Source of the DNA: Gammaproteobacteria bacterium
Lineage (GTDB): Bacteria; Pseudomonadota; Gammaproteobacteria; Pseudomonadales; Azotimanducaceae
Direction: 5' to 3'
NCBI GenBank assembly: GCA_009841615.1
Contig: VXLL01000018.1
Coordinates: 62,001-126,000 of the forward strand
DNA length: 64,000 nt
Shown here: piece by piece, positions 1 to 64,000 of the stretch
How positions within the stretch are numbered: the stretch's first letter is position 1
How the letters are laid out: every line of letters begins with the position of its first letter
Position numbers and translations under genes: made by a program
Notes under the pieces: model-generated
The model's input: only the letters and a program-made list of their open reading frames with translations
Database searches by the model: none
What the model was told of the DNA's origin: nothing

Positions 1-477
1 TCCTACGAATGCTTGAAGAAACTCTGCGTCGTGTGAATTGGGTTCTCGAACATCGAAAACTAGCGACGGCGTCGTCTTTAAAAAACCTGTGTCCCCATCC
101 CGAGTATACCAACGATATATACAACCATTTGTGATGATTCCAAAACTAGCAGTTGAATGCGCGAAATAACCGTTTAGTTGGTCAAATATCTTGTTGTCTT
201 CGAGTTTTACGTTTTTGGGCTTAGCCTCGACAATGATGACTAGATTACCCTCTTTGTCAAATAAGGCATAATCCACCATACGATGGCCCGACAGATCTGA
301 TCTAAACTCTTGGCGACAAATCTTGGGATTCCTCACATCCCAACCCAATGTCTCCAAGAAAGGATTAATCAAAGATGTTCGAGTTTCAATTTCAGACGAG
401 ACATAGTCTTCTCGTTCCCGAACGAGTGCCGCAAAATCTCGCAAATCAATCAGTAATTTATTGGCAGTTACACCCAC
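1..477 (-). CDS. PD-(D/E)xK nuclease-like protein, HsdR N-terminal type (3' end outside window)
   Basis: 159 codons are open to the window edge. The GTG start (475-477) has GGGAG six bases upstream. After an N-terminal helical stretch, residues 69, 84 and 86 supply Asp, Glu and Lys in the pattern VDYALFD ... IIVEAKP. This is the D-x(n)-E-x-K metal-binding core of the PD-(D/E)xK fold as found in the N-terminal domain of type I restriction R subunits (HSDR_N). The following NGYFAHSTASFGIITNG segment also fits that family, in which a strand reports nuclease-fold access to DNA. It could be a full HsdR, or one of the many orphan proteins with only this domain; the helicase part, if any, lies outside the window. 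No hsdM or hsdS is visible nearby. Family assignment is from motif and local pattern only. Confidence 0.65.
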   Translation of the reverse strand, partial: MGVTANKLLIDLRDFAALVREREDYVSSEIETRTSLINPFLETLGWDVRNPKICRQEFRSDLSGHRMVDYALFDKEGNLVIIVEAKPKNVKLEDNKIFDQLNGYFAHSTASFGIITNGCIYRWYTRDGDTGFLKTTPSLVFDVREPNSHDAEFLQAFVG

Positions 478-622
478 ATTGAGCTCCCTTTCATGGTTAC
501 GGAATCGTCTATTAACCGTGCTCAAACTTTAATTCAGAAGCACGAATAAAGCAAATTATTCTACGAAAACTAATACATCTACGAATCGTTAGCTTCGTTA
601 ATGGTACGCTCAACCGAAATAG

Positions 623-640
623 ATGTTCCACGTGGAACAT
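623..640. promoter_or_regulatory. parS: parS centromere site (ParB binding site)
   Basis: ATGTTCCACGTGGAACAT is a perfect 18-bp palindrome. Its inner 16 bp (624-639), TGTTCCACGTGGAACA, match the chromosomal parS sequence recognised by ParB/Spo0J proteins, including the Pseudomonas form. It lies directly after the phhB stop codon. ParB nucleates here and spreads, and loads SMC; smc itself is at the other end of this window. parS sites normally lie in the origin-proximal part of the chromosome, so this suggests where the window sits. No second copy was seen here. Confidence 0.85.
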
Positions 641-991
641 TTATACAGTATTATGAATTTGATCGCATTTGGCCGCCATGATGAAATCATTTACGTGCAA
701 TCCACCGACCGAATGAGACCACCATTTAACGGTCAAGTAGTGGTATTCAGTGATCATCTCCGGGTGATGTTGAACGGTCTCCGCAAGTTCTGCTACTTGA
801 TTGTGGAAAGAAATAACCGCTGGGTATGCTGAACACTTAAATTTACGTTCGAGATAGTAATACTTCCCATCAATCGAGTAGTTCACTTTCCAAGAAGGGA
901 TTTCATTCAAGAGTTCTTTAATCTCCTCCGTAGAAGGTGATTTCGACGCCTTCGAGAGAGGTTCAATGTCGCGATCTGCTAATGCTGTCAT
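641..991 (-). CDS. phhB: pterin-4a-carbinolamine dehydratase
   Basis: 116 residues from the ATG at 989-991, which has AAAGGA upstream; a TTG 39 bp further up is in frame but is not needed. The protein has the family core: Trp34, the HHP triplet at 75-77 (VQHHPEM), His93 and the GGL...D segment near the C-terminus. The enzyme dehydrates 4a-hydroxytetrahydrobiopterin, recycling the pterin cofactor of aromatic amino acid hydroxylases; it also acts as a dimerisation cofactor in animals. It follows msrQ by about 50 bp on the same strand, but no phenylalanine hydroxylase gene is in view, so its partner is unknown. Length is normal for the family. Confidence 0.88.
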   Translation of the reverse strand: MTALADRDIEPLSKASKSPSTEEIKELLNEIPSWKVNYSIDGKYYYLERKFKCSAYPAVISFHNQVAELAETVQHHPEMITEYHYLTVKWWSHSVGGLHVNDFIMAAKCDQIHNTV

Positions 992-1040
992 GAGTTTAAG
1001 TGTCCTTTGGGTTGAGTTTACAGATGACAAAGTTTACAGA

Positions 1041-1694
1041 CTAACTCGGCGCGGTATTAGCGTTTGCTCGCGCCATTCTTTGTCGTACTGCATGATATAT
1101 GCGCTCAACAAATAGAAGCACAAGGATCGACCCGTAAATCACCGTGTCGGTATAAGTCGAGCGTTCCTGCATCCAGAGGTGAATCAGTGCTAGAACTGCG
1201 ATTAAATAAATCAGTCGATGAAGTCGTTTCCAATTCAGTTTGAGTCGCTTTCGCCAACCGCGCGTTGAGGTGACCGCTAACGGTATTAACAACACCAATG
1301 CGATCATTCCAAAAATGATGTACGGACGTTTCGAAAAATCACCTAACAGTGTGTTGAAATCGAATCCTAAAATCGCGGCAACATACGCCGTGAAGTGCAA
1401 CACTACATAACTGAATGCAAATAACCCGCAGGTGCGACGATGTTGCACGAGTACTGGAATCTTCAATATCCGAGAGATCGAAGACACCAACAGAGTTAAA
1501 TATAAAAACCTGATCGACCATGTTCCGAGTCGATCTACTAAAACTTCACCTGGGTCAGGTCCTAAGCGAGCACCAGGGTCGAAAAGCTCTATTCTTACAT
1601 CGTTCAAAAGTAAGAGCAGAGGAATAGCAAGCAGCAACCCAACAACCCACTTAGCTGGTTTGGTCGCAAGAAAACTCAGTCGAGGTCGCGCCAC
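1041..1694 (-). CDS. msrQ: protein-methionine-sulfoxide reductase heme-binding subunit MsrQ
   Basis: 217 residues, GTG start with AAGG upstream. A strongly hydrophobic protein with about six membrane segments of the ferric-reductase-like transmembrane fold. Conserved His residues lie in the second and later helices (VLHFTAYV and RLHRLIY...ALIHLWMQ) and are the likely heme b ligands. MsrQ passes electrons from the inner membrane to periplasmic MsrP, which repairs oxidised methionines in envelope proteins. Its gene follows msrP by 80 bp on the same strand, the standard operon order. Also known as YedZ. Confidence 0.93.
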   Translation of the reverse strand: MARPRLSFLATKPAKWVVGLLLAIPLLLLLNDVRIELFDPGARLGPDPGEVLVDRLGTWSIRFLYLTLLVSSISRILKIPVLVQHRRTCGLFAFSYVVLHFTAYVAAILGFDFNTLLGDFSKRPYIIFGMIALVLLIPLAVTSTRGWRKRLKLNWKRLHRLIYLIAVLALIHLWMQERSTYTDTVIYGSILVLLFVERIYHAVRQRMARANANTAPS

Positions 1695-1774
1695 AATTAC
1701 TTACCTTGAAGGAGTCAAGTAGCGGAACACTGGCACTAAGTCAAACTATAGTGTGTGCGCGTATTGGGTACGAC

Positions 1775-2731
1775 TCAGAAATTCTTTTTTAAATCCAATC
1801 CTTCGTAAAGGCTTGCCACTTCGTCGTAACCGTTAAACATCTTCGTCTTGATTGATCTCGGAATGAGTCCTTGTGGCAGTCTTCTTTCAGTAGCTTGAGA
1901 CCAACGTGGATGATCGACCTTAGGATTGACGTTCGCATAGAAACCATATTCATGAGACGCAGACAAGTTCCAAGTAGTTTGTGGTTGTTTTTTCGTTAGT
2001 TCTATCTTGACTATTGATTTAATACTCTTAAATCCGTATTTCCAAGGTACGACAAGTCGGAACGGCGCTCCATTTTGATTTGGCAACACTTTCCCGTACA
2101 TGCCGATCGCAAAGATTGTTAGTGGATGGTTTGCTTCATCTAGTCGAAGTCCTTCAACGTACGGATACTCGATGGACGAAAAAAGAGCCTTGGTTCCTGG
2201 CATTTCACTCTTTCGAAGCAAGGTAGTGAACTTCACGTATTTCGCGTCGCTGAGTGGTCTCACTTTGTCCAACACTTTTTTCACCGGGAAGCCGATCCAA
2301 GGGATCACCATCGACCAAGCTTCAACGCATCTTAGTCGATATATTCTTTCCTCTAAATCAATGTCTTTGATAACATCTTCTAAAGACAACTTCCCAGGTT
2401 TTTCCACTAGTCCTTCAATTTCAACAGACCAGGGATCTACTGTCATCTGATGAGCGTGTTTTGCGGGATCTGTTTTACCAGTACCAAACTCGAAAAAGTT
2501 GTTGTGATTGGTAGCATGCTTTTTAGGTGTGATGTCTTCGCCAATTTCATCCATCGGCTCATACCCATTGTCTTCGATCCAACTGTCCGGAAGAGCAAAC
2601 GTTGAATGAGCCAATGCTCCAGCAGCTACTACCGCGGATGATTGCCCAATGAACTTTCGACGGGATAAGTAGACAGCTTCTGGTGTGATTTCCGAACTCG
2701 GTATTTCTCTCTTTGTCTTAATTAGTACCAT
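1775..2731 (-). CDS. msrP: protein-methionine-sulfoxide reductase catalytic subunit MsrP
   Basis: 318 residues from an ATG with GAAGGA upstream. A twin-arginine signal is visible at residues 23-45 (SRRKFIG followed by an Ala-rich hydrophobic stretch), as expected for a cofactor-loaded periplasmic molybdoenzyme. Cys135 in RLRCVEAWSMVIPW is the expected molybdenum ligand, and the sulfite-oxidase fold continues to the C-terminus. MsrP reduces methionine sulfoxide in periplasmic proteins with electrons from MsrQ, encoded just downstream. It is divergent from the GPP34-like gene; the 161-bp gap must hold both promoters. Formerly YedY. Confidence 0.95.
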   Translation of the reverse strand: MVLIKTKREIPSSEITPEAVYLSRRKFIGQSSAVVAAGALAHSTFALPDSWIEDNGYEPMDEIGEDITPKKHATNHNNFFEFGTGKTDPAKHAHQMTVDPWSVEIEGLVEKPGKLSLEDVIKDIDLEERIYRLRCVEAWSMVIPWIGFPVKKVLDKVRPLSDAKYVKFTTLLRKSEMPGTKALFSSIEYPYVEGLRLDEANHPLTIFAIGMYGKVLPNQNGAPFRLVVPWKYGFKSIKSIVKIELTKKQPQTTWNLSASHEYGFYANVNPKVDHPRWSQATERRLPQGLIPRSIKTKMFNGYDEVASLYEGLDLKKNF

Positions 2732-2831
2732 CTAAATTCCTTCATATCGTGTCGGGCTGAACAAAATAGTTTATCTTCGTCCAGTTCAAATTGTAATTCG
2801 AGTACGACTCACGCTTAAAATCAACACCGTT

Positions 2832-2851
2832 GTAGAACTGAATCGTTCTAC
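2832..2851. repeat. 7-bp inverted repeat between msrP and the GPP34 gene
   Basis: GTAGAAC, a six-base spacer, then GTTCTAC: a perfect 7-bp dyad centred about 50 bp before the GPP34-like ATG, inside the divergent promoter region. It could be an operator or a small hairpin in the leader. Seen directly in the sequence; the role is a guess. Confidence 0.3.
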
Positions 2852-2892
2852 TCTCATAGCAAAATCATTGGTCTTTCTCTGAAATCATACAT

Positions 2893-3555
2893 ATGACAAC
2901 CCCGGCTCTCACCATCGCAGAAGAAGTTGTACTCCTGCAGCTGCACGATGAAGACGGTACTTTTATCCATATCACCGACTGGTCCAATAGATACGCGATG
3001 AGTGGGGCGGTACTCATGGAACTCGCCGAGGCGGGACGGATTGACTCGGATCTCGAAGAACTCTATGCTACTCGCACTCAACCTATTGGACAAAAAGTAG
3101 CCGATGAAGTCTTAGCAGAAATCGCGAATCTTGCTGAACGGAGGACTATCCGCTACTGGGTTGAGTTCGTGTCCGAACGGGTTGACGACATCCGCGATGA
3201 GGCTATTGCTGGGTTGATCAGAAAAGGCATTATCGAACAACAGGACACGCGATTTCTATGGGTTTTTCGATCGAGAAGATATCCGGTAATCGACGGTCGT
3301 ACGGAAAAAGAAGCGAAGCTCCGCATGTACGAGTTGCTATTTTCAGATAACATCCCCACACCCCGCGATGTTATTCTGCTTTGTTTGGTCCATGCCACAG
3401 GAATTCTTAACGCGCTACTACCACCAGATCAACTCGAGACCGTTGCCGATCGGATTGAACAGATTCGAAGTTTGGATCTAATAGGACAAGATGTTGTGTC
3501 TGCGATCAAAGACATCGAACTCTCCATCGCGATCGCGACCGCACCTCTTTTTTAG
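2893..3555 (+). CDS. GPP34/GOLPH3-like family protein
   Basis: 220 residues, ATG start. The opening TIAEEVVLLQLHDEDGTF, the alternating all-helical layout, the ALMELAEAGRI-type segment, and the PTPRDVILLCLVHATGIL segment match the GPP34 family (PF05719). In eukaryotes the family binds phosphatidylinositol 4-phosphate at the Golgi; bacterial members are common and have no settled role. No signal peptide or membrane segment is seen, so it is probably cytosolic or peripheral. It ends one base before the stop codon of convergent ilvC. Assignment is by sequence pattern; no function is proposed. Confidence 0.78.
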   Translation: MTTPALTIAEEVVLLQLHDEDGTFIHITDWSNRYAMSGAVLMELAEAGRIDSDLEELYATRTQPIGQKVADEVLAEIANLAERRTIRYWVEFVSERVDDIRDEAIAGLIRKGIIEQQDTRFLWVFRSRRYPVIDGRTEKEAKLRMYELLFSDNIPTPRDVILLCLVHATGILNALLPPDQLETVADRIEQIRSLDLIGQDVVSAIKDIELSIAIATAPLF

Positions 3556-3556
3556 A

Positions 3557-4576
<1,020 letters not shown>

Positions 4577-5083
4577 CTATGCTCCTCTCGGTCCTGCGCT
4601 GAGTGCTTTCGCACCTCGAGTGATCCCACACGTCCCAGACCTAACGACCTCAAGAATGTGAGCACGTCCAATAGCTTCCAAAAATCCCAATAGTTTCGCA
4701 GTCGGTCCTACTAGTTGAACTGTGTAGGTATTAGTCGTTACGTCTACGATCTGGCCGCGAAAAATGTCACATGTTCTCTTAATTTCCTGCCTCTCCTCCC
4801 CTTCCGCGCATACTTTCACCAGCATCAGTTCGCGTTCTACGTGTTCGACATGAACTAAGTTTACGACTTTGACGACTCCCACTAGTCGATTGAGATGTTT
4901 AGTAATCTGTTCGATCGTTGGTGCGTCCGACAGTGTAAGTAGCGTCAGCCTTGACATGGTGGTGTCTTCGGTTGGTGCAACTGACAAACTTTCAATGTTT
5001 ATGTTTCGTTGCGCAAATAAACCAAGTACTCGCGCGAGCGCGCCTGCTTCGTTCTCAAACAATATGGCTAAGAGATGTTTCAC
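4577..5083 (-). CDS. ilvH: acetolactate synthase, small regulatory subunit
   Basis: 168 residues, GTG start, close to the family's 160-165. An N-terminal ACT domain (about residues 2-75, opening with HLLAILFENEAGALARVLGLF) is followed by the AHAS small-subunit C-domain (VRSGTCGITRG). It binds valine for feedback inhibition and activates the large subunit encoded 9 bp upstream. The symbol ilvN would be equally defensible; ilvH is used because the partner resembles IlvI in length and ending. Confidence 0.95.
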   Translation of the reverse strand: MKHLLAILFENEAGALARVLGLFAQRNINIESLSVAPTEDTTMSRLTLLTLSDAPTIEQITKHLNRLVGVVKVVNLVHVEHVERELMLVKVCAEGEERQEIKRTCDIFRGQIVDVTTNTYTVQLVGPTAKLLGFLEAIGRAHILEVVRSGTCGITRGAKALSAGPRGA

Positions 5084-5092
5084 GCTCTTAGT

Positions 5093-6832
5093 CTACCGAC
5101 CAACTGATACGGTGTCATTCTCTTCAGTCCTGCGTTGCTGAGTTGGGAGCAGTAGTACACTTGGGTCAACCAGAACATCGACGAACACGGTGCGTCTCTT
5201 ATATTCCTCGCTAAAAGCAATAGTGGCTGCTTGCTTCAACTCGGCCAGCGAGGTCGCCCTGAGTGCTTTATGACCAAAAGCCTCGACTAGTCGCATAAAG
5301 TCGGGCATTGACTCCTGATAGCCGAGAAGTTCGTTTTCACCCCCATGTATCTCGTTCCATTGATTGACCATGCCTAGAGTCCCATTGTTAAAACAAAACA
5401 CTTTGACAGGCAACTCATACTGTGCGCAGGTCGACAGTTCTTGCAGGTTAACCAAAAAACTACTCTCGCCTGTTACACATACGACCGTTCCCTGGGGTAA
5501 TGCAAATTGCACTCCCAAAGCTGCGGGCAAACCAAATCCCATCGTGCCAAGACCCCCGGGAGTGATCCAACGTCGAGGTTTAGAGAATTTGTAGCTCTGC
5601 GCGACAAACAATTGATGTTGTCCTACATCAGTAGTAATGAAAACCTCACCCTGTGTTTCGTCGTACAGAACTTGAACCGCATCTCTTGGATGTATGTAAT
5701 TGGAACTATTAGATACGTGATTGTGCTGCTTTTCTCTCGATGAATCTTGTCGCCAACCATCGATCTGTTTCCACCAAGACAGGTACTGGTCGTTGCTTTT
5801 TGATTGGCGATCTTGTTTGTCTTTCGCTAACTGATTCAGAATGGTAAGGACATCTTTAACGGGTCCTACGATTGGTAAATCTGCAGTGATCGTTTTCGAT
5901 ATTGTTGACGGATCAATGTCTACGTGAATGACTTTCGCGTTGGGACAAAACCCTTTTGGGTCGTCGGTAGCACGATCGTCAAATCTAGTACCGAGTGCCA
6001 GAACTAGATCTGAGTGAGCGATCGCATTTTTCGCTATGAAGCTACCATGTAGTCCAAACATTCCAAGATACAGCCGGTGTGAACTTGGAATGGCTCCTAA
6101 ACCCATAAGCGAGGTTGCAACAGGCAAATCCAGAAGTTCCGCGAAAGTCAAGAGTTCCGAAGTCGCATCACCTTGAATCACGCCCCCGCCCGCACAAATC
6201 ACTGGTCGCGCACTCTGTAGCAACGCGTCTAAGGCCTTCTTGATCTGACCCGCGTGCCCACTCTCTGCAGGGCGATATCCACGAAGTGCTACGTTTTCCG
6301 GCATCGAATACTCATACTTCGTGGTACCGTCGTAAGCTGATATTGGCAGGTCGATTACGACCGGACCGGGGCGACCGCTAGTTGATACGAAAACCGCTTC
6401 ACGAACAATTCGAGGAAGATCGGTCGTTGAGGGAACTACATAACTATGTTTCACGACGGGACGAGAAACGCCAATCATGTCTGTTTCGTCGAGCTGAACT
6501 GAAACGGAGTCTCCAGACGTAGTGCGACAGCAGATCACGATGATCGGAACAGAATCCATGTAAGCGTTTGCAATTCCCGTGATTGAATTTGTCGCACCGG
6601 ACCCCGAAGTTAACATGACAACTCCAGGGCGTCCAGTCGCCCGCGCATATCCCTCAGCCATATGACAGGCACCAAGTTCGTGCCTGACCAATACGAGAGC
6701 AATTTCCTCACGCTTCGAGATCGCGCGGTGATAGGGAAAGCTAGCACCACCGGGGTGCCAAAAAATGTGTTCAATCCCCTGATCCACCAATGCTCGTACG
6801 AGCATCTCATCAGCAGTTAGCATCTGGGTCAT
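5093..6832 (-). CDS. ilvI: acetolactate synthase, large catalytic subunit
   Basis: 579 residues from the ATG at 6830-6832; an ATG three codons later is also possible and neither has a strong ribosome site. Three domains of the ThDP enzyme fold are visible: the N-terminal domain with catalytic Glu52 (RHELGACHMAEGYAR), the middle FAD-associated domain (GTRFDDR at 281-287), and the C-terminal ThDP domain. It condenses two pyruvates, or pyruvate with 2-oxobutyrate. Two deviations stand out: HPGGASFPYHRAI replaces the usual YPGGAVL-IYDAL, and the ThDP-Mg motif at 455-458 reads GESS instead of GDGS, although the Asn pair 482-483 is intact. It lies 50 bp after rluD and is probably co-transcribed with it; there is no room for a leader-peptide attenuator. 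Confidence 0.93.
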   Translation of the reverse strand: MTQMLTADEMLVRALVDQGIEHIFWHPGGASFPYHRAISKREEIALVLVRHELGACHMAEGYARATGRPGVVMLTSGSGATNSITGIANAYMDSVPIIVICCRTTSGDSVSVQLDETDMIGVSRPVVKHSYVVPSTTDLPRIVREAVFVSTSGRPGPVVIDLPISAYDGTTKYEYSMPENVALRGYRPAESGHAGQIKKALDALLQSARPVICAGGGVIQGDATSELLTFAELLDLPVATSLMGLGAIPSSHRLYLGMFGLHGSFIAKNAIAHSDLVLALGTRFDDRATDDPKGFCPNAKVIHVDIDPSTISKTITADLPIVGPVKDVLTILNQLAKDKQDRQSKSNDQYLSWWKQIDGWRQDSSREKQHNHVSNSSNYIHPRDAVQVLYDETQGEVFITTDVGQHQLFVAQSYKFSKPRRWITPGGLGTMGFGLPAALGVQFALPQGTVVCVTGESSFLVNLQELSTCAQYELPVKVFCFNNGTLGMVNQWNEIHGGENELLGYQESMPDFMRLVEAFGHKALRATSLAELKQAATIAFSEEYKRRTVFVDVLVDPSVLLLPTQQRRTEENDTVSVGR

Positions 6833-6882
6833 TCGAAGATAAGGTGTTTCAATGGAAGCAAGGGAAATCGATGGATTCGCAC

Positions 6883-7854
6883 TTAGTCGCTCAAGAATTC
6901 TACATGGTCGCGTCGCAATACGTTTAGCAACGCTTGCATGTCTTCGGGCACTATGCTAGTAAAACGCTGCTCCGTCTCAAAAATCGGGTGCATAAACTCT
7001 ATCGACTTCGCATGCAATGCCTGCCTGGTAAAGCCACGGATTGAGTCTACCAATTCAGGTAGGGGAGTGCTTGGGAGTCGTCCTTTCGCACCATAGGTTA
7101 CGTCTCCAACAAGTGGTAGCGACAGTGAACTTGCATGGACTCGAATCTGATGTGTACGGCCGGTGTCTAATCGCGCTTGAGCGTAGGTGTGACTACGAAA
7201 CTGTTCGAGCGGCCGAAATTCAGTGCGCGCTGGTTTTCCATCTTGCCTAACTTGTTGCTTTGTCCGTGTTTTAACATGGCGACCTATAGCGAGATCAACC
7301 TCAGTTGCATGTTCCATGATGCCTTCCATTACGCATACATATAGACGCGAGATTGCACGCTTTGCTATTAGTTCCGTGAGCCTTGTACATGCAATTGCTG
7401 ATGCTGCTACCAACATAACACCCGACGTATCGCGGTCCAATCTATGCACTATGCCTGCTCTTGGGAGTTGAACCAACTCCGCGCGATGGGATATGAGGCC
7501 ATTGACTAGTGTATTGGTTTCGTTTCCCGGTCCGGGATGGGTAACCACTCCAGCCGGTTTTTCGACGACGAGCAAATGTTCGTCTTCGTGTAATATTTTG
7601 AACGGAACTTCTTCTTTACTTTCCCAGTCTAAACCTGCACTCAGTAAGGCGCGTAGGTGAACATGTTCACGACCCCTTACGCGATAAGAGGGTTTTGAGT
7701 CCGCACCATTGACTTGCAACGATTTGTCTAGAATCCATTCGTGGATCTTTGAACGCGAAAGATCGGGCCACAGCATTGCTAATGTACGATCTAAGCGCAA
7801 ACCGACACAGTCCTGAGGAATTGTCAGTTCGCGCTCAATTTTTTCTCTCTTCAT
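6883..7854 (-). CDS. rluD: 23S rRNA pseudouridine synthase RluD
   Basis: 323 residues, ATG start. An S4 RNA-binding domain (about 15-75) precedes the RluA-type catalytic domain. The signature VHRLDRDTSG places the catalytic Asp at 140, and TGRTHQIRVH follows. RluD makes pseudouridines 1911, 1915 and 1917 in helix 69 of 23S rRNA. It is divergent from bamD, the usual gammaproteobacterial arrangement, which supports RluD over RluC. The genes that normally follow it (pgeF, clpB) are replaced here by ilvI-ilvH-ilvC. Confidence 0.93.
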   Translation of the reverse strand: MKREKIERELTIPQDCVGLRLDRTLAMLWPDLSRSKIHEWILDKSLQVNGADSKPSYRVRGREHVHLRALLSAGLDWESKEEVPFKILHEDEHLLVVEKPAGVVTHPGPGNETNTLVNGLISHRAELVQLPRAGIVHRLDRDTSGVMLVAASAIACTRLTELIAKRAISRLYVCVMEGIMEHATEVDLAIGRHVKTRTKQQVRQDGKPARTEFRPLEQFRSHTYAQARLDTGRTHQIRVHASSLSLPLVGDVTYGAKGRLPSTPLPELVDSIRGFTRQALHAKSIEFMHPIFETEQRFTSIVPEDMQALLNVLRRDHVEFLSD

Positions 7855-7903
7855 GGAAAACTGAGTACCATATATCTCGTTCAGTCAATCTAAGGTTTTA
7901 GGC

Positions 7904-8842
7904 GTGAAATTAAAAAAATTTGGTCCGCTCTTCGTAGGAATCTTTGTTCTATTATCCGGTTGCGCTTTTGTCGGCTCGGGCAACAAAGGGAACGATGGAA
8001 CGGAACAGAATGTAGAGAATCGGGACAAAACGCTTTACGACGAAGCCCAATTGAGTCTACAAAACGGAGATTACATTAGGGCAATAGATCGTTTAGAACT
8101 CTTGGAATCTCACTTTCCGTTTGGACGTTATGCGGAACAAGCACAATTAGAGTTAATCTATGCTCGCTTCATGTCTACCGATTACGACACTGCTATCCTT
8201 GCTGCAGACAGATTTATCAACCTTCATCCCCAGCATCAAAATGCCGATTATGCCTATTACATGAAAGGTCTAAGCAACTTTCAACGGGATCGGGGCTTTT
8301 TTGACAGACTACTTGGTACGCCGGAACCCCTACGCGATGTAACATCAGCGAAAGACGCGTTCGCGGACTTTGAAGAGTTATTGACCAAATTTCCAAATAG
8401 TATGTACGCCCGCGATGCTCAACGACGTATGCACTACCTGCGCAACGTCCTTGCAGAAGCTGAACTCCACGTTGCATATTTTTACCTACGTCGCGACGCT
8501 TGGATTTCGGCGATCAATCGCGCTCGAGAAGTGATTGAACACTTTCCAAAATCAGCGGTAGTGCCGCGTGCCCTAGTAGTCGTGATCGAAGCCAATCACA
8601 AGTTAGGGCTCGAAGATGCGGCAAACGATGCACTGGAAATACTTGCTTTGAATTTTCCCGAGTACGAAGGATTTAACGATGACGGAGAACTGGTCATCCG
8701 CAGCCCTGTTAAGAACAAAGATCGAAGTTTCCTGAATACGATCACTCTAGGATTACTCGACCGACCAAAATCTGCCGCCACATTGAAACTGGATCCTCCC
8801 AAGACTGAACCGCCGCCACCTCCAAGTTTCGACGACTCCTAG
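7904..8842 (+). CDS. bamD: outer membrane assembly lipoprotein BamD
   Basis: 312 residues, GTG start with AAGG upstream. A lipoprotein signal ends in LLSGC with the lipidated Cys at residue 20. Tetratricopeptide repeats begin at LYDEAQLSLQNGDYIRAIDRLELLESHFPFG, and the block through YFLRRDAWISAINRAREVIEHFPKS is characteristic of BamD (YfiO). It is an essential partner of BamA for inserting beta-barrels in the outer membrane. It is some 60 residues longer than the E. coli protein through a C-terminal extension that ends in a proline-rich stretch (EPPPPPSF). Its stop codon abuts the stop of convergent lspA. Confidence 0.95.
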   Translation: MKLKKFGPLFVGIFVLLSGCAFVGSGNKGNDGTEQNVENRDKTLYDEAQLSLQNGDYIRAIDRLELLESHFPFGRYAEQAQLELIYARFMSTDYDTAILAADRFINLHPQHQNADYAYYMKGLSNFQRDRGFFDRLLGTPEPLRDVTSAKDAFADFEELLTKFPNSMYARDAQRRMHYLRNVLAEAELHVAYFYLRRDAWISAINRAREVIEHFPKSAVVPRALVVVIEANHKLGLEDAANDALEILALNFPEYEGFNDDGELVIRSPVKNKDRSFLNTITLGLLDRPKSAATLKLDPPKTEPPPPPSFDDS

Positions 8843-9349
8843 TTATTCGGTTTCAGACTCGTTTGTATCTGGGTCGGCTGTAGCCTCTTCTTTGTGCAGA
8901 AAGTGCGCTAACAACCAAGTGATTGCCCCTAAGGTTATGAGGGTGTCGGCGAAATTGAATATTGGGAAACTCATATCGCCGACGTAAAAGTGTAAAAAGT
9001 CAATCACGCAACCTCGAAAAGCGCGATCAATTAAGTTTCCAACCGCTCCCGCTAGAATGCCCGTGAACGCTAGCCCGAGCCAAAAACGGTGGTATGGAAC
9101 CCGATAAATCAGAACAACGAACAGTATCGACGCCGCTACACTGAACCACGTCAACAGACTACCGAATTCCTTAAATAAGCTGAATGCAGCTCCACTGTTG
9201 CAAGCATAGGTAAGCGAAAAGAAGGGGATTACCTTCACCGATTCATTTGCCAAGTGGTGAATCGCCAAGCGTTTAGTTACGTAGTCCACTAGGACGAGCA
9301 ACACGACTAAACCAAACCAGCGAAGACGAGATAAAAGTTGGGCGTTAAT
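8843..9349 (-). CDS. lspA: lipoprotein signal peptidase (prolipoprotein signal peptidase II), probable ATT start
   Basis: 168 residues if translation begins at ATT 9347-9349. Both catalytic Asp regions are present (GNLIDRAF and FNFADT), with NSGAAFSLF and four membrane segments. It removes signal peptides of lipidated prolipoproteins such as BamD and the SPOR lipoprotein in this window. The only ordinary start is GTG 9302-9304, but homology extends upstream of it: the codons before it read LRWFGLV, aligning with LRWLWLV in E. coli LspA, and are needed to complete helix 1. Between the preceding in-frame stop (9356-9358) and that GTG there is no ATG, GTG, TTG or CTG, whereas ATT lies nine bases after AGGAG. 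The gene follows ribF by 12 bp; the usual intervening ileS is missing. Confidence 0.9.
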   Translation of the reverse strand: MNAQLLSRLRWFGLVVLLVLVDYVTKRLAIHHLANESVKVIPFFSLTYACNSGAAFSLFKEFGSLLTWFSVAASILFVVLIYRVPYHRFWLGLAFTGILAGAVGNLIDRAFRGCVIDFLHFYVGDMSFPIFNFADTLITLGAITWLLAHFLHKEEATADPDTNESETE

Positions 9350-9361
9350 CGTTAATTACTC

Positions 9362-10294
9362 CTATTGCAAACTTGAACTCAACCAATTCTGTACCGTTGA
9401 GATGTCTCTGTCCATCTGTTTCTTCAATTTGTCAATCGAATCAAATTTCTCATCCGAACGTACTTTCTTGAGAAAACAAACCTTCAATTGTTCACCGTAA
9501 ATTTCCCGATGAAGATTGAATATGTGCACCTCTAACAGTGGTTCAGTGCCACCAATCGTTGGGCGCGTACCGACATAAGCAGCTCCATAGTACTCCTTCT
9601 CCAAACCTTCAACTCGTACGGCAAAAATGCCTTCAAGTGGAGAACGGTAACGTTGAAGGCGTATGTTCGCGGTAGGGATTCCGATATTGCCGCCAAACCG
9701 GTTTCCTACGACGACAGGACCCATCATAAAGTAGTTTCGACCAAGTAAAGCTGTGGTAGTATTGAAGTCTCCACTCTGTAGAGATTTCCGAACTCGCGTA
9801 CTTGAAATGGTAGCACCTGAGTATTCACATGGTTCGATTTGAGCGATTGTAAAACGATACTCTTCGGCTGCGCTCCGTAGTGTTTGAACGCTTCCACTGG
9901 CATCTTTACCAAATCTAAAGTCCTTTCCCACGACGATGTGTTGAATGCTTAAGGTCTCGACTAAGTATTTTTCAATTAGGCAATCTGCAGTCGTTGTTTG
10001 CAACTTTTCATCGAATGGCAAGCACAAGAGATACGTGATCCCGATCTCACGAATAAGCTCAACCTTTTCTCGAAATCGCGTTAGCCGCGCAGGCACTAAC
10101 TTCCCTTGAAAATACTCTCTAGGTTGGGGTTCAAAAGTAATCACAAGCGATCCTACATTTCGCGATGTTGCTTCATGTTGTACATGCCTGAGTAGAGTCG
10201 AATGTCCGAGATGTACACCGTCAAAGTTCCCTATGGAACAAACCGAGCCTCGATGACGAGGGTGAACATTGTGCAATCCGCGAATAATTTCCAC
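9362..10294 (-). CDS. ribF: bifunctional riboflavin kinase / FAD synthetase
   Basis: 310 residues, GTG start with no clear ribosome site. The N-terminal nucleotidyltransferase domain carries GNFDGVHLGH and the ISSTRVRKSL segment; the C-terminal riboflavin kinase domain carries GNRFGGNIGIPTANI. It phosphorylates riboflavin to FMN and adenylates FMN to FAD; the flavin products serve enzymes such as acetolactate synthase. It starts 10 bp after the murJ stop, so the two are coupled. No FMN riboswitch is visible in front of it. Confidence 0.96.
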   Translation of the reverse strand: MEIIRGLHNVHPRHRGSVCSIGNFDGVHLGHSTLLRHVQHEATSRNVGSLVITFEPQPREYFQGKLVPARLTRFREKVELIREIGITYLLCLPFDEKLQTTTADCLIEKYLVETLSIQHIVVGKDFRFGKDASGSVQTLRSAAEEYRFTIAQIEPCEYSGATISSTRVRKSLQSGDFNTTTALLGRNYFMMGPVVVGNRFGGNIGIPTANIRLQRYRSPLEGIFAVRVEGLEKEYYGAAYVGTRPTIGGTEPLLEVHIFNLHREIYGEQLKVCFLKKVRSDEKFDSIDKLKKQMDRDISTVQNWLSSSLQ

Positions 10295-10304
10295 CGTCGA
10301 AATT

Positions 10305-11900
10305 CTAGCTGGGTCCGACTAACTGCCGGGGACGAAGACCGACTGCTAAACCAATGACAAAATAGGTTAGTGCCCCTGTCCCAACAAGGATCGTCAACCA
10401 AACGACTCGAGTCCAGATTGAGTAGTCCATCCAATGACTGTCTAACGGACTCAAGAAGTGCAACACTACCACCATGCATACACACGCGATCGACGTTTGA
10501 ACACAGACTTTGACGAAGCCTATTGAAATCTCGAAGTCTCCACGACGCATGAGACCGGTCATCAATAGGGTCGCATGCACAACCGCCGCGACCGTAGTCG
10601 CAATAGCGATTCCTACGTGGTGAATGAATTTGAACAAAGAAAGACTAACAAGTATGTTTACGGCCACGCTAATTGAGGCGTAATAAAACGGTGTTTTCGT
10701 GTCCTTTTTCGCAAAAAATCCCGGTGCAAAGATCTTTACCAACATAAGAGGTACCACGCCTACCGCAAACGCTTGTAATGCGACAGCGACCTTTTCTACA
10801 TCTACCCAAGTAAACTCCCCATCTGGGAAAAAAAAGAGCGTCGCGGTTAGTGGTGTTGCCAGTACAAACAATCCCACTGCTGCCGGTAATCCAAGTATGA
10901 TTCCGACTTGAGTACCCCACATTAGGTGTCGACGGAAACCGATTTCATCACCGCGATTGTGTAGTTTCGAGATGCTTGGTAAGATTACCGTTTGTAGCGC
11001 GATCGCGATCATGCCTACAGGGAGTTCAATTAGCCTATCCGCGTAGTACAACCAAGCGACACTTCCCATCATCAGGGATGCAGCGATTTGGGTACCGATC
11101 AAAATGTTGATTTGACCCACAGACGCTGCAAATACTGCTGGACCGAACAATTTCATCATCTGAGTAAAGCCCGGCAGTCTCCAATTGACTTTTGGTAATT
11201 TGAGCAATCGAAGGCTCATCAGGGACGGAAAGTGCCAAAGTAGCTGAATGACTCCGGCTACGATGACCGCCCATGCCAACGCGTACGCTCGTTCCACAAA
11301 CCAAGTAGTCCCAAACAGCATCGCACAAATCATCGCGATGTTGAGAATTACAGGTATGAAGGCAGGAACGAAAAACCGATCAAAACTATTGAGAACAGAG
11401 CCTAGGAAAGCCGTAAATGAAATTAATCCCAAATAGGGAAACATGACGACTAATAATCCAGTCGCTAGATCAAAGCGACCATCTGCAGTCCAAGCAGGCG
11501 TTGAACCCACGGTAAAAATAGTGACGAATGCTGGCGCGAACACGGAGCCTAAGACGCAAACTACTAGCAGCACTAGTCCAAAATTACCCGCGACTACTCG
11601 AACATATTCTTCGAGTTCTTCTCTCGTGCCGGTCTCCTGAAATTGCGCGAGCACTGGAATAAACGCTTGCGCAAACGCGCCCTCGGCGGTCAATCTTCGA
11701 AAAAAGTTGGGTACCCGAAATGCGAGAAAAAACGCATCCGCAATCCGTGTTGCGCTAGCCCCTAAGAACTTAGATTCGGCCATCGTTCGGAGCAGTCCGA
11801 GGACGCGCGAACATCCCGTCAAACTTCCGACTACAAATCCTCTGGAACCAATCCCCTTCTCTTTCCCAGTAGTGATCGGTTGATTGTGATCTTGATCCAC
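10305..11900 (-). CDS. murJ: lipid II flippase MurJ
   Basis: 531 residues, GTG start. An integral membrane protein of the MVF/MOP family with about 14 membrane segments. Recognisable family blocks are SRVLGLLRTM near the N-terminus, ADAFFLAFRVPNFFRRLTAEGAFAQAFIPVL, and the later ASLMMGSVAWLYYADRLIELPVGM. It flips undecaprenyl-linked peptidoglycan precursor to the periplasm. It begins the murJ-ribF-lspA run and is divergent from rpsT, as in many gammaproteobacteria. Confidence 0.96.
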   Translation of the reverse strand: MDQDHNQPITTGKEKGIGSRGFVVGSLTGCSRVLGLLRTMAESKFLGASATRIADAFFLAFRVPNFFRRLTAEGAFAQAFIPVLAQFQETGTREELEEYVRVVAGNFGLVLLVVCVLGSVFAPAFVTIFTVGSTPAWTADGRFDLATGLLVVMFPYLGLISFTAFLGSVLNSFDRFFVPAFIPVILNIAMICAMLFGTTWFVERAYALAWAVIVAGVIQLLWHFPSLMSLRLLKLPKVNWRLPGFTQMMKLFGPAVFAASVGQINILIGTQIAASLMMGSVAWLYYADRLIELPVGMIAIALQTVILPSISKLHNRGDEIGFRRHLMWGTQVGIILGLPAAVGLFVLATPLTATLFFFPDGEFTWVDVEKVAVALQAFAVGVVPLMLVKIFAPGFFAKKDTKTPFYYASISVAVNILVSLSLFKFIHHVGIAIATTVAAVVHATLLMTGLMRRGDFEISIGFVKVCVQTSIACVCMVVVLHFLSPLDSHWMDYSIWTRVVWLTILVGTGALTYFVIGLAVGLRPRQLVGPS

Positions 11901-12027
11901 GTACTTATTCTCGCATTGTCACGGTTGTCAACGAACGCTCCCTACTGCCGCACAATACATATAATTCGCTCCGCTTACCGTCCCTTATGGGATCTTTCTT
12001 CCGAAGCAATTAAAGGTATCCTCGACT

Positions 12028-12300
12028 TTGGCAAACAGTCCTCAAGCTCGAAAACGCGCTCGTCAAGCAGAAACGCACCGGCACCGCAATATGAGTCATC
12101 GTTCTAAATATCGTACCTATATCAAGCAGGTAGATAATTATCTTGCACAAGGCGATCTTGAAGCTGCATCTCAAGCGTATAAAGAGGCGGTACCCATTAT
12201 CGATTCGATGGTCAACCGAGGTCTCATGCATAAAAATAAAGCCGCACGGCACAAGTCTCGGTTGAACACAAAGCTCAAGTTATTGAGTACAGCCGGCTAG
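12028..12300 (+). CDS. rpsT: 30S ribosomal protein S20
   Basis: 90 residues. The N-terminus ANSPQARKRARQAE, the RHRNMSHRSKYRTYIK block and the ending HKNKAARHKSRLNTKL identify S20, which binds 16S rRNA early in small-subunit assembly. The start is TTG with AAAGG about 11 bases upstream. E. coli rpsT also starts with UUG, and that weak start is part of its autogenous translational control; the same may apply here, by inference. It is monocistronic and convergent with obgE. Confidence 0.95.
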   Translation: MANSPQARKRARQAETHRHRNMSHRSKYRTYIKQVDNYLAQGDLEAASQAYKEAVPIIDSMVNRGLMHKNKAARHKSRLNTKLKLLSTAG

Positions 12301-12328
12301 TTGCTTATCGATCCCTTTTAAAGCAACT
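12299..12328. terminator. possible stem-loop between rpsT and obgE
   Basis: AGTTGCTT and AAGCAACT form a perfect 8-bp stem around a 14-base loop, starting inside the rpsT stop codon and lying between two convergent genes. The only T-run (from about 12344) is not adjacent, so it is a weak candidate for an intrinsic terminator and may act only as a 3' end stabiliser. Confidence 0.35.
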
Positions 12329-12333
12329 CGCAC

Positions 12334-13509
12334 TTAACTTTCCGATTTTTTTACATACTCGACTTCGCACAATTCGGGCGATTCCGTTTTGTCCAATGCG
12401 TGCTGGCGGCGCGCTGCTAAAGATTGTGTTAATACATCCGTAGCAAGTTGATCCGCTCTGTCTTGACCGGCTAGCCGTGAATCAGGATCGGATGCTGCAG
12501 CTACTCTTCGCTGATGAATTTCCTTCGCCAGCGCATCGACAAGTTCGTCAACGCCCTGCCCAATGTGCGAAGAAATCGCAAATACGGTCCGTTCAGGATG
12601 TTCACGGCTGTACGAATTTTTTATCTGAATAAGTTCTTCTGCGGTAACACAATCAATCTTCGTCAGCACCGTATAAATGGTGGTCTCTGCCAGTGTCTGA
12701 CTATATTCGGAAAGTTCTATTTCTATGTCTGAGGCGTTTGCGACCGGATCAGATTGGTCTGCCGGTTTCACTTCAATGCAGTGCAGTAGGATCGAAGTAC
12801 GCGTCAAGTGGCGCATAAAACGAGTTCCCAGACCGATTCCTTCCGACGCGCCACGAATCAATCCAGGAACGTCCGCGATCACAAAACTCTGATCTGAATT
12901 CGCTCTCACGACTCCTAGATGTGGCTTTAGCGTGGTAAACGGAAATTCAGCTATTTGCGGTTTTGATGCGGATACTACGGAAAGAAAAGTCGACTTCCCG
13001 GCGTTTGGCATTCCAAGTAGACCAACATCTGCAAGAACGCGCAGCTGTAAGCGCAACCGGCGTTGTTCGCCCGAGGTACCTCGAGTTGTCTGTCTAGGGG
13101 ATCGATTTGTGCTCGTTTTGAAAGAAGCATTGCCGCGGCCGGGTTTGCCCCCGATGGCAACTTTCAACCGCATGTTTGCTTCAGTTACATCGCCAACTAC
13201 TCGTAAAGTCTCTTCGTCGACCACGGTTGTACCGACCGGAACCCGTATCGCGAGAGCTTTGCCGTCTGCGCCTCGTTTCAGGGAACTCCCACCTGGAGCT
13301 CCATTACTTGCTTTTTGTATTGGTTTGTAACGTAAATCGATTAACGTCGTCAATGAAGCGTCGCCAACTAGATATACGGAACCACCAGCACCGCCGTTAC
13401 CACCGTTCGGTCCTCCCTTCGGAACATTTGCGCGTCGCAGAAAACTGAGACAGCCATCACCGCCTCGTCCAGCATTGACCGTGATGGTTACTTCATCAAG
13501 AAAGTTCAA
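12334..13509 (-). CDS. obgE: Obg family GTPase (CgtA)
   Basis: 391 residues from a TTG start with GGAGG eight bases upstream. The glycine-rich Obg fold (about 1-158) is followed by the G domain: GMPNAGKSTF (G1), DVPGLIRGASEG (G3), TKID (G4). Obg binds the 50S subunit late in assembly and couples growth to the stringent response. It follows rpmA by 42 bp in the classical rplU-rpmA-obgE operon. Confidence 0.96.
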   Translation of the reverse strand: MNFLDEVTITVNAGRGGDGCLSFLRRANVPKGGPNGGNGGAGGSVYLVGDASLTTLIDLRYKPIQKASNGAPGGSSLKRGADGKALAIRVPVGTTVVDEETLRVVGDVTEANMRLKVAIGGKPGRGNASFKTSTNRSPRQTTRGTSGEQRRLRLQLRVLADVGLLGMPNAGKSTFLSVVSASKPQIAEFPFTTLKPHLGVVRANSDQSFVIADVPGLIRGASEGIGLGTRFMRHLTRTSILLHCIEVKPADQSDPVANASDIEIELSEYSQTLAETTIYTVLTKIDCVTAEELIQIKNSYSREHPERTVFAISSHIGQGVDELVDALAKEIHQRRVAAASDPDSRLAGQDRADQLATDVLTQSLAARRQHALDKTESPELCEVEYVKKSES

Positions 13510-13551
13510 TGTGCGTGCCTCCGTGACGGGTAGGGCACTAAATGCAGGAGC

Positions 13552-13812
13552 TTAGCTCGCCGCAATAACGCTTACGTACGTCCTTTGAAGCGATCCGTGT
13601 TTTCTATATTCGACTGTACCGTCCGACTTGGCGAACAAAGTGTGATCTTTACCGCACCCAACATTTGATCCTGGATGGAATTTAGTACCACGCTGTCGAA
13701 CGAGAATGTTGCCTGCTCGTACGATTTCTCCTCCGTACTTTTTGACTCCAAGCCGTTTAGATTCTGAATCGCGACCGTTTTTGGTCTTCCCGCCTGCTTT
13801 CTTATGTGCCAT
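13552..13812 (-). CDS. rpmA: 50S ribosomal protein L27
   Basis: 86 residues, ATG start. [20 protein letters not shown] and the [17 protein letters not shown] block are diagnostic of L27, whose N-terminus reaches the peptidyl transferase centre. It begins two bases after the rplU stop. Length is standard. Confidence 0.97.
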
Positions 13813-13814
13813 TT

Positions 13815-14141
13815 TTACTTACCTTTGTGCTCAATTGATGTTATCTCGACCAAGGTTGTTTGTTGTTTGTGTCCTTTTCGTCTAAGGTAGTTTTTTCGTC
13901 GTTTAAATTTAATAACTGTTATTTTAGGTTGGCGACTATGGCTCACCACCCGTGCGTTGACTTTGCAATTCGCAAGGTAAGGAGTACCCACCGAAACCTT
14001 GTCTTTTTCTTCGTCTTTGACCATTAGTACTGAGTCAAAAGTGATATCAGATCCTATTGGAGCATCAAGTCGCTCTAACGAGAGCGTTTCTCCAGTTACG
14101 ACGCGGTGTTGTTTGCCACCACTTTCAAACACGGCATACAT
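13815..14141 (-). CDS. rplU: 50S ribosomal protein L21
   Basis: 108 residues, ATG start. [14 protein letters not shown] at the N-terminus and the [18 protein letters not shown] block identify L21, a 23S rRNA-binding protein. First gene of rplU-rpmA-obgE and divergent from ispB, as in most gammaproteobacteria. Confidence 0.97.
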
Positions 14142-14529
14142 GGGCGTTTTCTTCTTGTTGTTTTTGGCGTTGGTTATTTGATGAATGATTTACAGCCTAG
14201 TAAAAGCGTGCTCTCACTTTCACTAATCGCAACAAAATTCAAGCACGGAATTTTACACGAATCGAGTCTTTGTAGGCGAGACACTTGCGCTATCGTCGCG
14301 TGTCTTGTACTTGAAATCACTATATTCAAAGTACATGATCGTGAATTGTCTACGCGGAGGAATCATCAATTTGATGACTCAGATCGCACTTTGACTTCAA
14401 TTCTCACACAAACCACACCTACAAAACACTTTTTTTTGCAAAATTCGTTTAGATTTCCATGTTGCATGACTTCAAAGAAGGATTGATCTCACCTATACCA
14501 GTACCACTCCATTTGGTGGAAACTGCTTA
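14142..14529. other. intergenic region between rplU and ispB
   Basis: 388 bp between divergent genes. It must hold the promoters of the ribosomal operon and of ispB. I find no open reading frame that looks coding, no tRNA and no clear long repeat. A GGTGG sequence precedes the ispB ATG by about 10 bases. Confidence 0.5.
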
Positions 14530-15531
14530 ATGAACGCCCACGTAGCTAGTGTGCAAACTAGTGCGACATTTAGCCAAATTCGCGCGCTAGTCCAGCATGA
14601 GTTTGACGAGGTCAATAACCTCATCGACCGTCAGCTACACTCTCGAGTACCACTAGTAGTCGAAATCGGTCGCTATATCGTTGGTTCTGGAGGGAAGCGT
14701 TTGCGACCTCTAATTGTTTTGTTAGCAGCTAAGGCTTGCAGCTACATCGGCAATGCGCAGATCAAATTAGCAGTACTTGTTGAATTTCTTCATACCGCTA
14801 CGTTGTTACATGACGATGTCGTCGATGCTTCTGGAAAACGTCGAGGGAAGCGTACCGTTAACGTACTTTGGGGTAATGCCCCAAGTGTTTTAGTGGGCGA
14901 CTTTCTTTACTCCCGTGCGTTTCAGCTAATGGTCGAGATCGATTCGATGCCGTTGATGGAAATCATTAGCCGCGCGACGAACGTGATCGCGGAAGGCGAA
15001 GTATTGCAACTTCAAAACAGCGGTAACACCGAAATTTCCGAGAGTGAATATCTTGAAGTAATTCGATGCAAAACAGCCATGCTGTTTCAAGCTGCTGCAC
15101 ATTCAAGCGCAACGCTAGCGGGCGCAGATGTTCAGGTTTGTAATGCTATGCGCGATTTTGGGTGCCACTTTGGGATAGCCTACCAACTCATTGATGATTG
15201 GTTAGACTTTGCGGGTGATAGCGATGTCATGGGTAAAAATGTCGGCGATGACTTGGCCGGAGGGAAAGCCACGATACCCTTGATCTACACAATGCGAATG
15301 GGGAATCCTAGTGAAGTTGCTTGCGTACGCGATGCCATCAGAAATCGTTCACAGGAAGAACTATCGACCGTAATCACGGCCGTTCGAACTTCTGGAGCGC
15401 TGGACTATTGTAAAGTACTCGCCGAGAAACACACTCAACATTGCATAGATTGTTTGCAGGCCGTACCGAACAACACTTTCCGAGAAGCTCTCGTCGCGCT
15501 CGCGTACCTTGCAATGTATCGGGCGTACTAG
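14530..15531 (+). CDS. ispB: octaprenyl (polyprenyl) diphosphate synthase
   Basis: 333 residues, ATG start. Both Asp-rich motifs of trans-prenyltransferases are present: DDVVDASGKRRG at 95-106 and DDWLD at 222-226, and GGKRLRP is at 54-60. It lengthens farnesyl diphosphate to the side chain of ubiquinone; the exact chain length cannot be read by eye, and octaprenyl is assumed from the conserved position next to rplU-rpmA. Confidence 0.93.
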   Translation: MNAHVASVQTSATFSQIRALVQHEFDEVNNLIDRQLHSRVPLVVEIGRYIVGSGGKRLRPLIVLLAAKACSYIGNAQIKLAVLVEFLHTATLLHDDVVDASGKRRGKRTVNVLWGNAPSVLVGDFLYSRAFQLMVEIDSMPLMEIISRATNVIAEGEVLQLQNSGNTEISESEYLEVIRCKTAMLFQAAAHSSATLAGADVQVCNAMRDFGCHFGIAYQLIDDWLDFAGDSDVMGKNVGDDLAGGKATIPLIYTMRMGNPSEVACVRDAIRNRSQEELSTVITAVRTSGALDYCKVLAEKHTQHCIDCLQAVPNNTFREALVALAYLAMYRAY

Positions 15532-15568
15532 AATTCCTCGACAGAATTTATGGATTTCATTACAAATT

Positions 15569-15645
15569 CGGAGTGTAGCTCAGCTTGGTAGAGCACTGTC
15601 TTCGGGAGGCAGGGGCCGCCGGTTCAAATCCGGCCACTCCGACCA
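15569..15645 (+). tRNA. tRNA-Pro (anticodon CGG)
   Basis: 77 nt including an encoded CCA. The acceptor stem CGGAGTG/CACTCCG pairs perfectly. The D arm is GCTC...GAGC; the anticodon stem CTGTC/GGCAG has one G-U pair and encloses TTCGGGA, giving anticodon CGG; the T arm GCCGG-TTCAAAT-CCGGC is perfect. Discriminator is A. It reads CCG codons. It lies 37 bp after ispB on the same strand. Confidence 0.97.
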
Positions 15646-15691
15646 TGCCAATTTGGGGTCGAGAATTCTTAACTGTAAAGCTCAAGCTTGT

Positions 15692-16108
15692 TTATTGTGA
15701 ACGAGGTGCTTCTTCGATTAGTCGAAATCGCTCACGCCATCTCCTCAGTGGGATCTTGAGTTTTACTCTTTCCTGACGTCCCTTCAACCAACAGCTATAC
15801 TCCGAGACTATGTACATCATCACGAATCCCGCAGCAAAGTCTATGAGCAATGCATAATCGAAAATTGCGGTATCGTTCGAATCTGACACTCCTTCCACCT
15901 GAACAAAGAATCGAGCAAATAATGTTGCTGCAGCCAGTGCCGCAGCAATGCAGCATGTGTAGAGCCACCACGTGACTTTTACCGGACGAATAGCAAGAAA
16001 AGACAGTACGCTACAAGTGAGAAACAACACTCCTATCCATGGGGTTTGCCAAGAAAGCAACGCTAGTACAACAAATGCTATACCAATTAAACCCGATAGA
16101 TAATGCAA
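15692..16108 (-). CDS. small membrane protein of unknown function
   Basis: 138 residues from TTG with GAGGT six bases upstream. Four hydrophobic segments are visible (starting near residues 5, 25, 48 and 86) with a short polar loop between the third and fourth, and a basic C-terminal tail (RRWRERFRLIEEAPRSQ) likely in the cytoplasm. I do not recognise a family. It lies alone between the tRNA and the ABC operon, on the opposite strand. Codon use looks like that of its neighbours, so it is likely real, but the start is uncertain. Confidence 0.6.
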   Translation of the reverse strand: MHYLSGLIGIAFVVLALLSWQTPWIGVLFLTCSVLSFLAIRPVKVTWWLYTCCIAAALAAATLFARFFVQVEGVSDSNDTAIFDYALLIDFAAGFVMMYIVSEYSCWLKGRQERVKLKIPLRRWRERFRLIEEAPRSQ

Positions 16109-16324
16109 GGTTTACCTCTGGAATCTGATTACTTGTCGATCTGGCGTGCGAATACACACGTCAATACTAAGACGAACAGTGGTCGGTTGGACCACGCAAC
16201 AAACCGATTTTACATGTACCAAGTTTCTAAACTCTTATCTAAGTAGTTGTATCACGTTGTGCGTTAACCAGTTTTCTCTCCGAGTTTGCGACTCAAAACT
16301 ACAACACGTTAGAACTACTGCATC

Positions 16325-17242
16325 ATGAACGTAGAAATCGTAGTCGACGCAACTAACGTAGCGAAATCCTACAACGACATCACAGCGCTGACCGATCTTT
16401 CACTACGGGTTACTCGAGGTCAAAGATGTGTATTACTTGGGCCGAATGGTGCTGGAAAGAGTACACTTCTCAATCTCGTATTAGGTGTCTTGAGACTTGA
16501 TCAAGGTTCGCTTAAGGTGTTTGGAAAAAAAACTGGTCACATATCGGTGCGTAGGCGGACAGGTGCTATGCTTCAAATCTCTGGGATCCCAAGTTCACTA
16601 ACGGTTCAAGAACATTTACGACTGTTCCGAACGTACTACGAAAACCCCCTTTCGACGGACAAACTTGTCCGCACTGCGAAATTGGAAGGACTGGAGCGGA
16701 GAACTTTTGGGTCGCTTAGCGGAGGACAACAACAACGTCTAAACTTTGCTTTAGCTCTGTGTGGAAATCCAATGCTGTTGATTCTAGATGAACCTTCGAC
16801 TTCTCATGACGTAGAAGCCCGCATGGCATTATGGGATGAAATTGACCAATTCATGGGAACAGAACGAACACTGATGCTTGCTACTCATAACTTAGAAGAA
16901 GCTGAGAGACTTGGAGATCGGATATTAATTTTTCACGAAGGACGAGTCATTGCCGACGCTAGTCCAGAAAAACTGAGGTCCATGATTGGAACTACAGAAA
17001 TTTCTGCACAAACCAATGTAAATGTTGAAGTGTTTAAACGTAATCAACACGTAAAACGGATCGAACATGTCGATCGTCATTTAAAGCTCTATGTCACCGC
17101 GGCCGAGAGTGCCGTATCGCAACTACTGCAACTAGATCCTGATCTTAAAAACTTGGCTGTGAAACCAGCTTCCCTACTAGACGCTTATTTACATCTACTT
17201 TCGCCAGCGGGAACTGATGAACACCATCGCACCAATGCTTGA
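16325..17242 (+). CDS. ABC-2 type exporter, ATP-binding subunit
   Basis: 305 residues, ATG start. Walker A GPNGAGKST at 39-47, signature LSGGQQQR, Walker B LLILDEP, and the switch His in ATHNLEEAE. After the nucleotide-binding domain there is a roughly 80-residue C-terminal extension of the kind seen in DrrA/CcmA-type exporter ATPases. The D-loop reads STSHDVEAR where STTGLDPxxR is usual, with His in place of Leu before the Asp. The next gene overlaps it by 26 bp and encodes the permease. The substrate cannot be read from sequence. Confidence 0.88.
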   Translation: MNVEIVVDATNVAKSYNDITALTDLSLRVTRGQRCVLLGPNGAGKSTLLNLVLGVLRLDQGSLKVFGKKTGHISVRRRTGAMLQISGIPSSLTVQEHLRLFRTYYENPLSTDKLVRTAKLEGLERRTFGSLSGGQQQRLNFALALCGNPMLLILDEPSTSHDVEARMALWDEIDQFMGTERTLMLATHNLEEAERLGDRILIFHEGRVIADASPEKLRSMIGTTEISAQTNVNVEVFKRNQHVKRIEHVDRHLKLYVTAAESAVSQLLQLDPDLKNLAVKPASLLDAYLHLLSPAGTDEHHRTNA

Positions 17243-18008
17243 ACGATCTGCACACTTCTGCCGAATACTTTTGGCTGAGTCGTACACTGAGTTTTTGAAG
17301 TGTTTACGGACACCCGCGTTCGCTTCAGCAATTCTCGGCTTTCCCGTAATTATTTATCTCTTTTGTGGTCTTGTGATTGATTGGGGTGAAACGATTGAAC
17401 GCTCACATCAATTCTGGATTATCGCTACGAGTTCAATCGGCGCGATCGGAACTGGATTGTTTGGTTTCGGGGTATATGTTGCAAATGAACGAGGTCAAGG
17501 TTGGTTGCTACTCAAACGAGTCAGTCCGATGCCGATCTTCGTTTACTTTCTTGCTAAAGCGTTGATGGCGGTTGCCTTTTCAATATTGATTAGTTGCATC
17601 ATATTGGCGATCGGACATGCGTTCGTTGTCGTTCAGCTTTCTTTGGTACAGAGTGCTCTGCTGGTGGTGGTTGTTTCGTTGTCGACCATTCCCTATTGCA
17701 TGATTGGTCTTTTATGTGGATTTATGGCCGGTCCCAACACCGCGCATGCTTATGTGAACATTTTGTATCTACCATTGCTGTTGCTCGGTGGTATTATTAT
17801 TCCCTTTGACATCTTACCGCAATTTGTTCAGTCGATTGCAATTTTCACACCAGTCTTTCACTCGTCGCAACTCGCGTTTAAGTTAATTGATACGTCGTTT
17901 GGATATCCGACAATATTGCATTTGCTGGTGCTGTGTGCTTACTCGATCATATGTGTCTGTTTGGCGAGTTTCTTCTATGCTCGAGAGAAAGCACGGACGT
18001 TTGGGTGA
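17217..18008 (+). CDS. ABC-2 type exporter, permease subunit
   Basis: 263 residues; overlaps the ATPase gene by 26 bp. An internal ATG at codon 7 is an alternative start. Six membrane segments are visible, and the NILYLPLLLLGGIIIPFDILPQF stretch is the conserved region of ABC-2 membrane subunits. It forms the channel for the exporter with the preceding ATPase. It sits at the head of a long plus-strand run, but is separated from the next gene by 76 bp. Confidence 0.85.
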   Translation: MNTIAPMLERSAHFCRILLAESYTEFLKCLRTPAFASAILGFPVIIYLFCGLVIDWGETIERSHQFWIIATSSIGAIGTGLFGFGVYVANERGQGWLLLKRVSPMPIFVYFLAKALMAVAFSILISCIILAIGHAFVVVQLSLVQSALLVVVVSLSTIPYCMIGLLCGFMAGPNTAHAYVNILYLPLLLLGGIIIPFDILPQFVQSIAIFTPVFHSSQLAFKLIDTSFGYPTILHLLVLCAYSIICVCLASFFYAREKARTFG

Positions 18009-18084
18009 GTCATTTCAAACTCCAACAGCGTCGGTGCACGCGTGTGGAAATGGTGTCTATTTCAAAAACTTTTGACAAGCTATC

Positions 18085-19284
18085 GTGTCCTTTCGTGTTA
18101 AGACTCACCAATCAATCGCTTCAATCGATGCGAACGATTGGAACGCTTGTGCAATTCCGTTAAACGGCCCGTACCAACCCTTTGTCGACCACAGATTTCT
18201 TCTTGCGCTGGAGCAGAGTGGATGTGTGTCGGAGGAAACCGGTTGGCAACCGAGTCACATCGAATATAAACACAATGACGAAACTGTCGGCTTGGTGCCA
18301 ATGTATCTCAAAAACCATTCACGAGGAGAGTACGTCTTCGACTACGCTTGGGCAGAAGCTTTTTACCGCGCAGGTAGGAATTACTACCCAAAGTACCAAG
18401 TTTGCGTTCCATTTACTCCAGTTACCGGCGCGCGCATTCTGGTAAAACAAACTCAAGCTAAGGAAGAAATTGAATCATCGTTGATACAAAAGATAATCGA
18501 TCTCACTGATGATACGGGTGTGAGTTCTGCCCACATCACTTTTTTGACGCAGTCAGAATGGTCTAAGTCAAAATTGGCGGGACTCTTACAGAGAATCGAT
18601 CTTCAGTTTCACTGGACAAATGAAGGATACGATTCGTTTGACGAATTCGTGGCGCAACTGACAAGCAAAAAGCGCAAAAATATTCGACGCGAAAGACGTG
18701 ACGTCAAAGAAAACAATTTACACATCGAGTGGTTGACAGGCTCAGATCTTCAAGAACAACACTGGGACGCGTTTTATGAGTTTTATCTCGAAACTAGTTC
18801 CAGAAAATGGGGTAGTGCGTATCTCAACCGCGAATTCTTTAGTCTAGTGAGCACTACAATGTCAGAAAGGATTCTCTTGATCCTCTGCCGTCGCGCTAAA
18901 AAATACATCGCTGGAGCACTAAATTTTCTTGGGGATGAAACACTATATGGTCGTAACTGGGGGTGTATCGAACACTATCCTTTCTTACACTTTGAAATGT
19001 GTTACTACCAAGCAATGGAATACGCGATTAAAACCCGTCTACGCAGTTTAGAAGCTGGTGCACAGGGTGGACACAAGTTTGCACGTGGTTATAAAGCACA
19101 ACCGACCTATTCCGCTCATTACATTGCGAACGCGCAGTTTCGTGCTGCAGTCGCACGGTTCTTGGCGGAGGAAGTGAAGTACGTACATCGCGATCTAGAT
19201 TTTCTTGAATCGCAGTCTCCCTTCAGAGAGCGCACGCTCTCGATACTGGAAGGTGATGCGGCTAAGACCGTCCACGATGTCTAA
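18085..19284 (+). CDS. FemAB-like N-acyltransferase (DUF482 / PF04339)
   Basis: 399 residues, GTG start. The whole length matches the DUF482 family, with tandem GNAT-like folds related to FemAB aminoacyl transferases: WNACAIPLNGPYQPFVDHRFLLALEQSG at the start, RKNIRRERRDV in the middle, EFYLETSSRKWG and YGRNWGCIEHYPFLHFEMCYYQAMEYAI later, and the LEAGAQGGHKFARGY motif near the C-terminus. Members are often named peptidogalycan biosynthesis or GNAT proteins; the substrate is not established. It is cytosolic by appearance and separated from the RDD gene by only 15 bp. Confidence 0.85.
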   Translation: MSFRVKTHQSIASIDANDWNACAIPLNGPYQPFVDHRFLLALEQSGCVSEETGWQPSHIEYKHNDETVGLVPMYLKNHSRGEYVFDYAWAEAFYRAGRNYYPKYQVCVPFTPVTGARILVKQTQAKEEIESSLIQKIIDLTDDTGVSSAHITFLTQSEWSKSKLAGLLQRIDLQFHWTNEGYDSFDEFVAQLTSKKRKNIRRERRDVKENNLHIEWLTGSDLQEQHWDAFYEFYLETSSRKWGSAYLNREFFSLVSTTMSERILLILCRRAKKYIAGALNFLGDETLYGRNWGCIEHYPFLHFEMCYYQAMEYAIKTRLRSLEAGAQGGHKFARGYKAQPTYSAHYIANAQFRAAVARFLAEEVKYVHRDLDFLESQSPFRERTLSILEGDAAKTVHDV

Positions 19285-19299
19285 GAAGCTCAATTCTGC

Positions 19300-20148
19300 A
19301 TGACTTCATCAACACCTCCGCTTCCGATCGCCGAAGACACGCATGGGATGTCATCGCGTGGCGAACAGTTCACACTCAAAGACATTGAGAAGTTTCAAAT
19401 TCTGGACACAAAATTTGTTCAGGAAACGCCGGAAGGAGCTGAACTAGAAATTCGACCTGCCGGTTTTCTGGCAAGAGGGATCGCGTTTATCGTCGATGAG
19501 CTTATAAGATTCTTGATCCTTCTAGTGTTTGTGATCATCGCTTCAATCGTACGCTCAGCCTTAAGTCCTGCTTTGAGCAACATAGTCAATGGGGCAACTC
19601 TACTAGTAATTTTTTCCATGAGTTGGTTCTATGGTGTGTTTTTTGAACAACTAAATGACGGCAAAACACCTGGAAAAGTGGTTTCTTCAATTAAGGTGAC
19701 TAACGCCGAAGGCACTCCCGTCGGCATAATGCAATCAATCATTCGAAACCTGTTCCGACCCGTCGATTCACTAGGCTTCGGTATAGTAGGAGGATTGCTA
19801 CTCCAAAATGCAGCGATATTTCCGCTAGGTTTACCTGGATTGTTTTTTGTCCTGTTCTCGAAGAACTTTCGACGTCTCGGAGATCACCTAGCGGACACAA
19901 TAACAGTCTACACCAATCAACCAAGAGTTGTGCCTTATAAGGGTGTCAGCACACCAATTTCGATTCCAGCAACGCTGTCGCTACAGGATCAAAATTTGTT
20001 ATTAGCATTTCAAGACCGCAGCGCGGAGTTTTCCGATGAACGCAAAATTGAGCTAGCTGAAGTGCTCGAACCTCTACACAGACAACGATCTGAAGAGGCA
20101 GTGAACATCTGCTTTGGATACGCCAATTCAATACGGGGCGCTTCATGA
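19300..20148 (+). CDS. RDD family membrane protein (MoxR cluster)
   Basis: 282 residues, ATG start. A polar N-terminal tail of about 50 residues leads to the RDD domain: RPAGFLARGIAFIVDELIRF, then GKTPGKVVSSIKV and FRRLGDHLADTIT, with three to four membrane segments. A cytoplasmic tail of about 70 residues follows. Its stop overlaps the next ATG (ATGA). In many proteobacteria such a gene opens the SpoIIM/DUF4129/DUF4350/MoxR/DUF58 cluster, as here; RDD proteins have been linked to ion or solute transport in some bacteria, but its job in this cluster is unknown. Confidence 0.85.
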   Translation: MTSSTPPLPIAEDTHGMSSRGEQFTLKDIEKFQILDTKFVQETPEGAELEIRPAGFLARGIAFIVDELIRFLILLVFVIIASIVRSALSPALSNIVNGATLLVIFSMSWFYGVFFEQLNDGKTPGKVVSSIKVTNAEGTPVGIMQSIIRNLFRPVDSLGFGIVGGLLLQNAAIFPLGLPGLFFVLFSKNFRRLGDHLADTITVYTNQPRVVPYKGVSTPISIPATLSLQDQNLLLAFQDRSAEFSDERKIELAEVLEPLHRQRSEEAVNICFGYANSIRGAS

Positions 20149-21128
20149 AGGAGAATCGATTCATTCACAATCGTGAAGAAATTTGGCAAACTTTTGAAAA
20201 CGCGCTCAACGAGTATGAACGCAAGCGAAACGTTCAAGCTTCGACAAATGTAGAGGAATTCGTTGATCTATACCGTGCCGTGTCGCATGACCTAACGGTG
20301 GCTCGCACTCGACACTACGGTGCGAATTTAATTACTCGTCTGAATTCGCTAGTCCTTCGAGGACACAATTTGGTCTATGTCTCACGCACGGGATGGCTCG
20401 AAAATATTTTCCGTTTCTACACAAACACGTTTCCCAGAGAAGTGCGTAAACATAAAAAATGGGTACTAACTTCGCTCATCTTATTCACGTTTCCTTGGTT
20501 AGCTGTGTCTTACTGCATCTCTAAATCTGACACCTTCATTTACACTGTGATGGACAGGAGTACCGTAGCAGGGTTCGAGCAAATGTACGACCCAAGCGAT
20601 GCGAGGCATGACACAAACCCTCCTGCGTCACGTCAGCTCGAGGCTTTAGGTGGGTACATACAAAATAACACCTCTATCGGTCTAGTGACTTTTGTGTCCG
20701 GAATTGGCTTTGGCTTGCTGACAATTTTCGTCCTACTGTTTAACAGTGTATATTTAGGCTCGGTGTTCGCACATCTAACCGTTATCGGCTACGGATCGAC
20801 GTTGTATCCGTTCGTAATCGGACACGGAGCGCTTGAACTAACAGCCATTGTCATTGCGGGGGCTGCGGGCTTGCGTTTAGCAGTTGCTCTGTATTTCCCG
20901 GGTAATTTGGGACGACAAACTGCGCTCAGACAAGGAATACGGGAAGCGATGACCCTGGCCGCAGGATTTTTTACGATGTTCATCTTAGCGGCGTTCATTG
21001 AGGCATTTTGGTCGCCCGTCAGTCTACCCAACATTGTCAAGTACTTAGTAGGTGGCACCTTATGGGTTTTGGTGCTTTCGTATTTTTTCTTTGCGGGTCG
21101 GAATGAAATTTCAAGACTCTCAGGTTGA
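20145..21128 (+). CDS. SpoIIM-like (DUF95) membrane protein
   Basis: 327 residues, ATG overlapping the previous stop by 4 bp. The N-terminal cytoplasmic helices (WQTFENALNEYERK...FVDLYRAVSHDLTVAR) and later membrane segments with FVIGHGALELTAIVIAGAAGLRL are typical of the SpoIIM/DUF95 family. In Bacillus SpoIIM belongs to a peptidoglycan-degrading engulfment complex; in non-sporulating bacteria the homologue occurs in MoxR clusters with an undefined membrane role. The next reading frame begins inside its 3' end. Confidence 0.87.
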   Translation: MKENRFIHNREEIWQTFENALNEYERKRNVQASTNVEEFVDLYRAVSHDLTVARTRHYGANLITRLNSLVLRGHNLVYVSRTGWLENIFRFYTNTFPREVRKHKKWVLTSLILFTFPWLAVSYCISKSDTFIYTVMDRSTVAGFEQMYDPSDARHDTNPPASRQLEALGGYIQNNTSIGLVTFVSGIGFGLLTIFVLLFNSVYLGSVFAHLTVIGYGSTLYPFVIGHGALELTAIVIAGAAGLRLAVALYFPGNLGRQTALRQGIREAMTLAAGFFTMFILAAFIEAFWSPVSLPNIVKYLVGGTLWVLVLSYFFFAGRNEISRLSG

Positions 21129-22533
21129 ACTTCGTTTACGCACACCTGACGAAGCTTCAGATGTAGGCATTCTGTTAGCTCGCAAGTATTGGTGGGCGTT
21201 ACTAGGAAGTTGGGCAGTGTTTGCAATTCCAATCTTTGGAATTGCTTGTTTTATCCCGAACACCATCATCGCCTTATTGTTGTTTTGGTGGTTCAAACCG
21301 TTGTACGAACGACTGCCATTACAAATTGTTAGCTCCGCGATTTTCTTGCAGAAACACAGTTTCAAGTCAGCATTGCGCGGTGTTTTTCAATACGACACAT
21401 TGGCGTGGTTGACGATCTATCGATTGTGTCCTGGAAGGAGTACGTTGACTCCGATCGCGGCATTGGAGGGTATCGAAAGTGGTACTGGTAAGATTCGAAG
21501 ACGAAGACAACTCATTAAATCGCCACTAATGAGCTCTTACATACTTCTCCACGGCGGGATGTCTTTATGTGAGTTGGTCTTAGTCACCACCGGGGTTACC
21601 GTGTACATGATACTATTCCAACCTGTATTTGACGAGACGTTACTACCTATCGATTTATTCGAGTTGCGGTGGAACTGGATTTGGGGTTTGCAATCAGGTA
21701 AATATGTACTCCTCAGTCTATTACTTGCCAGCTCAGCGTTTATGGCTCCATTCTATGTTTGTGCCGGCTTTGGTTTGTACATCAATCGCAGAATCGGATT
21801 AGAGGGATGGGACCTGTATCTTGGCTTACAGAGAATGATTGCTCGGCTGAGTACGGTACTTCTAGTACTCCTAATCCTTTTTCCAACAGCCAATATAGTG
21901 GCGCAAGATACAACTGACACCACGCCCACCACTATCAACTCACAAACAAATGTACGTTCCGAAATCGACGAGACCATGCAAGAGCATGTTGTAAGGGAAC
22001 AGGTCATAAGAGTGCCTCGACCATCAGAGCATGGACCGAAAAATGCCTGGAATTTCGTCATTCAAATTCTCAGTTATGTGATCATGGGATTGTTGGTGTC
22101 ATTGTTGATTGGGCTTGTCGTATGGGCAATTATCAGGCTTCGCATTTGGGAGTTCGTGAAAAAACGATCCAGAACGAGTGCAGTTGAGCAAACTGAAGCT
22201 TCTATTATCGCGGATGCAACAAAGGGAGTGGATTTACCGTCCAATGTAGTCACCAACGCTAAGTTAGCTTGGAACGAAGGACGCACCCGGGACGCTATGT
22301 CCCTGCTCTATCGTGGGGCATTGCTCTACTTAATCGCCAAACACTCGTGCCCGATTGAACTATGCGACACCGAACGAGTCTGCGGCAGGGTGATTGCTCG
22401 ACGCGTACCATCATTGAGTGCCTCGTTTAACAAACTGAGTTTACACTGGCAACAAGTAGCTTACGGCAAAAAAACACTTGCTGACCCAGAGTTTCGACAG
22501 CTCCTATCGCTTTATGAAGATTCGTTCGCGTAA
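21103..22533 (+). CDS. DUF4129 domain membrane protein
   Basis: 476 residues from the ATG at 21103, overlapping the preceding gene by 26 bp; a frame-open extension to 21052 is less likely. Several membrane segments in the N-terminal half are followed by an extracytoplasmic linker (about residues 285-325), another membrane segment and a cytoplasmic C-terminal DUF4129 domain (NEGRTRDAMSLLYRGALLYL...TERVCGRV...FNKLSLHWQQVAYG). The domain is almost always found beside MoxR and DUF58 genes. Function unknown. Confidence 0.82.
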   Translation: MKFQDSQVELRLRTPDEASDVGILLARKYWWALLGSWAVFAIPIFGIACFIPNTIIALLLFWWFKPLYERLPLQIVSSAIFLQKHSFKSALRGVFQYDTLAWLTIYRLCPGRSTLTPIAALEGIESGTGKIRRRRQLIKSPLMSSYILLHGGMSLCELVLVTTGVTVYMILFQPVFDETLLPIDLFELRWNWIWGLQSGKYVLLSLLLASSAFMAPFYVCAGFGLYINRRIGLEGWDLYLGLQRMIARLSTVLLVLLILFPTANIVAQDTTDTTPTTINSQTNVRSEIDETMQEHVVREQVIRVPRPSEHGPKNAWNFVIQILSYVIMGLLVSLLIGLVVWAIIRLRIWEFVKKRSRTSAVEQTEASIIADATKGVDLPSNVVTNAKLAWNEGRTRDAMSLLYRGALLYLIAKHSCPIELCDTERVCGRVIARRVPSLSASFNKLSLHWQQVAYGKKTLADPEFRQLLSLYEDSFA

Positions 22534-23758
22534 TTCCAATTCCTGGATCTATATTCTCGTCGGTGCGCTGGTTGTACTCGGCTGTTTGCTTATGTTCGGC
22601 GGTTGGCTTTGGTGGCGGCTCAACACAGAGGAGCAGACGCAAATCTTTTTAACGAATGAAGCTCTCAGAGACCGTTGGTTCGCAATTTCAAAGTTCAGCG
22701 AGAAATATGGAGTAAGGGTACACTCAAGGGCGCAACTAAATGCACAGGATATGCCCGCCCATTCGGATACGATCGTACTGGCAGATGTACGAAGTTCGGT
22801 AGTCGACGAAAATGTCAGCACAGCGTTAGAAAACTGGGTCCTACAAGGAGGTACATTGGTTTATCGCGTGCCCGTAGTGTATACAGACGAAGATCCGTTG
22901 AACGCACTTAACTCACAGTTATTCCCGAATAAGTTTATGGTCTATGAGGAACGTGAGCCCAGTATTTTTGACGCTTGGTCATTGGGGAATTTGCAGCTTC
23001 CAATGAAGTTCCCGTGTTCCTCGGTCACACAACCGATTCAGTTTGCTAATGGGGATACTGCTAACCTCGAAAAGAGCTTACAGAGTCCACCTTACCTTGT
23101 GACCAATGAATCACCCCATGCTGAAGATATCGTGCCCTTAGCTCAAATGTACTTCGTAAAAATGAATTGGGGATTCGGGACAGTGTATTTCGCAACGGAT
23201 CTGGATGTCTGGTCGAATCAACGAGTGGACTGTGCCGATCATGCGTATGTGTTCTTGCGCTTGGTCGGTGGCACCGCAAACCCGATTGCTAGTCGAACCA
23301 ATGAAATCGGGGTTTGGATAGTCCCAAGAGTACCAGTAAAAGTGCCAAGTCTTCTCAACTTGGTGTGGGACAACTATTACATTGCACTAATAGGAATCTT
23401 AGTTACGTTCCTCGTCGCATTGATCGCGCGAAATGTAAGGAGTTCCCCAGCCATACACGCTATACCGATACCTCGCCGTGCAACAATCGATTACGTAACT
23501 AGTGTAACAGAGTTTGCTTGGCGAAAGAATGACATCAAACGCTTCTTCCAAGCGTTTCAATGGGTAAGCGACAACCCGAAGGGGATATTTGGACCACGCC
23601 AGAGCACAGAACCCGGAAAAACGGCCGAACAAATGTCAACAGGCCCATCAGGTAATCTGAACGACTCGCCCGAAACTGAGGCGGACTTGGTCGACAACGT
23701 GAGAAAACTACAAGCAAAATTGCGAGATAACATGCAGCCATCACTACGAAAATCTTAA
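22514..23758 (+). CDS. DUF4350 domain protein
   Basis: 414 residues from ATG 22514, inside the last 20 bp of the DUF4129 gene. One N-terminal membrane segment (residues about 11-31), an extracytoplasmic domain with a class I glutamine-amidotransferase-like fold pattern (NTIVLADVRSSV..., then LENWVLQGGTLVYR), a second membrane segment near residue 290 and a cytoplasmic tail with FAWRKNDIKRFFQAF. This is the DUF4350 layout, and the gene order is also that of DUF4350. It probably forms a membrane complex with its neighbours; no enzymatic activity can be claimed. Confidence 0.8.
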   Translation: MKIRSRNSNSWIYILVGALVVLGCLLMFGGWLWWRLNTEEQTQIFLTNEALRDRWFAISKFSEKYGVRVHSRAQLNAQDMPAHSDTIVLADVRSSVVDENVSTALENWVLQGGTLVYRVPVVYTDEDPLNALNSQLFPNKFMVYEEREPSIFDAWSLGNLQLPMKFPCSSVTQPIQFANGDTANLEKSLQSPPYLVTNESPHAEDIVPLAQMYFVKMNWGFGTVYFATDLDVWSNQRVDCADHAYVFLRLVGGTANPIASRTNEIGVWIVPRVPVKVPSLLNLVWDNYYIALIGILVTFLVALIARNVRSSPAIHAIPIPRRATIDYVTSVTEFAWRKNDIKRFFQAFQWVSDNPKGIFGPRQSTEPGKTAEQMSTGPSGNLNDSPETEADLVDNVRKLQAKLRDNMQPSLRKS

Positions 23759-23776
23759 CGGAGAACCCCTAACAGT

Positions 23777-24799
23777 ATGAACGAATTAGTCTCACCCGAA
23801 TCGGAACAAAAACACCATGAAGTCGATGCTCAAACGATGGAAGCGATCGACCAATGTTCACAATGTTTTAGTCAGATTTCAGCGAACATTTCACGAATCG
23901 TGCTTGGACAGGACGATGTGGTCGATCACGTCTTGCAGAGTTTAATAGCGAACGGGCACGTGTTACTTGAAGGTGTGCCTGGTTTAGGGAAAACTCTGCT
24001 AGTGCGTGCCCTAGCCACAAGTATTCAAGCGGACACCGCACGTATTCAGTTCACGCCGGACCTTATGCCAAGTGATGTAACAGGTCACGCACAGTACAGT
24101 CTGAAAACGGAAGAATTCATTATTCGAAAGGGACCAGTCTTCACCAATCTTTTACTAGCAGATGAGATTAATCGAGCACCTGCAAAGACTCAATCCGCTC
24201 TCCTTGAGATCATGCAGGAAAGGCGGGCAACGATTGAAGGGGAGAGCTTCGCCGTGGCCAAGCCATACATGGTTCTAGCCACCCAAAATCCGATCGAGTT
24301 CGAAGGTACCTACCCTCTTCCCGAAGCACAACTGGATCGATTCATGATCAATGCCTATATCGACTATCCTGCCGTCGACGATGAAGTAGCGATCGTAGAT
24401 CAAGTAACTACCGATCGCGCCGTAGACCAACTTGATACTTCAGCCATCGAAGCTGTCGCGACGGCGGAAGACGTCTTGAAAGCACAACAGGTCGCTTCGA
24501 GAATTCACATAGATGATGAAGTATTGAAATACGCGGTGGAGATAGTGCGCGCAACACGCAACTTCAACGGTGTCACTCAAGGCGCTAGTCCCCGTGCAGG
24601 AATCGCGTTAGCTCGGATGGCGCGCGGAGCGGCATTAATGAACAACAGATACTTTGTTACGCCAGACGATATTCATTCAACCGCGCTACCTGCTCTGCGG
24701 CATCGCATTTCACTAAGTCCAGAGTTCCAAATTGAGGGTCTGTCCGCAGACAAAGTGTTGGACGATATTATCGCAGAGATTCCCGCGCCAAGAACATGA
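23777..24799 (+). CDS. MoxR family AAA+ ATPase
   Basis: 340 residues, ATG start. Walker A GVPGLGKT at 66-73, Walker B LLLADEINRAPAKTQSALLEIMQERR, the sensor-1 ATQNP segment and the LPEAQLDRFM arginine-finger block. MoxR ATPases act as chaperone-like remodellers for metal insertion or complex assembly, usually with a von Willebrand A-type partner encoded next door. Here the partner is the DUF58 gene, whose ATG overlaps the stop by 4 bp. An N-terminal tail of about 40 residues precedes the ATPase core. Confidence 0.93.
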   Translation: MNELVSPESEQKHHEVDAQTMEAIDQCSQCFSQISANISRIVLGQDDVVDHVLQSLIANGHVLLEGVPGLGKTLLVRALATSIQADTARIQFTPDLMPSDVTGHAQYSLKTEEFIIRKGPVFTNLLLADEINRAPAKTQSALLEIMQERRATIEGESFAVAKPYMVLATQNPIEFEGTYPLPEAQLDRFMINAYIDYPAVDDEVAIVDQVTTDRAVDQLDTSAIEAVATAEDVLKAQQVASRIHIDDEVLKYAVEIVRATRNFNGVTQGASPRAGIALARMARGAALMNNRYFVTPDDIHSTALPALRHRISLSPEFQIEGLSADKVLDDIIAEIPAPRT

Positions 24800-26127
24800 G
24801 GCCTTCTAATCTCTTTGTCGGCAGTCTAGCAGGGATCACGTTGTTGGCGATACTTGCGCCGACCGCAAGGCTACTTCAGTTCCCAGATTTTCTCCACGAG
24901 TTTCTTGATCTCTTGTTGATCATTGTGGCGAGTCTTTGGCTAGTTATTGTCGTCATCGACTATTTAATATTACGCAAACGGGCCGAGCTTAATGCTCGTC
25001 GGGAAATGGCTAACAGCTTAGCCGTCGGGCACAAGAGCATAGTAGAACTCTCTGTTCGCCACAACTACACGCGAACGGTCAAAATGATCGTACATGATCG
25101 ATGCCCTTTAGAACTCAATCCTAAAAACTCAAAGATTTCGCAGTCGGTTCCAGCACAGAGTACGCTACGCTTTGAGTATTCGGTCCACCCGCGAGTCCGC
25201 GGAAATTTCGAACTTGATTTTGTAGACATCACCTTGAATTCGATACTTGGATTTTGGCAAGCGATTTCGCAGGTATCTTGTAAGACCTCTGTTCGAGTCT
25301 ACCCAGACTTCGCCCAAATCAGCAGGTATCTGCAAATTTTGTTAGCACATCAAACCCTCTTGATTGGAATGCGAAAACAGCATCGTCGAGGGACTGGACT
25401 AGACTTTCATCAATTACGCGAATATCGCCAAGGAGATCAGTTAAATCACATTGACTGGAAAACAACGTCGAAGCGTCGGGCGTTAATTTCACGAGAATTT
25501 CAAGACGAACGGTCGCAGCAATTGTTGTTTCTCGTGGACACTGGAAAACGTATGCATGGCGACGATGAGGTGTCGCCACTCTTTGACCAAGCCCTAGACG
25601 CGATGCTGTTGCTGTCCTACATCGCCCTACAGCAAGGCGATGGTGTGTCTGTGTATTGCTTCGGACAGATTTCTCGTTGGATTCCAGAAATGAAGGGACT
25701 GTCGTCAATTACGCGCATGCTCCACCGTACCTATGATTTGCACACCGGTACCTATGCGTCCGATTACATTGAGGCGGCCGAAAACGCCCTTGCAAGACAC
25801 CGAAAAAGATCATTAGTTGTAATGTTGACGAGTTTCCGAGACGATGATCAAGACTTACCGATTGCACTGAAATTGCTTTCGACTCGACACATCGTTATGC
25901 TGGCAAACTTGCATGAGAGTCTGATCGATCGCTTATATGAGTCCGACGTTGATACAGCAGCTAGCGCACTAAGCGTATTGGGTATTGCGAGATACATTCA
26001 GGAGCGTGCCCGCGTCGTCGCGCAATGCAAAGGAGCTTGTAGAATCGTGCTCGAAAGCAAACCTAAAGACCTTCCGATAAATATGGTCAATGCTTATTGG
26101 AGCCTCAAGCGTTCCGGGCAGTTTTAA
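24796..26127 (+). CDS. DUF58 domain membrane protein
   Basis: 443 residues, ATG overlapping moxR by 4 bp. Two membrane segments at the N-terminus (about 8-55), a beta-rich section, then the DUF58 core RRGTGLDFHQLREYRQGDQ followed by LNHIDWKTTSKR and a vWA-like domain. The metal-adhesion motif is weak: VDTGKRM where DxSxS is usual. The protein is the likely membrane-side partner of MoxR. It ends the tightly overlapping block that starts at 19300. Confidence 0.9.
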   Translation: MRPSNLFVGSLAGITLLAILAPTARLLQFPDFLHEFLDLLLIIVASLWLVIVVIDYLILRKRAELNARREMANSLAVGHKSIVELSVRHNYTRTVKMIVHDRCPLELNPKNSKISQSVPAQSTLRFEYSVHPRVRGNFELDFVDITLNSILGFWQAISQVSCKTSVRVYPDFAQISRYLQILLAHQTLLIGMRKQHRRGTGLDFHQLREYRQGDQLNHIDWKTTSKRRALISREFQDERSQQLLFLVDTGKRMHGDDEVSPLFDQALDAMLLLSYIALQQGDGVSVYCFGQISRWIPEMKGLSSITRMLHRTYDLHTGTYASDYIEAAENALARHRKRSLVVMLTSFRDDDQDLPIALKLLSTRHIVMLANLHESLIDRLYESDVDTAASALSVLGIARYIQERARVVAQCKGACRIVLESKPKDLPINMVNAYWSLKRSGQF

Positions 26128-26221
26128 CCAGCAGGTCGTATTTTCGAACCAAAAGACGAGTGGTCTAGGGTACGGAGTTCGCAAATGTAGCGTCCATCAT
26201 TCCACCTAAAGTGGGCAAACA

Positions 26222-26866
26222 ATGACTACAACATATAACCCCTACGAAGCACCGAAGACGGATTTCACAGACACGCAGGCAAAGTCGGCGGAACACGAAC
26301 TTGCTTCGATTAAAGAACGGGTTTTAGCATTCATAATTGATTTGCTCGTAATTTTTGCCGTATTTATCGGGTTAGGTATAGCTACAGAGATCGCAGAGCT
26401 CTTCGTTGGTACTAACTCGAAGATCAAAATTTGGATTGGCTATTCCCCCACCCTCCTCTCTTTCAATCTGTTCAATCCATGGGTTTGGATCGATATATTC
26501 GTTTTCAACTGTCTATACCTTGCTGTAAACGGGGTGTTATTGCACCGGCACGGTCAATCCATCGGAAAGAGGTTCCTCAAAATTGCAATAGTAGACGCTG
26601 ACACCTACGAAAGAGTCCCCTTACCTCGTCTCTATTTCTCCCGTTACTTGATCTGGGAAGTGCCTTATCTATTCAATGTTGCGGCCAGATTGATCATTTA
26701 TCTAGTTGACTTAGCTTTCGGATTGAGAAAGACCCGTCGAACACTACACGATCTAACCGCAAACACCATAGTGATCAAAGTGGTTTATGCCCCAAACTAT
26801 AGCGCACCCACTCTAGATCGCTTAGCGCGAAAGGCTCAGAGTCGTGGTACGCGAAAAGTGATTTAG
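26222..26866 (+). CDS. RDD family membrane protein with NPYEAP N-terminus
   Basis: 214 residues, ATG start. The N-terminal tag YNPYEAPKTD is shared with the RDD gene at 28414 (LNPYVAPTAD) and is frequent in RDD-type proteins. The domain shows KERVLAFIIDLLVIF, then HGQSIGKRFLKIAIVD and a TRRTLHDLTANTIVIKV ending of the core. About four membrane segments; basic tail. It is 94 bp after the DUF58 gene and may be co-transcribed. It and the 28414 gene look like local duplicates now separated by a decayed ATPase gene. Confidence 0.82.
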   Translation: MTTTYNPYEAPKTDFTDTQAKSAEHELASIKERVLAFIIDLLVIFAVFIGLGIATEIAELFVGTNSKIKIWIGYSPTLLSFNLFNPWVWIDIFVFNCLYLAVNGVLLHRHGQSIGKRFLKIAIVDADTYERVPLPRLYFSRYLIWEVPYLFNVAARLIIYLVDLAFGLRKTRRTLHDLTANTIVIKVVYAPNYSAPTLDRLARKAQSRGTRKVI

Positions 26867-26942
26867 TGGAAGTACCTATCGAATCGTGCGGTTCGTGACT
26901 TCATCATATCTAACAAAATCGTAGTCCTGATCAAACACTCCA

Positions 26943-28097
26943 TCAAATCAACATGCCCTCGTTGAGGAGTGAAACGAATTCTCGATAAGGCATTAAGTCT
27001 ACCGAACCAATTCGTCTTCGATCGTCTTCGGAAGTCATGTCAACCGCAGTTTCCGGTTTATGCTCTTCAATGAATGCATTGATACCACGTAGATCGCGGG
27101 ATCTCACACGGCTCTTAACTTCCACTGCTACTTGACCGTCTCAAAGAACAAAGTCTACTTCAAGCCCAGAACTGGTGCGCTAAAAAGCAATTTCAAAGTC
27201 TTTCTCTAAGTAGCTTCTCGCCGCCCGAATTTCTGTGAGTATCAAGTGTTCAAACGATTTACCAAACTCGGTTGTGCTCCGATGGTCGAGAGTACGACCA
27301 CAAACGAAGTTTGCCAATCCAAAGTCGAATAGGTAGAACTTGGGTTTGCTCGAAAACGTCGTACGTTTTGAAGGTTTTCGAAAAGGGTATACGAGATATC
27401 CCACGAGTGTATCCTCAAGGATTTTGACATAGGTTCGTACTGTGTGGTTGCTCACCCCACAATCGCGGGAGATGCTGCTGTGGTTCAATATTTCTCCATG
27501 GAAGAATCTCATCGCCTTGAAAAAGCGGGAAAAGGCTTGCGCGTTCCGGACGTAGGTTTCGTTGTAGATTTCTGTTTCGAGATAGATATTTACGTACGCA
27601 TCAAGGCTACGACGGTAATTTTGTCGCCCGTAAATCGGCGGGAGTAACCCAGAATTTAAACCGGTCAACAGATCGAATTCTTCAATTTCACCTATGGTTA
27701 ACGGATATATATGGAATCGCCAAGCTCCGCCACCGAGTAAATTGACGCCAGGAACTTTCAACTTCTGTGCACTAGACGCACACAGAACAAATGAGTAGAG
27801 TTTGCTTTCAATCAACCGGTGAACTTCATCCAAAAGGTTTGGTGCGTTTTGCAGTTCATCAATTACGACAGGACGCCGTAGTTTTTCTGGAGTTTGTGCT
27901 TGTAGCATTTCACCAAGAGCAGTTGGTCGCACACTAAAACAATCCCATTGGTCAAATTCTAGAAGGACTAAATAGATGGACTCTTTAAATTTTTCTCGTA
28001 AATAGGTCGACTTTCCGCACTGTCGAGGGCCCCACAGGAATGCAGACTGTTTTGCAGGAAGTTGAAGGTCCAACTTACGATCGTAACATTCTCGCAC
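26943..28097 (-). pseudogene. DUF4143 / AAA ATPase, broken by two in-frame stop codons
   Basis: The frame is open from GTG 28097 to 27183 and encodes WGPRQCGKST (Walker A) and PVVIDELQNAP (Walker B) near the N-terminus, then the DUF4143 domain (YLFDFGLANFVCG, FEHLILTEIRA). The same frame continues as RTSSGLEVDFVL and DGQVAVEVKSRV to a final stop at 26943, the normal DUF4143 C-terminal nuclease-like domain, but it is cut by TAG at 27180-27182, where Trp is expected, and TGA at 27141-27143, where Gly is expected. Both fit single-base changes. Such ATPases are widespread orphan genes, frequently transferred and lost. A truncated 305-residue product may still be made. Confidence 0.85.
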
Positions 28098-28413
28098 TTA
28101 ACTTCCAAAAATGATAGTTATTTGGAAATATACTTCCAATAAATCACTCTACGACAGGCACAACTATTGGACAATAAGCGATTTGATCTATGGTGCACTT
28201 CATTGGAGCGGATCCGGTTTCTCAAAAATTCACTTACTATTTTTAGAAAACTGTTGTTTTAAGCGAACCGCTTCTTGTAAGTTTGCTTCCGTATAAACAA
28301 CTTCATCGTTCGACCAAGCGTTTTCGCCATTCTTAAAATTAAGTCATCGCCGATTTCGGTATATTGAACCGAGCGATAACGCCGACGCATTCTCGAACCA
28401 ATACCACCACTTT
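28098..28413. other. intergenic region with a possible small frameshifted coding remnant
   Basis: 316 bp with no complete gene. On the minus strand an ATG frame of 43 codons (28390-28259) reads RSVQYTEIGDDLILRMAK, and a second frame closing at 28230 reads NGENAWSNDEVVYTEANLQ, followed by about 14 more residues and a stop. Both look protein-like and overlap, as if one short gene had suffered a one-base indel near 28330. The end of the second frame faintly recalls short prokaryotic signal-transducing proteins. No ribosome site is seen. The promoter of the 28414 gene must also lie here. Confidence 0.25.
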
Positions 28414-28992
28414 ATGACAGAACTTAATCCGTATGTAGCACCAACGGCAGATCTAGATCATGAGTTTGACATTGATGATGTTGAGCTTGCAGGACTCGGG
28501 GAACGATTCGTCGCTCGGTTGATTGATTGGACGCTACGTTGCATCATTTATGCCGTTCTATTCATTGTTTTCTTTCCCGCTCTCACGGGATGGTTTAACT
28601 CAGCCTGGGGAGAAGACTGGTTTGAAAGAACAGCAAACAACCCTTACGAAATAATGTGGCACACTTTCATAAATTTCAACTTCCCTTTAATCCTTTATTT
28701 AATTGCATTAACTCACATAAGCTTTCTTCTATTACAAGGAATCCCCTTAGCTATTTGGGGTCAAACTCTGGGTAAGAAGTGGATGAACATTGCGATGGTG
28801 GACCCGGTGAGTTTCGAGAAAGTTCCCTTCCACAGACTATTTTTTCTAAGGTATCTGGTTTGGGATGTCCCTGCACTGTTCTTCGGACCCTTAAACTGGT
28901 TAATTCGATTAACGGATTTGTGCTTCGGGTTCCAAAATGATCGCAGGACGCTACATGACAAACTCGCGAAAACAGTAGTTATCAAAGTGTAG
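28414..28992 (+). CDS. RDD family membrane protein with NPYVAP N-terminus
   Basis: 192 residues, ATG start. N-terminal tag LNPYVAPTAD, then the RDD domain: GERFVARLIDWTLR, WGQTLGKKWMNIAMVD, and NDRRTLHDKLAKTVVIKV at the very end. Three to four membrane segments. The pattern after GK-x2-M-x-IA-x-VD (sequence FEKVPFHRLFFLRYLVWDVP) is closely shared with the 26222 gene (YERVPLPRLYFSRYLIWEVP), indicating gene duplication. Role unknown. Confidence 0.82.
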   Translation: MTELNPYVAPTADLDHEFDIDDVELAGLGERFVARLIDWTLRCIIYAVLFIVFFPALTGWFNSAWGEDWFERTANNPYEIMWHTFINFNFPLILYLIALTHISFLLLQGIPLAIWGQTLGKKWMNIAMVDPVSFEKVPFHRLFFLRYLVWDVPALFFGPLNWLIRLTDLCFGFQNDRRTLHDKLAKTVVIKV

Positions 28993-29018
28993 GTAGGAGT
29001 TGTTGCAGTAAGAGCTTT

Positions 29019-29047
29019 GGGAGTGCAAAAACTCCACATAGTTTTTT
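29019..29047 (+). terminator. weak candidate terminator after the RDD gene
   Basis: GGAGT, a six-base loop and ACTCC form a short stem; a T6 run starts six bases after it. The stem is only 5 bp, so termination efficiency would be low. Offered as a candidate only. Confidence 0.3.
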
Positions 29048-29130
29048 GACAATACACGCTCTTCACTGAACGTTTCATCTTAAATGTCTAGTAACTATAA
29101 ATTTATTAACTTCGCTCAATTAAGAGACTG

Positions 29131-30525
29131 ATGACAGAAGCTAAACAAGGAACTACTCAAATAGTTTCGGTCAAAGAAGCACTAGTTGAAGATTACGGCA
29201 GAGCTAACAGGATTGAGGTCAAAGGCTGGGTTCGATCAATTCGCTCTTCTAAAGCTGGTCTTTCCTTCATCAGCTTGAACGATGGTTCCTGCTTCGACTC
29301 CATTCAAATTGTTGCTGAAGAAAAACTTGCAAATTACGCCGATGTGCTCGCGCTCTCCACTGGTAGTGCAATTACCGCAAGAGGTCTACTCGTTGCATCT
29401 CTCGGTAAGGGGCAGGACCGCGAAATTAAAGCAACGGAAATTGCCATCGTCGGTTTAGTACAGGACCCCGAAAACTATCCGATCGCTAAAAAACGACACA
29501 GTTTCGAATACTTAAGAACTGTTGCCCATCTCCGCCCCCGTACTAATACGTTTGGTGCGATCGCCCGGCTACGCCAAGCTCTCGCGCACGCGATCCACTC
29601 ATACTTCGAGAAGCATGATTTTGTTTGGGTCAACACACCAATTATCACCGCTAGTGACTGTGAAGGTGCAGGTGACTTGTTTCGAGTAAGCACGTTGGAA
29701 CTGACCAATGCACAAGTCCACTACCAAGACGACTTCTTTGGAAAGGAAACGTTTCTTTCAGTCTCAGGACAGCTAAATGTTGAAGCGTTCTGCCTCGCGT
29801 TGTCCAAGGTTTATACCTTTGGACCGACTTTCAGAGCAGAGAATTCCAATACTAGTCGCCACTTAGCAGAGTTCTGGATGGTCGAGCCAGAGATTGCATT
29901 TGCCGACTTAACTGACAATGTAGATTTAGCTGAAGATTTCTTGAAGGTTACACTTGCCGATGTCTTGGAAAGAGTACCGGACGACATTGCTTTTTTTGAA
30001 CAGAGAATAAACAAAGATGTTTCTACCAGATTCAAAAATGTCATCGACAAACCATTCCTCAGAATGCCATATAGCGAAGCCGTCGACGTTCTACAACGAT
30101 CCAAAGACACGTTCGAATTTCCAGTGGAATGGGGTCGAGACCTGCAGTCAGAACATGAAAAATACTTAACCGAACACACTGGGTCAGTGGTTGTGGTGAC
30201 CGACTATCCAGCCGAAATTAAAGCCTTCTACATGCGCCTCAATGACGACGGTCGAACCGTGGCAGCTATGGATGTACTGGCTCCTGGCATTGGAGAAATT
30301 ATCGGCGGTAGTCAGAGAGAGGAGAGATTGGACGTACTCGAATCAAGAATAGACGAAGAAATTCGAGACGAACTGTGGTGGTATCGCGATTTACGAAAGT
30401 ACGGCACCGTACCTCATGCTGGTTTTGGGTTAGGTTTTGAACGGCTCTTGCTCTACCTTTCTGGGATGGAAAACATAAGGGACGTGATTCCGTTCCCTCG
30501 CGTGCCGAACAACGTTGCGTTTTAG
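29131..30525 (+). CDS. asnS: asparaginyl-tRNA synthetase
   Basis: 464 residues, ATG start, standard length. N-terminal OB-fold anticodon-binding domain ([20 protein letters not shown]) and class II catalytic core: motif 2 region [25 protein letters not shown] and motif 3 [10 protein letters not shown]. The [14 protein letters not shown] sequence separates AsnRS from AspRS. It charges tRNA-Asn directly. It lies 26 bp before the ABC exporter pair, on the same strand. Confidence 0.96.
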
Positions 30526-30550
30526 TGATCAGATGATGAATCACTAACGT

Positions 30551-32320
30551 ATGATTCGCGATCTACTTCGACTGTGGAAATACGTACGAAAGTATAAAGG
30601 ACGCCTAATCGGCGGTATCGTACTATTTTTCTTCGCACGTTGTTGCGAAGCTTCGATCCCGTTATTCCTTGGGGTCGGACTTGATCGTCTCGCCAAAGGC
30701 AAATATGACCTCTTGTTTCCCGTTTGCGGTATCGTTGTTGCAGTCATTTTGCGGTTCTTTATCGTAACAGCTGCCCGCATCGCGGTGCGACGTGCTAGTT
30801 TTCTCGTGCAGCGCGATTTGCGAAATGTCTTTTACCAGCATTTACAACTGATGGGGCCGAATTTCTTCGCTCGATTTGCAGTTGGTGATTTAATGACCCG
30901 TGCGATTGCCGACATTCAATTGATCCGCCGTCTCATAGGTAACGGTACGACCATGGTTGTAATTTTTGTCTATGCAACGATGTTCGGCTTTGGCTGTATG
31001 TTCTATCTGTCTCCGAAATTGCTGCTTGTGGTGCTCCCGCCACTACCTATCGTTTTGATCTATGCTTGGCGCACATCGTCTAAACTCGGCGTAGCTTCTC
31101 GTCGGGTGCAGGAAAAACTCGGTGATCTAGGTTCGCACGTGCAAGAAAACCTCTCTGGAATCCGCACTATTCAAGCCATGGCTCAGGAAGAAAATGAACA
31201 AAGACGCTTTGCTACTCATAGTCAGGCATATTCGGACAAGTTTTTTGAGCACGCTCGAATACACTCGTTGATGCAAGCAATCATGCCATCTCTCGCTGCA
31301 GTGTCGATCGTTGGAATACTTGGCTACGGCGGGCACCTAGTTCTCACCGAGCAACTCAGTGTAGGAGCGTTTGCGGTGTACTTCTTCTACGTAAACATGA
31401 TCGTGCAACCATTTCGCGTCGCAGGAATGATCATTAGCTTGATCCAGCGCGGCGCCGTAGCCAGTCAACGGTTGCACCAAGTCTTGGACTATGAACCGGA
31501 AATCGAAGACAAACCAACTAGCGACGTCCCCGAGGTTATTCGAGGTCAAATCCACATTAAATCACTCACATTCACCTACCCTCGATCATCCCATCCTACC
31601 CTAGTCGACATCGACCTAAAGATTGAGAAAGGCGAGTCTATCACGATTATGGGACGAGTCGGATGTGGAAAAACCACCTTGTTGAAACAACTAGTACGAC
31701 TTCTCGATACTCCTCCGAATACAGTTTACTTAGACCAATACGACGTCTGCAGGTATCCCTTGCACCAATTGAGGACACAGGTTGCTTTCGTCCCACAAGA
31801 CACTTTCCTCTTTGTTGAACCACTGCGCGCGAACATTACCTACGACCAACCTCGTCGAAGCATCGATCAGGTCTGGCAAGCTGCGGATGCAGCAAGTCTC
31901 TCGACAACCGTAGAGGCAATGGAGCGCAAAATGGAAACGATAGTCGGAGAACGCGGGGTAACTCTTTCTGGCGGTCAAAAACAGCGAACTACTATCGCAC
32001 GCGGCGTGATCCGATATGCTCCATTGCTCGTATTAGACGACTGCTTTGCTTCGGTCGACACAGAAACAGAAGACTACATCCTCCAATCGTTAAGAAAACT
32101 ACGTGTTGATCAAACGACGATTTTGGTGTCGCATCGCGTCTCTACGGCCAAACACTCCGATCGCATACTGTTTATGGAAAGCGGTCGGATTGTGGAAATC
32201 GGAACGCATGATGAACTAGTTCGATTGAACGGTCGCTATGCGGAACTCGATCGCTTGCAGAGAGAGAATTCCGATGCGGTATATACACGTAACAGAGAAA
32301 GTGTAGGTATTGGACGGTGA
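30551..32320 (+). CDS. heterodimeric ABC exporter, subunit with degenerate catalytic site (MdlA/TM287-like)
   Basis: 589 residues, ATG start. Six-helix exporter domain then nucleotide-binding domain: Walker A GRVGCGKTT, signature LSGGQKQR, Walker B LLVLDDC. The catalytic Glu after Walker B is Asp, the hallmark of the inactive-site half of heterodimeric type IV exporters such as TM287/288, BmrCD and MdlAB. It overlaps the next gene by 4 bp (GTGA), which encodes the half with intact Glu. Its substrate may be lipids or drugs; this cannot be decided from sequence. Confidence 0.9.
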   Translation: MIRDLLRLWKYVRKYKGRLIGGIVLFFFARCCEASIPLFLGVGLDRLAKGKYDLLFPVCGIVVAVILRFFIVTAARIAVRRASFLVQRDLRNVFYQHLQLMGPNFFARFAVGDLMTRAIADIQLIRRLIGNGTTMVVIFVYATMFGFGCMFYLSPKLLLVVLPPLPIVLIYAWRTSSKLGVASRRVQEKLGDLGSHVQENLSGIRTIQAMAQEENEQRRFATHSQAYSDKFFEHARIHSLMQAIMPSLAAVSIVGILGYGGHLVLTEQLSVGAFAVYFFYVNMIVQPFRVAGMIISLIQRGAVASQRLHQVLDYEPEIEDKPTSDVPEVIRGQIHIKSLTFTYPRSSHPTLVDIDLKIEKGESITIMGRVGCGKTTLLKQLVRLLDTPPNTVYLDQYDVCRYPLHQLRTQVAFVPQDTFLFVEPLRANITYDQPRRSIDQVWQAADAASLSTTVEAMERKMETIVGERGVTLSGGQKQRTTIARGVIRYAPLLVLDDCFASVDTETEDYILQSLRKLRVDQTTILVSHRVSTAKHSDRILFMESGRIVEIGTHDELVRLNGRYAELDRLQRENSDAVYTRNRESVGIGR

Positions 32321-34197
32321 ACGTTCGAACGCAAACGTCGCGAGATTACAGCGCGTTTGAAGCGGATCTCTCCGGAGCGATCCTAAATACACGTCTCTTA
32401 CTTCGCTTGCTCAAGTGGCTGAAACCCTATTGGTTCACACTATCGGTAAGCATCTTGCTCGTGTGCATATCTTCATTTTTCGCGATCGTACTACTGCTAA
32501 TTTCTTCAATCGTTGTGATCGATCACATCATTCGTCGAGAGATTGATGTGTTCGTGCCGGATTTTGGTCTAATAGATCTCACCGAGGCACTCGCGCACTA
32601 CACAGGATTTTCTACACTGTTCATCGCGTGTGGTTTATACGTCATTGCTCAGGCAGTTTGGGCAATTGCTGGACACTATCACCGTGTTACTCTGACACTC
32701 GCGGTAGTGAATGGATTAAGAGACCTTCGTCGCGATCTGTTCCAACACTTGGAAACCCGACCTGCTTCGTTCTACGACAATGTTGCAGTTGGGCGTGTTA
32801 TGACGCGAGTTACTAACGACATCGAAGCGCTTTACGAACTTCTGCGCGGTCTAGGCTCGTTGATCGGTGAATTACTACCCTTCTGCTTTGCACTTGTGGT
32901 GATGCTGAGCATCAATGTTGAGACTTCACTAGTCCTGCTAATTTACCTTCCATTGTTAGCCGTGATTACGATGGTCTTCCGAAGATACACTCGGCGGTTG
33001 TTTCGACTAGTACGGCAGTCCGTATCAGCCCTCAATCAAAACCTCCAAGAAAATCTCAATGGTCTTCAGGTAGTACAAATATCGGGAAGGGAAGACTACA
33101 ACTTTAAGCGCTATCAACGTATCAATGCCAATAATCTCGGCTTCGAGACGCGGTCGATGCGGCATGAAACAATCTACACCTCGTTCAACGAAAACATCGC
33201 TTCGCTGGCCATTGGCGTGATCCTGTGGTTTGCGGGAGGAAAAGTTCTACAAGAAGCAATCACACTTGGCGGACTGATCCTGTTCACTAGGTTCATCGAT
33301 ATGCTTTTCCATCCGATTGTCGTGTTGGGGGAACAAATAAACATTTTGTTCCGTGCAATGGCTAGTGGCGAAAGAATTTTTCAAGCCCTGGATTGGGATG
33401 AGTCATTGCACGAACCAGAAAATCCCGTGACGCTACCTGAGCGTTTAAAAGGAAAGATCGAATTTAGGAATCTAGAGTTTGCTTATCGAGACGAACCTGT
33501 GATCAAGGGAGTGTCACTTACGATTCAACCCGGTGAAAATCTCGCGATAGTCGGTACAACGGGGTCTGGGAAAAGTACCTTAATACGGTTACTGAATCGG
33601 TTCTACGATATTCCGGACGGTTCTGTCTTTCTTGATGGTATTGACATCAATGACATTCGATCCAAAGATTTAAGACAACGCATAGGCGTGGTCTTGCAGG
33701 ACTTTCATATTTTTTCCGGATCAATCCACGACAATATCACGCTAGGAGACTCTTCGCTAACACGGGCAAGGGTTATCGCTGCTGCTCAGTATGTGAACGC
33801 GCATGAATTCATCGAAACATTGCCTGACGGATACGACACGCTACTATCTGAACGGGGACAGAATCTCTCACAGGGACAACGGCAACTACTAGCCTTTGCA
33901 CGCGTACTTGCGGCGAACCCGGAAATTCTTGTCCTCGACGAAGCAACGGCAAATATTGACACCGAGTCCGAAGTACTCATTCAAGAAGCACTTGAAGTTT
34001 TGACGACCACGAGAACATCAATTATCATCGCACACCGGTTGCAAACAATTCAAAACGCTGATCGCGTTCTAGTTCTTGATGAGGGTCGCGTGGCGGAGTT
34101 GGGCACGCATGATGAACTACTTCAAGCCAAAGGAATCTATCATACTCTGCACAATTTCCAATTCCGGCAAGACTCAGGACAACGGGAGTCTCTGTAA
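32317..34197 (+). CDS. heterodimeric ABC exporter, catalytic subunit (MdlB/TM288-like)
   Basis: 626 residues, GTG start overlapping the previous stop. Six membrane helices, then Walker A GTTGSGKST, signature LSQGQRQLLAFARVL and Walker B LVLDEATANID with the catalytic Glu present. The LSQGQ signature is shared with TM288/MdlB-type subunits, which pair with a partner carrying canonical LSGGQ, as encoded just upstream. The N-terminal tail is about 30 residues longer than that of the partner. Together they form one exporter with one hydrolytic site. Confidence 0.9.
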   Translation: MNVRTQTSRDYSAFEADLSGAILNTRLLLRLLKWLKPYWFTLSVSILLVCISSFFAIVLLLISSIVVIDHIIRREIDVFVPDFGLIDLTEALAHYTGFSTLFIACGLYVIAQAVWAIAGHYHRVTLTLAVVNGLRDLRRDLFQHLETRPASFYDNVAVGRVMTRVTNDIEALYELLRGLGSLIGELLPFCFALVVMLSINVETSLVLLIYLPLLAVITMVFRRYTRRLFRLVRQSVSALNQNLQENLNGLQVVQISGREDYNFKRYQRINANNLGFETRSMRHETIYTSFNENIASLAIGVILWFAGGKVLQEAITLGGLILFTRFIDMLFHPIVVLGEQINILFRAMASGERIFQALDWDESLHEPENPVTLPERLKGKIEFRNLEFAYRDEPVIKGVSLTIQPGENLAIVGTTGSGKSTLIRLLNRFYDIPDGSVFLDGIDINDIRSKDLRQRIGVVLQDFHIFSGSIHDNITLGDSSLTRARVIAAAQYVNAHEFIETLPDGYDTLLSERGQNLSQGQRQLLAFARVLAANPEILVLDEATANIDTESEVLIQEALEVLTTTRTSIIIAHRLQTIQNADRVLVLDEGRVAELGTHDELLQAKGIYHTLHNFQFRQDSGQRESL

Positions 34198-34223
34198 AAA
34201 TTTTGTAAATTTCGATCTGCGAT

Positions 34224-35213
34224 ATGCCAAACACTACAACAATTAAAGCGAAGAGCGGTGAGAGATACCTCACTCAGCATGGCTTCTCCGCTATCCGCGA
34301 CGGCGTGAAAACTAAACGTGGTGTGAGGTTGTTAGAAAGTACCGAAATTTCAACGACTGACCGAAAGCCATCATGGATCCGCGCTCGATTGCCTGCAGGA
34401 CGAAATTATGAGGCTGTAAACGCCGCAGTGCACGATCACCAGTTACATACTGTTTGTGAAGAGTCCCATTGTCCCAACTTAGGGGAATGTTGGAGTGCAG
34501 GTACGGCAACGCTGATGTTGTTAGGGTCGGTTTGTACCCGCGCGTGTATGTTTTGTTCTGTCGATACTGGTAATCCAAATGGGTGGATTGACGCGGATGA
34601 GCCTAAAAAGAGCGCGAGAGCAGTGCAGCTCATGCAGCTCAAATACGTGGTACTGACATCAGTGGACCGCGACGACCTCAAAGATGGCGGAGCAGCCCAC
34701 TACGCCGCCTGCGTGCATGCTATTCACGACGTGAATCCCACCACGGTTATTGAGGCACTAACACCAGATTTCGGTGGAGACCTAGTTGCCGTCGACACGG
34801 TTACGAGCTCGCCTATCAGTGTATTCGCCCAGAATATCGAAACCGTCGAACGATTGACCTACCCAGTTCGAGACCCTCGAGCTGGGTATGAACAAACTCT
34901 CCGTGTTCTGGATCACGCCAAGACTTCAGGTTCGGTGCAAACGAAGTCAAGTTTGATGCTAGGGCTGGGCGAGACCGATGACGAAATCGAACAAACCATG
35001 CACGATCTGTTACGGCATGGTGTAGACTTTTTGACCCTTGGACAGTATCTACGACCCACGCGCAATCATCTTCCAGTCGAACGTTGGGTTCATCCCGATG
35101 AGTTTGATTCGTACCGACAGTTGGGTTGCGAGCTTGGATTCAAAGATGTTGCTGCAGGACCGCTAGTTCGCTCCAGTTATCGTGCTGACCGACTGATCGG
35201 CCACATCGAATGA
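34224..35213 (+). CDS. lipA: lipoyl synthase
   Basis: 329 residues, ATG start. Auxiliary cluster Cys78, Cys83 and Cys89 ([12 protein letters not shown]), radical-SAM CxxxCxxC at Cys104, Cys108 and Cys111 (CTRACMFC), and the C-terminal RSSY loop. It inserts two sulfurs into octanoyl groups on lipoate-dependent enzymes. lipB, which usually precedes it, is absent here; the gene follows the ABC exporter by 26 bp. Confidence 0.97.
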
Positions 35214-35254
35214 CCTAGCGCCATCACAATTTCATTTTTATTTAAGGATTTTTA

Positions 35255-36625
35255 ATGTTAGTTTTTGAACAACCTCCGAATGGAACGATTCCTATTGACT
35301 TGGTATCGAGTAGCGACTTTGAACAGTGGCATCAAGAGTGCTCGGACGCCACGAAGTCTTGGGTTAAGCTCACCAATTTTCGCGGAAAAGCAAACCAATT
35401 TTTTCACTTACCCGATTCCAACGGCAATCCGACCAGTGTGGTCGCTGGTATTGGTGACTCTCCTTCCAAAGCAAGTCTTGGATTGTTGTCGCAGAAATTA
35501 GGCGAAGGAAACTTCTGCCTTCGTACAGCCCCGCGGGATGATCTTTATAAACTCGCCCTTGGATGGGGTATGGGTGCTTATACCTTTGACAAGTACAAAA
35601 CCAAGGCTTCCAAAGCTGAAAAACGAGCGACTCTGTATGTCGATCCACAATTCGCGAGCGTCCAAGACGAAGTGGATGCGATCAATCTTGCTCGGGACCT
35701 GATCAATACAGGTGCGGGAGACATGCTCCCAGACGAACTGGAAGATGCCGTTACTGGTGTCTGCAAACGTTTTGATGTTGATCTGAGTGTTACTCGTGGC
35801 GACGAACTTTTGGATAGAGGATTTCGAACTATTCACACAGTCGGTCGAGCCAGTAAATCTCCGCCGCGTCTAATGGAATTCCGTTGGGGCGATGAGAACG
35901 CACCCAAGATTACCATCATGGGTAAAGGGGTGTGTTTTGATTCTGGAGGTCTAGATCTCAAAAACGCACAAGGCATGCGAGACATGAAGAAAGACATGGC
36001 GGGTTCCGCTATGGCTTTGGCATTATCTCAATTAATCATGGCAAGGAAACTAAATGTAAGAATGCGCCTTATGATTCCTGCAGTCGAAAACGCGGTGTCC
36101 GATAATGCATACCGACCGGGCGATGTCATTACTACCTATAAAGGAACGACCGTTGAAGTCGGCAACACTGATGCCGAAGGTCGGCTCATACTCTGCGACG
36201 CGCTCGCTCTCGCGGCGGAAGAAAAGCCAGAATTCATGCTAGATTTCGCAACTCTAACAGGTGCTGCGCGAGTCGCTCTCGGGTTCAACCTGCCAGCAAT
36301 GTTTTCTAATAACGACAGCCTAGCTGAAGGACTGGTTGCCTCATCTCAAGCAACTTCTGAACCGATTTGGAGGATGCCGCTGTTCGACGATTACCGCGAA
36401 ACTCTCAAATCTAGCGTTGCTGATATTTGCAACATCAGTTCCATGGCAGCTGGTGGTGCAATTACTGCAGCGTTGTTCCTAGAACACTTCGTCGATAAGG
36501 TACCCTGGGTGCACTTTGATTTGATGGGGAGCAATACTAAGACCCGTCCGGCACATCCTGCGGGAGGAGAAGGGTCCGTAATTCGCGCAGCTTTTCACTA
36601 CATTGAGAATCGGTTTAACGGTTAA
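35255..36625 (+). CDS. M17 family leucyl aminopeptidase
   Basis: 456 residues, ATG start with AAGGA upstream. The C-terminal catalytic domain contains MGKGVCFDSGGLDLKN, the DMAGSA block and the M17 signature NTDAEGRLILCDAL, which supply the two-zinc ligands and the catalytic Lys and Arg. It removes N-terminal residues from peptides in the cytosol. The N-terminal domain is shorter than in E. coli PepA (503 residues), closer to the PepB-like size class, so no symbol is given. PepA also binds DNA at recombination sites; whether this protein does is unknown. Confidence 0.92.
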   Translation: MLVFEQPPNGTIPIDLVSSSDFEQWHQECSDATKSWVKLTNFRGKANQFFHLPDSNGNPTSVVAGIGDSPSKASLGLLSQKLGEGNFCLRTAPRDDLYKLALGWGMGAYTFDKYKTKASKAEKRATLYVDPQFASVQDEVDAINLARDLINTGAGDMLPDELEDAVTGVCKRFDVDLSVTRGDELLDRGFRTIHTVGRASKSPPRLMEFRWGDENAPKITIMGKGVCFDSGGLDLKNAQGMRDMKKDMAGSAMALALSQLIMARKLNVRMRLMIPAVENAVSDNAYRPGDVITTYKGTTVEVGNTDAEGRLILCDALALAAEEKPEFMLDFATLTGAARVALGFNLPAMFSNNDSLAEGLVASSQATSEPIWRMPLFDDYRETLKSSVADICNISSMAAGGAITAALFLEHFVDKVPWVHFDLMGSNTKTRPAHPAGGEGSVIRAAFHYIENRFNG

Positions 36626-36702
36626 CCACCTCTATTACACTCGCATGTCTTTCGACGACTTCATATACAGTCTCCAGTAGGCAGTACGCAGATCGCAAAA
36701 CT

Positions 36703-38109
36703 ATGGAATTGTTCCTATACGACACTAAGGCAAGGGAAAAACGTCTTTTTGTTCCGATAGATCCCGCACATGTAACAGTTTATGTGTGCGGACCCACGGT
36801 CTACGATCGTGTGCACATTGGAAACGGCCTTTGTGCCGTTGTCTTCGATGTTCTAGTGCGACTACTTCGCGTACTGTACCCGCAAGTCACCTATGTGCGC
36901 AACATCACGGACATTGAAGACAAGATCATTACCGCGGCGCAAATCAACAATGAACCGTGGCAAGAGCTTACGGAACGATTCACTGTAGCGTTTCAAGAAG
37001 ACATGCAAGCCTTGTATGTACTAGAACCTGATATAGAACCAAAACCGACGCATTTAATTAATGAGATCATCCAAGACATCGATACTTTGATCACCCGTGG
37101 AGCTGCCTATGAAGCTGAAGGTCATGTACTGTTTGCAGTTTCGACAAATTCTGACTACGGCAAGTTATCTCGCCGAACCATGGAAGAGTTGCTGGATGGT
37201 GCTAGAGTCGAAGTGGCTCCTTATAAACGGGATCCGAAAGACTTCGTATTGTGGAAGCCTTCGTCCACCGATCAACCGGGTTGGGACTCCCCTTGGGGGG
37301 TGGGACGTCCAGGTTGGCACATAGAGTGTTCCACGATGATTCGAACCCATTTAGGACCGAACATTGATATACACGGAGCAGGTACAGACCTGATTTTTCC
37401 CCACAATGAAAATGAACTCGCCCAAGGTACCTCCGTCGAAGACGGCGCGCAATACGTCAACTATTGGATGCACAACGGTATGTTGAATATGGGTGGTCAA
37501 AAAATGGCAAAGAGTGTAGGCAATGTCGTGACCATTGCTGACCTACGGCAACGATATCCAGGTGAGGTAATTCGCTATGCTCTATTAACAGGTCACTATC
37601 GCCAAAGTCTCCTCTGGAGCGACCAATTGTTGCAGCAAGCTAGCCAGAGTATAGCATCACTCTATCGCGTACTACGCTACGCAAATGAGATTGTTGGCGA
37701 CGAGTCGTCGACTGCAACCGATTTTCGCGCGGCTCCTCTATCTCAGATTCCAAAGGAAGTCCTGGATCCACTGCGAGACGATTTGCATACACCGATAGCT
37801 TTAGCGGAATTGCATGCATTAGCGAAAAAAATTCAAGCGAGTTCAAATCGTTCCAAGGTCATTGAACTACGAGATCAATTTCTAGCTGGAGCTTGGTTAT
37901 TAGGTCTTTTCAACGTATCTGTATCCCAATTCTTTCAACCACAGGATGATGTCATTGAGACAAGTACAATCGAAGAACTCATTGATTCACGGAACGAAGC
38001 ACGACGCAACAAGGACTTTGCTCGTGCCGATGAAATTAGAGACTTTCTTGCATCGAAAGGGATCGAACTTGAAGATGCCCGAAACGGTACGCGGTGGTCG
38101 CGAAGATAA
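36703..38109 (+). CDS. cysS: cysteinyl-tRNA synthetase
   Basis: 468 residues, ATG start, standard length. Zinc and substrate Cys29 precede the HIGN version of the HIGH motif (38-41); GWHIECSTM carries another zinc ligand; KMAKS is the KMSKS loop. The C-terminal DALR-like and anticodon-binding region is intact, ending with ARRNKDFARADEIRDFLASKGI. Monomeric class I enzyme. Confidence 0.97.
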   Translation: MELFLYDTKAREKRLFVPIDPAHVTVYVCGPTVYDRVHIGNGLCAVVFDVLVRLLRVLYPQVTYVRNITDIEDKIITAAQINNEPWQELTERFTVAFQEDMQALYVLEPDIEPKPTHLINEIIQDIDTLITRGAAYEAEGHVLFAVSTNSDYGKLSRRTMEELLDGARVEVAPYKRDPKDFVLWKPSSTDQPGWDSPWGVGRPGWHIECSTMIRTHLGPNIDIHGAGTDLIFPHNENELAQGTSVEDGAQYVNYWMHNGMLNMGGQKMAKSVGNVVTIADLRQRYPGEVIRYALLTGHYRQSLLWSDQLLQQASQSIASLYRVLRYANEIVGDESSTATDFRAAPLSQIPKEVLDPLRDDLHTPIALAELHALAKKIQASSNRSKVIELRDQFLAGAWLLGLFNVSVSQFFQPQDDVIETSTIEELIDSRNEARRNKDFARADEIRDFLASKGIELEDARNGTRWSRR

Positions 38110-38168
38110 TATGTACCTTAATCGATTAATCGAACACGCCCTTCAGGCCTCATACAGGAGAAGTTCGT

Positions 38169-39599
38169 ATTAGTACATTTTCCCCCAGCGACCTAACTCA
38201 ATACATTGGTAGTTTGTGGCGTGCCCCAATTCTTGGACTGCTCAAACACTACACAAAGATCCCAAATAAGTCGCCCGTCTTCGACCCTGATTGGAAGGAA
38301 AACGGGCACATGGACGACGCGGTTCGCTTGCTCACTGATTCGATCCGTTCTTTTGATATCGTTGGTCTCCGGTACGATGTCCTTGAGGTCGATGGCCGTA
38401 CGCCGCTGATCTTTATCGAAGTCGAACCGTATAAGTCAGGTACTGGAAATGTGTTGTTATACGGGCATTTCGATAAACAACCGGAATTTACCGGCTGGCA
38501 CGAGGATAAAGGACCGTGGACTCCCGTTCTTGAAGATGGACGTCTTTATGGTCGCGGAACCGGTGACGACGGCTATGCAATGTTTTCGTGTCTCTCTGCG
38601 CTTGCGGGATTACAGGAGCAAGGATGCGCACATCCGAGGTGCACCATTGTCATCGAAGGCTGTGAGGAAAGTGGCAGTCCAGACCTGCCCTTCTACATGC
38701 AAGTGTTAAGTCCCAGAATCGGAACACCAGATGTCGTAATTTGTTTAGACGCGGAGTGCGGCAACTACGATCAACTTTGGTTAACCACATCACTCCGTGG
38801 GATGGTTAGCGGAACATTGCGAGTGGAGGTACTTACCGAGGGTGTGCATTCGGGCGCAGCGGGAGGCATCGTGCCATCTAGTTTTCGCGTCCTGCGCGAT
38901 GTACTTGAACGTATCGAGAGTGGCAACGACGGTACTCTAGTAGATTCCTTGCACGTATCAATCCCAGAGTGGGTGTCGGAGCAGTCTAACGAAGTGGCTG
39001 ATGTACTTGGAGATACTATTGTAGAACGTTATCCTTGTGCGAGCACTAAGCGGTATGATCAAACAGACTTGGCTCAAATGGTGACCTCAAACACGTGGTT
39101 TCCTTGCTTTGAAGTCGTTGGATTAGGAGGCGCACCAGAACCGCAGTTCGCGGGTAACACTCTGCGCCCAAACACGGACGCGAAACTAGTCTTTAGGCTT
39201 CCCCCGGCGGCGAATCACGAGAAAGTGCAATCATTCGTTAAACGCGAACTCGAACGCGATCCACCGAATGGTACGAAAATAACCTTCAATTGTGATGTCG
39301 GAGAGTCTGGATGGTATTCGCAACCCGTTCAAACATGGCTTGACGAAGCCTTGAATGAAGCTTCAGACCTGTACTTCGGTCGTCCCTATAAACGCATGGG
39401 AACTGGAGGTACTATTCCATTCATGAAAATGTTGGAAGACCAATTCCCGGCATGTCAATTTGTCGTAACCGGTGTTATGGGGCCACACTCCAATGCGCAC
39501 GGACCAAACGAATTCTTAGACTTAGCAACAGCTGAGAAAGTGACTTGCTGCGTCGCTCACGTTCTCCACCAAATGGGAGAAGGCAACCAATTTAATTAG
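38169..39599 (+). CDS. M20 family metallopeptidase (dipeptidase type), probable ATT start
   Basis: 476 residues if started at ATT 38169. Metal-binding motifs: LLYGHFDKQ with first His/Asp, GRGTGDDGYAMF, EGCEESGSPDLP with catalytic Glu, and a C-terminal GPHSNAHGPNEF. These match the M20 dipeptidase group whose N-terminus is followed by IPNKSP-FD-DW, as here. Homologues have roughly 25-35 residues before that block; the only ordinary start, TTG 38214, leaves 18 and has no proper ribosome site. The frame is open upstream with no ATG, GTG, TTG or CTG, but ATT 38169 sits eight bases after AGGAG. It likely hydrolyses peptides or related amides; exact substrate unknown. It overlaps the HNH gene tail to tail by 8 bp. 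Confidence 0.87.
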   Translation: MSTFSPSDLTQYIGSLWRAPILGLLKHYTKIPNKSPVFDPDWKENGHMDDAVRLLTDSIRSFDIVGLRYDVLEVDGRTPLIFIEVEPYKSGTGNVLLYGHFDKQPEFTGWHEDKGPWTPVLEDGRLYGRGTGDDGYAMFSCLSALAGLQEQGCAHPRCTIVIEGCEESGSPDLPFYMQVLSPRIGTPDVVICLDAECGNYDQLWLTTSLRGMVSGTLRVEVLTEGVHSGAAGGIVPSSFRVLRDVLERIESGNDGTLVDSLHVSIPEWVSEQSNEVADVLGDTIVERYPCASTKRYDQTDLAQMVTSNTWFPCFEVVGLGGAPEPQFAGNTLRPNTDAKLVFRLPPAANHEKVQSFVKRELERDPPNGTKITFNCDVGESGWYSQPVQTWLDEALNEASDLYFGRPYKRMGTGGTIPFMKMLEDQFPACQFVVTGVMGPHSNAHGPNEFLDLATAEKVTCCVAHVLHQMGEGNQFN

Positions 39600-40218
39600 G
39601 TAGTCGTGCTCGTTGTTCTTTGATCGCGTCGCGCTTTCGACGCGCATTTCCAAACTGAGTCTCCAAAAACGACATTTGGTCGCCCAGTATTCGACCCGAA
39701 TTGATCAGTGCAAGATACTCCGCCAAATTTGGTGTGTAAGGCAGCGCAATCAATTCCCATCCGCAGTCTTCTACTAGACGATTACTTTTGTGATGATTAC
39801 ACCGTTTACACGCGGCGACGACGTTGGTCCAGTCATCGGTGCCACCCATTGATCTTGGGACGATGTGATCTCGTGTTAGGTTGAAAACCAATTGTTGCTG
39901 TCCGCAATACATACAAGTGTTGTTATCACGAACGAAAAGTGCTTGATTCGTCAGTGGAGGAATTTGACCGCGATCTCTTTGAAAAATTCTTCCGTCACAA
40001 GCAACAATGCTATTAACGTCGACGACGGTCCTACTGCCATCTAATCGAGAATATCCTCCTCGAATTCGCAATACGGACTCACCGAGAGTCCAGCGCACCA
40101 AGTCTCTAGTGTATAGACTGACAGCGGTTTGCCAGGTAATCCAACGAATCGGTTGTCCAGACATGTCCAAACGTAAGACTCTCGGTACGCGATGAAATTG
40201 ATCCAGTGTTGCTAGCAT
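39592..40218 (-). CDS. HNH endonuclease-family protein
   Basis: 208 residues, ATG start. A C-terminal HNH domain of the HNH_5 kind: CMYCGQQ, then LTRDHIVPRSMGGTDDWTNV with the His metal ligands, and CKRCNHHKSNR completing the four-Cys zinc site. The N-terminal part (WITWQTAVSLYTRDLVRW) is standard for this widespread, stand-alone chromosomal family of unknown role; it is not part of an intron or restriction locus here. Confidence 0.9.
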   Translation of the reverse strand: MLATLDQFHRVPRVLRLDMSGQPIRWITWQTAVSLYTRDLVRWTLGESVLRIRGGYSRLDGSRTVVDVNSIVACDGRIFQRDRGQIPPLTNQALFVRDNNTCMYCGQQQLVFNLTRDHIVPRSMGGTDDWTNVVAACKRCNHHKSNRLVEDCGWELIALPYTPNLAEYLALINSGRILGDQMSFLETQFGNARRKRDAIKEQRARLPN

Positions 40219-40833
40219 AATCGCTTCGAACTAGTGTTTTCAAAACTCCAAGCGAGTGCACATGCTCGTTGAGTCTTGACTCAATGTACTCGTGATGAGT
40301 TGGAAAAAACTAAATTTCATCAAAACCAACCTGTCTAAGTTCAAGATTTGGACTTTGTCAAAAGTGTGTCGAATGTCTAGAAATATTCATTCGACACGAA
40401 CAAGTATCGGTACCAAAATAACAAAAAACTCACTAGTACTGAGCACTTGGTCGCAAGATATGATAAAGAAACTGCCAGATTTCCCCGACCCAGGCTGTTA
40501 TTCCATTTAACCGATTGGACAACTTTAGCGTGCATTCGTTGCGCTTAGCATACACAACAATCCAATGCGATTTGGGAATGTCATCGCTAATCTTCGAGCT
40601 GTGTTGAGTCCAAATTGCCCTTGGTTCACAATCATCAAACCTGGAACTCACCCAAAGTTTTTTTGTTGCCCCAAATTAGAGACAGGACTCGTTTGTAACT
40701 CTAATCGGAACTAGAACCGCTGCCTACACCACGTGGTTGTGTCCAAAAACTAGCTCATCAAAACTAAAGCTACCTCATTTGCGAAGCCGACTATAGAGCA
40801 AAAATGTGAGGTTATTCAGAGAAACTAATGAAA
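40219..40833. other. 615-bp intergenic region between the HNH gene and paralogue C
   Basis: No convincing gene. Two short open frames (40292-40510 plus, 40433-40651 minus) overlap each other and have no recognisable protein pattern or ribosome site. The stretch holds an inverted repeat TTGAGTC-TT-GACTCAA (40269-40284) near the HNH start and a stronger one at 40366-40397. The region is AT-richer than its neighbours and lies between two genes read leftwards, so it is longer than needed for one promoter; old gene loss is possible. Confidence 0.45.
40366..40397. repeat. perfect 10-bp inverted repeat
   Basis: GTGTCGAATG and CATTCGACAC are exact reverse complements separated by 12 AT-rich bases. 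Transcribed from either side it forms a stable hairpin. No T-run follows, so it is not a classical intrinsic terminator. It may be an operator or an mRNA end structure for paralogue C, which is transcribed towards it. Confidence 0.5.
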
Positions 40834-42741
40834 TCAGTCAGAACTTGATCTTAGTACTTTGATGGTACTGCCTTGCTCTTCGTCGAGCAGGTAAGACTTA
40901 AGATGTTCTATTTGCTCTTCCGACAACTTCTGTTGCCACTTGTGCGCACCGATGAGCGTTGAAGCTGCACGGGCTTGCGCTTCTTTAGACGGCAGAAGGT
41001 CGATGTGTGCATACGTTTGTGTTGCGTCATGTTTAGCCCAGAGTCCCGCTAGCACGTGATAGTAATCAGCATGCTCCGAAATCGGTAATTGTTTGCCAAA
41101 CTCTATCGATTGATCCGGGTCTTTATCTCTGTAGAACAAAACAGCACCAATGGACGCATAGCCTAGAACACGAGCTTGACCTTCACGCATCTTAGGTAGC
41201 AGATCTTTAGCCTTATCGAAATCGATTGATGCGAGCTTGCTCAAAATTACTCCCTCAAGATCTATGTTAGACTCTTCATCTGGTTGCTTCAACGCAATTT
41301 CAATCAACGCTTCTGCGTTGTTCGCAGTCACTACGCTTTCAATGTCAAAAAACATTTTGTCATGTATATGCGCGACTGTCGGGTCGCTGAGCAACCACTC
41401 GAACGCTGCCAAAGCATCAAATTCTGCCCAAGCGCGAAAAAGATTTCTGGCGACGTTAGAAATTCGGTTAGGAGGATTCCGTGCATACTGTGGAAGCTCG
41501 TCTTCGAGTGCTTGGTATTGTGTGATCTTGGAAAGGTGCTTGGCTGTTTCAATAGGATCACGAGTGCACAAACTGAACAAGGCAGTGTAGACAATCACAC
41601 CTCTTATGGATTCGGGGAGTGTTTCAAAAATTTTTAGGGCTCGTAGTGGATTTCTGTCCGCCAAGTAGAGTGCTGTGGTTTCGAACAAGTCCTCGCGTAG
41701 CGCTTCATCTTCCAATTGAGAAAGGGAATCAAATGTTGCAGGTGCATCCTGATTAAACCATCGTTCGGCGATGTCAAAGACGATTAAACGATTTGTGTCG
41801 TCTAACAACGACACAGCTTCGTTGAAAGTGGATTCATAACCATCATTTCGAGCACGGTAACGGAGCACTTCAAGTAGGACTTCGTTTCGAATCCGTCTAT
41901 CTAACATTTCTTTGTGCAGTGTCCTAAATTCATCAAACCCTTCGTTCTCGATCACCGCAAGTGCTACAAATACTAAGTCTCCGATCTGATCAAGATCACT
42001 TGACTCATCACTTAGTAAAAGATTCCAATGTTCCACAGGCTTCTCCAACATCGCAGCTTTTCGAGCTCTTTCTTCTAGTGTGCTGAAGTAGAACTCTAGA
42101 TCGAACCGCTTCGCAATATCCTGTTTAACTTCATCCGAGAGAGTATGCCCAGAATCCAAAACCGAGTGTAAGATCATTATTTTCTCGCCTGATTCAAATT
42201 CCTGCAGATTTCGTTCTGCATACGCCACAACCGAATTGATGTCCGTAGAAGACCATTCTTGAAAGACGACAGACTGATACAGTTCGCGCTGAACTCGTAG
42301 AAAGTCGTGAGTGTGAGCGAGTGCCAGCTCTGGTTCAAGTGAGGCAAGTCTTCGAAATATCTCCACCTGCGTCGATTGTCTAAGCGTGATGTCGGAGAGT
42401 TGCTTCGATTCTTCGAGTAGATTCAAAGCTTGTTGAAAGTTTGCTTCGTTCAGCAACTTCCCAAACTCAACAGATCTTGAGAAGTAGGACGGTAACTTAC
42501 CCAAGTCTTCAATGCTTTGGATCGTCTGTTCGGAACTAGCGTCGTCAGGTTTCGCGTTGTCAACTGGCGAAACTGTACTATTGATCGCAGAGTAGTCAGG
42601 AGTCGATGTCGTTTCAGAGTTTGAATCCTTCTTTTCAGTGATCAACCATAAGGCGATCAGACCCGTGCCGCCAAGGATGGTAACCAGTAAAACTCCAGCG
42701 ATGAAGGGAGACTTTCGAATCTTGGTGTTAAAGGTATACAT
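40834..42741 (-). CDS. membrane-anchored helical-repeat protein, paralogue C
   Basis: 635 residues from ATG 42741, 10 bp after the stop of paralogue D; a longer frame exists but would run into D. One membrane segment at about residues 12-33 (SPFIAGVLLVTILGG...), a Ser/Thr/Asp-rich linker to about 80, then an alpha-helical solenoid to the end. Repeats carry the W-x3-D-P/x-x2-A core in degenerate form: SLEPELALAHTH, RDPIETAKHL, EFDALAAFEWLLSDP. It ends LSEEQIEHLKSYLLDEE, the C-terminal helix shared by the family. Predicted to be an inner-membrane protein with the solenoid in the periplasm, from the basic residues before the anchor. No named family recognised; TPR- and HEAT-like folds are both possible. 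Confidence 0.8.
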   Translation of the reverse strand: MYTFNTKIRKSPFIAGVLLVTILGGTGLIALWLITEKKDSNSETTSTPDYSAINSTVSPVDNAKPDDASSEQTIQSIEDLGKLPSYFSRSVEFGKLLNEANFQQALNLLEESKQLSDITLRQSTQVEIFRRLASLEPELALAHTHDFLRVQRELYQSVVFQEWSSTDINSVVAYAERNLQEFESGEKIMILHSVLDSGHTLSDEVKQDIAKRFDLEFYFSTLEERARKAAMLEKPVEHWNLLLSDESSDLDQIGDLVFVALAVIENEGFDEFRTLHKEMLDRRIRNEVLLEVLRYRARNDGYESTFNEAVSLLDDTNRLIVFDIAERWFNQDAPATFDSLSQLEDEALREDLFETTALYLADRNPLRALKIFETLPESIRGVIVYTALFSLCTRDPIETAKHLSKITQYQALEDELPQYARNPPNRISNVARNLFRAWAEFDALAAFEWLLSDPTVAHIHDKMFFDIESVVTANNAEALIEIALKQPDEESNIDLEGVILSKLASIDFDKAKDLLPKMREGQARVLGYASIGAVLFYRDKDPDQSIEFGKQLPISEHADYYHVLAGLWAKHDATQTYAHIDLLPSKEAQARAASTLIGAHKWQQKLSEEQIEHLKSYLLDEEQGSTIKVLRSSSD

Positions 42742-42751
42742 AGTGAATTTA

Positions 42752-44578
42752 TTAGTCCGATTCGTCCAAGAGGTAGAGTTCGATTTCTTGAAGTTGTTCA
42801 TCTGAGAAATAGCGGTGAGGTCTATAGTCGTCCCCAACGCTATAGGATAGAATCTCTCGAGCAGCTTTTGACTTCAATTCCTGCGAGGGTAGTTTCTCTA
42901 AGGATTCGTACATCCCTACGATGTCCGAGTAACGCCATTGGCTAAAGAAATTGTCGAAGAAGGTAGGTTGCAGGGGTTGTGGAAGCTCTCGACCTAGATT
43001 CAGAGCTCGGAAGGGTTCGTTACGCTTTATAAGAACTCTGGAAACGTCCAAGTAGGAGAATGTTTTGGTATGTGCATGATCTCGCACGTGTGGAAGCATA
43101 GCAATGGCTTGGTCGACATCGACTTGAGCAAGTGTGTGTATCACCGTTCGTTCGAGCCCCAAGGCACCGGGTGAAGGAATCGGTACACCGAGTGCAGTTT
43201 CGAGTGCGCGTTGTGGATCCTCTTGTACTACATCGTACAAGACTCTAGACAACAGGTGTTGTTGCTCCTCTTTCGGTCGCGAAAGAATCCAGTCGAGGGC
43301 ACCACCTGGATCTTGCCGCGACCAACTCCCGATTACACGCCAACTGTGATTGGCGATGCCGTTAGGTATTTCAAGCATTAGCTGGGCTGCTTCATGAGGC
43401 GATTCTCGTGCTAAACTAGACAACACCGATCCATGAACACTATCGTGCGCACTCTCAGGAAAATCAGACAAGTTTTCTAATAGTTCATGGGGATCCAGAG
43501 CAGCCCAAGCGTCAACTATGTACGTCGTAAGTTGATTCCGCAACGCTCCATCGTCAATTGTGCCGACCGCTTGTAATGTTGCTCGAGGATCGGAGACCGA
43601 CCATTTCACAGTGACATCTTCCAAAGCATGCGCTCTGATGTGGTCGCCTAAATTTTTTGCTAGTTCGAAAGTGTTCAGCGGGGCACTCTCCGTAAGAAGA
43701 AACAGTGCTCTGGACAAAATAGAACTCGGGTAATCGATATGTGATATCGAATCTTCAATTTGAGAAACAGCATCGGCCCCGTCGCGCAATACCCAATATT
43801 CCAGGATGTCTCTTAAAGCCTCCCTCTGCTCGGCGTCTCCTCTACTATCCTTGAGTATTGCGTTCCAAGCAGCTTCAGGATCATCCAAAGCACTAGCGAC
43901 GTGCGCCTGTTCCAGCACATCCAACGCGAGAGCTTCTTGCCCAAACTCCCGAGCCAAATCAACGATTTGCTGATCGGACCAATCGACTCTCGATTTTAAG
44001 ATGACCTCCAAGGCAACTCTCTGATCTGAATCGATTATCCCCCTAGCGTGTTCGACAGCTGCTTCGAAATCCAATTGCACCCACTCGCTAAAGATCGCAT
44101 TCACAAGAGGAGCACGACGATTCCAAGCGACTTGGGTAGCGTGAGCCATCGCTTTGACAGGATCTATGATGGCAAGTCTTCGCATAATGTCGCTTTGAGT
44201 AGACAATCTGCGATCGGGATTCGCGATGGACTTAGATTGTTCTAGCAGTTCAAGCACTTTCGATTCGTTCGCTTGCTCCAGCATCGTTAACAGAGCCACA
44301 GATCTCGCAAAATCGCTCTTGAACTCACTTAAACTCGCAATGTCATCGAGGGAACCCGACGAAGGATCGCCAGGTGACGTTGAATTTATTGCGTTGGACA
44401 CAAGTCCATCTACCGTATTTGTGGATGATGTGTCGTCGGCAGCGTTGTTAATGAGTCCTGGTAGGAATACAAAGGCAACTCCAATGATCCCCAGAAAGAC
44501 TGCCGCTACGAGAGCTCCTAGGAAGAAGGAGGAAGTAGTACCACTCTGACGATTAGTGTTTTGAGTATTGTGTTGCAT
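42752..44578 (-). CDS. membrane-anchored helical-repeat protein, paralogue D
   Basis: 608 residues from ATG 44578 with GGAGG nine bases upstream, the only member of the family with a strong ribosome site. Membrane segment at about 18-41 (FFLGALVAAVFLGIIGV...), linker rich in Asn/Thr/Ser/Asp, then repeats: SEWVQLDFEAAVEHARG, VKWSVSDPRATLQAV, DAWAALDPHELLENL, GSWSRQDPGGALDWIL, YDVVQEDPQRALETAL. The recurring unit of 33-37 residues is a pair of helices with Trp and Asp-Pro at the turn. It ends FSDEQLQEIELYLLDESD. First gene of the C/D pair and probably co-transcribed with C. Confidence 0.82.
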   Translation of the reverse strand: MQHNTQNTNRQSGTTSSFFLGALVAAVFLGIIGVAFVFLPGLINNAADDTSSTNTVDGLVSNAINSTSPGDPSSGSLDDIASLSEFKSDFARSVALLTMLEQANESKVLELLEQSKSIANPDRRLSTQSDIMRRLAIIDPVKAMAHATQVAWNRRAPLVNAIFSEWVQLDFEAAVEHARGIIDSDQRVALEVILKSRVDWSDQQIVDLAREFGQEALALDVLEQAHVASALDDPEAAWNAILKDSRGDAEQREALRDILEYWVLRDGADAVSQIEDSISHIDYPSSILSRALFLLTESAPLNTFELAKNLGDHIRAHALEDVTVKWSVSDPRATLQAVGTIDDGALRNQLTTYIVDAWAALDPHELLENLSDFPESAHDSVHGSVLSSLARESPHEAAQLMLEIPNGIANHSWRVIGSWSRQDPGGALDWILSRPKEEQQHLLSRVLYDVVQEDPQRALETALGVPIPSPGALGLERTVIHTLAQVDVDQAIAMLPHVRDHAHTKTFSYLDVSRVLIKRNEPFRALNLGRELPQPLQPTFFDNFFSQWRYSDIVGMYESLEKLPSQELKSKAAREILSYSVGDDYRPHRYFSDEQLQEIELYLLDESD

Positions 44579-45088
44579 CAATTCTAACCTCCATCACAAA
44601 CTGAAATTCGCGTGTGGTTCATCTATTGTACCCGTCTCCGATGAGCTACTGAAGTCTTCTACAAATTTAATCTTTTAATCGACACATCGAAGTGCTGGAA
44701 ATCAAACTACAGTATTTAAAAATTACACTCGCACATAGCGTCGATCACTGACAGTCGGTCAGACACTCATAAATCGAACGAGATCGAGTGGTCCTCTTCA
44801 GTAGCACTGACGAGTTTGTTCGATTAAGTGTTCTCTCGCAGATCAACTATAACGTCATTGGGAGAATTCGTCGTCCTTAAACAGGGCAAAAACTAGCTCG
44901 AAATATCAATGAGTTCTCCTAGTCTCATCTCTTTCACCTCGCCGAGAGATCTTTAAATAGGTTGTTCGGCTTTTCAGAAATATTCGACACAACTCCTATT
45001 TAAGAGTACAATTAACGATTGAATGGATTGAGTCCATGACTTAAGACCCATTCGCGAAATCAAACAAGGATGTTTTGAGGATTACGTT
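44579..45088. other. 510-bp divergent intergenic region between paralogue D and the SPOR lipoprotein
   Basis: Must contain promoters in both directions. No coding frame is credible. A short dyad CTGAC-AGTCG-GTCAG lies at about 44748-44762. AT content rises toward 45000 (TATTTAAGAG), where the SPOR gene promoter is likely, but no good -35/-10 pair can be named. Confidence 0.4.
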
Positions 45089-45811
45089 ATGAAATCATGG
45101 CAATGGATTGCTATCCCTCTTACTGCGCTCACCATCTCTGGCTGTTCTTCATTATTTCAGTCAAACCAATCAAAGGAAACCGTCGTTGACGAACAGTGGG
45201 ACTGTACCGAAGTTGACGAAAATGGTGAATGGGACTGTGAAGAAGTCGAAGAAGGCGTAAGCACTGAAGATCTCGTCGCCGCAGTCGGTGGAAACGATGG
45301 ATCTACTCCTACCCTTTCTCTGGTCGGACCTACACCAACCACGCAGGCTTCTTTACCGCGATCGCGATCAAGTTCCAAACCAGTAGTAACGGCGTTAGCT
45401 CCTCCACCATCACAGGATACGGAGTCTACTGAAAGCGAACAAATCGAAGAAGAAGAAGATCTTCCTGACTACCTATGGCTTGCGTATGAGCCGGAAACAG
45501 AAACGCGCATTCAGGACCTTCCCGATGAATTTTATGTGGTTCAACTAGCGGCTTTCGCTACGAAAGAAAAAGCGATAGAGTATGTTTCTAAGCAAAAGAA
45601 CTTACGCGAACTCAGAGGTGTTCGCGTCCTAGCTAAAGAAAAAGCTCACTTCAATATATTGCTCGGAATCTACGAGAATAAGCGTCGTGCCGAGCGAGCG
45701 GTGAAGAGCGTTGAGGGCGAACTCGGTGGGAAGACTCCTTGGATCAGGTCGATGTCATCTATAAAGACTGCGATGAAAGCAGCCGACGACAAATTCGGGG
45801 AAAAGTACTAA
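45089..45811 (+). CDS. SPOR domain lipoprotein
   Basis: 240 residues, ATG with GAGGA upstream. A lipoprotein signal ends LTISGC with Cys19. Next comes a short internal duplication, QWDCTEV and EWDCEEV separated by DENG, then a long Ser/Pro/Glu-rich linker (about 60-135) and a C-terminal SPOR domain (about 146-225: FYVVQLAAFATKEKAIEYV, then FNILLGIYENKRRAERA). SPOR domains bind denuded septal peptidoglycan, so it is probably an outer-membrane lipoprotein at division sites. The paired WDC motifs put two Cys close together and could form a disulfide. It sits between the two arrays of helical-repeat paralogues. Confidence 0.87.
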   Translation: MKSWQWIAIPLTALTISGCSSLFQSNQSKETVVDEQWDCTEVDENGEWDCEEVEEGVSTEDLVAAVGGNDGSTPTLSLVGPTPTTQASLPRSRSSSKPVVTALAPPPSQDTESTESEQIEEEEDLPDYLWLAYEPETETRIQDLPDEFYVVQLAAFATKEKAIEYVSKQKNLRELRGVRVLAKEKAHFNILLGIYENKRRAERAVKSVEGELGGKTPWIRSMSSIKTAMKAADDKFGEKY

Positions 45812-45831
45812 ACTCGAACTCTAAGAGTGAT

Positions 45832-46311
45832 TTATAGCACGTCGAGAATGCTCTCGGCGTTGCTGACCTCAAATATACCTGGACCCTCAACCGCGAGCTT
45901 GGTTACAGTACCGTCTTCGACAATCATCGCGTAGCGCTCCGAGCGGTTGCCCAGTCCAAATGATGATCCGTCAAGTACTAGGCCAATTGCTTGAGTAAAT
46001 TCGCCATTGCCATCGCTAGCCATAACGATGTCATCGGCGTCCTGCTCGCGTCCCCAAGCGTCCATGACGAAGATGTCGTTAACTGCGACACAGACTATTT
46101 CATCGACACCTTTAGCTTTAATAGCTTCAGCATGAAGTACGAATCCTGGTAAATGCTGTTCGGAACAGGTTGGTGTAAACGCACCTGGAACCGCGAAAAT
46201 TACGACTTTTTTGCCGCTTACGAGATCGTGGACGGATTCTTTAGCTGGCCTGCCGTCCCTCATAACACGCAAAGTAGCATTGGGCAACCGATCACCTTCC
46301 TGAATTGACAT
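45832..46311 (-). CDS. peroxiredoxin, Prx5 family
   Basis: 159 residues, ATG with AGAGGAAATT upstream. The catalytic block VPGAFTPTCSEQHLPGF has the peroxidatic Cys49, with Thr46 and Pro42 of the active site and the conserved Arg in NRSERYAM. It reduces hydroperoxides using glutathione or glutaredoxin in the usual Prx5 scheme. It is convergent with the SPOR gene (20 bp between stops) and divergent from the DMT exporter. Confidence 0.94.
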   Translation of the reverse strand: MSIQEGDRLPNATLRVMRDGRPAKESVHDLVSGKKVVIFAVPGAFTPTCSEQHLPGFVLHAEAIKAKGVDEIVCVAVNDIFVMDAWGREQDADDIVMASDGNGEFTQAIGLVLDGSSFGLGNRSERYAMIVEDGTVTKLAVEGPGIFEVSNAESILDVL

Positions 46312-46412
46312 AATTTCCTCTCCAAGTTCGTACGAATTCTGAACGCGAGATTGTAGGTACTAGTACGCGAATTTGTCGCGATAGATGAAAGTTCAACACC
46401 GTCTAAAGTTCA

Positions 46413-47303
46413 ATGTTCTCAAAGCTACCTCGCAATGACCTGATTGCCATCAGTCTGGCGATTGTGGTCGTTCTGTGTTGGTCGACAGTAGCAACTGGGT
46501 TTAAGTTAGCACTACAACATCTTTCAGTCCCTCAGCTACTGTTCGCTAGCACCTTTGTCTCTTTCGTGTTCCTTTCCGCAGTTGCGTTTTTTACAGGAAT
46601 CAAAAAACCTACATGGAAAACCGTTAGCCTCGGAGCAGTCCTTGGACTGATCAATCCGTTTTCGTATTACTTAGTTCTTTTCGCAGCGTATGACCGATTG
46701 CCCGCACAGATCGCGCAGCCATTAAATTACACTCATGCAATCGTAACCGCTTTACTCGCGATACCCATTCTCAAACAACGACCCACTCCACGAATTTGGT
46801 TGGGATTGATTATTGGATATTTAGGAGTTGTCGTACTGATCACGCAAGGATCGTTCACCGAGTTTTCTTTCGATCGACTTGGGGTTGCATTAGCCTTAGG
46901 AAGTGCTTTAATTTGGGGGGCTTACTGGATTCTCACCGTGCGTTATTCAGAAGATTCTGTGACCCTCTTACTCATTGCGTTTGCCACAGCAACGCCGTGT
47001 GCTGCGATATTCTGTGTTATTTTCGACACACTTCCGGCATTCAATCTTGTAAATTTAGGGTTCGGCTTGTGGCTTGGCGTTGCTGAAATGGGACTCGCTT
47101 TTCTACTCTGGCAACGTGCACTAAAAACTGCTACTCAGGTTAGCTTGATCACCCCGATTGCTTACTTTAGCCCGGCATTGTCGTTATTTTTAATCCACAA
47201 TGTACTTGGCGAAAAGGTACCCCCAATAACAATCTTGGGTCTAGCCACGCTGATGTTAGGAATCTTGATCATGTATCTTCGTTTCGAAAAACGTACTTCC
47301 TAG
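46413..47303 (+). CDS. EamA/DMT superfamily transporter
   Basis: 296 residues, ATG start. Ten membrane segments in two EamA repeats: the first opens AIVVVLCWSTVATGFKLAL and the second GVALALGSALIWGAYWIL. The YFSPALSLFLIHNVLGEK segment is typical for the second repeat. Drug/metabolite exporters of this type move small organic molecules; the substrate is unknown. It stands alone before the A-B module array. Confidence 0.9.
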   Translation: MFSKLPRNDLIAISLAIVVVLCWSTVATGFKLALQHLSVPQLLFASTFVSFVFLSAVAFFTGIKKPTWKTVSLGAVLGLINPFSYYLVLFAAYDRLPAQIAQPLNYTHAIVTALLAIPILKQRPTPRIWLGLIIGYLGVVVLITQGSFTEFSFDRLGVALALGSALIWGAYWILTVRYSEDSVTLLLIAFATATPCAAIFCVIFDTLPAFNLVNLGFGLWLGVAEMGLAFLLWQRALKTATQVSLITPIAYFSPALSLFLIHNVLGEKVPPITILGLATLMLGILIMYLRFEKRTS

Positions 47304-47612
47304 CGTTGAAGGACTGAATCAACAGGCAGTCAACACTTGCTCTCTCTCGAGTGAGCTACTCTTACAACCAAATAATTGCGTATGAGTACTAACGGAATCA
47401 CAGTGTGTTACCATCAACTTGAACATCCAAGATTTGGCATGAGACCATCTCAACTGAAACTTTCTATCCGTCGTTTGCAATGTTTTATACTGCTCTTGTT
47501 CGCTAAGAGAACTTGTCGGCTTCGGGAAGTGCGCAGGAAGCGAGTAGAAGTTCTAGCAAGTAAAGTCCCAATATAATTCTTGCGGTCTTACACATATTCA
47601 GATTGTCTTTCC
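47304..47612. promoter_or_regulatory. upstream region of paralogue A with conserved -10-like element
   Basis: 309 bp. TATAAT at 47572-47577 lies 35 bp before the ATG of A. The 46 bases from 47567 to the ATG align with 52009-52053 before paralogue A' with one gap, including CCCAATATAATT and ATATTCAGA. No clear -35 box is present at the right distance and neither leader has a Shine-Dalgarno sequence. A 66-codon open frame (47376-47576) does not look coding. Confidence 0.5.
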
Positions 47613-49619
47613 ATGCAAAGTTTAGTTTCGCGCGCTCTAATCCTATTGACTGGTTTGGTGATAGGAATCCTTGGAGTAATTGGTGTTCTTGTTTTACTAA
47701 AGGACGATGGTACATCTTCCGAGACTCAAAGTTCTTCTGATTCACAACAGATAGAGCAACAATCAACTAGTGAAACATTAGTAAACAGGAGCTCGATGAG
47801 TCGTGTCACTAACGACTCGGTTCCCTCCAACATCGACGATTTAGTCTTTCCAAAACTTGCTTTCGATCGTAGGGCATCAATCTTGTCTTGGGTCAATGTC
47901 CTTTCAGACGATCAAATCGTGAATTGGCTTGAGCAATCGATTGAACCGTCTTGGGATGTAGCCGAAACACATCGGTACGAGTTGCAATCCGCACTCTTAC
48001 AGAAACTTTCGACAACTGCCCCTGAAAGAGCCTTTGAATTTGCGTGGTCAGGGGACGACGAACTGCATGCAAGTGGAATTTTTGAACTTGCAGCTCTTGA
48101 TCTTACATATTTCGGGAGTCGTTGGGACGAAATATCACCCGAAGGCATGGCTTCCATTGTGCTTTTGTCTTGGGCTAGTTCAGATCTAGAGGGTGCGATC
48201 GCCCACATCAAGGAAATGGACCTGGGTGTGGGTGCTTACTATTTGCCGATTATCCTACAAGCAAGCGAAGACTTAGACTTAAATCGCCAACGTGAAATCG
48301 CTAAAGAACTTGGAGATGAGAGCTATGCATTTTTCCATTACTTTCAGAATCTCACTCGAGGGGCAGTAGAGAACCCGAAGGAAACCTGGTACGAGATTAT
48401 CAACCTAGCCGATAGCGAGGGCATGCAACAGACTACAGGAGATGCGCTAAGTCGTGTCGCGGTTGCATGGGTCAAGAAAGAAGGAAAGACCGTTTTTGAC
48501 GAAATAGTGTCTTCAATTTCACAGGACAATAAATACGCCCCTGCTCTCTCTGATATATTCGGAGCCTTATCTACCGATGAACCTGCAGAAATTTTTGATT
48601 ACTTATTGGAGAAACTTGGTAGTGAAGCTTACGATGTTATTCAAAGAAGCGATATTGTGAACAACTGGGCACGTGACGATCCACGCGGGCTTTTGTTAAA
48701 GGCGGAGACGTTGCCAGCGAGTAGATTTCGGCGAACTTTGGTCTCCAATGCAGTTTACCGATGGGCTGCTAACAACCCACGACAGGTTCTTGATAGTTTA
48801 GAACTGATACCTCAGCAGCATCGAGAGTACGCGAGTGATAATGCAATTTGGACTCTTACAAGAAAATCACCGCCAGACGCAGCTAAATACGTGCTACAAG
48901 TCGAGGACTACGAATCTCAACTAGAACTTGCTACAACCTTAGTTCGCCAATGGTCGTACCAAGATTCCAGCGCAGCGAAAGATTGGGTGTTTAACATTCC
49001 AGAAAGTAATGTTCTACGCTCTGCATTAATTCGTCCGTTAGCAAACACACTCGTTAATACAGACCCTAGAGCAGCTTTTCAATTGGCACTTGAGCAGCCG
49101 ATCAACGAGCAAGGATCTTCCTCTGCTCCTGCTAGAGGGTTTGAGTCTTCTATCTTAAGCCGGATTGCATCCCGAGACTTAGATCTTGCCTTAGAGTTAT
49201 TACCCCAAGTGCGAGACGTTGGTTCGAGCAGAGTACAAGTGTACACCGATATCGGTACCTCGCTGATTGAGAACGGTGAAACGCAACAAGCCCTAAGCCT
49301 CGCCAGTCATTTATCGGAAGAGCAGCAAGTGCCATTCTATCAAGGAGTCACTTCGATGTGGGCCGTACAAGATCCAAAGGGATTTCTCAATGCATTCGAT
49401 GAATTTCCAAATGAGGAAATTAAGTCATCAGTGGCGCTTTCCGTGAAGTTTGTTAATGACCTGACGAATACCCTCTCAGCTGAAGAGATTGAGAGCATAG
49501 AAGAGTACATCAGCAAAGAAGACAAAGAGAAACTTGAACAGGTTGAAAACATTGATCTGTTCAACCCTTCCAAAGAAGAACAAGAATTGCTCGAAGAGTT
49601 ATTCCCAGGTCAGTGGTAG
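47613..49619 (+). CDS. membrane-anchored helical-repeat protein, paralogue A
   Basis: 668 residues from ATG 47613, chosen because paralogue A' starts at the same place and the leader aligns up to it. Membrane segment at 9-30 (ILLTGLVIGILGVIGVLVLL), Ser/Gln/Glu-rich linker to about 75, then repeats: LSWASSDLEGAIAHI, NNWARDDPRGLLLKA, YRWAANNPRQVLDSL, RQWSYQDSSAAKDWVF, NTLVNTDPRAAFQLAL, SRIASRDLDLALELL and SMWAVQDPKGFLNAF. Relative to A' it has about 28 extra residues near 150-180. The C-terminal helix LSAEEIESIEEYISKED is followed by a 30-residue acidic tail (KEEQELLEELF). No Shine-Dalgarno. Function unknown. Confidence 0.83.
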   Translation: MQSLVSRALILLTGLVIGILGVIGVLVLLKDDGTSSETQSSSDSQQIEQQSTSETLVNRSSMSRVTNDSVPSNIDDLVFPKLAFDRRASILSWVNVLSDDQIVNWLEQSIEPSWDVAETHRYELQSALLQKLSTTAPERAFEFAWSGDDELHASGIFELAALDLTYFGSRWDEISPEGMASIVLLSWASSDLEGAIAHIKEMDLGVGAYYLPIILQASEDLDLNRQREIAKELGDESYAFFHYFQNLTRGAVENPKETWYEIINLADSEGMQQTTGDALSRVAVAWVKKEGKTVFDEIVSSISQDNKYAPALSDIFGALSTDEPAEIFDYLLEKLGSEAYDVIQRSDIVNNWARDDPRGLLLKAETLPASRFRRTLVSNAVYRWAANNPRQVLDSLELIPQQHREYASDNAIWTLTRKSPPDAAKYVLQVEDYESQLELATTLVRQWSYQDSSAAKDWVFNIPESNVLRSALIRPLANTLVNTDPRAAFQLALEQPINEQGSSSAPARGFESSILSRIASRDLDLALELLPQVRDVGSSRVQVYTDIGTSLIENGETQQALSLASHLSEEQQVPFYQGVTSMWAVQDPKGFLNAFDEFPNEEIKSSVALSVKFVNDLTNTLSAEEIESIEEYISKEDKEKLEQVENIDLFNPSKEEQELLEELFPGQW

Positions 49620-49729
49620 ATCGTTTCAAGCACAGCCGACATTACAACTTTTGAGAGAGTGCGAAGATAATCTGTGAGATCACCGATATCTAAAGGGCGT
49701 ACCACTTCAACAAACAGTCAACATCCTTT

Positions 49730-51526
49730 ATGAAACAGAATCCGATGAAAAGAGCCATTGCAATCTCCCTAATTCTTCTATCCTCAGGCATTGTCGTAGG
49801 GGGCGGAGGTACGTACTTAATACATCTGTCGATTTCAGGTAAAGACGCTTCAAATTTGTCTCTCACCGAAGTAGAAAGGACATCAACAGGAGGCTCTCCC
49901 ACTGTAAACAACGCTAATGATGATGCACAAGAACAGATGTTTCCTAGTGACAGTCAATCGTCTCATGTGTTAACTGATCCCTCGTTACAAAATAACACAT
50001 TTCGGAGTAAATTAGAGGTCTATACCTACGTTTCAGGCTTATCTGAGCAACAAGTTTTTGACGAACTACAACGTTCTGTGAATCTTTCGAATGAAGTTTC
50101 TCGTCGAGTTCTTGGAGAATTGCAGATTGCTCTCTTGGAACGACTAGTATTTTTCAATCCGGTAGCGGCTAAGGAATTTGCCTTAGTACAGGATAATTTG
50201 GATTCAAAATTACTGGCCTTGGACTCGTGGAGTTCGTTACAGAATTCCTCTCCTTCGACAGATTCCGAAATAGATGTTATGCCCTTGATACAAGGTGTAT
50301 TTAAAGAGTGGGCACTCAGCGATCTAGACGCTGCCATTGACAATGCTAAGTCCCTCAAAGAAGACGCTGGGACTAACGCACTTGCTGGAATTCTTGCTTC
50401 GCTTTCCGGAGATTCTTTGGCAACGTATCGCACAATTGCCAAGCAATTGGGTCATGAAAAACAGGGATTAGACTCATATGTTATGTCGTATCGTTCAATG
50501 AAAGTTGACGATCCCAAAGACATTTGGGAAGACATGATAAATCTAGTTGATCCTGATAATTTTGAACAGCGACAAGTCTTGACAAACATCGCCGTTCAGT
50601 GGTACGAACAAGATGGGATCGGTGTAATCGAAGAGATTAATGCTGGTTCACTGGACTCGAGCATAAAGTCAGCCGCGGTCGATGCAGTTCTGAGTGCTGC
50701 GGTGAGGGTAAATCCTGAAGAAGCATTTCGGTACGCTCAGACAATTCCAAGCGACGGATACTATTCCGGACCTCTGCGTGAAGTCATTCGATCATGGGCG
50801 TCCACTGACCCACAAGCTGCCTATGATGCAGCCACAAGTATCGATGAAAGCGGACAGCGCGAATATCTTCAGGGGACTGTAGTCACGGTCTGGGCATCGA
50901 ACGACCCCTATTATGTTTTAGAAAATTCAGACGGCTTTCCAATACAAATCAGAGACGAGGGAATAGCGAACGCGATTGAAAAAATCGCTCAATCCTCACC
51001 GCAAGAAGCTGCTGAACTAGCATTGGAACAAGGGGATGGGTTTATGGGTGCATTAAATTTTATGCTCCCTACTTCAGTGATGCCAAATTGGGTCAGACAG
51101 GACGTGGAAGGCGCAGAAGATTGGGTCTTTAACGGACCTGTCAGTGAGGAGAAACGAGACAATTGGGTTCGTGCGTTCGTTAGTAATTTGGTTGAATCAG
51201 ATCCCCGCCGCGCCTTTGAGCTAGCTTTAGAACAACCAAAAGCTGAGGGTGGATTTGCGGCGTGGCTACCGCCGTTGGAAGTACAAGTCTTTGATCGTAT
51301 TGTTTATACCGATCTAGATCTTGCGATCGAACTGCTACCGAAAATTCCCGAGGGTGAGTCACGTTCTGGCGCATATTCCTCTGTTGGAGATCAATACTTA
51401 AACCAAGGCAACTCCGATAAAGCTATGAACCTTGGATTACAATTGCCTGAAGACGAGCAAGCAAATTACTTTCAGAGCATCGCATATACATGGTCTAGTG
51501 TAGATCCAGCTGGAATCCTAGACTAA
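49730..51526 (+). CDS. membrane-anchored helical-repeat protein, paralogue B (truncated by nonsense codon)
   Basis: 598 residues from ATG 49730; an ATG five codons later fits B' better. Membrane segment near 10-31 with the GGGGTY motif that is shared only with B'. Linker rich in Ser/Asp/Thr, then repeats: KEWALSDLDAAIDNA, RSWASTDPQAAYDAA, TVWASNDPYYVLENS, KIAQSSPQEAAELAL, PNWVRQDVEGAEDWVF, SNLVESDPRRAFELAL, DRIVYTDLDLAIELL. The frame stops at TAA 51524-51526, where B' has TCA (Ser); the next 42 codons are intact and homologous to the B' C-terminus. The product therefore lacks the family's terminal helix. The protein may still be made; B has no Shine-Dalgarno. Confidence 0.8.
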   Translation: MKQNPMKRAIAISLILLSSGIVVGGGGTYLIHLSISGKDASNLSLTEVERTSTGGSPTVNNANDDAQEQMFPSDSQSSHVLTDPSLQNNTFRSKLEVYTYVSGLSEQQVFDELQRSVNLSNEVSRRVLGELQIALLERLVFFNPVAAKEFALVQDNLDSKLLALDSWSSLQNSSPSTDSEIDVMPLIQGVFKEWALSDLDAAIDNAKSLKEDAGTNALAGILASLSGDSLATYRTIAKQLGHEKQGLDSYVMSYRSMKVDDPKDIWEDMINLVDPDNFEQRQVLTNIAVQWYEQDGIGVIEEINAGSLDSSIKSAAVDAVLSAAVRVNPEEAFRYAQTIPSDGYYSGPLREVIRSWASTDPQAAYDAATSIDESGQREYLQGTVVTVWASNDPYYVLENSDGFPIQIRDEGIANAIEKIAQSSPQEAAELALEQGDGFMGALNFMLPTSVMPNWVRQDVEGAEDWVFNGPVSEEKRDNWVRAFVSNLVESDPRRAFELALEQPKAEGGFAAWLPPLEVQVFDRIVYTDLDLAIELLPKIPEGESRSGAYSSVGDQYLNQGNSDKAMNLGLQLPEDEQANYFQSIAYTWSSVDPAGILD

Positions 51527-51655
51527 ATAAAAAGTAAACCTACCCCTGAATTGCGTGCAAGCTTGGCTCAAGAGTTGTCGAGTGGTTGGATGAAAGACAA
51601 TTTCACCGATGCCCAACTTGAAGCGCTAAAGCAACATCTCAATGATTCGGAATGA
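51527..51655 (+). pseudogene. detached C-terminal codons of paralogue B
   Basis: Same frame as B after its TAA: IKSKPTPELRASLAQEL, then a short variable stretch, then FTDAQLEALKQHLNDSE and TGA at 51653-51655. B' ends IKDLPTPELRSSLAKHL ... FTDAQLEELKQYIVDSD. Conservation without any other damage suggests the nonsense change is recent, or that the stop is read through. Confidence 0.85.
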
Positions 51656-52053
51656 AAGCTTGTTTGCAATGTGTTGGAGACTGAGACAATCTAGCGTTAG
51701 TCTTTAAGACAGTATCCACTACTCGTGAGTGCTAATCGGGAGAGATTTACGAACCACGAAGAGTGCCTGCTGTATCGGAACATCGGTCTACGGTAGCGTT
51801 GTTTGAGCGCACTAAGCAAAGGAGCATCGTTCTAAAGCCAATCGCAAATTAACCGTCCAACAAACCAAGGCAATGTCAGGACAGTTCGTTCGCCATTCAA
51901 TCTGACCCTACTTCATCTTAGTGTATTTACACGTTTGCGGTGGCTACGAAAAGTTGTTATCCTCAGGTGACATATTAAACTCGAGCACACAACATAGCTC
52001 ATATTTGACCCAATATAATTTTTTCGTCTTAAAAATATTCAGAATGTAGTTCC
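51656..52053. promoter_or_regulatory. intergenic region before paralogue A' with conserved -10-like element
   Basis: 398 bp with no credible gene. TATAAT at 52014-52019 and the following leader match those of paralogue A (47567-47612). A TTGACC at 52005-52010 is too close to serve as -35 for that box. The rest shows no structure I can support. Confidence 0.45.
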
Positions 52054-53964
52054 ATGCAGAATCTCTTTTCACGCTCGCTAATTCTCTTGGCCGGTTTGTT
52101 AATTGGAATCCTCGGTGTCACCGGAGTTCTTGTTTTACTTCCAGAGAATGGGACATCCTCTGATTCGCAGCAACTAGAGAATCAAACACGAAATAATGAC
52201 GAAGGAAACGTTGGATCGATAAGTCAGGTTAGTAGCGACTCAGTCCCCACCGACCTCAACGATTTGATCTTTCCTAAACAGGCCTTCGATCAGAAGATGT
52301 CAATATTGTCTTGGGTCCAAGCACTCTCAGAAGATCAAATCTTGGATTGGCTCCAGCAATCCATTGAACCATCTTGGAACGTGTCCGATTCGAATCGGAC
52401 CGAGCTGCAGTCTGCACTCCTACAGAAACTGTCGATGACCGCGCCGAAGAGAGCTTTTGAATTTACGTGGTCTGACGACGACCAGTCACGTTATAGTATG
52501 GCTTATATCGTGCTTCGGACTTGGGCTAATGTCGATCTTGAAGGTGCGATCGCTCATGTCAACGAACTGGGTTTAGAGGAGTATTCTTACCTTCCGTATA
52601 CGATATTAGAAGCGCGCGACGACTTGAACTTTGATCAACTACGCGATATCGCAAGGGAACTTGGAGACGAAAGCTACGCATTTGCTAATCACTTTCAGAA
52701 TCTCGCCGAAGGGCAAATTGAAGACCCCAAGCAAGTCTGGTACGAAATAATTAACCTAGCAAACCGTGAGGGTATGCAAGAAGCAACTGAATATGCCCTG
52801 AGCCGAGTCGCGGTTGCATGGGTCGAGAAAGAAGGAAGGCAAATATTTGACGAAATAGTGTCTTCAATATCGTCTGATTCCAAGTATGATTACGCGCTGT
52901 CACAAATATTTGGAGAGTTAGCAGAAGACGAGCCCGAAGAAATTTTTGAATACATGTTGACGAATCTTGGTGACAACGCCCTCGAAATTATTCAACAGAG
53001 TAGAGTCGCTTACAAATGGGCAAGCAGAGATCCTCGGGGGTTGTTGTCGAAGATAGAGATGGTGCCGGCGAGTAGAGTTCGGCGAAACATGATCTCCAAT
53101 GCGGTTTACCAATGGTCAGCTAACAACCCGCAACAGCTTCTAAATAATTTAGAGCTCGTGCCACAAGAACAACGAGAAAACGCTAGTCGTAGTGCAATTC
53201 GAACGCTTGCACGCACTTCGCCTTCCGAAGCTGCTAAGTACGTTTTACAAGTATCGGATTATTCGACGCAGGTCTCCATTGCAAATACACTAGTCCGAGA
53301 GTGGTCGTACAAAGATGCCGAAGCTGCTGAAGACTGGGTATATAGCATATCCGATAATGAACGGTTGCGCTCTGCACTAATTCGCCCTCTTGTACGAGCA
53401 CTCGTTGGCACGGACCCTAGAAAAGCGTTTCAACTCGCTCTCGAACAACCCATCAGTGAGCAGACAGATACTCCAAATACATCTCTGGCCTTCGAGGCTT
53501 CAATTCTGAGTTCCATTGCGTATAACGATTTAGACCTTGCCATTGAGTTGTTACCCCAAGTGAGAGACAGCGGTCACAGTAAGGTAAACGCATACTCATC
53601 GATCGGATCCTTCTTAATTGAAAATGGCGAAACGCAAAAAGCAATGAACCTTGCGAGTCAATTGTCAGTAGAACAGCAAACACAGTACTATGAACGGTTA
53701 GCTTCCAGCTGGATTTTGCAGGACCCTAAGGGTTTGTTGACGACAATTGAAGATTTTCCCACAAACGAGATCAAATCCAGAATTGCTGTTTCGATCAACC
53801 TTATCAACCGCATGATGCAAACCTATTCTGCTGATGAACTTGCAAGCGTGGACAAGTACATTTCCGAAGAAGATCGTAAAAAACTTGAAGCGGTCAAAGA
53901 CATAGACTTAATGAACCCATCGGAAGAAGAACTAGAATTGCTCGAAGAGCTGTTTCCTTATTAG
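52054..53964 (+). CDS. membrane-anchored helical-repeat protein, paralogue A'
   Basis: 636 residues, ATG start, no Shine-Dalgarno. Membrane segment at 9-30 (ILLAGLLIGILGVTGVLVLL), linker to about 70, then repeats: RTWANVDLEGAIAHV, YKWASRDPRGLLSKI, YQWSANNPQQLLNNL, RTLARTSPSEAAKYVL, REWSYKDAEAAEDWVY, RALVGTDPRKAFQLAL, SSIAYNDLDLAIELL, SSWILQDPKGLLTTI. It ends YSADELASVDKYISEED plus an acidic tail (EEELELLEELFPY) very like that of A. Intact and full length; probably an inner-membrane protein with a periplasmic solenoid. Function unknown. Confidence 0.83.
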   Translation: MQNLFSRSLILLAGLLIGILGVTGVLVLLPENGTSSDSQQLENQTRNNDEGNVGSISQVSSDSVPTDLNDLIFPKQAFDQKMSILSWVQALSEDQILDWLQQSIEPSWNVSDSNRTELQSALLQKLSMTAPKRAFEFTWSDDDQSRYSMAYIVLRTWANVDLEGAIAHVNELGLEEYSYLPYTILEARDDLNFDQLRDIARELGDESYAFANHFQNLAEGQIEDPKQVWYEIINLANREGMQEATEYALSRVAVAWVEKEGRQIFDEIVSSISSDSKYDYALSQIFGELAEDEPEEIFEYMLTNLGDNALEIIQQSRVAYKWASRDPRGLLSKIEMVPASRVRRNMISNAVYQWSANNPQQLLNNLELVPQEQRENASRSAIRTLARTSPSEAAKYVLQVSDYSTQVSIANTLVREWSYKDAEAAEDWVYSISDNERLRSALIRPLVRALVGTDPRKAFQLALEQPISEQTDTPNTSLAFEASILSSIAYNDLDLAIELLPQVRDSGHSKVNAYSSIGSFLIENGETQKAMNLASQLSVEQQTQYYERLASSWILQDPKGLLTTIEDFPTNEIKSRIAVSINLINRMMQTYSADELASVDKYISEEDRKKLEAVKDIDLMNPSEEELELLEELFPY

Positions 53965-54088
53965 CTTGTTGCACAGAGTTCCGCAAATATGTCCTTGAAA
54001 TGAGAATATTGCTAACCCTCTTGCTCCTTAATCGCGACCATGCACGAGCTCTAGAAAAAGTCGCTAAACCGTTACGAGTTAGTCTCCC

Positions 54089-55993
54089 ATGAAAAAAACT
54101 GTCGTAATCCCTTTGACTCTTCTAATTTCCGGAATTTTGTTAGGGGGCGGCGGTACGTATTTCGTACATCTCCTAACTTCGACTAATGGTGGTTCAGATC
54201 CATCTCAAAGTGTCCCTGCGCCACGAACAGAAGGAGCATCCTCTTCTGTGGATACCGAGATCGATGACGTGCAAGACACAAGGTCGGTCAACACCACTGA
54301 TTCATCGAGCACTTTGGAAGATCCTTCTTTACACAAGATCGCGTTTCAGCGTAAACTCGCTGTCTATTCCTATGTTGCTGGCTTATCTGAGGCACAAATT
54401 ACAAAGGAGCTAGAAAGTGCATTCGATTCCGAAAGTACGCTTTCTCCTCGCGTCCTCATGGAAATGCAAAGTGCTCTCATGGAGAGACTAGCGATATTAA
54501 ATCCTGTCGCAGCTTTGGAATTTTCCGTGGAAAGCAACGATGATGGTACAGACTTTGTCATACAAAATCTATTAGAGAGTCCACCGTATTCTCCTATAAC
54601 GTCCGATAGTGAGTTCATGCCTTTTGTTCAAAGCACATTCAGAGAGTGGGCACTGAGGGACGTTGATGATGCTGTCGAAAATGCTAAGTCTCTTAACGAG
54701 GATGCTAGATTGAACGCGCTTGCAGGAATTCTTACTACGATGTCCGGCGAGTCGTTGACTAGACTTCGCGATATCGCGAAAACATTGGGAGACGAAGATC
54801 AAGGAATAGAGGCTTATGTGACGTCATTTCGCACCGCGACCGTCACCGACCCTAAAAATTTGTGGACCGAAATTTTGCGTCTCATTGAACCCGACCATCG
54901 CTACAAGATGCAGATTTTGGAAAATATTGCCGAGCAGTGGTACGAAAAAGACGGCATCCGTGTTCTCGATCAGATAAATAATACCCCTTTGGAAGAATAC
55001 CAAAAACGCAACATTTTGAGCGGAGTGCTTCGTTTAGCTGCGACCAACAACCCTCACGAGGCGTTTCAATATGCTCAATCCCTTCCGACAGAGAGAGGAT
55101 ATTCATCGTCTTTGAACACTGTCGTGGACATTTGGGCTGAATCAGATCCTCAAGCCGCTTATCAAACAGTCACGAGAGTTGAACAGAGTAGGGACCGTGA
55201 ACGACTTCAAGCGCAAGTGATTTACACATGGGCTTCTAATGAACCCTACTATTTTCTGGAAAACATTGATCAGTTCCCATCTCATGCGAGAGAAACAGGA
55301 ATTGAGAGCGCGATTGGAGCTATTGCACAATCATCACCTCAGGAAGCAGCGGAACTTGCACTAGAACAAAAAGACGAAGGATTCATGAGTACTTTGAGTT
55401 TTATGCTCCCAAATGCGGTAATACGACCCTGGGTGGACCAAGATGTTGAGGCTGCTGTAAATTGGGTACTAAGCGGACCTGTACCAGAAGATAAACGAAG
55501 CATGTGGGTTCGAGTATTAGTGACCAACTTAGTAGACTCGGATCCTCGCCGAGCCTTTGAGATAGCTTTAAAACAACCAAAGGCCGAGGGAGGATTGGAG
55601 GCATTTCTACCGGCACTAGAAGCGGAAGTTTTAGACCAAATAGTTTTTAGCGATCTAGATCTTGCTGTTGAATTATTAGCGAAGCTACCGGAAGGCGATT
55701 CGCGCTCCGAGGCATATGCCTCCGTAGGGAACGAATATATTGATAACGGTGACTCCGAAAGAGCAGTAAACCTCGGATTGCAGCTACCTTCTGAGGAGCA
55801 AGCAGACTACTTTGAAGGTCTTTCATTTACTTGGGCAAGAATAGATCCAGGAGGATTGGTTGAATCAATTAAGGATTTACCTACCCCTGAATTGCGTTCG
55901 AGCTTAGCGAAACACTTGTCGAATCGTAGATCAAATTATTTCACTGACGCCCAACTCGAAGAATTAAAGCAATATATCGTCGACTCAGACTGA
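54089..55993 (+). CDS. membrane-anchored helical-repeat protein, paralogue B'
   Basis: 634 residues, ATG start, no Shine-Dalgarno. Membrane segment near 5-27 with GGGGTYFVHLL, Ser/Thr/Asp-rich linker to about 75, then about eight repeats of 33-37 residues: REWALRDVDDAVENA, DIWAESDPQAAYQTV, YTWASNEPYYFLENI, GAIAQSSPQEAAELAL, RPWVDQDVEAAVNWVL, TNLVDSDPRRAFEIAL, DQIVFSDLDLAVELL, FTWARIDPGGLVESI. It ends with FTDAQLEELKQYIVDSD, the complete terminal helix. It is the intact version of B and the clearest template for the repeat. No enzymatic motif is visible; a scaffold or binding role would suit a solenoid, by inference only. Confidence 0.83.
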   Translation: MKKTVVIPLTLLISGILLGGGGTYFVHLLTSTNGGSDPSQSVPAPRTEGASSSVDTEIDDVQDTRSVNTTDSSSTLEDPSLHKIAFQRKLAVYSYVAGLSEAQITKELESAFDSESTLSPRVLMEMQSALMERLAILNPVAALEFSVESNDDGTDFVIQNLLESPPYSPITSDSEFMPFVQSTFREWALRDVDDAVENAKSLNEDARLNALAGILTTMSGESLTRLRDIAKTLGDEDQGIEAYVTSFRTATVTDPKNLWTEILRLIEPDHRYKMQILENIAEQWYEKDGIRVLDQINNTPLEEYQKRNILSGVLRLAATNNPHEAFQYAQSLPTERGYSSSLNTVVDIWAESDPQAAYQTVTRVEQSRDRERLQAQVIYTWASNEPYYFLENIDQFPSHARETGIESAIGAIAQSSPQEAAELALEQKDEGFMSTLSFMLPNAVIRPWVDQDVEAAVNWVLSGPVPEDKRSMWVRVLVTNLVDSDPRRAFEIALKQPKAEGGLEAFLPALEAEVLDQIVFSDLDLAVELLAKLPEGDSRSEAYASVGNEYIDNGDSERAVNLGLQLPSEEQADYFEGLSFTWARIDPGGLVESIKDLPTPELRSSLAKHLSNRRSNYFTDAQLEELKQYIVDSD

Positions 55994-56128
55994 GAGCTCT
56001 TGTAGAGACAAGAATGAGGTCGAGTAAACCAGAAGCAAGTCTGATTTGACTTAGCGACTACATACACCCCAGACTCGACTCGTAGAAACCATAATCGACG
56101 GCCGAAACACGATTGGAGTAATACTGGT

Positions 56129-56434
56129 TTAAGTCAATATTGCTTCAAATAGTTCTAGTTGAGGTCCAGCTAAGTAGGTTCCCTGTGGTGCACTGCGTTG
56201 TGCGTGTGCCTTCCGAAAAGCCTCTGATTTAGTCCAAGTTTCAAACGCGTCTTTTGATTCCCAGATCGTATGCGATGCATACAAAACATAGTCGTCAAAA
56301 CGGGGACCTTTGAGAAGCGCAAAGCTACGAAAACCCTGCACTTCATCTAAGTAGGATTCACGTTGTCTCCATGTTTCGACGAATTCGTCCTCTAGTGCTG
56401 GATTAATTCGAAATCGATTCATCGCAATAAACAT
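56129..56434 (-). CDS. antibiotic biosynthesis monooxygenase-domain protein (IsdG/HmoA-like)
   Basis: 101 residues, ATG start. ABM fold of a single domain: MFIAMNRFRI with the Asn7, the SHTIWESKDAFETWTKSEAF segment, and KAH. Asn, Trp and His in this arrangement are the catalytic set of IsdG-type heme-degrading monooxygenases, so heme turnover is possible; other ABM proteins are quinol oxygenases. It lies downstream of the CYP153 gene on the same strand with a 146-bp gap and is convergent with paralogue B'. Confidence 0.78.
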   Translation of the reverse strand: MFIAMNRFRINPALEDEFVETWRQRESYLDEVQGFRSFALLKGPRFDDYVLYASHTIWESKDAFETWTKSEAFRKAHAQRSAPQGTYLAGPQLELFEAILT

Positions 56435-56580
56435 CTCAAAATCCTTGGAGTTAGTTTGTAGAGTAAAAGAGCAAAACTAAGCGTAATCAGTCATTTTAGT
56501 CCCGGGGGGAACCACGTGAGATTGGGGAGAACTGGGTTGAGCCAGTTGGAGTTAGTCCGATTCATCCCCTTCTGGACCCT

Positions 56581-57924
56581 CTACTTGTGCCGCAAACGTA
56601 CCGGTAATTTTGTAATGCCGTGAAGGAAACTTGACCATTGAAACTCCGGGGGTCCGACTACTTCCACACGTTTGAAGCGCTGCAATATCTCTTCCCACAA
56701 TATCTGTAGTTGCATCTCCGCCAATCGATAACCGACACAACGATGAATACCGTAGCCGAATCCTAGGTGGGTTCGAATATTCTCTCGATCAATCCTGAAC
56801 CGGTCAGGTTGTGGGAACACCTCTTCATCTCGATTCGCCGATACATACCACAACGCAAGCCTATCTCCTTTCTTCATTTTTTTACCTCGAAACTCTGTGT
56901 CTTCAGTTGCGGTTCGAGCCATGTGCGCGATCGCGGATTGCATACGAATCATTTCCAAAACAGCTGAGGGTACTAAATCTGGATTTCGAGTTAGACGTTC
57001 AAACTCATCTGGGTACTCATCAAAAAACTTAACTCCACCAGAGATAGAGTTGCGCGTAGTTTCGTTACCACCGACTATAAGCAGTAATAAGTTTCCTAAA
57101 AGTTCGTTTGGAGGCATTTCTTTCGTCGAGTCGCTTTGTGCTAACATGGAAATCAAGTCGTGCCCTGGCGTTGTGCTCGCTTTGCGTTTTTCAAAGATGT
57201 TGGAAAAATATTCAAAGCATTGCCATAGTTCTTTGAACGCTTCTTCTACGGACGTAAACAACTCTGGATTCGCGTTATTTGTTGCCGCATCGGACCAACG
57301 TATCAATAGCATTCGATCTTCTTGTGGAACATCAAATAGTATCGCCAACATTTGACTAGTAAGCTCAATCGAAACTTCCGTTACCCAATCGAACTCCTCA
57401 TCAATCGGCAACTGTTCCAAAATCGCTTGTGCGCGTTCGCGAATAATCGGTTCAAGCGGTTTCAATGAACGTTGACCAAACATAGGTTGAACTGCTTTAC
57501 GTTGAGCTGTGTGTTTCGGCGGGTCCATCATAATGAACATTGGAAGATTGAACCGCGGGTCTACCCCCTCTTCATCGTAGGGCTTTCCAGCCAGTTGAAT
57601 CCCACCGTAGCGTTGTTCTGAGGAAAATACTTTAAAGTTCCTTTCGATGTCCATGATGTCCTGATGCTTCGTTATAGACCAATATGGACCGAACATGCTG
57701 TCTTCGGTACGATGTACCGGATCTTCCTTTCGTAACCGAGCGAAGTACTCAAACATCGACTGGTGTTGAAACAAGCTTGGATGTTCAGGAGACAACTCAG
57801 CTAAAGGAATTTGATCCACATCGCGATGTGGATCTACTGCGTACTTCGCTTGAACCTCTTTATTCAGAAGCGCGAAGCGCTCCGCTGTCGTCAGTTCAGA
57901 AACATCAACTTTTTCAGTATTCAT
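56581..57924 (-). CDS. cytochrome P450, CYP153-type alkane hydroxylase
   Basis: 447 residues, ATG start, soluble bacterial class I layout. I-helix GGNETTRNS at 285-293, ExxR as Glu324-Arg327, heme loop FGYGIHRCVG with Cys396 as the thiolate ligand. The blocks MFGPYWSITKHQDIM, LPMFIMMDPPKH, EEFDWVTEVSIELT, LIVGGNETTRNS and LWYVSANRDEE follow CYP153A proteins closely; these hydroxylate the terminal carbon of medium-chain alkanes and fatty acids. Class I P450s need a ferredoxin and ferredoxin reductase, commonly adjacent in CYP153 operons, but neither is encoded here. Family assignment is from recalled sequence patterns; the subfamily number is not assigned. Confidence 0.88.
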   Translation of the reverse strand: MNTEKVDVSELTTAERFALLNKEVQAKYAVDPHRDVDQIPLAELSPEHPSLFQHQSMFEYFARLRKEDPVHRTEDSMFGPYWSITKHQDIMDIERNFKVFSSEQRYGGIQLAGKPYDEEGVDPRFNLPMFIMMDPPKHTAQRKAVQPMFGQRSLKPLEPIIRERAQAILEQLPIDEEFDWVTEVSIELTSQMLAILFDVPQEDRMLLIRWSDAATNNANPELFTSVEEAFKELWQCFEYFSNIFEKRKASTTPGHDLISMLAQSDSTKEMPPNELLGNLLLLIVGGNETTRNSISGGVKFFDEYPDEFERLTRNPDLVPSAVLEMIRMQSAIAHMARTATEDTEFRGKKMKKGDRLALWYVSANRDEEVFPQPDRFRIDRENIRTHLGFGYGIHRCVGYRLAEMQLQILWEEILQRFKRVEVVGPPEFQWSSFLHGITKLPVRLRHK

Positions 57925-58022
57925 TAAGAGCTTCCTTAAAAGTGCGAAAGATGCGAGTAAATATTCCAGCTACCCGAGAGATTGAAAGTTGGAATTCTAA
58001 TTGCCACCATAGACTCGCGGCG

Positions 58023-60749
<2,727 letters not shown>

Positions 60750-60775
60750 CTACTCTTCCTTTTTTAGCAACAAGT

Positions 60776-62056
60776 TTACATAGACATTTGTTTGCGGCGA
60801 AAATCTGCTACTCGATAGCGATAGTGTGTGAATGTTTGATTACTGAGTTTATTGCTGTGCTCATCTTGGACTACGGCATCAAAACAACGAGCACATTCAC
60901 TCGCTAAGCTGAGCATTTGCTCAAAGCTTTGCTGTGGATTTGAAAGCGGAGCTAAGCACATTATGAACGTCAAGCCTTCCGTACAGTAAGTTTCAATTTG
61001 AGCACGATCAAACTGGCCTGGGGAGTAGACATCTGCAACTTTGAACATCAACTCGTTCGTATCTTCATCGTGCATTGAGAATAGACCGTCGTTGTCGAAC
61101 TTAAGACTTCGATTGAGCATGAATCGAGCGAGTTCTCGCAACGGAAATGCGTTCGTGTGTTTACCACTTACACGGAGTACGACATATTCTTCCATACGAC
61201 TCTGTTCACTGTTTGAATTAGAGTCTTTTTGGCGGGCTTTCGATGCACCATTTGATAAGATTTTGGTGCTACCCTTGCGTAGCGGTACGACCCTTTCTTT
61301 TGCACGCGACCTAGTCGAAATTCGAGACTGTTTCGTTTTTTCCGATTGCAGCACGTGGGCGTTGTTTTCCGTCGTCCAGCGACGACCGCTCGCAATCGTT
61401 GGTTGAGCTTCCTGTCTTGGTTTTGTCACGACTTCACCGACAATTCCTTCCAGTAGCGGTGGTGTCGAATTTTCCGAGGCATCAGAACTATCGATTAACG
61501 ATTGCATCTTGTCGTCCAACATTGAGGTTTCACTCACCTGCTGGTGCGTATCAAATGTTGTGTCGACCGACTTTTGTGTATCTTCATCTGCACCAAAAAC
61601 ATCAGCTCGCTTGCCTTTGATCTCGTGTTTAATGATGCCTTCTACAACAGGGACTCCACCTGTGGAGATTCCGCCCTTGTACACATCCTCGATGCTCATA
61701 TGTGGTAGTTCCGGAGCATCCGCCAGGATCTTTGATCGCCCAATCTTCCCCTGCGAAGTCTTTGCTGTGGGTGCAGTTCTCGCGGGCTTTTGCCCGCGTT
61801 TGTGCTTCTTGTTGACGGTGCGTTTAGAAACTCCACGCGCAGACGTTGAAGACTTAATCACGCGTTTGTTAGGGGTTTGCTGTGCGGCAGAGATTTCGCT
61901 CACAGCAGGACCTCGCGCCTTCACTTCGGAGGTCGCATGTCCGACGACATTCTCCCATTGGTCGTGTCGTCGATTAAGATAGATGCCGTATCCAATTACA
62001 GCCACCACGAGTACCGTTACCAGAACAAGTACCGCGATTCCAACCGAGAAATCCAT
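60776..62056 (-). CDS. zipA: cell division protein ZipA
   Basis: 426 residues, ATG start. N-terminal membrane anchor at about 5-27, a long basic and Ser/Pro-containing linker (about 30-285), and a C-terminal ZipA FtsZ-binding domain (VVLRVSGKHTNAFPLRELARFM...GLFSMHD...DRAQIETYCTEGLTFIMCLAPLSNPQQSFEQML). It tethers FtsZ to the membrane and stabilises the Z ring. The gene order smc-zipA-ligA is classical in gammaproteobacteria. It is longer than E. coli ZipA (328) owing to its linker, whose middle contains two similar SxxVVEGI/LLEGIVG-type segments. Confidence 0.93.
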   Translation of the reverse strand: MDFSVGIAVLVLVTVLVVAVIGYGIYLNRRHDQWENVVGHATSEVKARGPAVSEISAAQQTPNKRVIKSSTSARGVSKRTVNKKHKRGQKPARTAPTAKTSQGKIGRSKILADAPELPHMSIEDVYKGGISTGGVPVVEGIIKHEIKGKRADVFGADEDTQKSVDTTFDTHQQVSETSMLDDKMQSLIDSSDASENSTPPLLEGIVGEVVTKPRQEAQPTIASGRRWTTENNAHVLQSEKTKQSRISTRSRAKERVVPLRKGSTKILSNGASKARQKDSNSNSEQSRMEEYVVLRVSGKHTNAFPLRELARFMLNRSLKFDNDGLFSMHDEDTNELMFKVADVYSPGQFDRAQIETYCTEGLTFIMCLAPLSNPQQSFEQMLSLASECARCFDAVVQDEHSNKLSNQTFTHYRYRVADFRRKQMSM

Positions 62057-62122
62057 TTCTCAACTCCATGTTGTCCTAAATCTCGAGCGACCGAGTCCCC
62101 CGCAATCGTGTGGTTGAACCTG

Positions 62123-64000
62123 TTATTCTAGGTCTACCGATACCACTCGAGATACTCCTGCTTCCTGCATAGTGATGCCAATCAGCGACTCGGCAAAGTT
62201 CATTGTACCGCGAGAATGGGTAATAATCAAGAATTGTACGTCATTTGCCATTGAATGAATCAACTTTCCGAAACGTGAAATGTTGTTCGTATCTAGCGGC
62301 GCGTCGACTTCATCCAGGATACAAATGGGACTGGGGTTGAGTTCAAACATCGCAAAAGTGAACGCTAATGCAGCTAACGCTTTCTCACCATCGGATAATT
62401 GATTTCGGTTTTTGATTTGCTTTCCTGGAGGTTGGACGCGCATGGACACACCAGCTGTCAAGGGATCGTCCTCAGTCAAAATAAGCTCAGCTCGCCCACC
62501 GCCGAAAAGTCGGGCGAACACCTTTTGAAACATCTCGCTCGCCCTCGAGAATACATCGTTAAACAGCGCGAGAGTTTCTTTGTCAATCTTTTGCATCGCT
62601 TGCTCTAGCGTGTCTTGAGAGAGTTCGAGATCTTCAATACGCGACTGATATGTCTCGTATTCTGCTTTTCTTGTATCAAGGTCCCGAGTTGCCGCTAGAT
62701 TGACTGCTCCAAGCTTTTCGATACGCGACTGAGTTCGATTAAGCACACGTGTCAATGATTCTTCGTTATCAACAGGATCGAGTGAAGCTTTCGCGTCGGC
62801 TAGAGTTATGTCCAACGCTGATAACTCCGTCAACAAGTACTCTTGCTTCGAAGTGAGCTGAATGTGTTCTTCACGAAAATCACGCAACTCCTGTTGTTTC
62901 TGATCTACGCGCAATTGTTGCTGTGACTCTGCTACATTGTTCTCACGAATCTGCTGCAATATAGCATCACGATCGGCTCTCACGGCCGCTAAGCGCTGGT
63001 CTACTACCGCGGATTGTTTCACAGCGTCCGCAAGTTGCACCGCTAGCTTTTGCATAGCGTTTTCATCGTCAGAGATTTGCTGGTCGAGTGTTTGCAAACG
63101 ATGCTTGAGCTCATCAATGTTGTTAGTGAGGAGCTTACTATTCAACGTATAAGATTCGATTCTAGCATTTAAATTGTTGTACTCTAAGTCCAAACGATGA
63201 TGCTCTGCTTGGGCAGCTCTATCTTCCTCCAACGCTGCAGCCAACAAGCTATTATTTTCCTGTTCTTTAGTCTCCAGTAACTGTCTCTCTTTGTCTAATT
63301 TAGCTGTCTCCACTTTCAGTTTGGAAATGTAATCGTCTTGGCTGTTGATTTCCTGATCCAAGTTAGATTTACGCACCGTGATTAAGTCTCGTTCTTTCCG
63401 CGCATCCGCGGATCGAACGCTGGCTTGGAAGTGTTCAAGTTTTTTTCGTTCGATTTGTGCGCGCGTTTCGGCGAGTCGCGAATTTGCTTCGCCCTGTTGT
63501 TGGCGTAATTCACGAAGCGCTTCTCGAAACTGCGTGCGTTGCTGAGTACGAACCGAGATTGTTTGTAGTTTCTCTTGGTGTTCCTGCGCCTTGCGTTCAT
63601 GAAGGGCGTTTAGTTCTTGAAATTCGGCTCGGTGTTCAATTACCGTACCCTTTTCGTGCGTGCTACCGTTAAACTTGATCCAAGTCTTACCCATCCAAAT
63701 GCCGGATTTGGTAACCGTACTTTCATGGGATTTGAGCAGTTTCTGGCGCGCAAGCGCTGCCTCCAAGTCGTCATCGACGAACACGTCCGAGCAGAGTCGT
63801 GGGACATACTCTTGACCTTGAGTAATTACGTCTGCTAATCGTGAACCGGTTTTCGAGTCAGATGAAGGTGCTACTAACACCATATCGGTCTCGCTCAAAT
63901 CGTCCAGTTCTACTGTCTCGAAGTCGATGCTGTTGACCGTAATGGCTGGTAAAAACGAATTTAAGACAGTTTCTACAGCTTTTTCGTAGCCGGGTTGAAC
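62123..64000 (-). CDS. smc: chromosome partition protein SMC (C-terminal half; N-terminus outside window)
   Basis: 626 codons are open, without a start, to the window edge. The edge part (GYEKAVETVLNSFLPAITV) is the start of the hinge; a long coiled coil follows, then the C-terminal ATPase half: NQLSDGEKALAALAFTFAMF signature, ICILDEVDAPLD Walker B, and THSRGTMNFAESLIGITMQEAGVSRVVSV. SMC folds chromosomes and is loaded at parS by ParB; a perfect parS is at 623-640 of the same window. The signature reads LSDGEK where LSGGEK is almost invariant. ligA and zipA are downstream. Confidence 0.94.
   Translation of the reverse strand, partial: VQPGYEKAVETVLNSFLPAITVNSIDFETVELDDLSETDMVLVAPSSDSKTGSRLADVITQGQEYVPRLCSDVFVDDDLEAALARQKLLKSHESTVTKSGIWMGKTWIKFNGSTHEKGTVIEHRAEFQELNALHERKAQEHQEKLQTISVRTQQRTQFREALRELRQQQGEANSRLAETRAQIERKKLEHFQASVRSADARKERDLITVRKSNLDQEINSQDDYISKLKVETAKLDKERQLLETKEQENNSLLAAALEEDRAAQAEHHRLDLEYNNLNARIESYTLNSKLLTNNIDELKHRLQTLDQQISDDENAMQKLAVQLADAVKQSAVVDQRLAAVRADRDAILQQIRENNVAESQQQLRVDQKQQELRDFREEHIQLTSKQEYLLTELSALDITLADAKASLDPVDNEESLTRVLNRTQSRIEKLGAVNLAATRDLDTRKAEYETYQSRIEDLELSQDTLEQAMQKIDKETLALFNDVFSRASEMFQKVFARLFGGGRAELILTEDDPLTAGVSMRVQPPGKQIKNRNQLSDGEKALAALAFTFAMFELNPSPICILDEVDAPLDTNNISRFGKLIHSMANDVQFLIITHSRGTMNFAESLIGITMQEAGVSRVVSVDLE

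Follow-up and report, generated by a model that had tools for sequence, protein, structure and literature searches.

Mostly paired, membrane-anchored helical solenoid proteins in a gammaproteobacterial genome: a candidate repertoire of two-part envelope binding devices

The PE/PPE proteins of mycobacteria and the SusC/SusD proteins of Bacteroidota are paired envelope modules that have been much multiplied with their partners retained. The solenoid genes described here may be compared with these by analogy, as two-gene modules in many copies whose partners are probably kept in the envelope, but the solenoid partners are homologous to each other, and we know of no relation between this family and either system. 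In fold, the proteins resemble the TPR, PPR and HEAT repeats (Pfam TPR_19, HEAT_2), which are likewise all-alpha hairpin solenoids. Many repeat-protein copies per bacterial genome are also seen in sponge symbionts, and the parts of the survey at hand describe eukaryotic-like repeats, TPR and HEAT among them, as enriched in sponge-associated MAGs, with fractions, based on known repeat families, of at most 2% of coding genes (PMC8163846). Against this figure, the present family takes up 7.7% of the DNA and is model-less, anchored and mostly paired. No described periplasmic repertoire of heterodimeric solenoids was found in a search of titles and abstract openings.

The six genes recognised at the outset are long open reading frames within 40834-55993 of the window, the 64,000-nucleotide stretch of DNA that was analysed:

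40834..42741, minus strand: D, anchored solenoid, downstream partner of the C-D pair (ATG at 42741 chosen; start in the ORF list, TTG at 42837)
42752..44578, minus strand: C, anchored solenoid, upstream partner of the C-D pair (ATG at 44578)
47613..49619, plus strand: A, anchored solenoid, upstream type (ATG at 47613)
49745..51526, plus strand: B, anchored solenoid, downstream type, shortened by an in-frame TAA
51527..51655, plus strand: 42 codons and a stop following B in its frame, closing helix included
52054..53964, plus strand: A', anchored solenoid, upstream type (AlphaFold pLDDT 84.7, pTM 0.67)
52063..52134, plus strand: N-terminal helix of A', predicted membrane anchor, residues 4-27 (hydrophobic segment and AlphaFold model)
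52282..53952, plus strand: helical solenoid of A', residues 77-633 (AlphaFold model)
54089..55993, plus strand: B', anchored solenoid, downstream type (AlphaFold pLDDT 82.5, pTM 0.69)
54104..54181, plus strand: N-terminal helix of B', predicted membrane anchor with GxxxG spacing, residues 6-31 (AlphaFold model and sequence)
54293..55969, plus strand: helical solenoid of B', residues 69-627, ~15 hairpins (AlphaFold model)

The preliminary description gave these genes one architecture, and they can indeed be aligned end to end, with 24-51% identity to B' and 44 invariant columns; each protein has the single N-terminal hydrophobic segment and the low-complexity linker, rich in Ser, Asp and Glu, that had been proposed. 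The arrangement, first given as two arrays, is better described as the gene pairs C-D, A-B and A'-B'. The strict form of the proposed repeat core, W-x3-D-P-x2-A, occurs 0-1 times per protein in the six and W-x3-D-x3-A 2-3 times (shuffled means of the motif counts, 0.04-0.11); the core is far more frequent than chance, but is present in some of the repeats only. The closing-helix motif as first written matches none of the six proteins, but a looser version, [FYL][ST]x2[EQ][LI]x2[LIV]x2[YH][LI], matches five of them and 26 of 109 members genome-wide (last 90 residues scanned; shuffled mean 0.0). The exception, B, is without the motif because of the in-frame TAA at 51524-51526, which is followed by 42 more open codons carrying it. 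In L050, the copy of B at the corresponding position lacks this stop and forms a 653-codon open frame.

The AlphaFold models of A' and B' are all-helical solenoids, each a superhelix of antiparallel helical hairpins, with pLDDT >=90 for 377 of 636 and 411 of 634 residues, respectively. Absence of a solenoid had been named beforehand as a refutation, and B' folded singly forms one. About eight repeats had been counted by eye, whereas the B' model shows ~15 helical hairpins and the A' model about as many; in the repeat consensus, W lies close to where helix A ends, D-P forms the turn and helix B carries Ala.

In line with the first impression, the proteins could be placed in no named family: none of the six reached the cut-off of a named family in Pfam or NCBIfam, no confident match to a characterised family covered the full solenoid, and no catalytic motif was noticed in them. 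The six tested members therefore escape the profile libraries that underlie repeat-protein surveys. Nine of 60 members matched TPR_19 weakly (best E 1.6e-4), designed PPR proteins showed a local profile match to the family (E 6e-5), and the Foldseek matches included importins, CAND1, SF3B1 and PPR10. Unlike TPR, PPR and HEAT proteins, however, the window proteins fall below every repeat-family cut-off and have a repeat consensus of their own, and the PDB matches are generic, the best TM-score being 0.34 among the 50 matches listed for each of A' and B' (a global match lies at ~0.5 or above). The best Foldseek E-value among the matches listed for A', 6e-5, was to a periplasmic scaffold of the Campylobacter flagellar motor (PDB 9hmf chain K), but with a TM-score of 0.16 to this alpha-carbon trace the resemblance is a general one. 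A phage or defence origin was rejected, as the six proteins had no match at E<=1 to PADLOC anti-phage defence profiles, and searches of PHROGs, IMG/VR and BFVD gave, respectively, a best E of 0.022, none of 51 candidate stretches and no match at E<=0.001.

The six genes sit inside a larger family, the genome-wide scale of which had been missed. The source genome carries 114 related ORFs, 109 of them at least 450 aa long; these 109 members make up 203.5 kb of reading frame, or ~1/13 of the 2.66-Mb genome, an unusual share for one nameless protein family. Copy number across the genus ranges from 0 to >100, extreme expansion being confined to one part of it, and low-copy relatives of the same architecture occur in sister genera. 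With relatives searched up to class level, 23 related ORFs were found outside the genus, 21 with an N-terminal hydrophobic segment and 20 without cysteine after it. Verrucomicrobiota may hold many W-A-x2-D-P-x-A proteins. As the repertoire varies from none to >100 within one genus, a link with lifestyle or host is testable through comparison alone.

Charge is higher before the anchor than after it in 105 of 109 members, a positive-inside bias, and cysteine accounts for 39 of the 58,788 residues after the anchor (0.066%), as compared with 0.45-2.6% in five enzymes of the window. The SPOR lipoprotein of the window, itself exported, has 1.25% (3 of 240), and the low cysteine content is thus not common to that exported protein. 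The anchor, the charge bias and the scarcity of cysteine together point to periplasmic solenoids tethered to the inner membrane. GxxxG occurs in 69 of 109 anchors, against 29.9 in shuffled anchors (s.d. 4.3, maximum 43 in 1,000 rounds), although non-dimerising anchors show this spacing too. In the E-F subfamily, by eye, all four downstream proteins have a signal-peptide-like N-terminus that leads directly into a run of acidic residues, and an ordinary anchor is retained by three of their four partners, an arrangement that would suit a soluble protein tethered through an anchored neighbour.

The N-termini of the family also bear on whether the proteins act on an animal host as eukaryotic-like repeat proteins released after cleavage, comparable to the ankyrin, TPR and LRR proteins of sponge symbionts. 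The restriction of extreme expansion to part of the genus and the origin of the named relatives, which are MAGs that we take from their bin names to come from sponge and coral samples, would fit such a role, as would the enrichment of eukaryotic-like repeats in the available parts of the sponge MAG survey (PMC8163846). However, most N-termini resemble, by eye, uncleaved positive-inside anchors, which place the proteins in the periplasm, no secretion-system part was present among ten neighbour proteins on contigs C1 and C21 tested with Pfam, and the low-copy relatives in other genera have the same architecture. A host-directed role is therefore considered unlikely.

Adjacent co-oriented pairs, of which 42 were listed, account for 84 of the 109 genes, and the 40 same-strand runs include 19 of two genes and 5 of four. 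Four subfamilies (A-B, Y-X, C-D and E-F) comprise 32 pairs and one unpaired gene, with upstream and downstream genes of distinct types and mirrored trees; the remaining 10 listed pairs are not all built from two distinct types. The types alternate in arrays of 13 and 10 genes, and the pairs of the four subfamilies are scattered over eight contigs (C1, C3, C10, C16, C17, C21, C27 and C31) with the order upstream type, then downstream type kept. Mirror-tree correlations were r=0.957 for A-B (13 pairs; 0 of 20,000 permutations), 0.937 for Y-X (10 pairs; 2 of 20,000), 0.985 for C-D (5 pairs; 1 of 120) and 0.838 for E-F (4 pairs; 1 of 24). One gene, C17:181532, is A-type by place and falls outside both the A and B clades. 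For 16 listed pairs both members had a reciprocal best match in a second genome, G302, and 15 of these pairs are adjacent there.

Tandem duplication alone can copy pairs, and pairing may be a by-product of array duplication, the proteins acting singly or as homomers in a general periplasmic scaffold or spacer. Single-type use exists too, since one 15-member clade is not paired upstream/downstream and has 11 full-length genes in one tandem run, and the likeness of A' and B' in fold and architecture is that expected of homomers. Array neighbours, moreover, have similar rates whether partners or not: the correlation between partners (rho 0.91, n=16) was equalled across pair boundaries (rho 0.94, n=6) and thus reflects the array, so pair-specific rate covariation was rejected. 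Yet the four subfamilies hold a single unpaired gene beside 32 pairs, even though single-type tandem duplication occurs, and the fixed type order over eight contigs and the strong mirror trees likewise argue against a by-product, which we regard as possible but not probable.

Anchor, positive-inside bias, linker, cysteine-poor solenoid, mirrored neighbouring types and cross-species pair synteny are all present in the sequences and models. The reading preferred here, to which we give about an even chance, is that the family forms a lineage-specific repertoire of periplasmic alpha-solenoids, anchored in the inner membrane and organised mainly as putatively heteromeric two-protein modules. The function first suggested, a scaffold or binding surface, is still the best guess, and we infer heteromeric scaffolds with a partner or ligand for each pair. 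Through the GxxxG-rich anchor helices, a protein of the upstream type would associate with one of the downstream type, their solenoids would jointly build one periplasmic binding platform, and each pair would recognise its own partner, be it a secreted protein, part of the wall or membrane, or a compound supplied by the environment or by a host; the repertoire may have grown in part of the genus through a need to tell many partners apart. More than a hundred versions, mostly in neighbouring gene pairs, suggest a large repertoire of two-part envelope binding devices, and, should the pairs prove to be heterodimers whose ligands differ, this would be a large and diversified recognition repertoire in the periplasm. 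A combinatorial system of some forty heterodimeric solenoid receptors, with ligand-specific pairs swapped between species as cassettes and sorting host or community molecules or secreted proteins, is put forward tentatively and is somewhat doubtful.

The SPOR lipoprotein and the peroxiredoxin, which had been left as possible members, have been conserved as neighbours, with 90% and 94% identity to their G302 counterparts, but no relative of either occurs among the 234 non-family ORFs in the array stretches examined, and both were rejected as parts of the system. Other neighbours could indicate that the solenoids serve secreted proteins and periplasmic enzymes as adaptors or quality-control scaffolds, with one client or protease per pair. 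An M16 (insulinase) peptidase with, by eye, a signal-peptide-like N-terminus, found among eight sister-genus neighbour proteins tested, lies directly upstream of a single solenoid gene or of a solenoid pair in two sister-genus loci, and contig C1 carries, among its solenoid genes, 11 members of a 12-member secreted-looking family (AhpC-TSA in the three tested). However, the M16 gene was present in just these two of nine sister-genus loci listed, the twelfth AhpC-TSA-like member is the only one off C1, on C25, and no gene among the non-family ORFs of the array stretches recurs beside pairs across contigs, making an adaptor role rather unlikely.

The preliminary description had also proposed local multiplication, with divergent repeats under diversifying selection. 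The best paralogue matches are 25-69% identical (median 45%, none >=70%), although very recent copies may be collapsed by the assembler, and the family therefore looks like an old, retained repertoire rather than the product of recent local multiplication. No long near-identical tract indicative of recent amplification or gene conversion was present in the best 15 of 24 DNA matches, where the sole 100% match, of 119 bases, lies where the reading frames of C and D overlap. Gene-wide dN/dS between orthologues was 0.16-0.53 (46 of 49 with defined dS), with a median of 0.24 as against 0.13 for neighbours, a baseline of 38 comparisons (24 with defined dS) in which eleven share one G302 subject; for ten of the eleven dS is undefined and identity low, which makes them look like paralogues, not orthologues. 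By region, the solenoid (0.23-0.27) evolves more slowly than the anchor (0.56) and linker (0.54), and diversifying selection on the repeats accordingly finds no support at gene or region level. Synonymous divergence of the orthologues has a wider spread than that of flanking genes.

The shortened genes and fragments (B, the five ORFs <450 aa in the source genome, and pieces in G302 and G007) and the range in copy number within one genus would suit neutral or selfish amplification with unselected diversity. This explanation was already disfavoured and is very improbable given the dN/dS values, the retention of old paralogues and the synteny of arrays between the source genome and G302. As separate genomes carry the syntenic arrays, an assembly artefact is also unlikely. 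Between L048 and L049, one block of 88-97% identity spans A' and B' together, whereas A-B is 70-85% and the genes just upstream 77-91% identical; A'-B' was thus either exchanged or retained as a unit. A point against the preferred reading is that directly 3' of B' identity is only 74-79%, rising after that to 88.6% in the flank.

The six ORFs at 40834-55993 of the window (A, B, A', B', C and D) are homologous over their whole length in an alignment of the six proteins, and the lack of a recognised family name noted in the preliminary description holds, as all six fall below every Pfam and NCBIfam cut-off. With B' as the query, 128 stretches were matched in the genome containing the window (G000; 2,657,221 bases, 38 contigs, completeness 92.3%, contamination 0.3%). 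An iterative search of stretches fetched from its hit-bearing contigs identified 114 family ORFs, 109 of them of at least 450 aa. These 109 members take up 203,529 bases (measured stop to stop), or 7.7% of the genome, and the expansion is real and striking. In B, an in-frame TAA at window 51524-51526 costs 42 codons; the copy at locus L050 is open at the same place.

AlphaFold models of B' (pLDDT 82.5, pTM 0.69; alignment of 60 sequences) and A' (pLDDT 84.7, pTM 0.67; 43 sequences) are helical throughout, with low confidence over most of the anchor and linker. The predicted solenoid was obtained for B', with ~15 hairpins in each model rather than the about eight repeats first described. Foldseek searches of the PDB with A' and B' returned only general solenoids, at TM ≤0.34 among the 50 matches listed for each, and a viral fold library gave no match at E≤0.001. 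As modelled, helical repeat solenoids are an already-known kind of fold; the novelty is in the family, its anchoring, pairing and scale. Among 213 sequences from three genomes, W459 (B' numbering) is kept in all, and helix 1 of the hairpin is more variable than helix 2 in 11 of the 12 hairpins that were compared (Wilcoxon p 0.001).

As first described, the proteins carry a single N-terminal anchor: a hydrophobic 19-mer above 1.6 (Kyte-Doolittle) is present in 108 of the 109 members, the last reaching 1.58, and a second, later one in only three. Net charge is higher before the anchor than after it in 105/109. GxxxG occurs in 69/109 anchors, against 29.9 after shuffling (s.d. 4.3, maximum 43, 1,000 rounds). 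Downstream of the anchor there are 39 Cys in 58,788 residues over the 109 members, 76 of which lack Cys altogether beyond ORF residue 80; five window enzymes have 0.45-2.6% Cys, and the exported SPOR lipoprotein of the window, at 1.25%, is not low. Together, the anchor, charge bias and scarcity of Cys point to a periplasmic location for the solenoid.

The family ORFs, including the five fragments below 450 aa, form 40 same-strand runs: 10 single genes, 19 runs of two, two of three, five of four, and one each of 5, 10, 12 and 13 genes. The 10-gene array is a strict alternation of two clades, and types alternate throughout the 13-gene array save for one extra B at the end. Upstream and downstream types form separate clades in four paired subfamilies (A-B, Y-X, C-D and E-F; X clade support 0.85), though the gene at C17:181532, A-type by position, falls outside both the A and B clades. 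The two types are co-inherited, partner distances correlating at r=0.957 (13 pairs), 0.937 (10), 0.985 (5) and 0.838 (4). Adjacent pairs number 42 (84 of the 109 genes), including ten beyond the four subfamilies that are not all made of two distinct types. An exception to pairing is a 15-member clade multiplied as one type.

The upstream and downstream types would join as a heteromer via anchor and solenoid, and each pair would bind a putative partner of its own. The best case for a heteromer, argued from gene arrangement, is that one type alone does get multiplied here, yet the four subfamilies hold 32 pairs and one unpaired gene.

Comparison of the 109 members with 58 of ≥450 aa retrieved from another genome, G302, gave reciprocal best matches for 49. 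Both partners were matched for 16 of the 42 pairs, and 15 of these 16 are adjacent in G302. The family is under constraint: orthologue dN/dS has a median of 0.235 (range 0.16-0.53; defined in 46/49), and that of neighbouring genes is 0.13 (defined in 24/38). By region (40 orthologue pairs, tree distance ≤0.8), dN/dS is 0.56 in the anchor, 0.54 in the linker, 0.27 in helix A and 0.23 in helix B. The gene-wide median and both helix values give no support to the diversifying selection on the solenoid proposed earlier. Synonymous divergence spans 0.04-1.96 in family orthologues, plus three saturated, and 0.10-1.02 in neighbouring genes with defined values. This spread, and an A'-B' block common to loci L048 and L049, suggests that pair alleles may have been exchanged or long retained. 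The G000 pair at C27:33457-37208 (L032) is 93-96% identical to its counterpart in the other species, on G302 C22 (L070), whereas identity falls to 42-62% in some other orthologous pairs.

Family matches were found in 16 of 18 genomes of the genus, with none in G006 (completeness 97%) and G012 (77%). Elsewhere in the genus, six genomes have 1-7 matches and ten at least 39, the count being a lower bound in five of the ten. Single-genome searches matched 97 stretches in G302 and 83 in G007, pieces counted. In the taxonomic family, 60/200 genomes and 18/37 genera have matches, one further genus attaining 20 matched stretches in a genome. In the order, 8/293 genomes have matches at E≤0.001 (own and two same-genus genomes counted); in the class, 4/369 have matches (own counted). 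A hydrophobic segment lies at the N-terminus of 21 of 23 related ORFs found beyond the genus, and 20 of the 23 lack Cys after it. Twelve named relative loci are MAG contigs labelled OMG group, Pseudomonadales or Gammaproteobacteria bacterium, presumably from sponge and coral samples, judging by bin names.

The neighbouring SPOR, peroxiredoxin and EamA genes in the window are conserved, at 90-94% identity to G302; none has a relative among the 234 ORFs outside the family in the stretches that were fetched. A second multiplied family has 12 members (553-842 aa) that look secreted; the three tested all carry an AhpC-TSA/thioredoxin domain, and one of them DUF547 as well. Eleven lie on contig C1 (L009-L015), interspersed with solenoid genes within the first 150 kb, and the twelfth on C25 (L028). 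In 2/9 sister-genus loci, from two genomes, an M16 (insulinase-type) peptidase gene is immediately upstream of a solenoid gene or pair.

L009:15265-17145, AhpC-TSA-type family, C1
L010:6582-8240, AhpC-TSA-type family, C1
L010:14731-17256, AhpC-TSA-type family, C1
L112:5511-8279, M16 peptidase
L119:948-3821, M16 peptidase

Close to the single-type solenoid array on C1, L013:14847-17651 encodes a 935-aa protein with five bPH_2 (bacterial PH) matches. Two related lipoprotein-like proteins (L013:18549-19514 and G000 C1:130867-131808) adjoin solenoid genes, the former with a weak, sub-threshold HEAT_2 match. Four tandem paralogues of ~306 aa at C17:67-3812 (L023) adjoin a solenoid pair. The top NCBIfam match of the cytochrome P450 at window 56581-57924 is SolI (solanimycin biosynthesis), at 421 bits, below the cut-off of 850.
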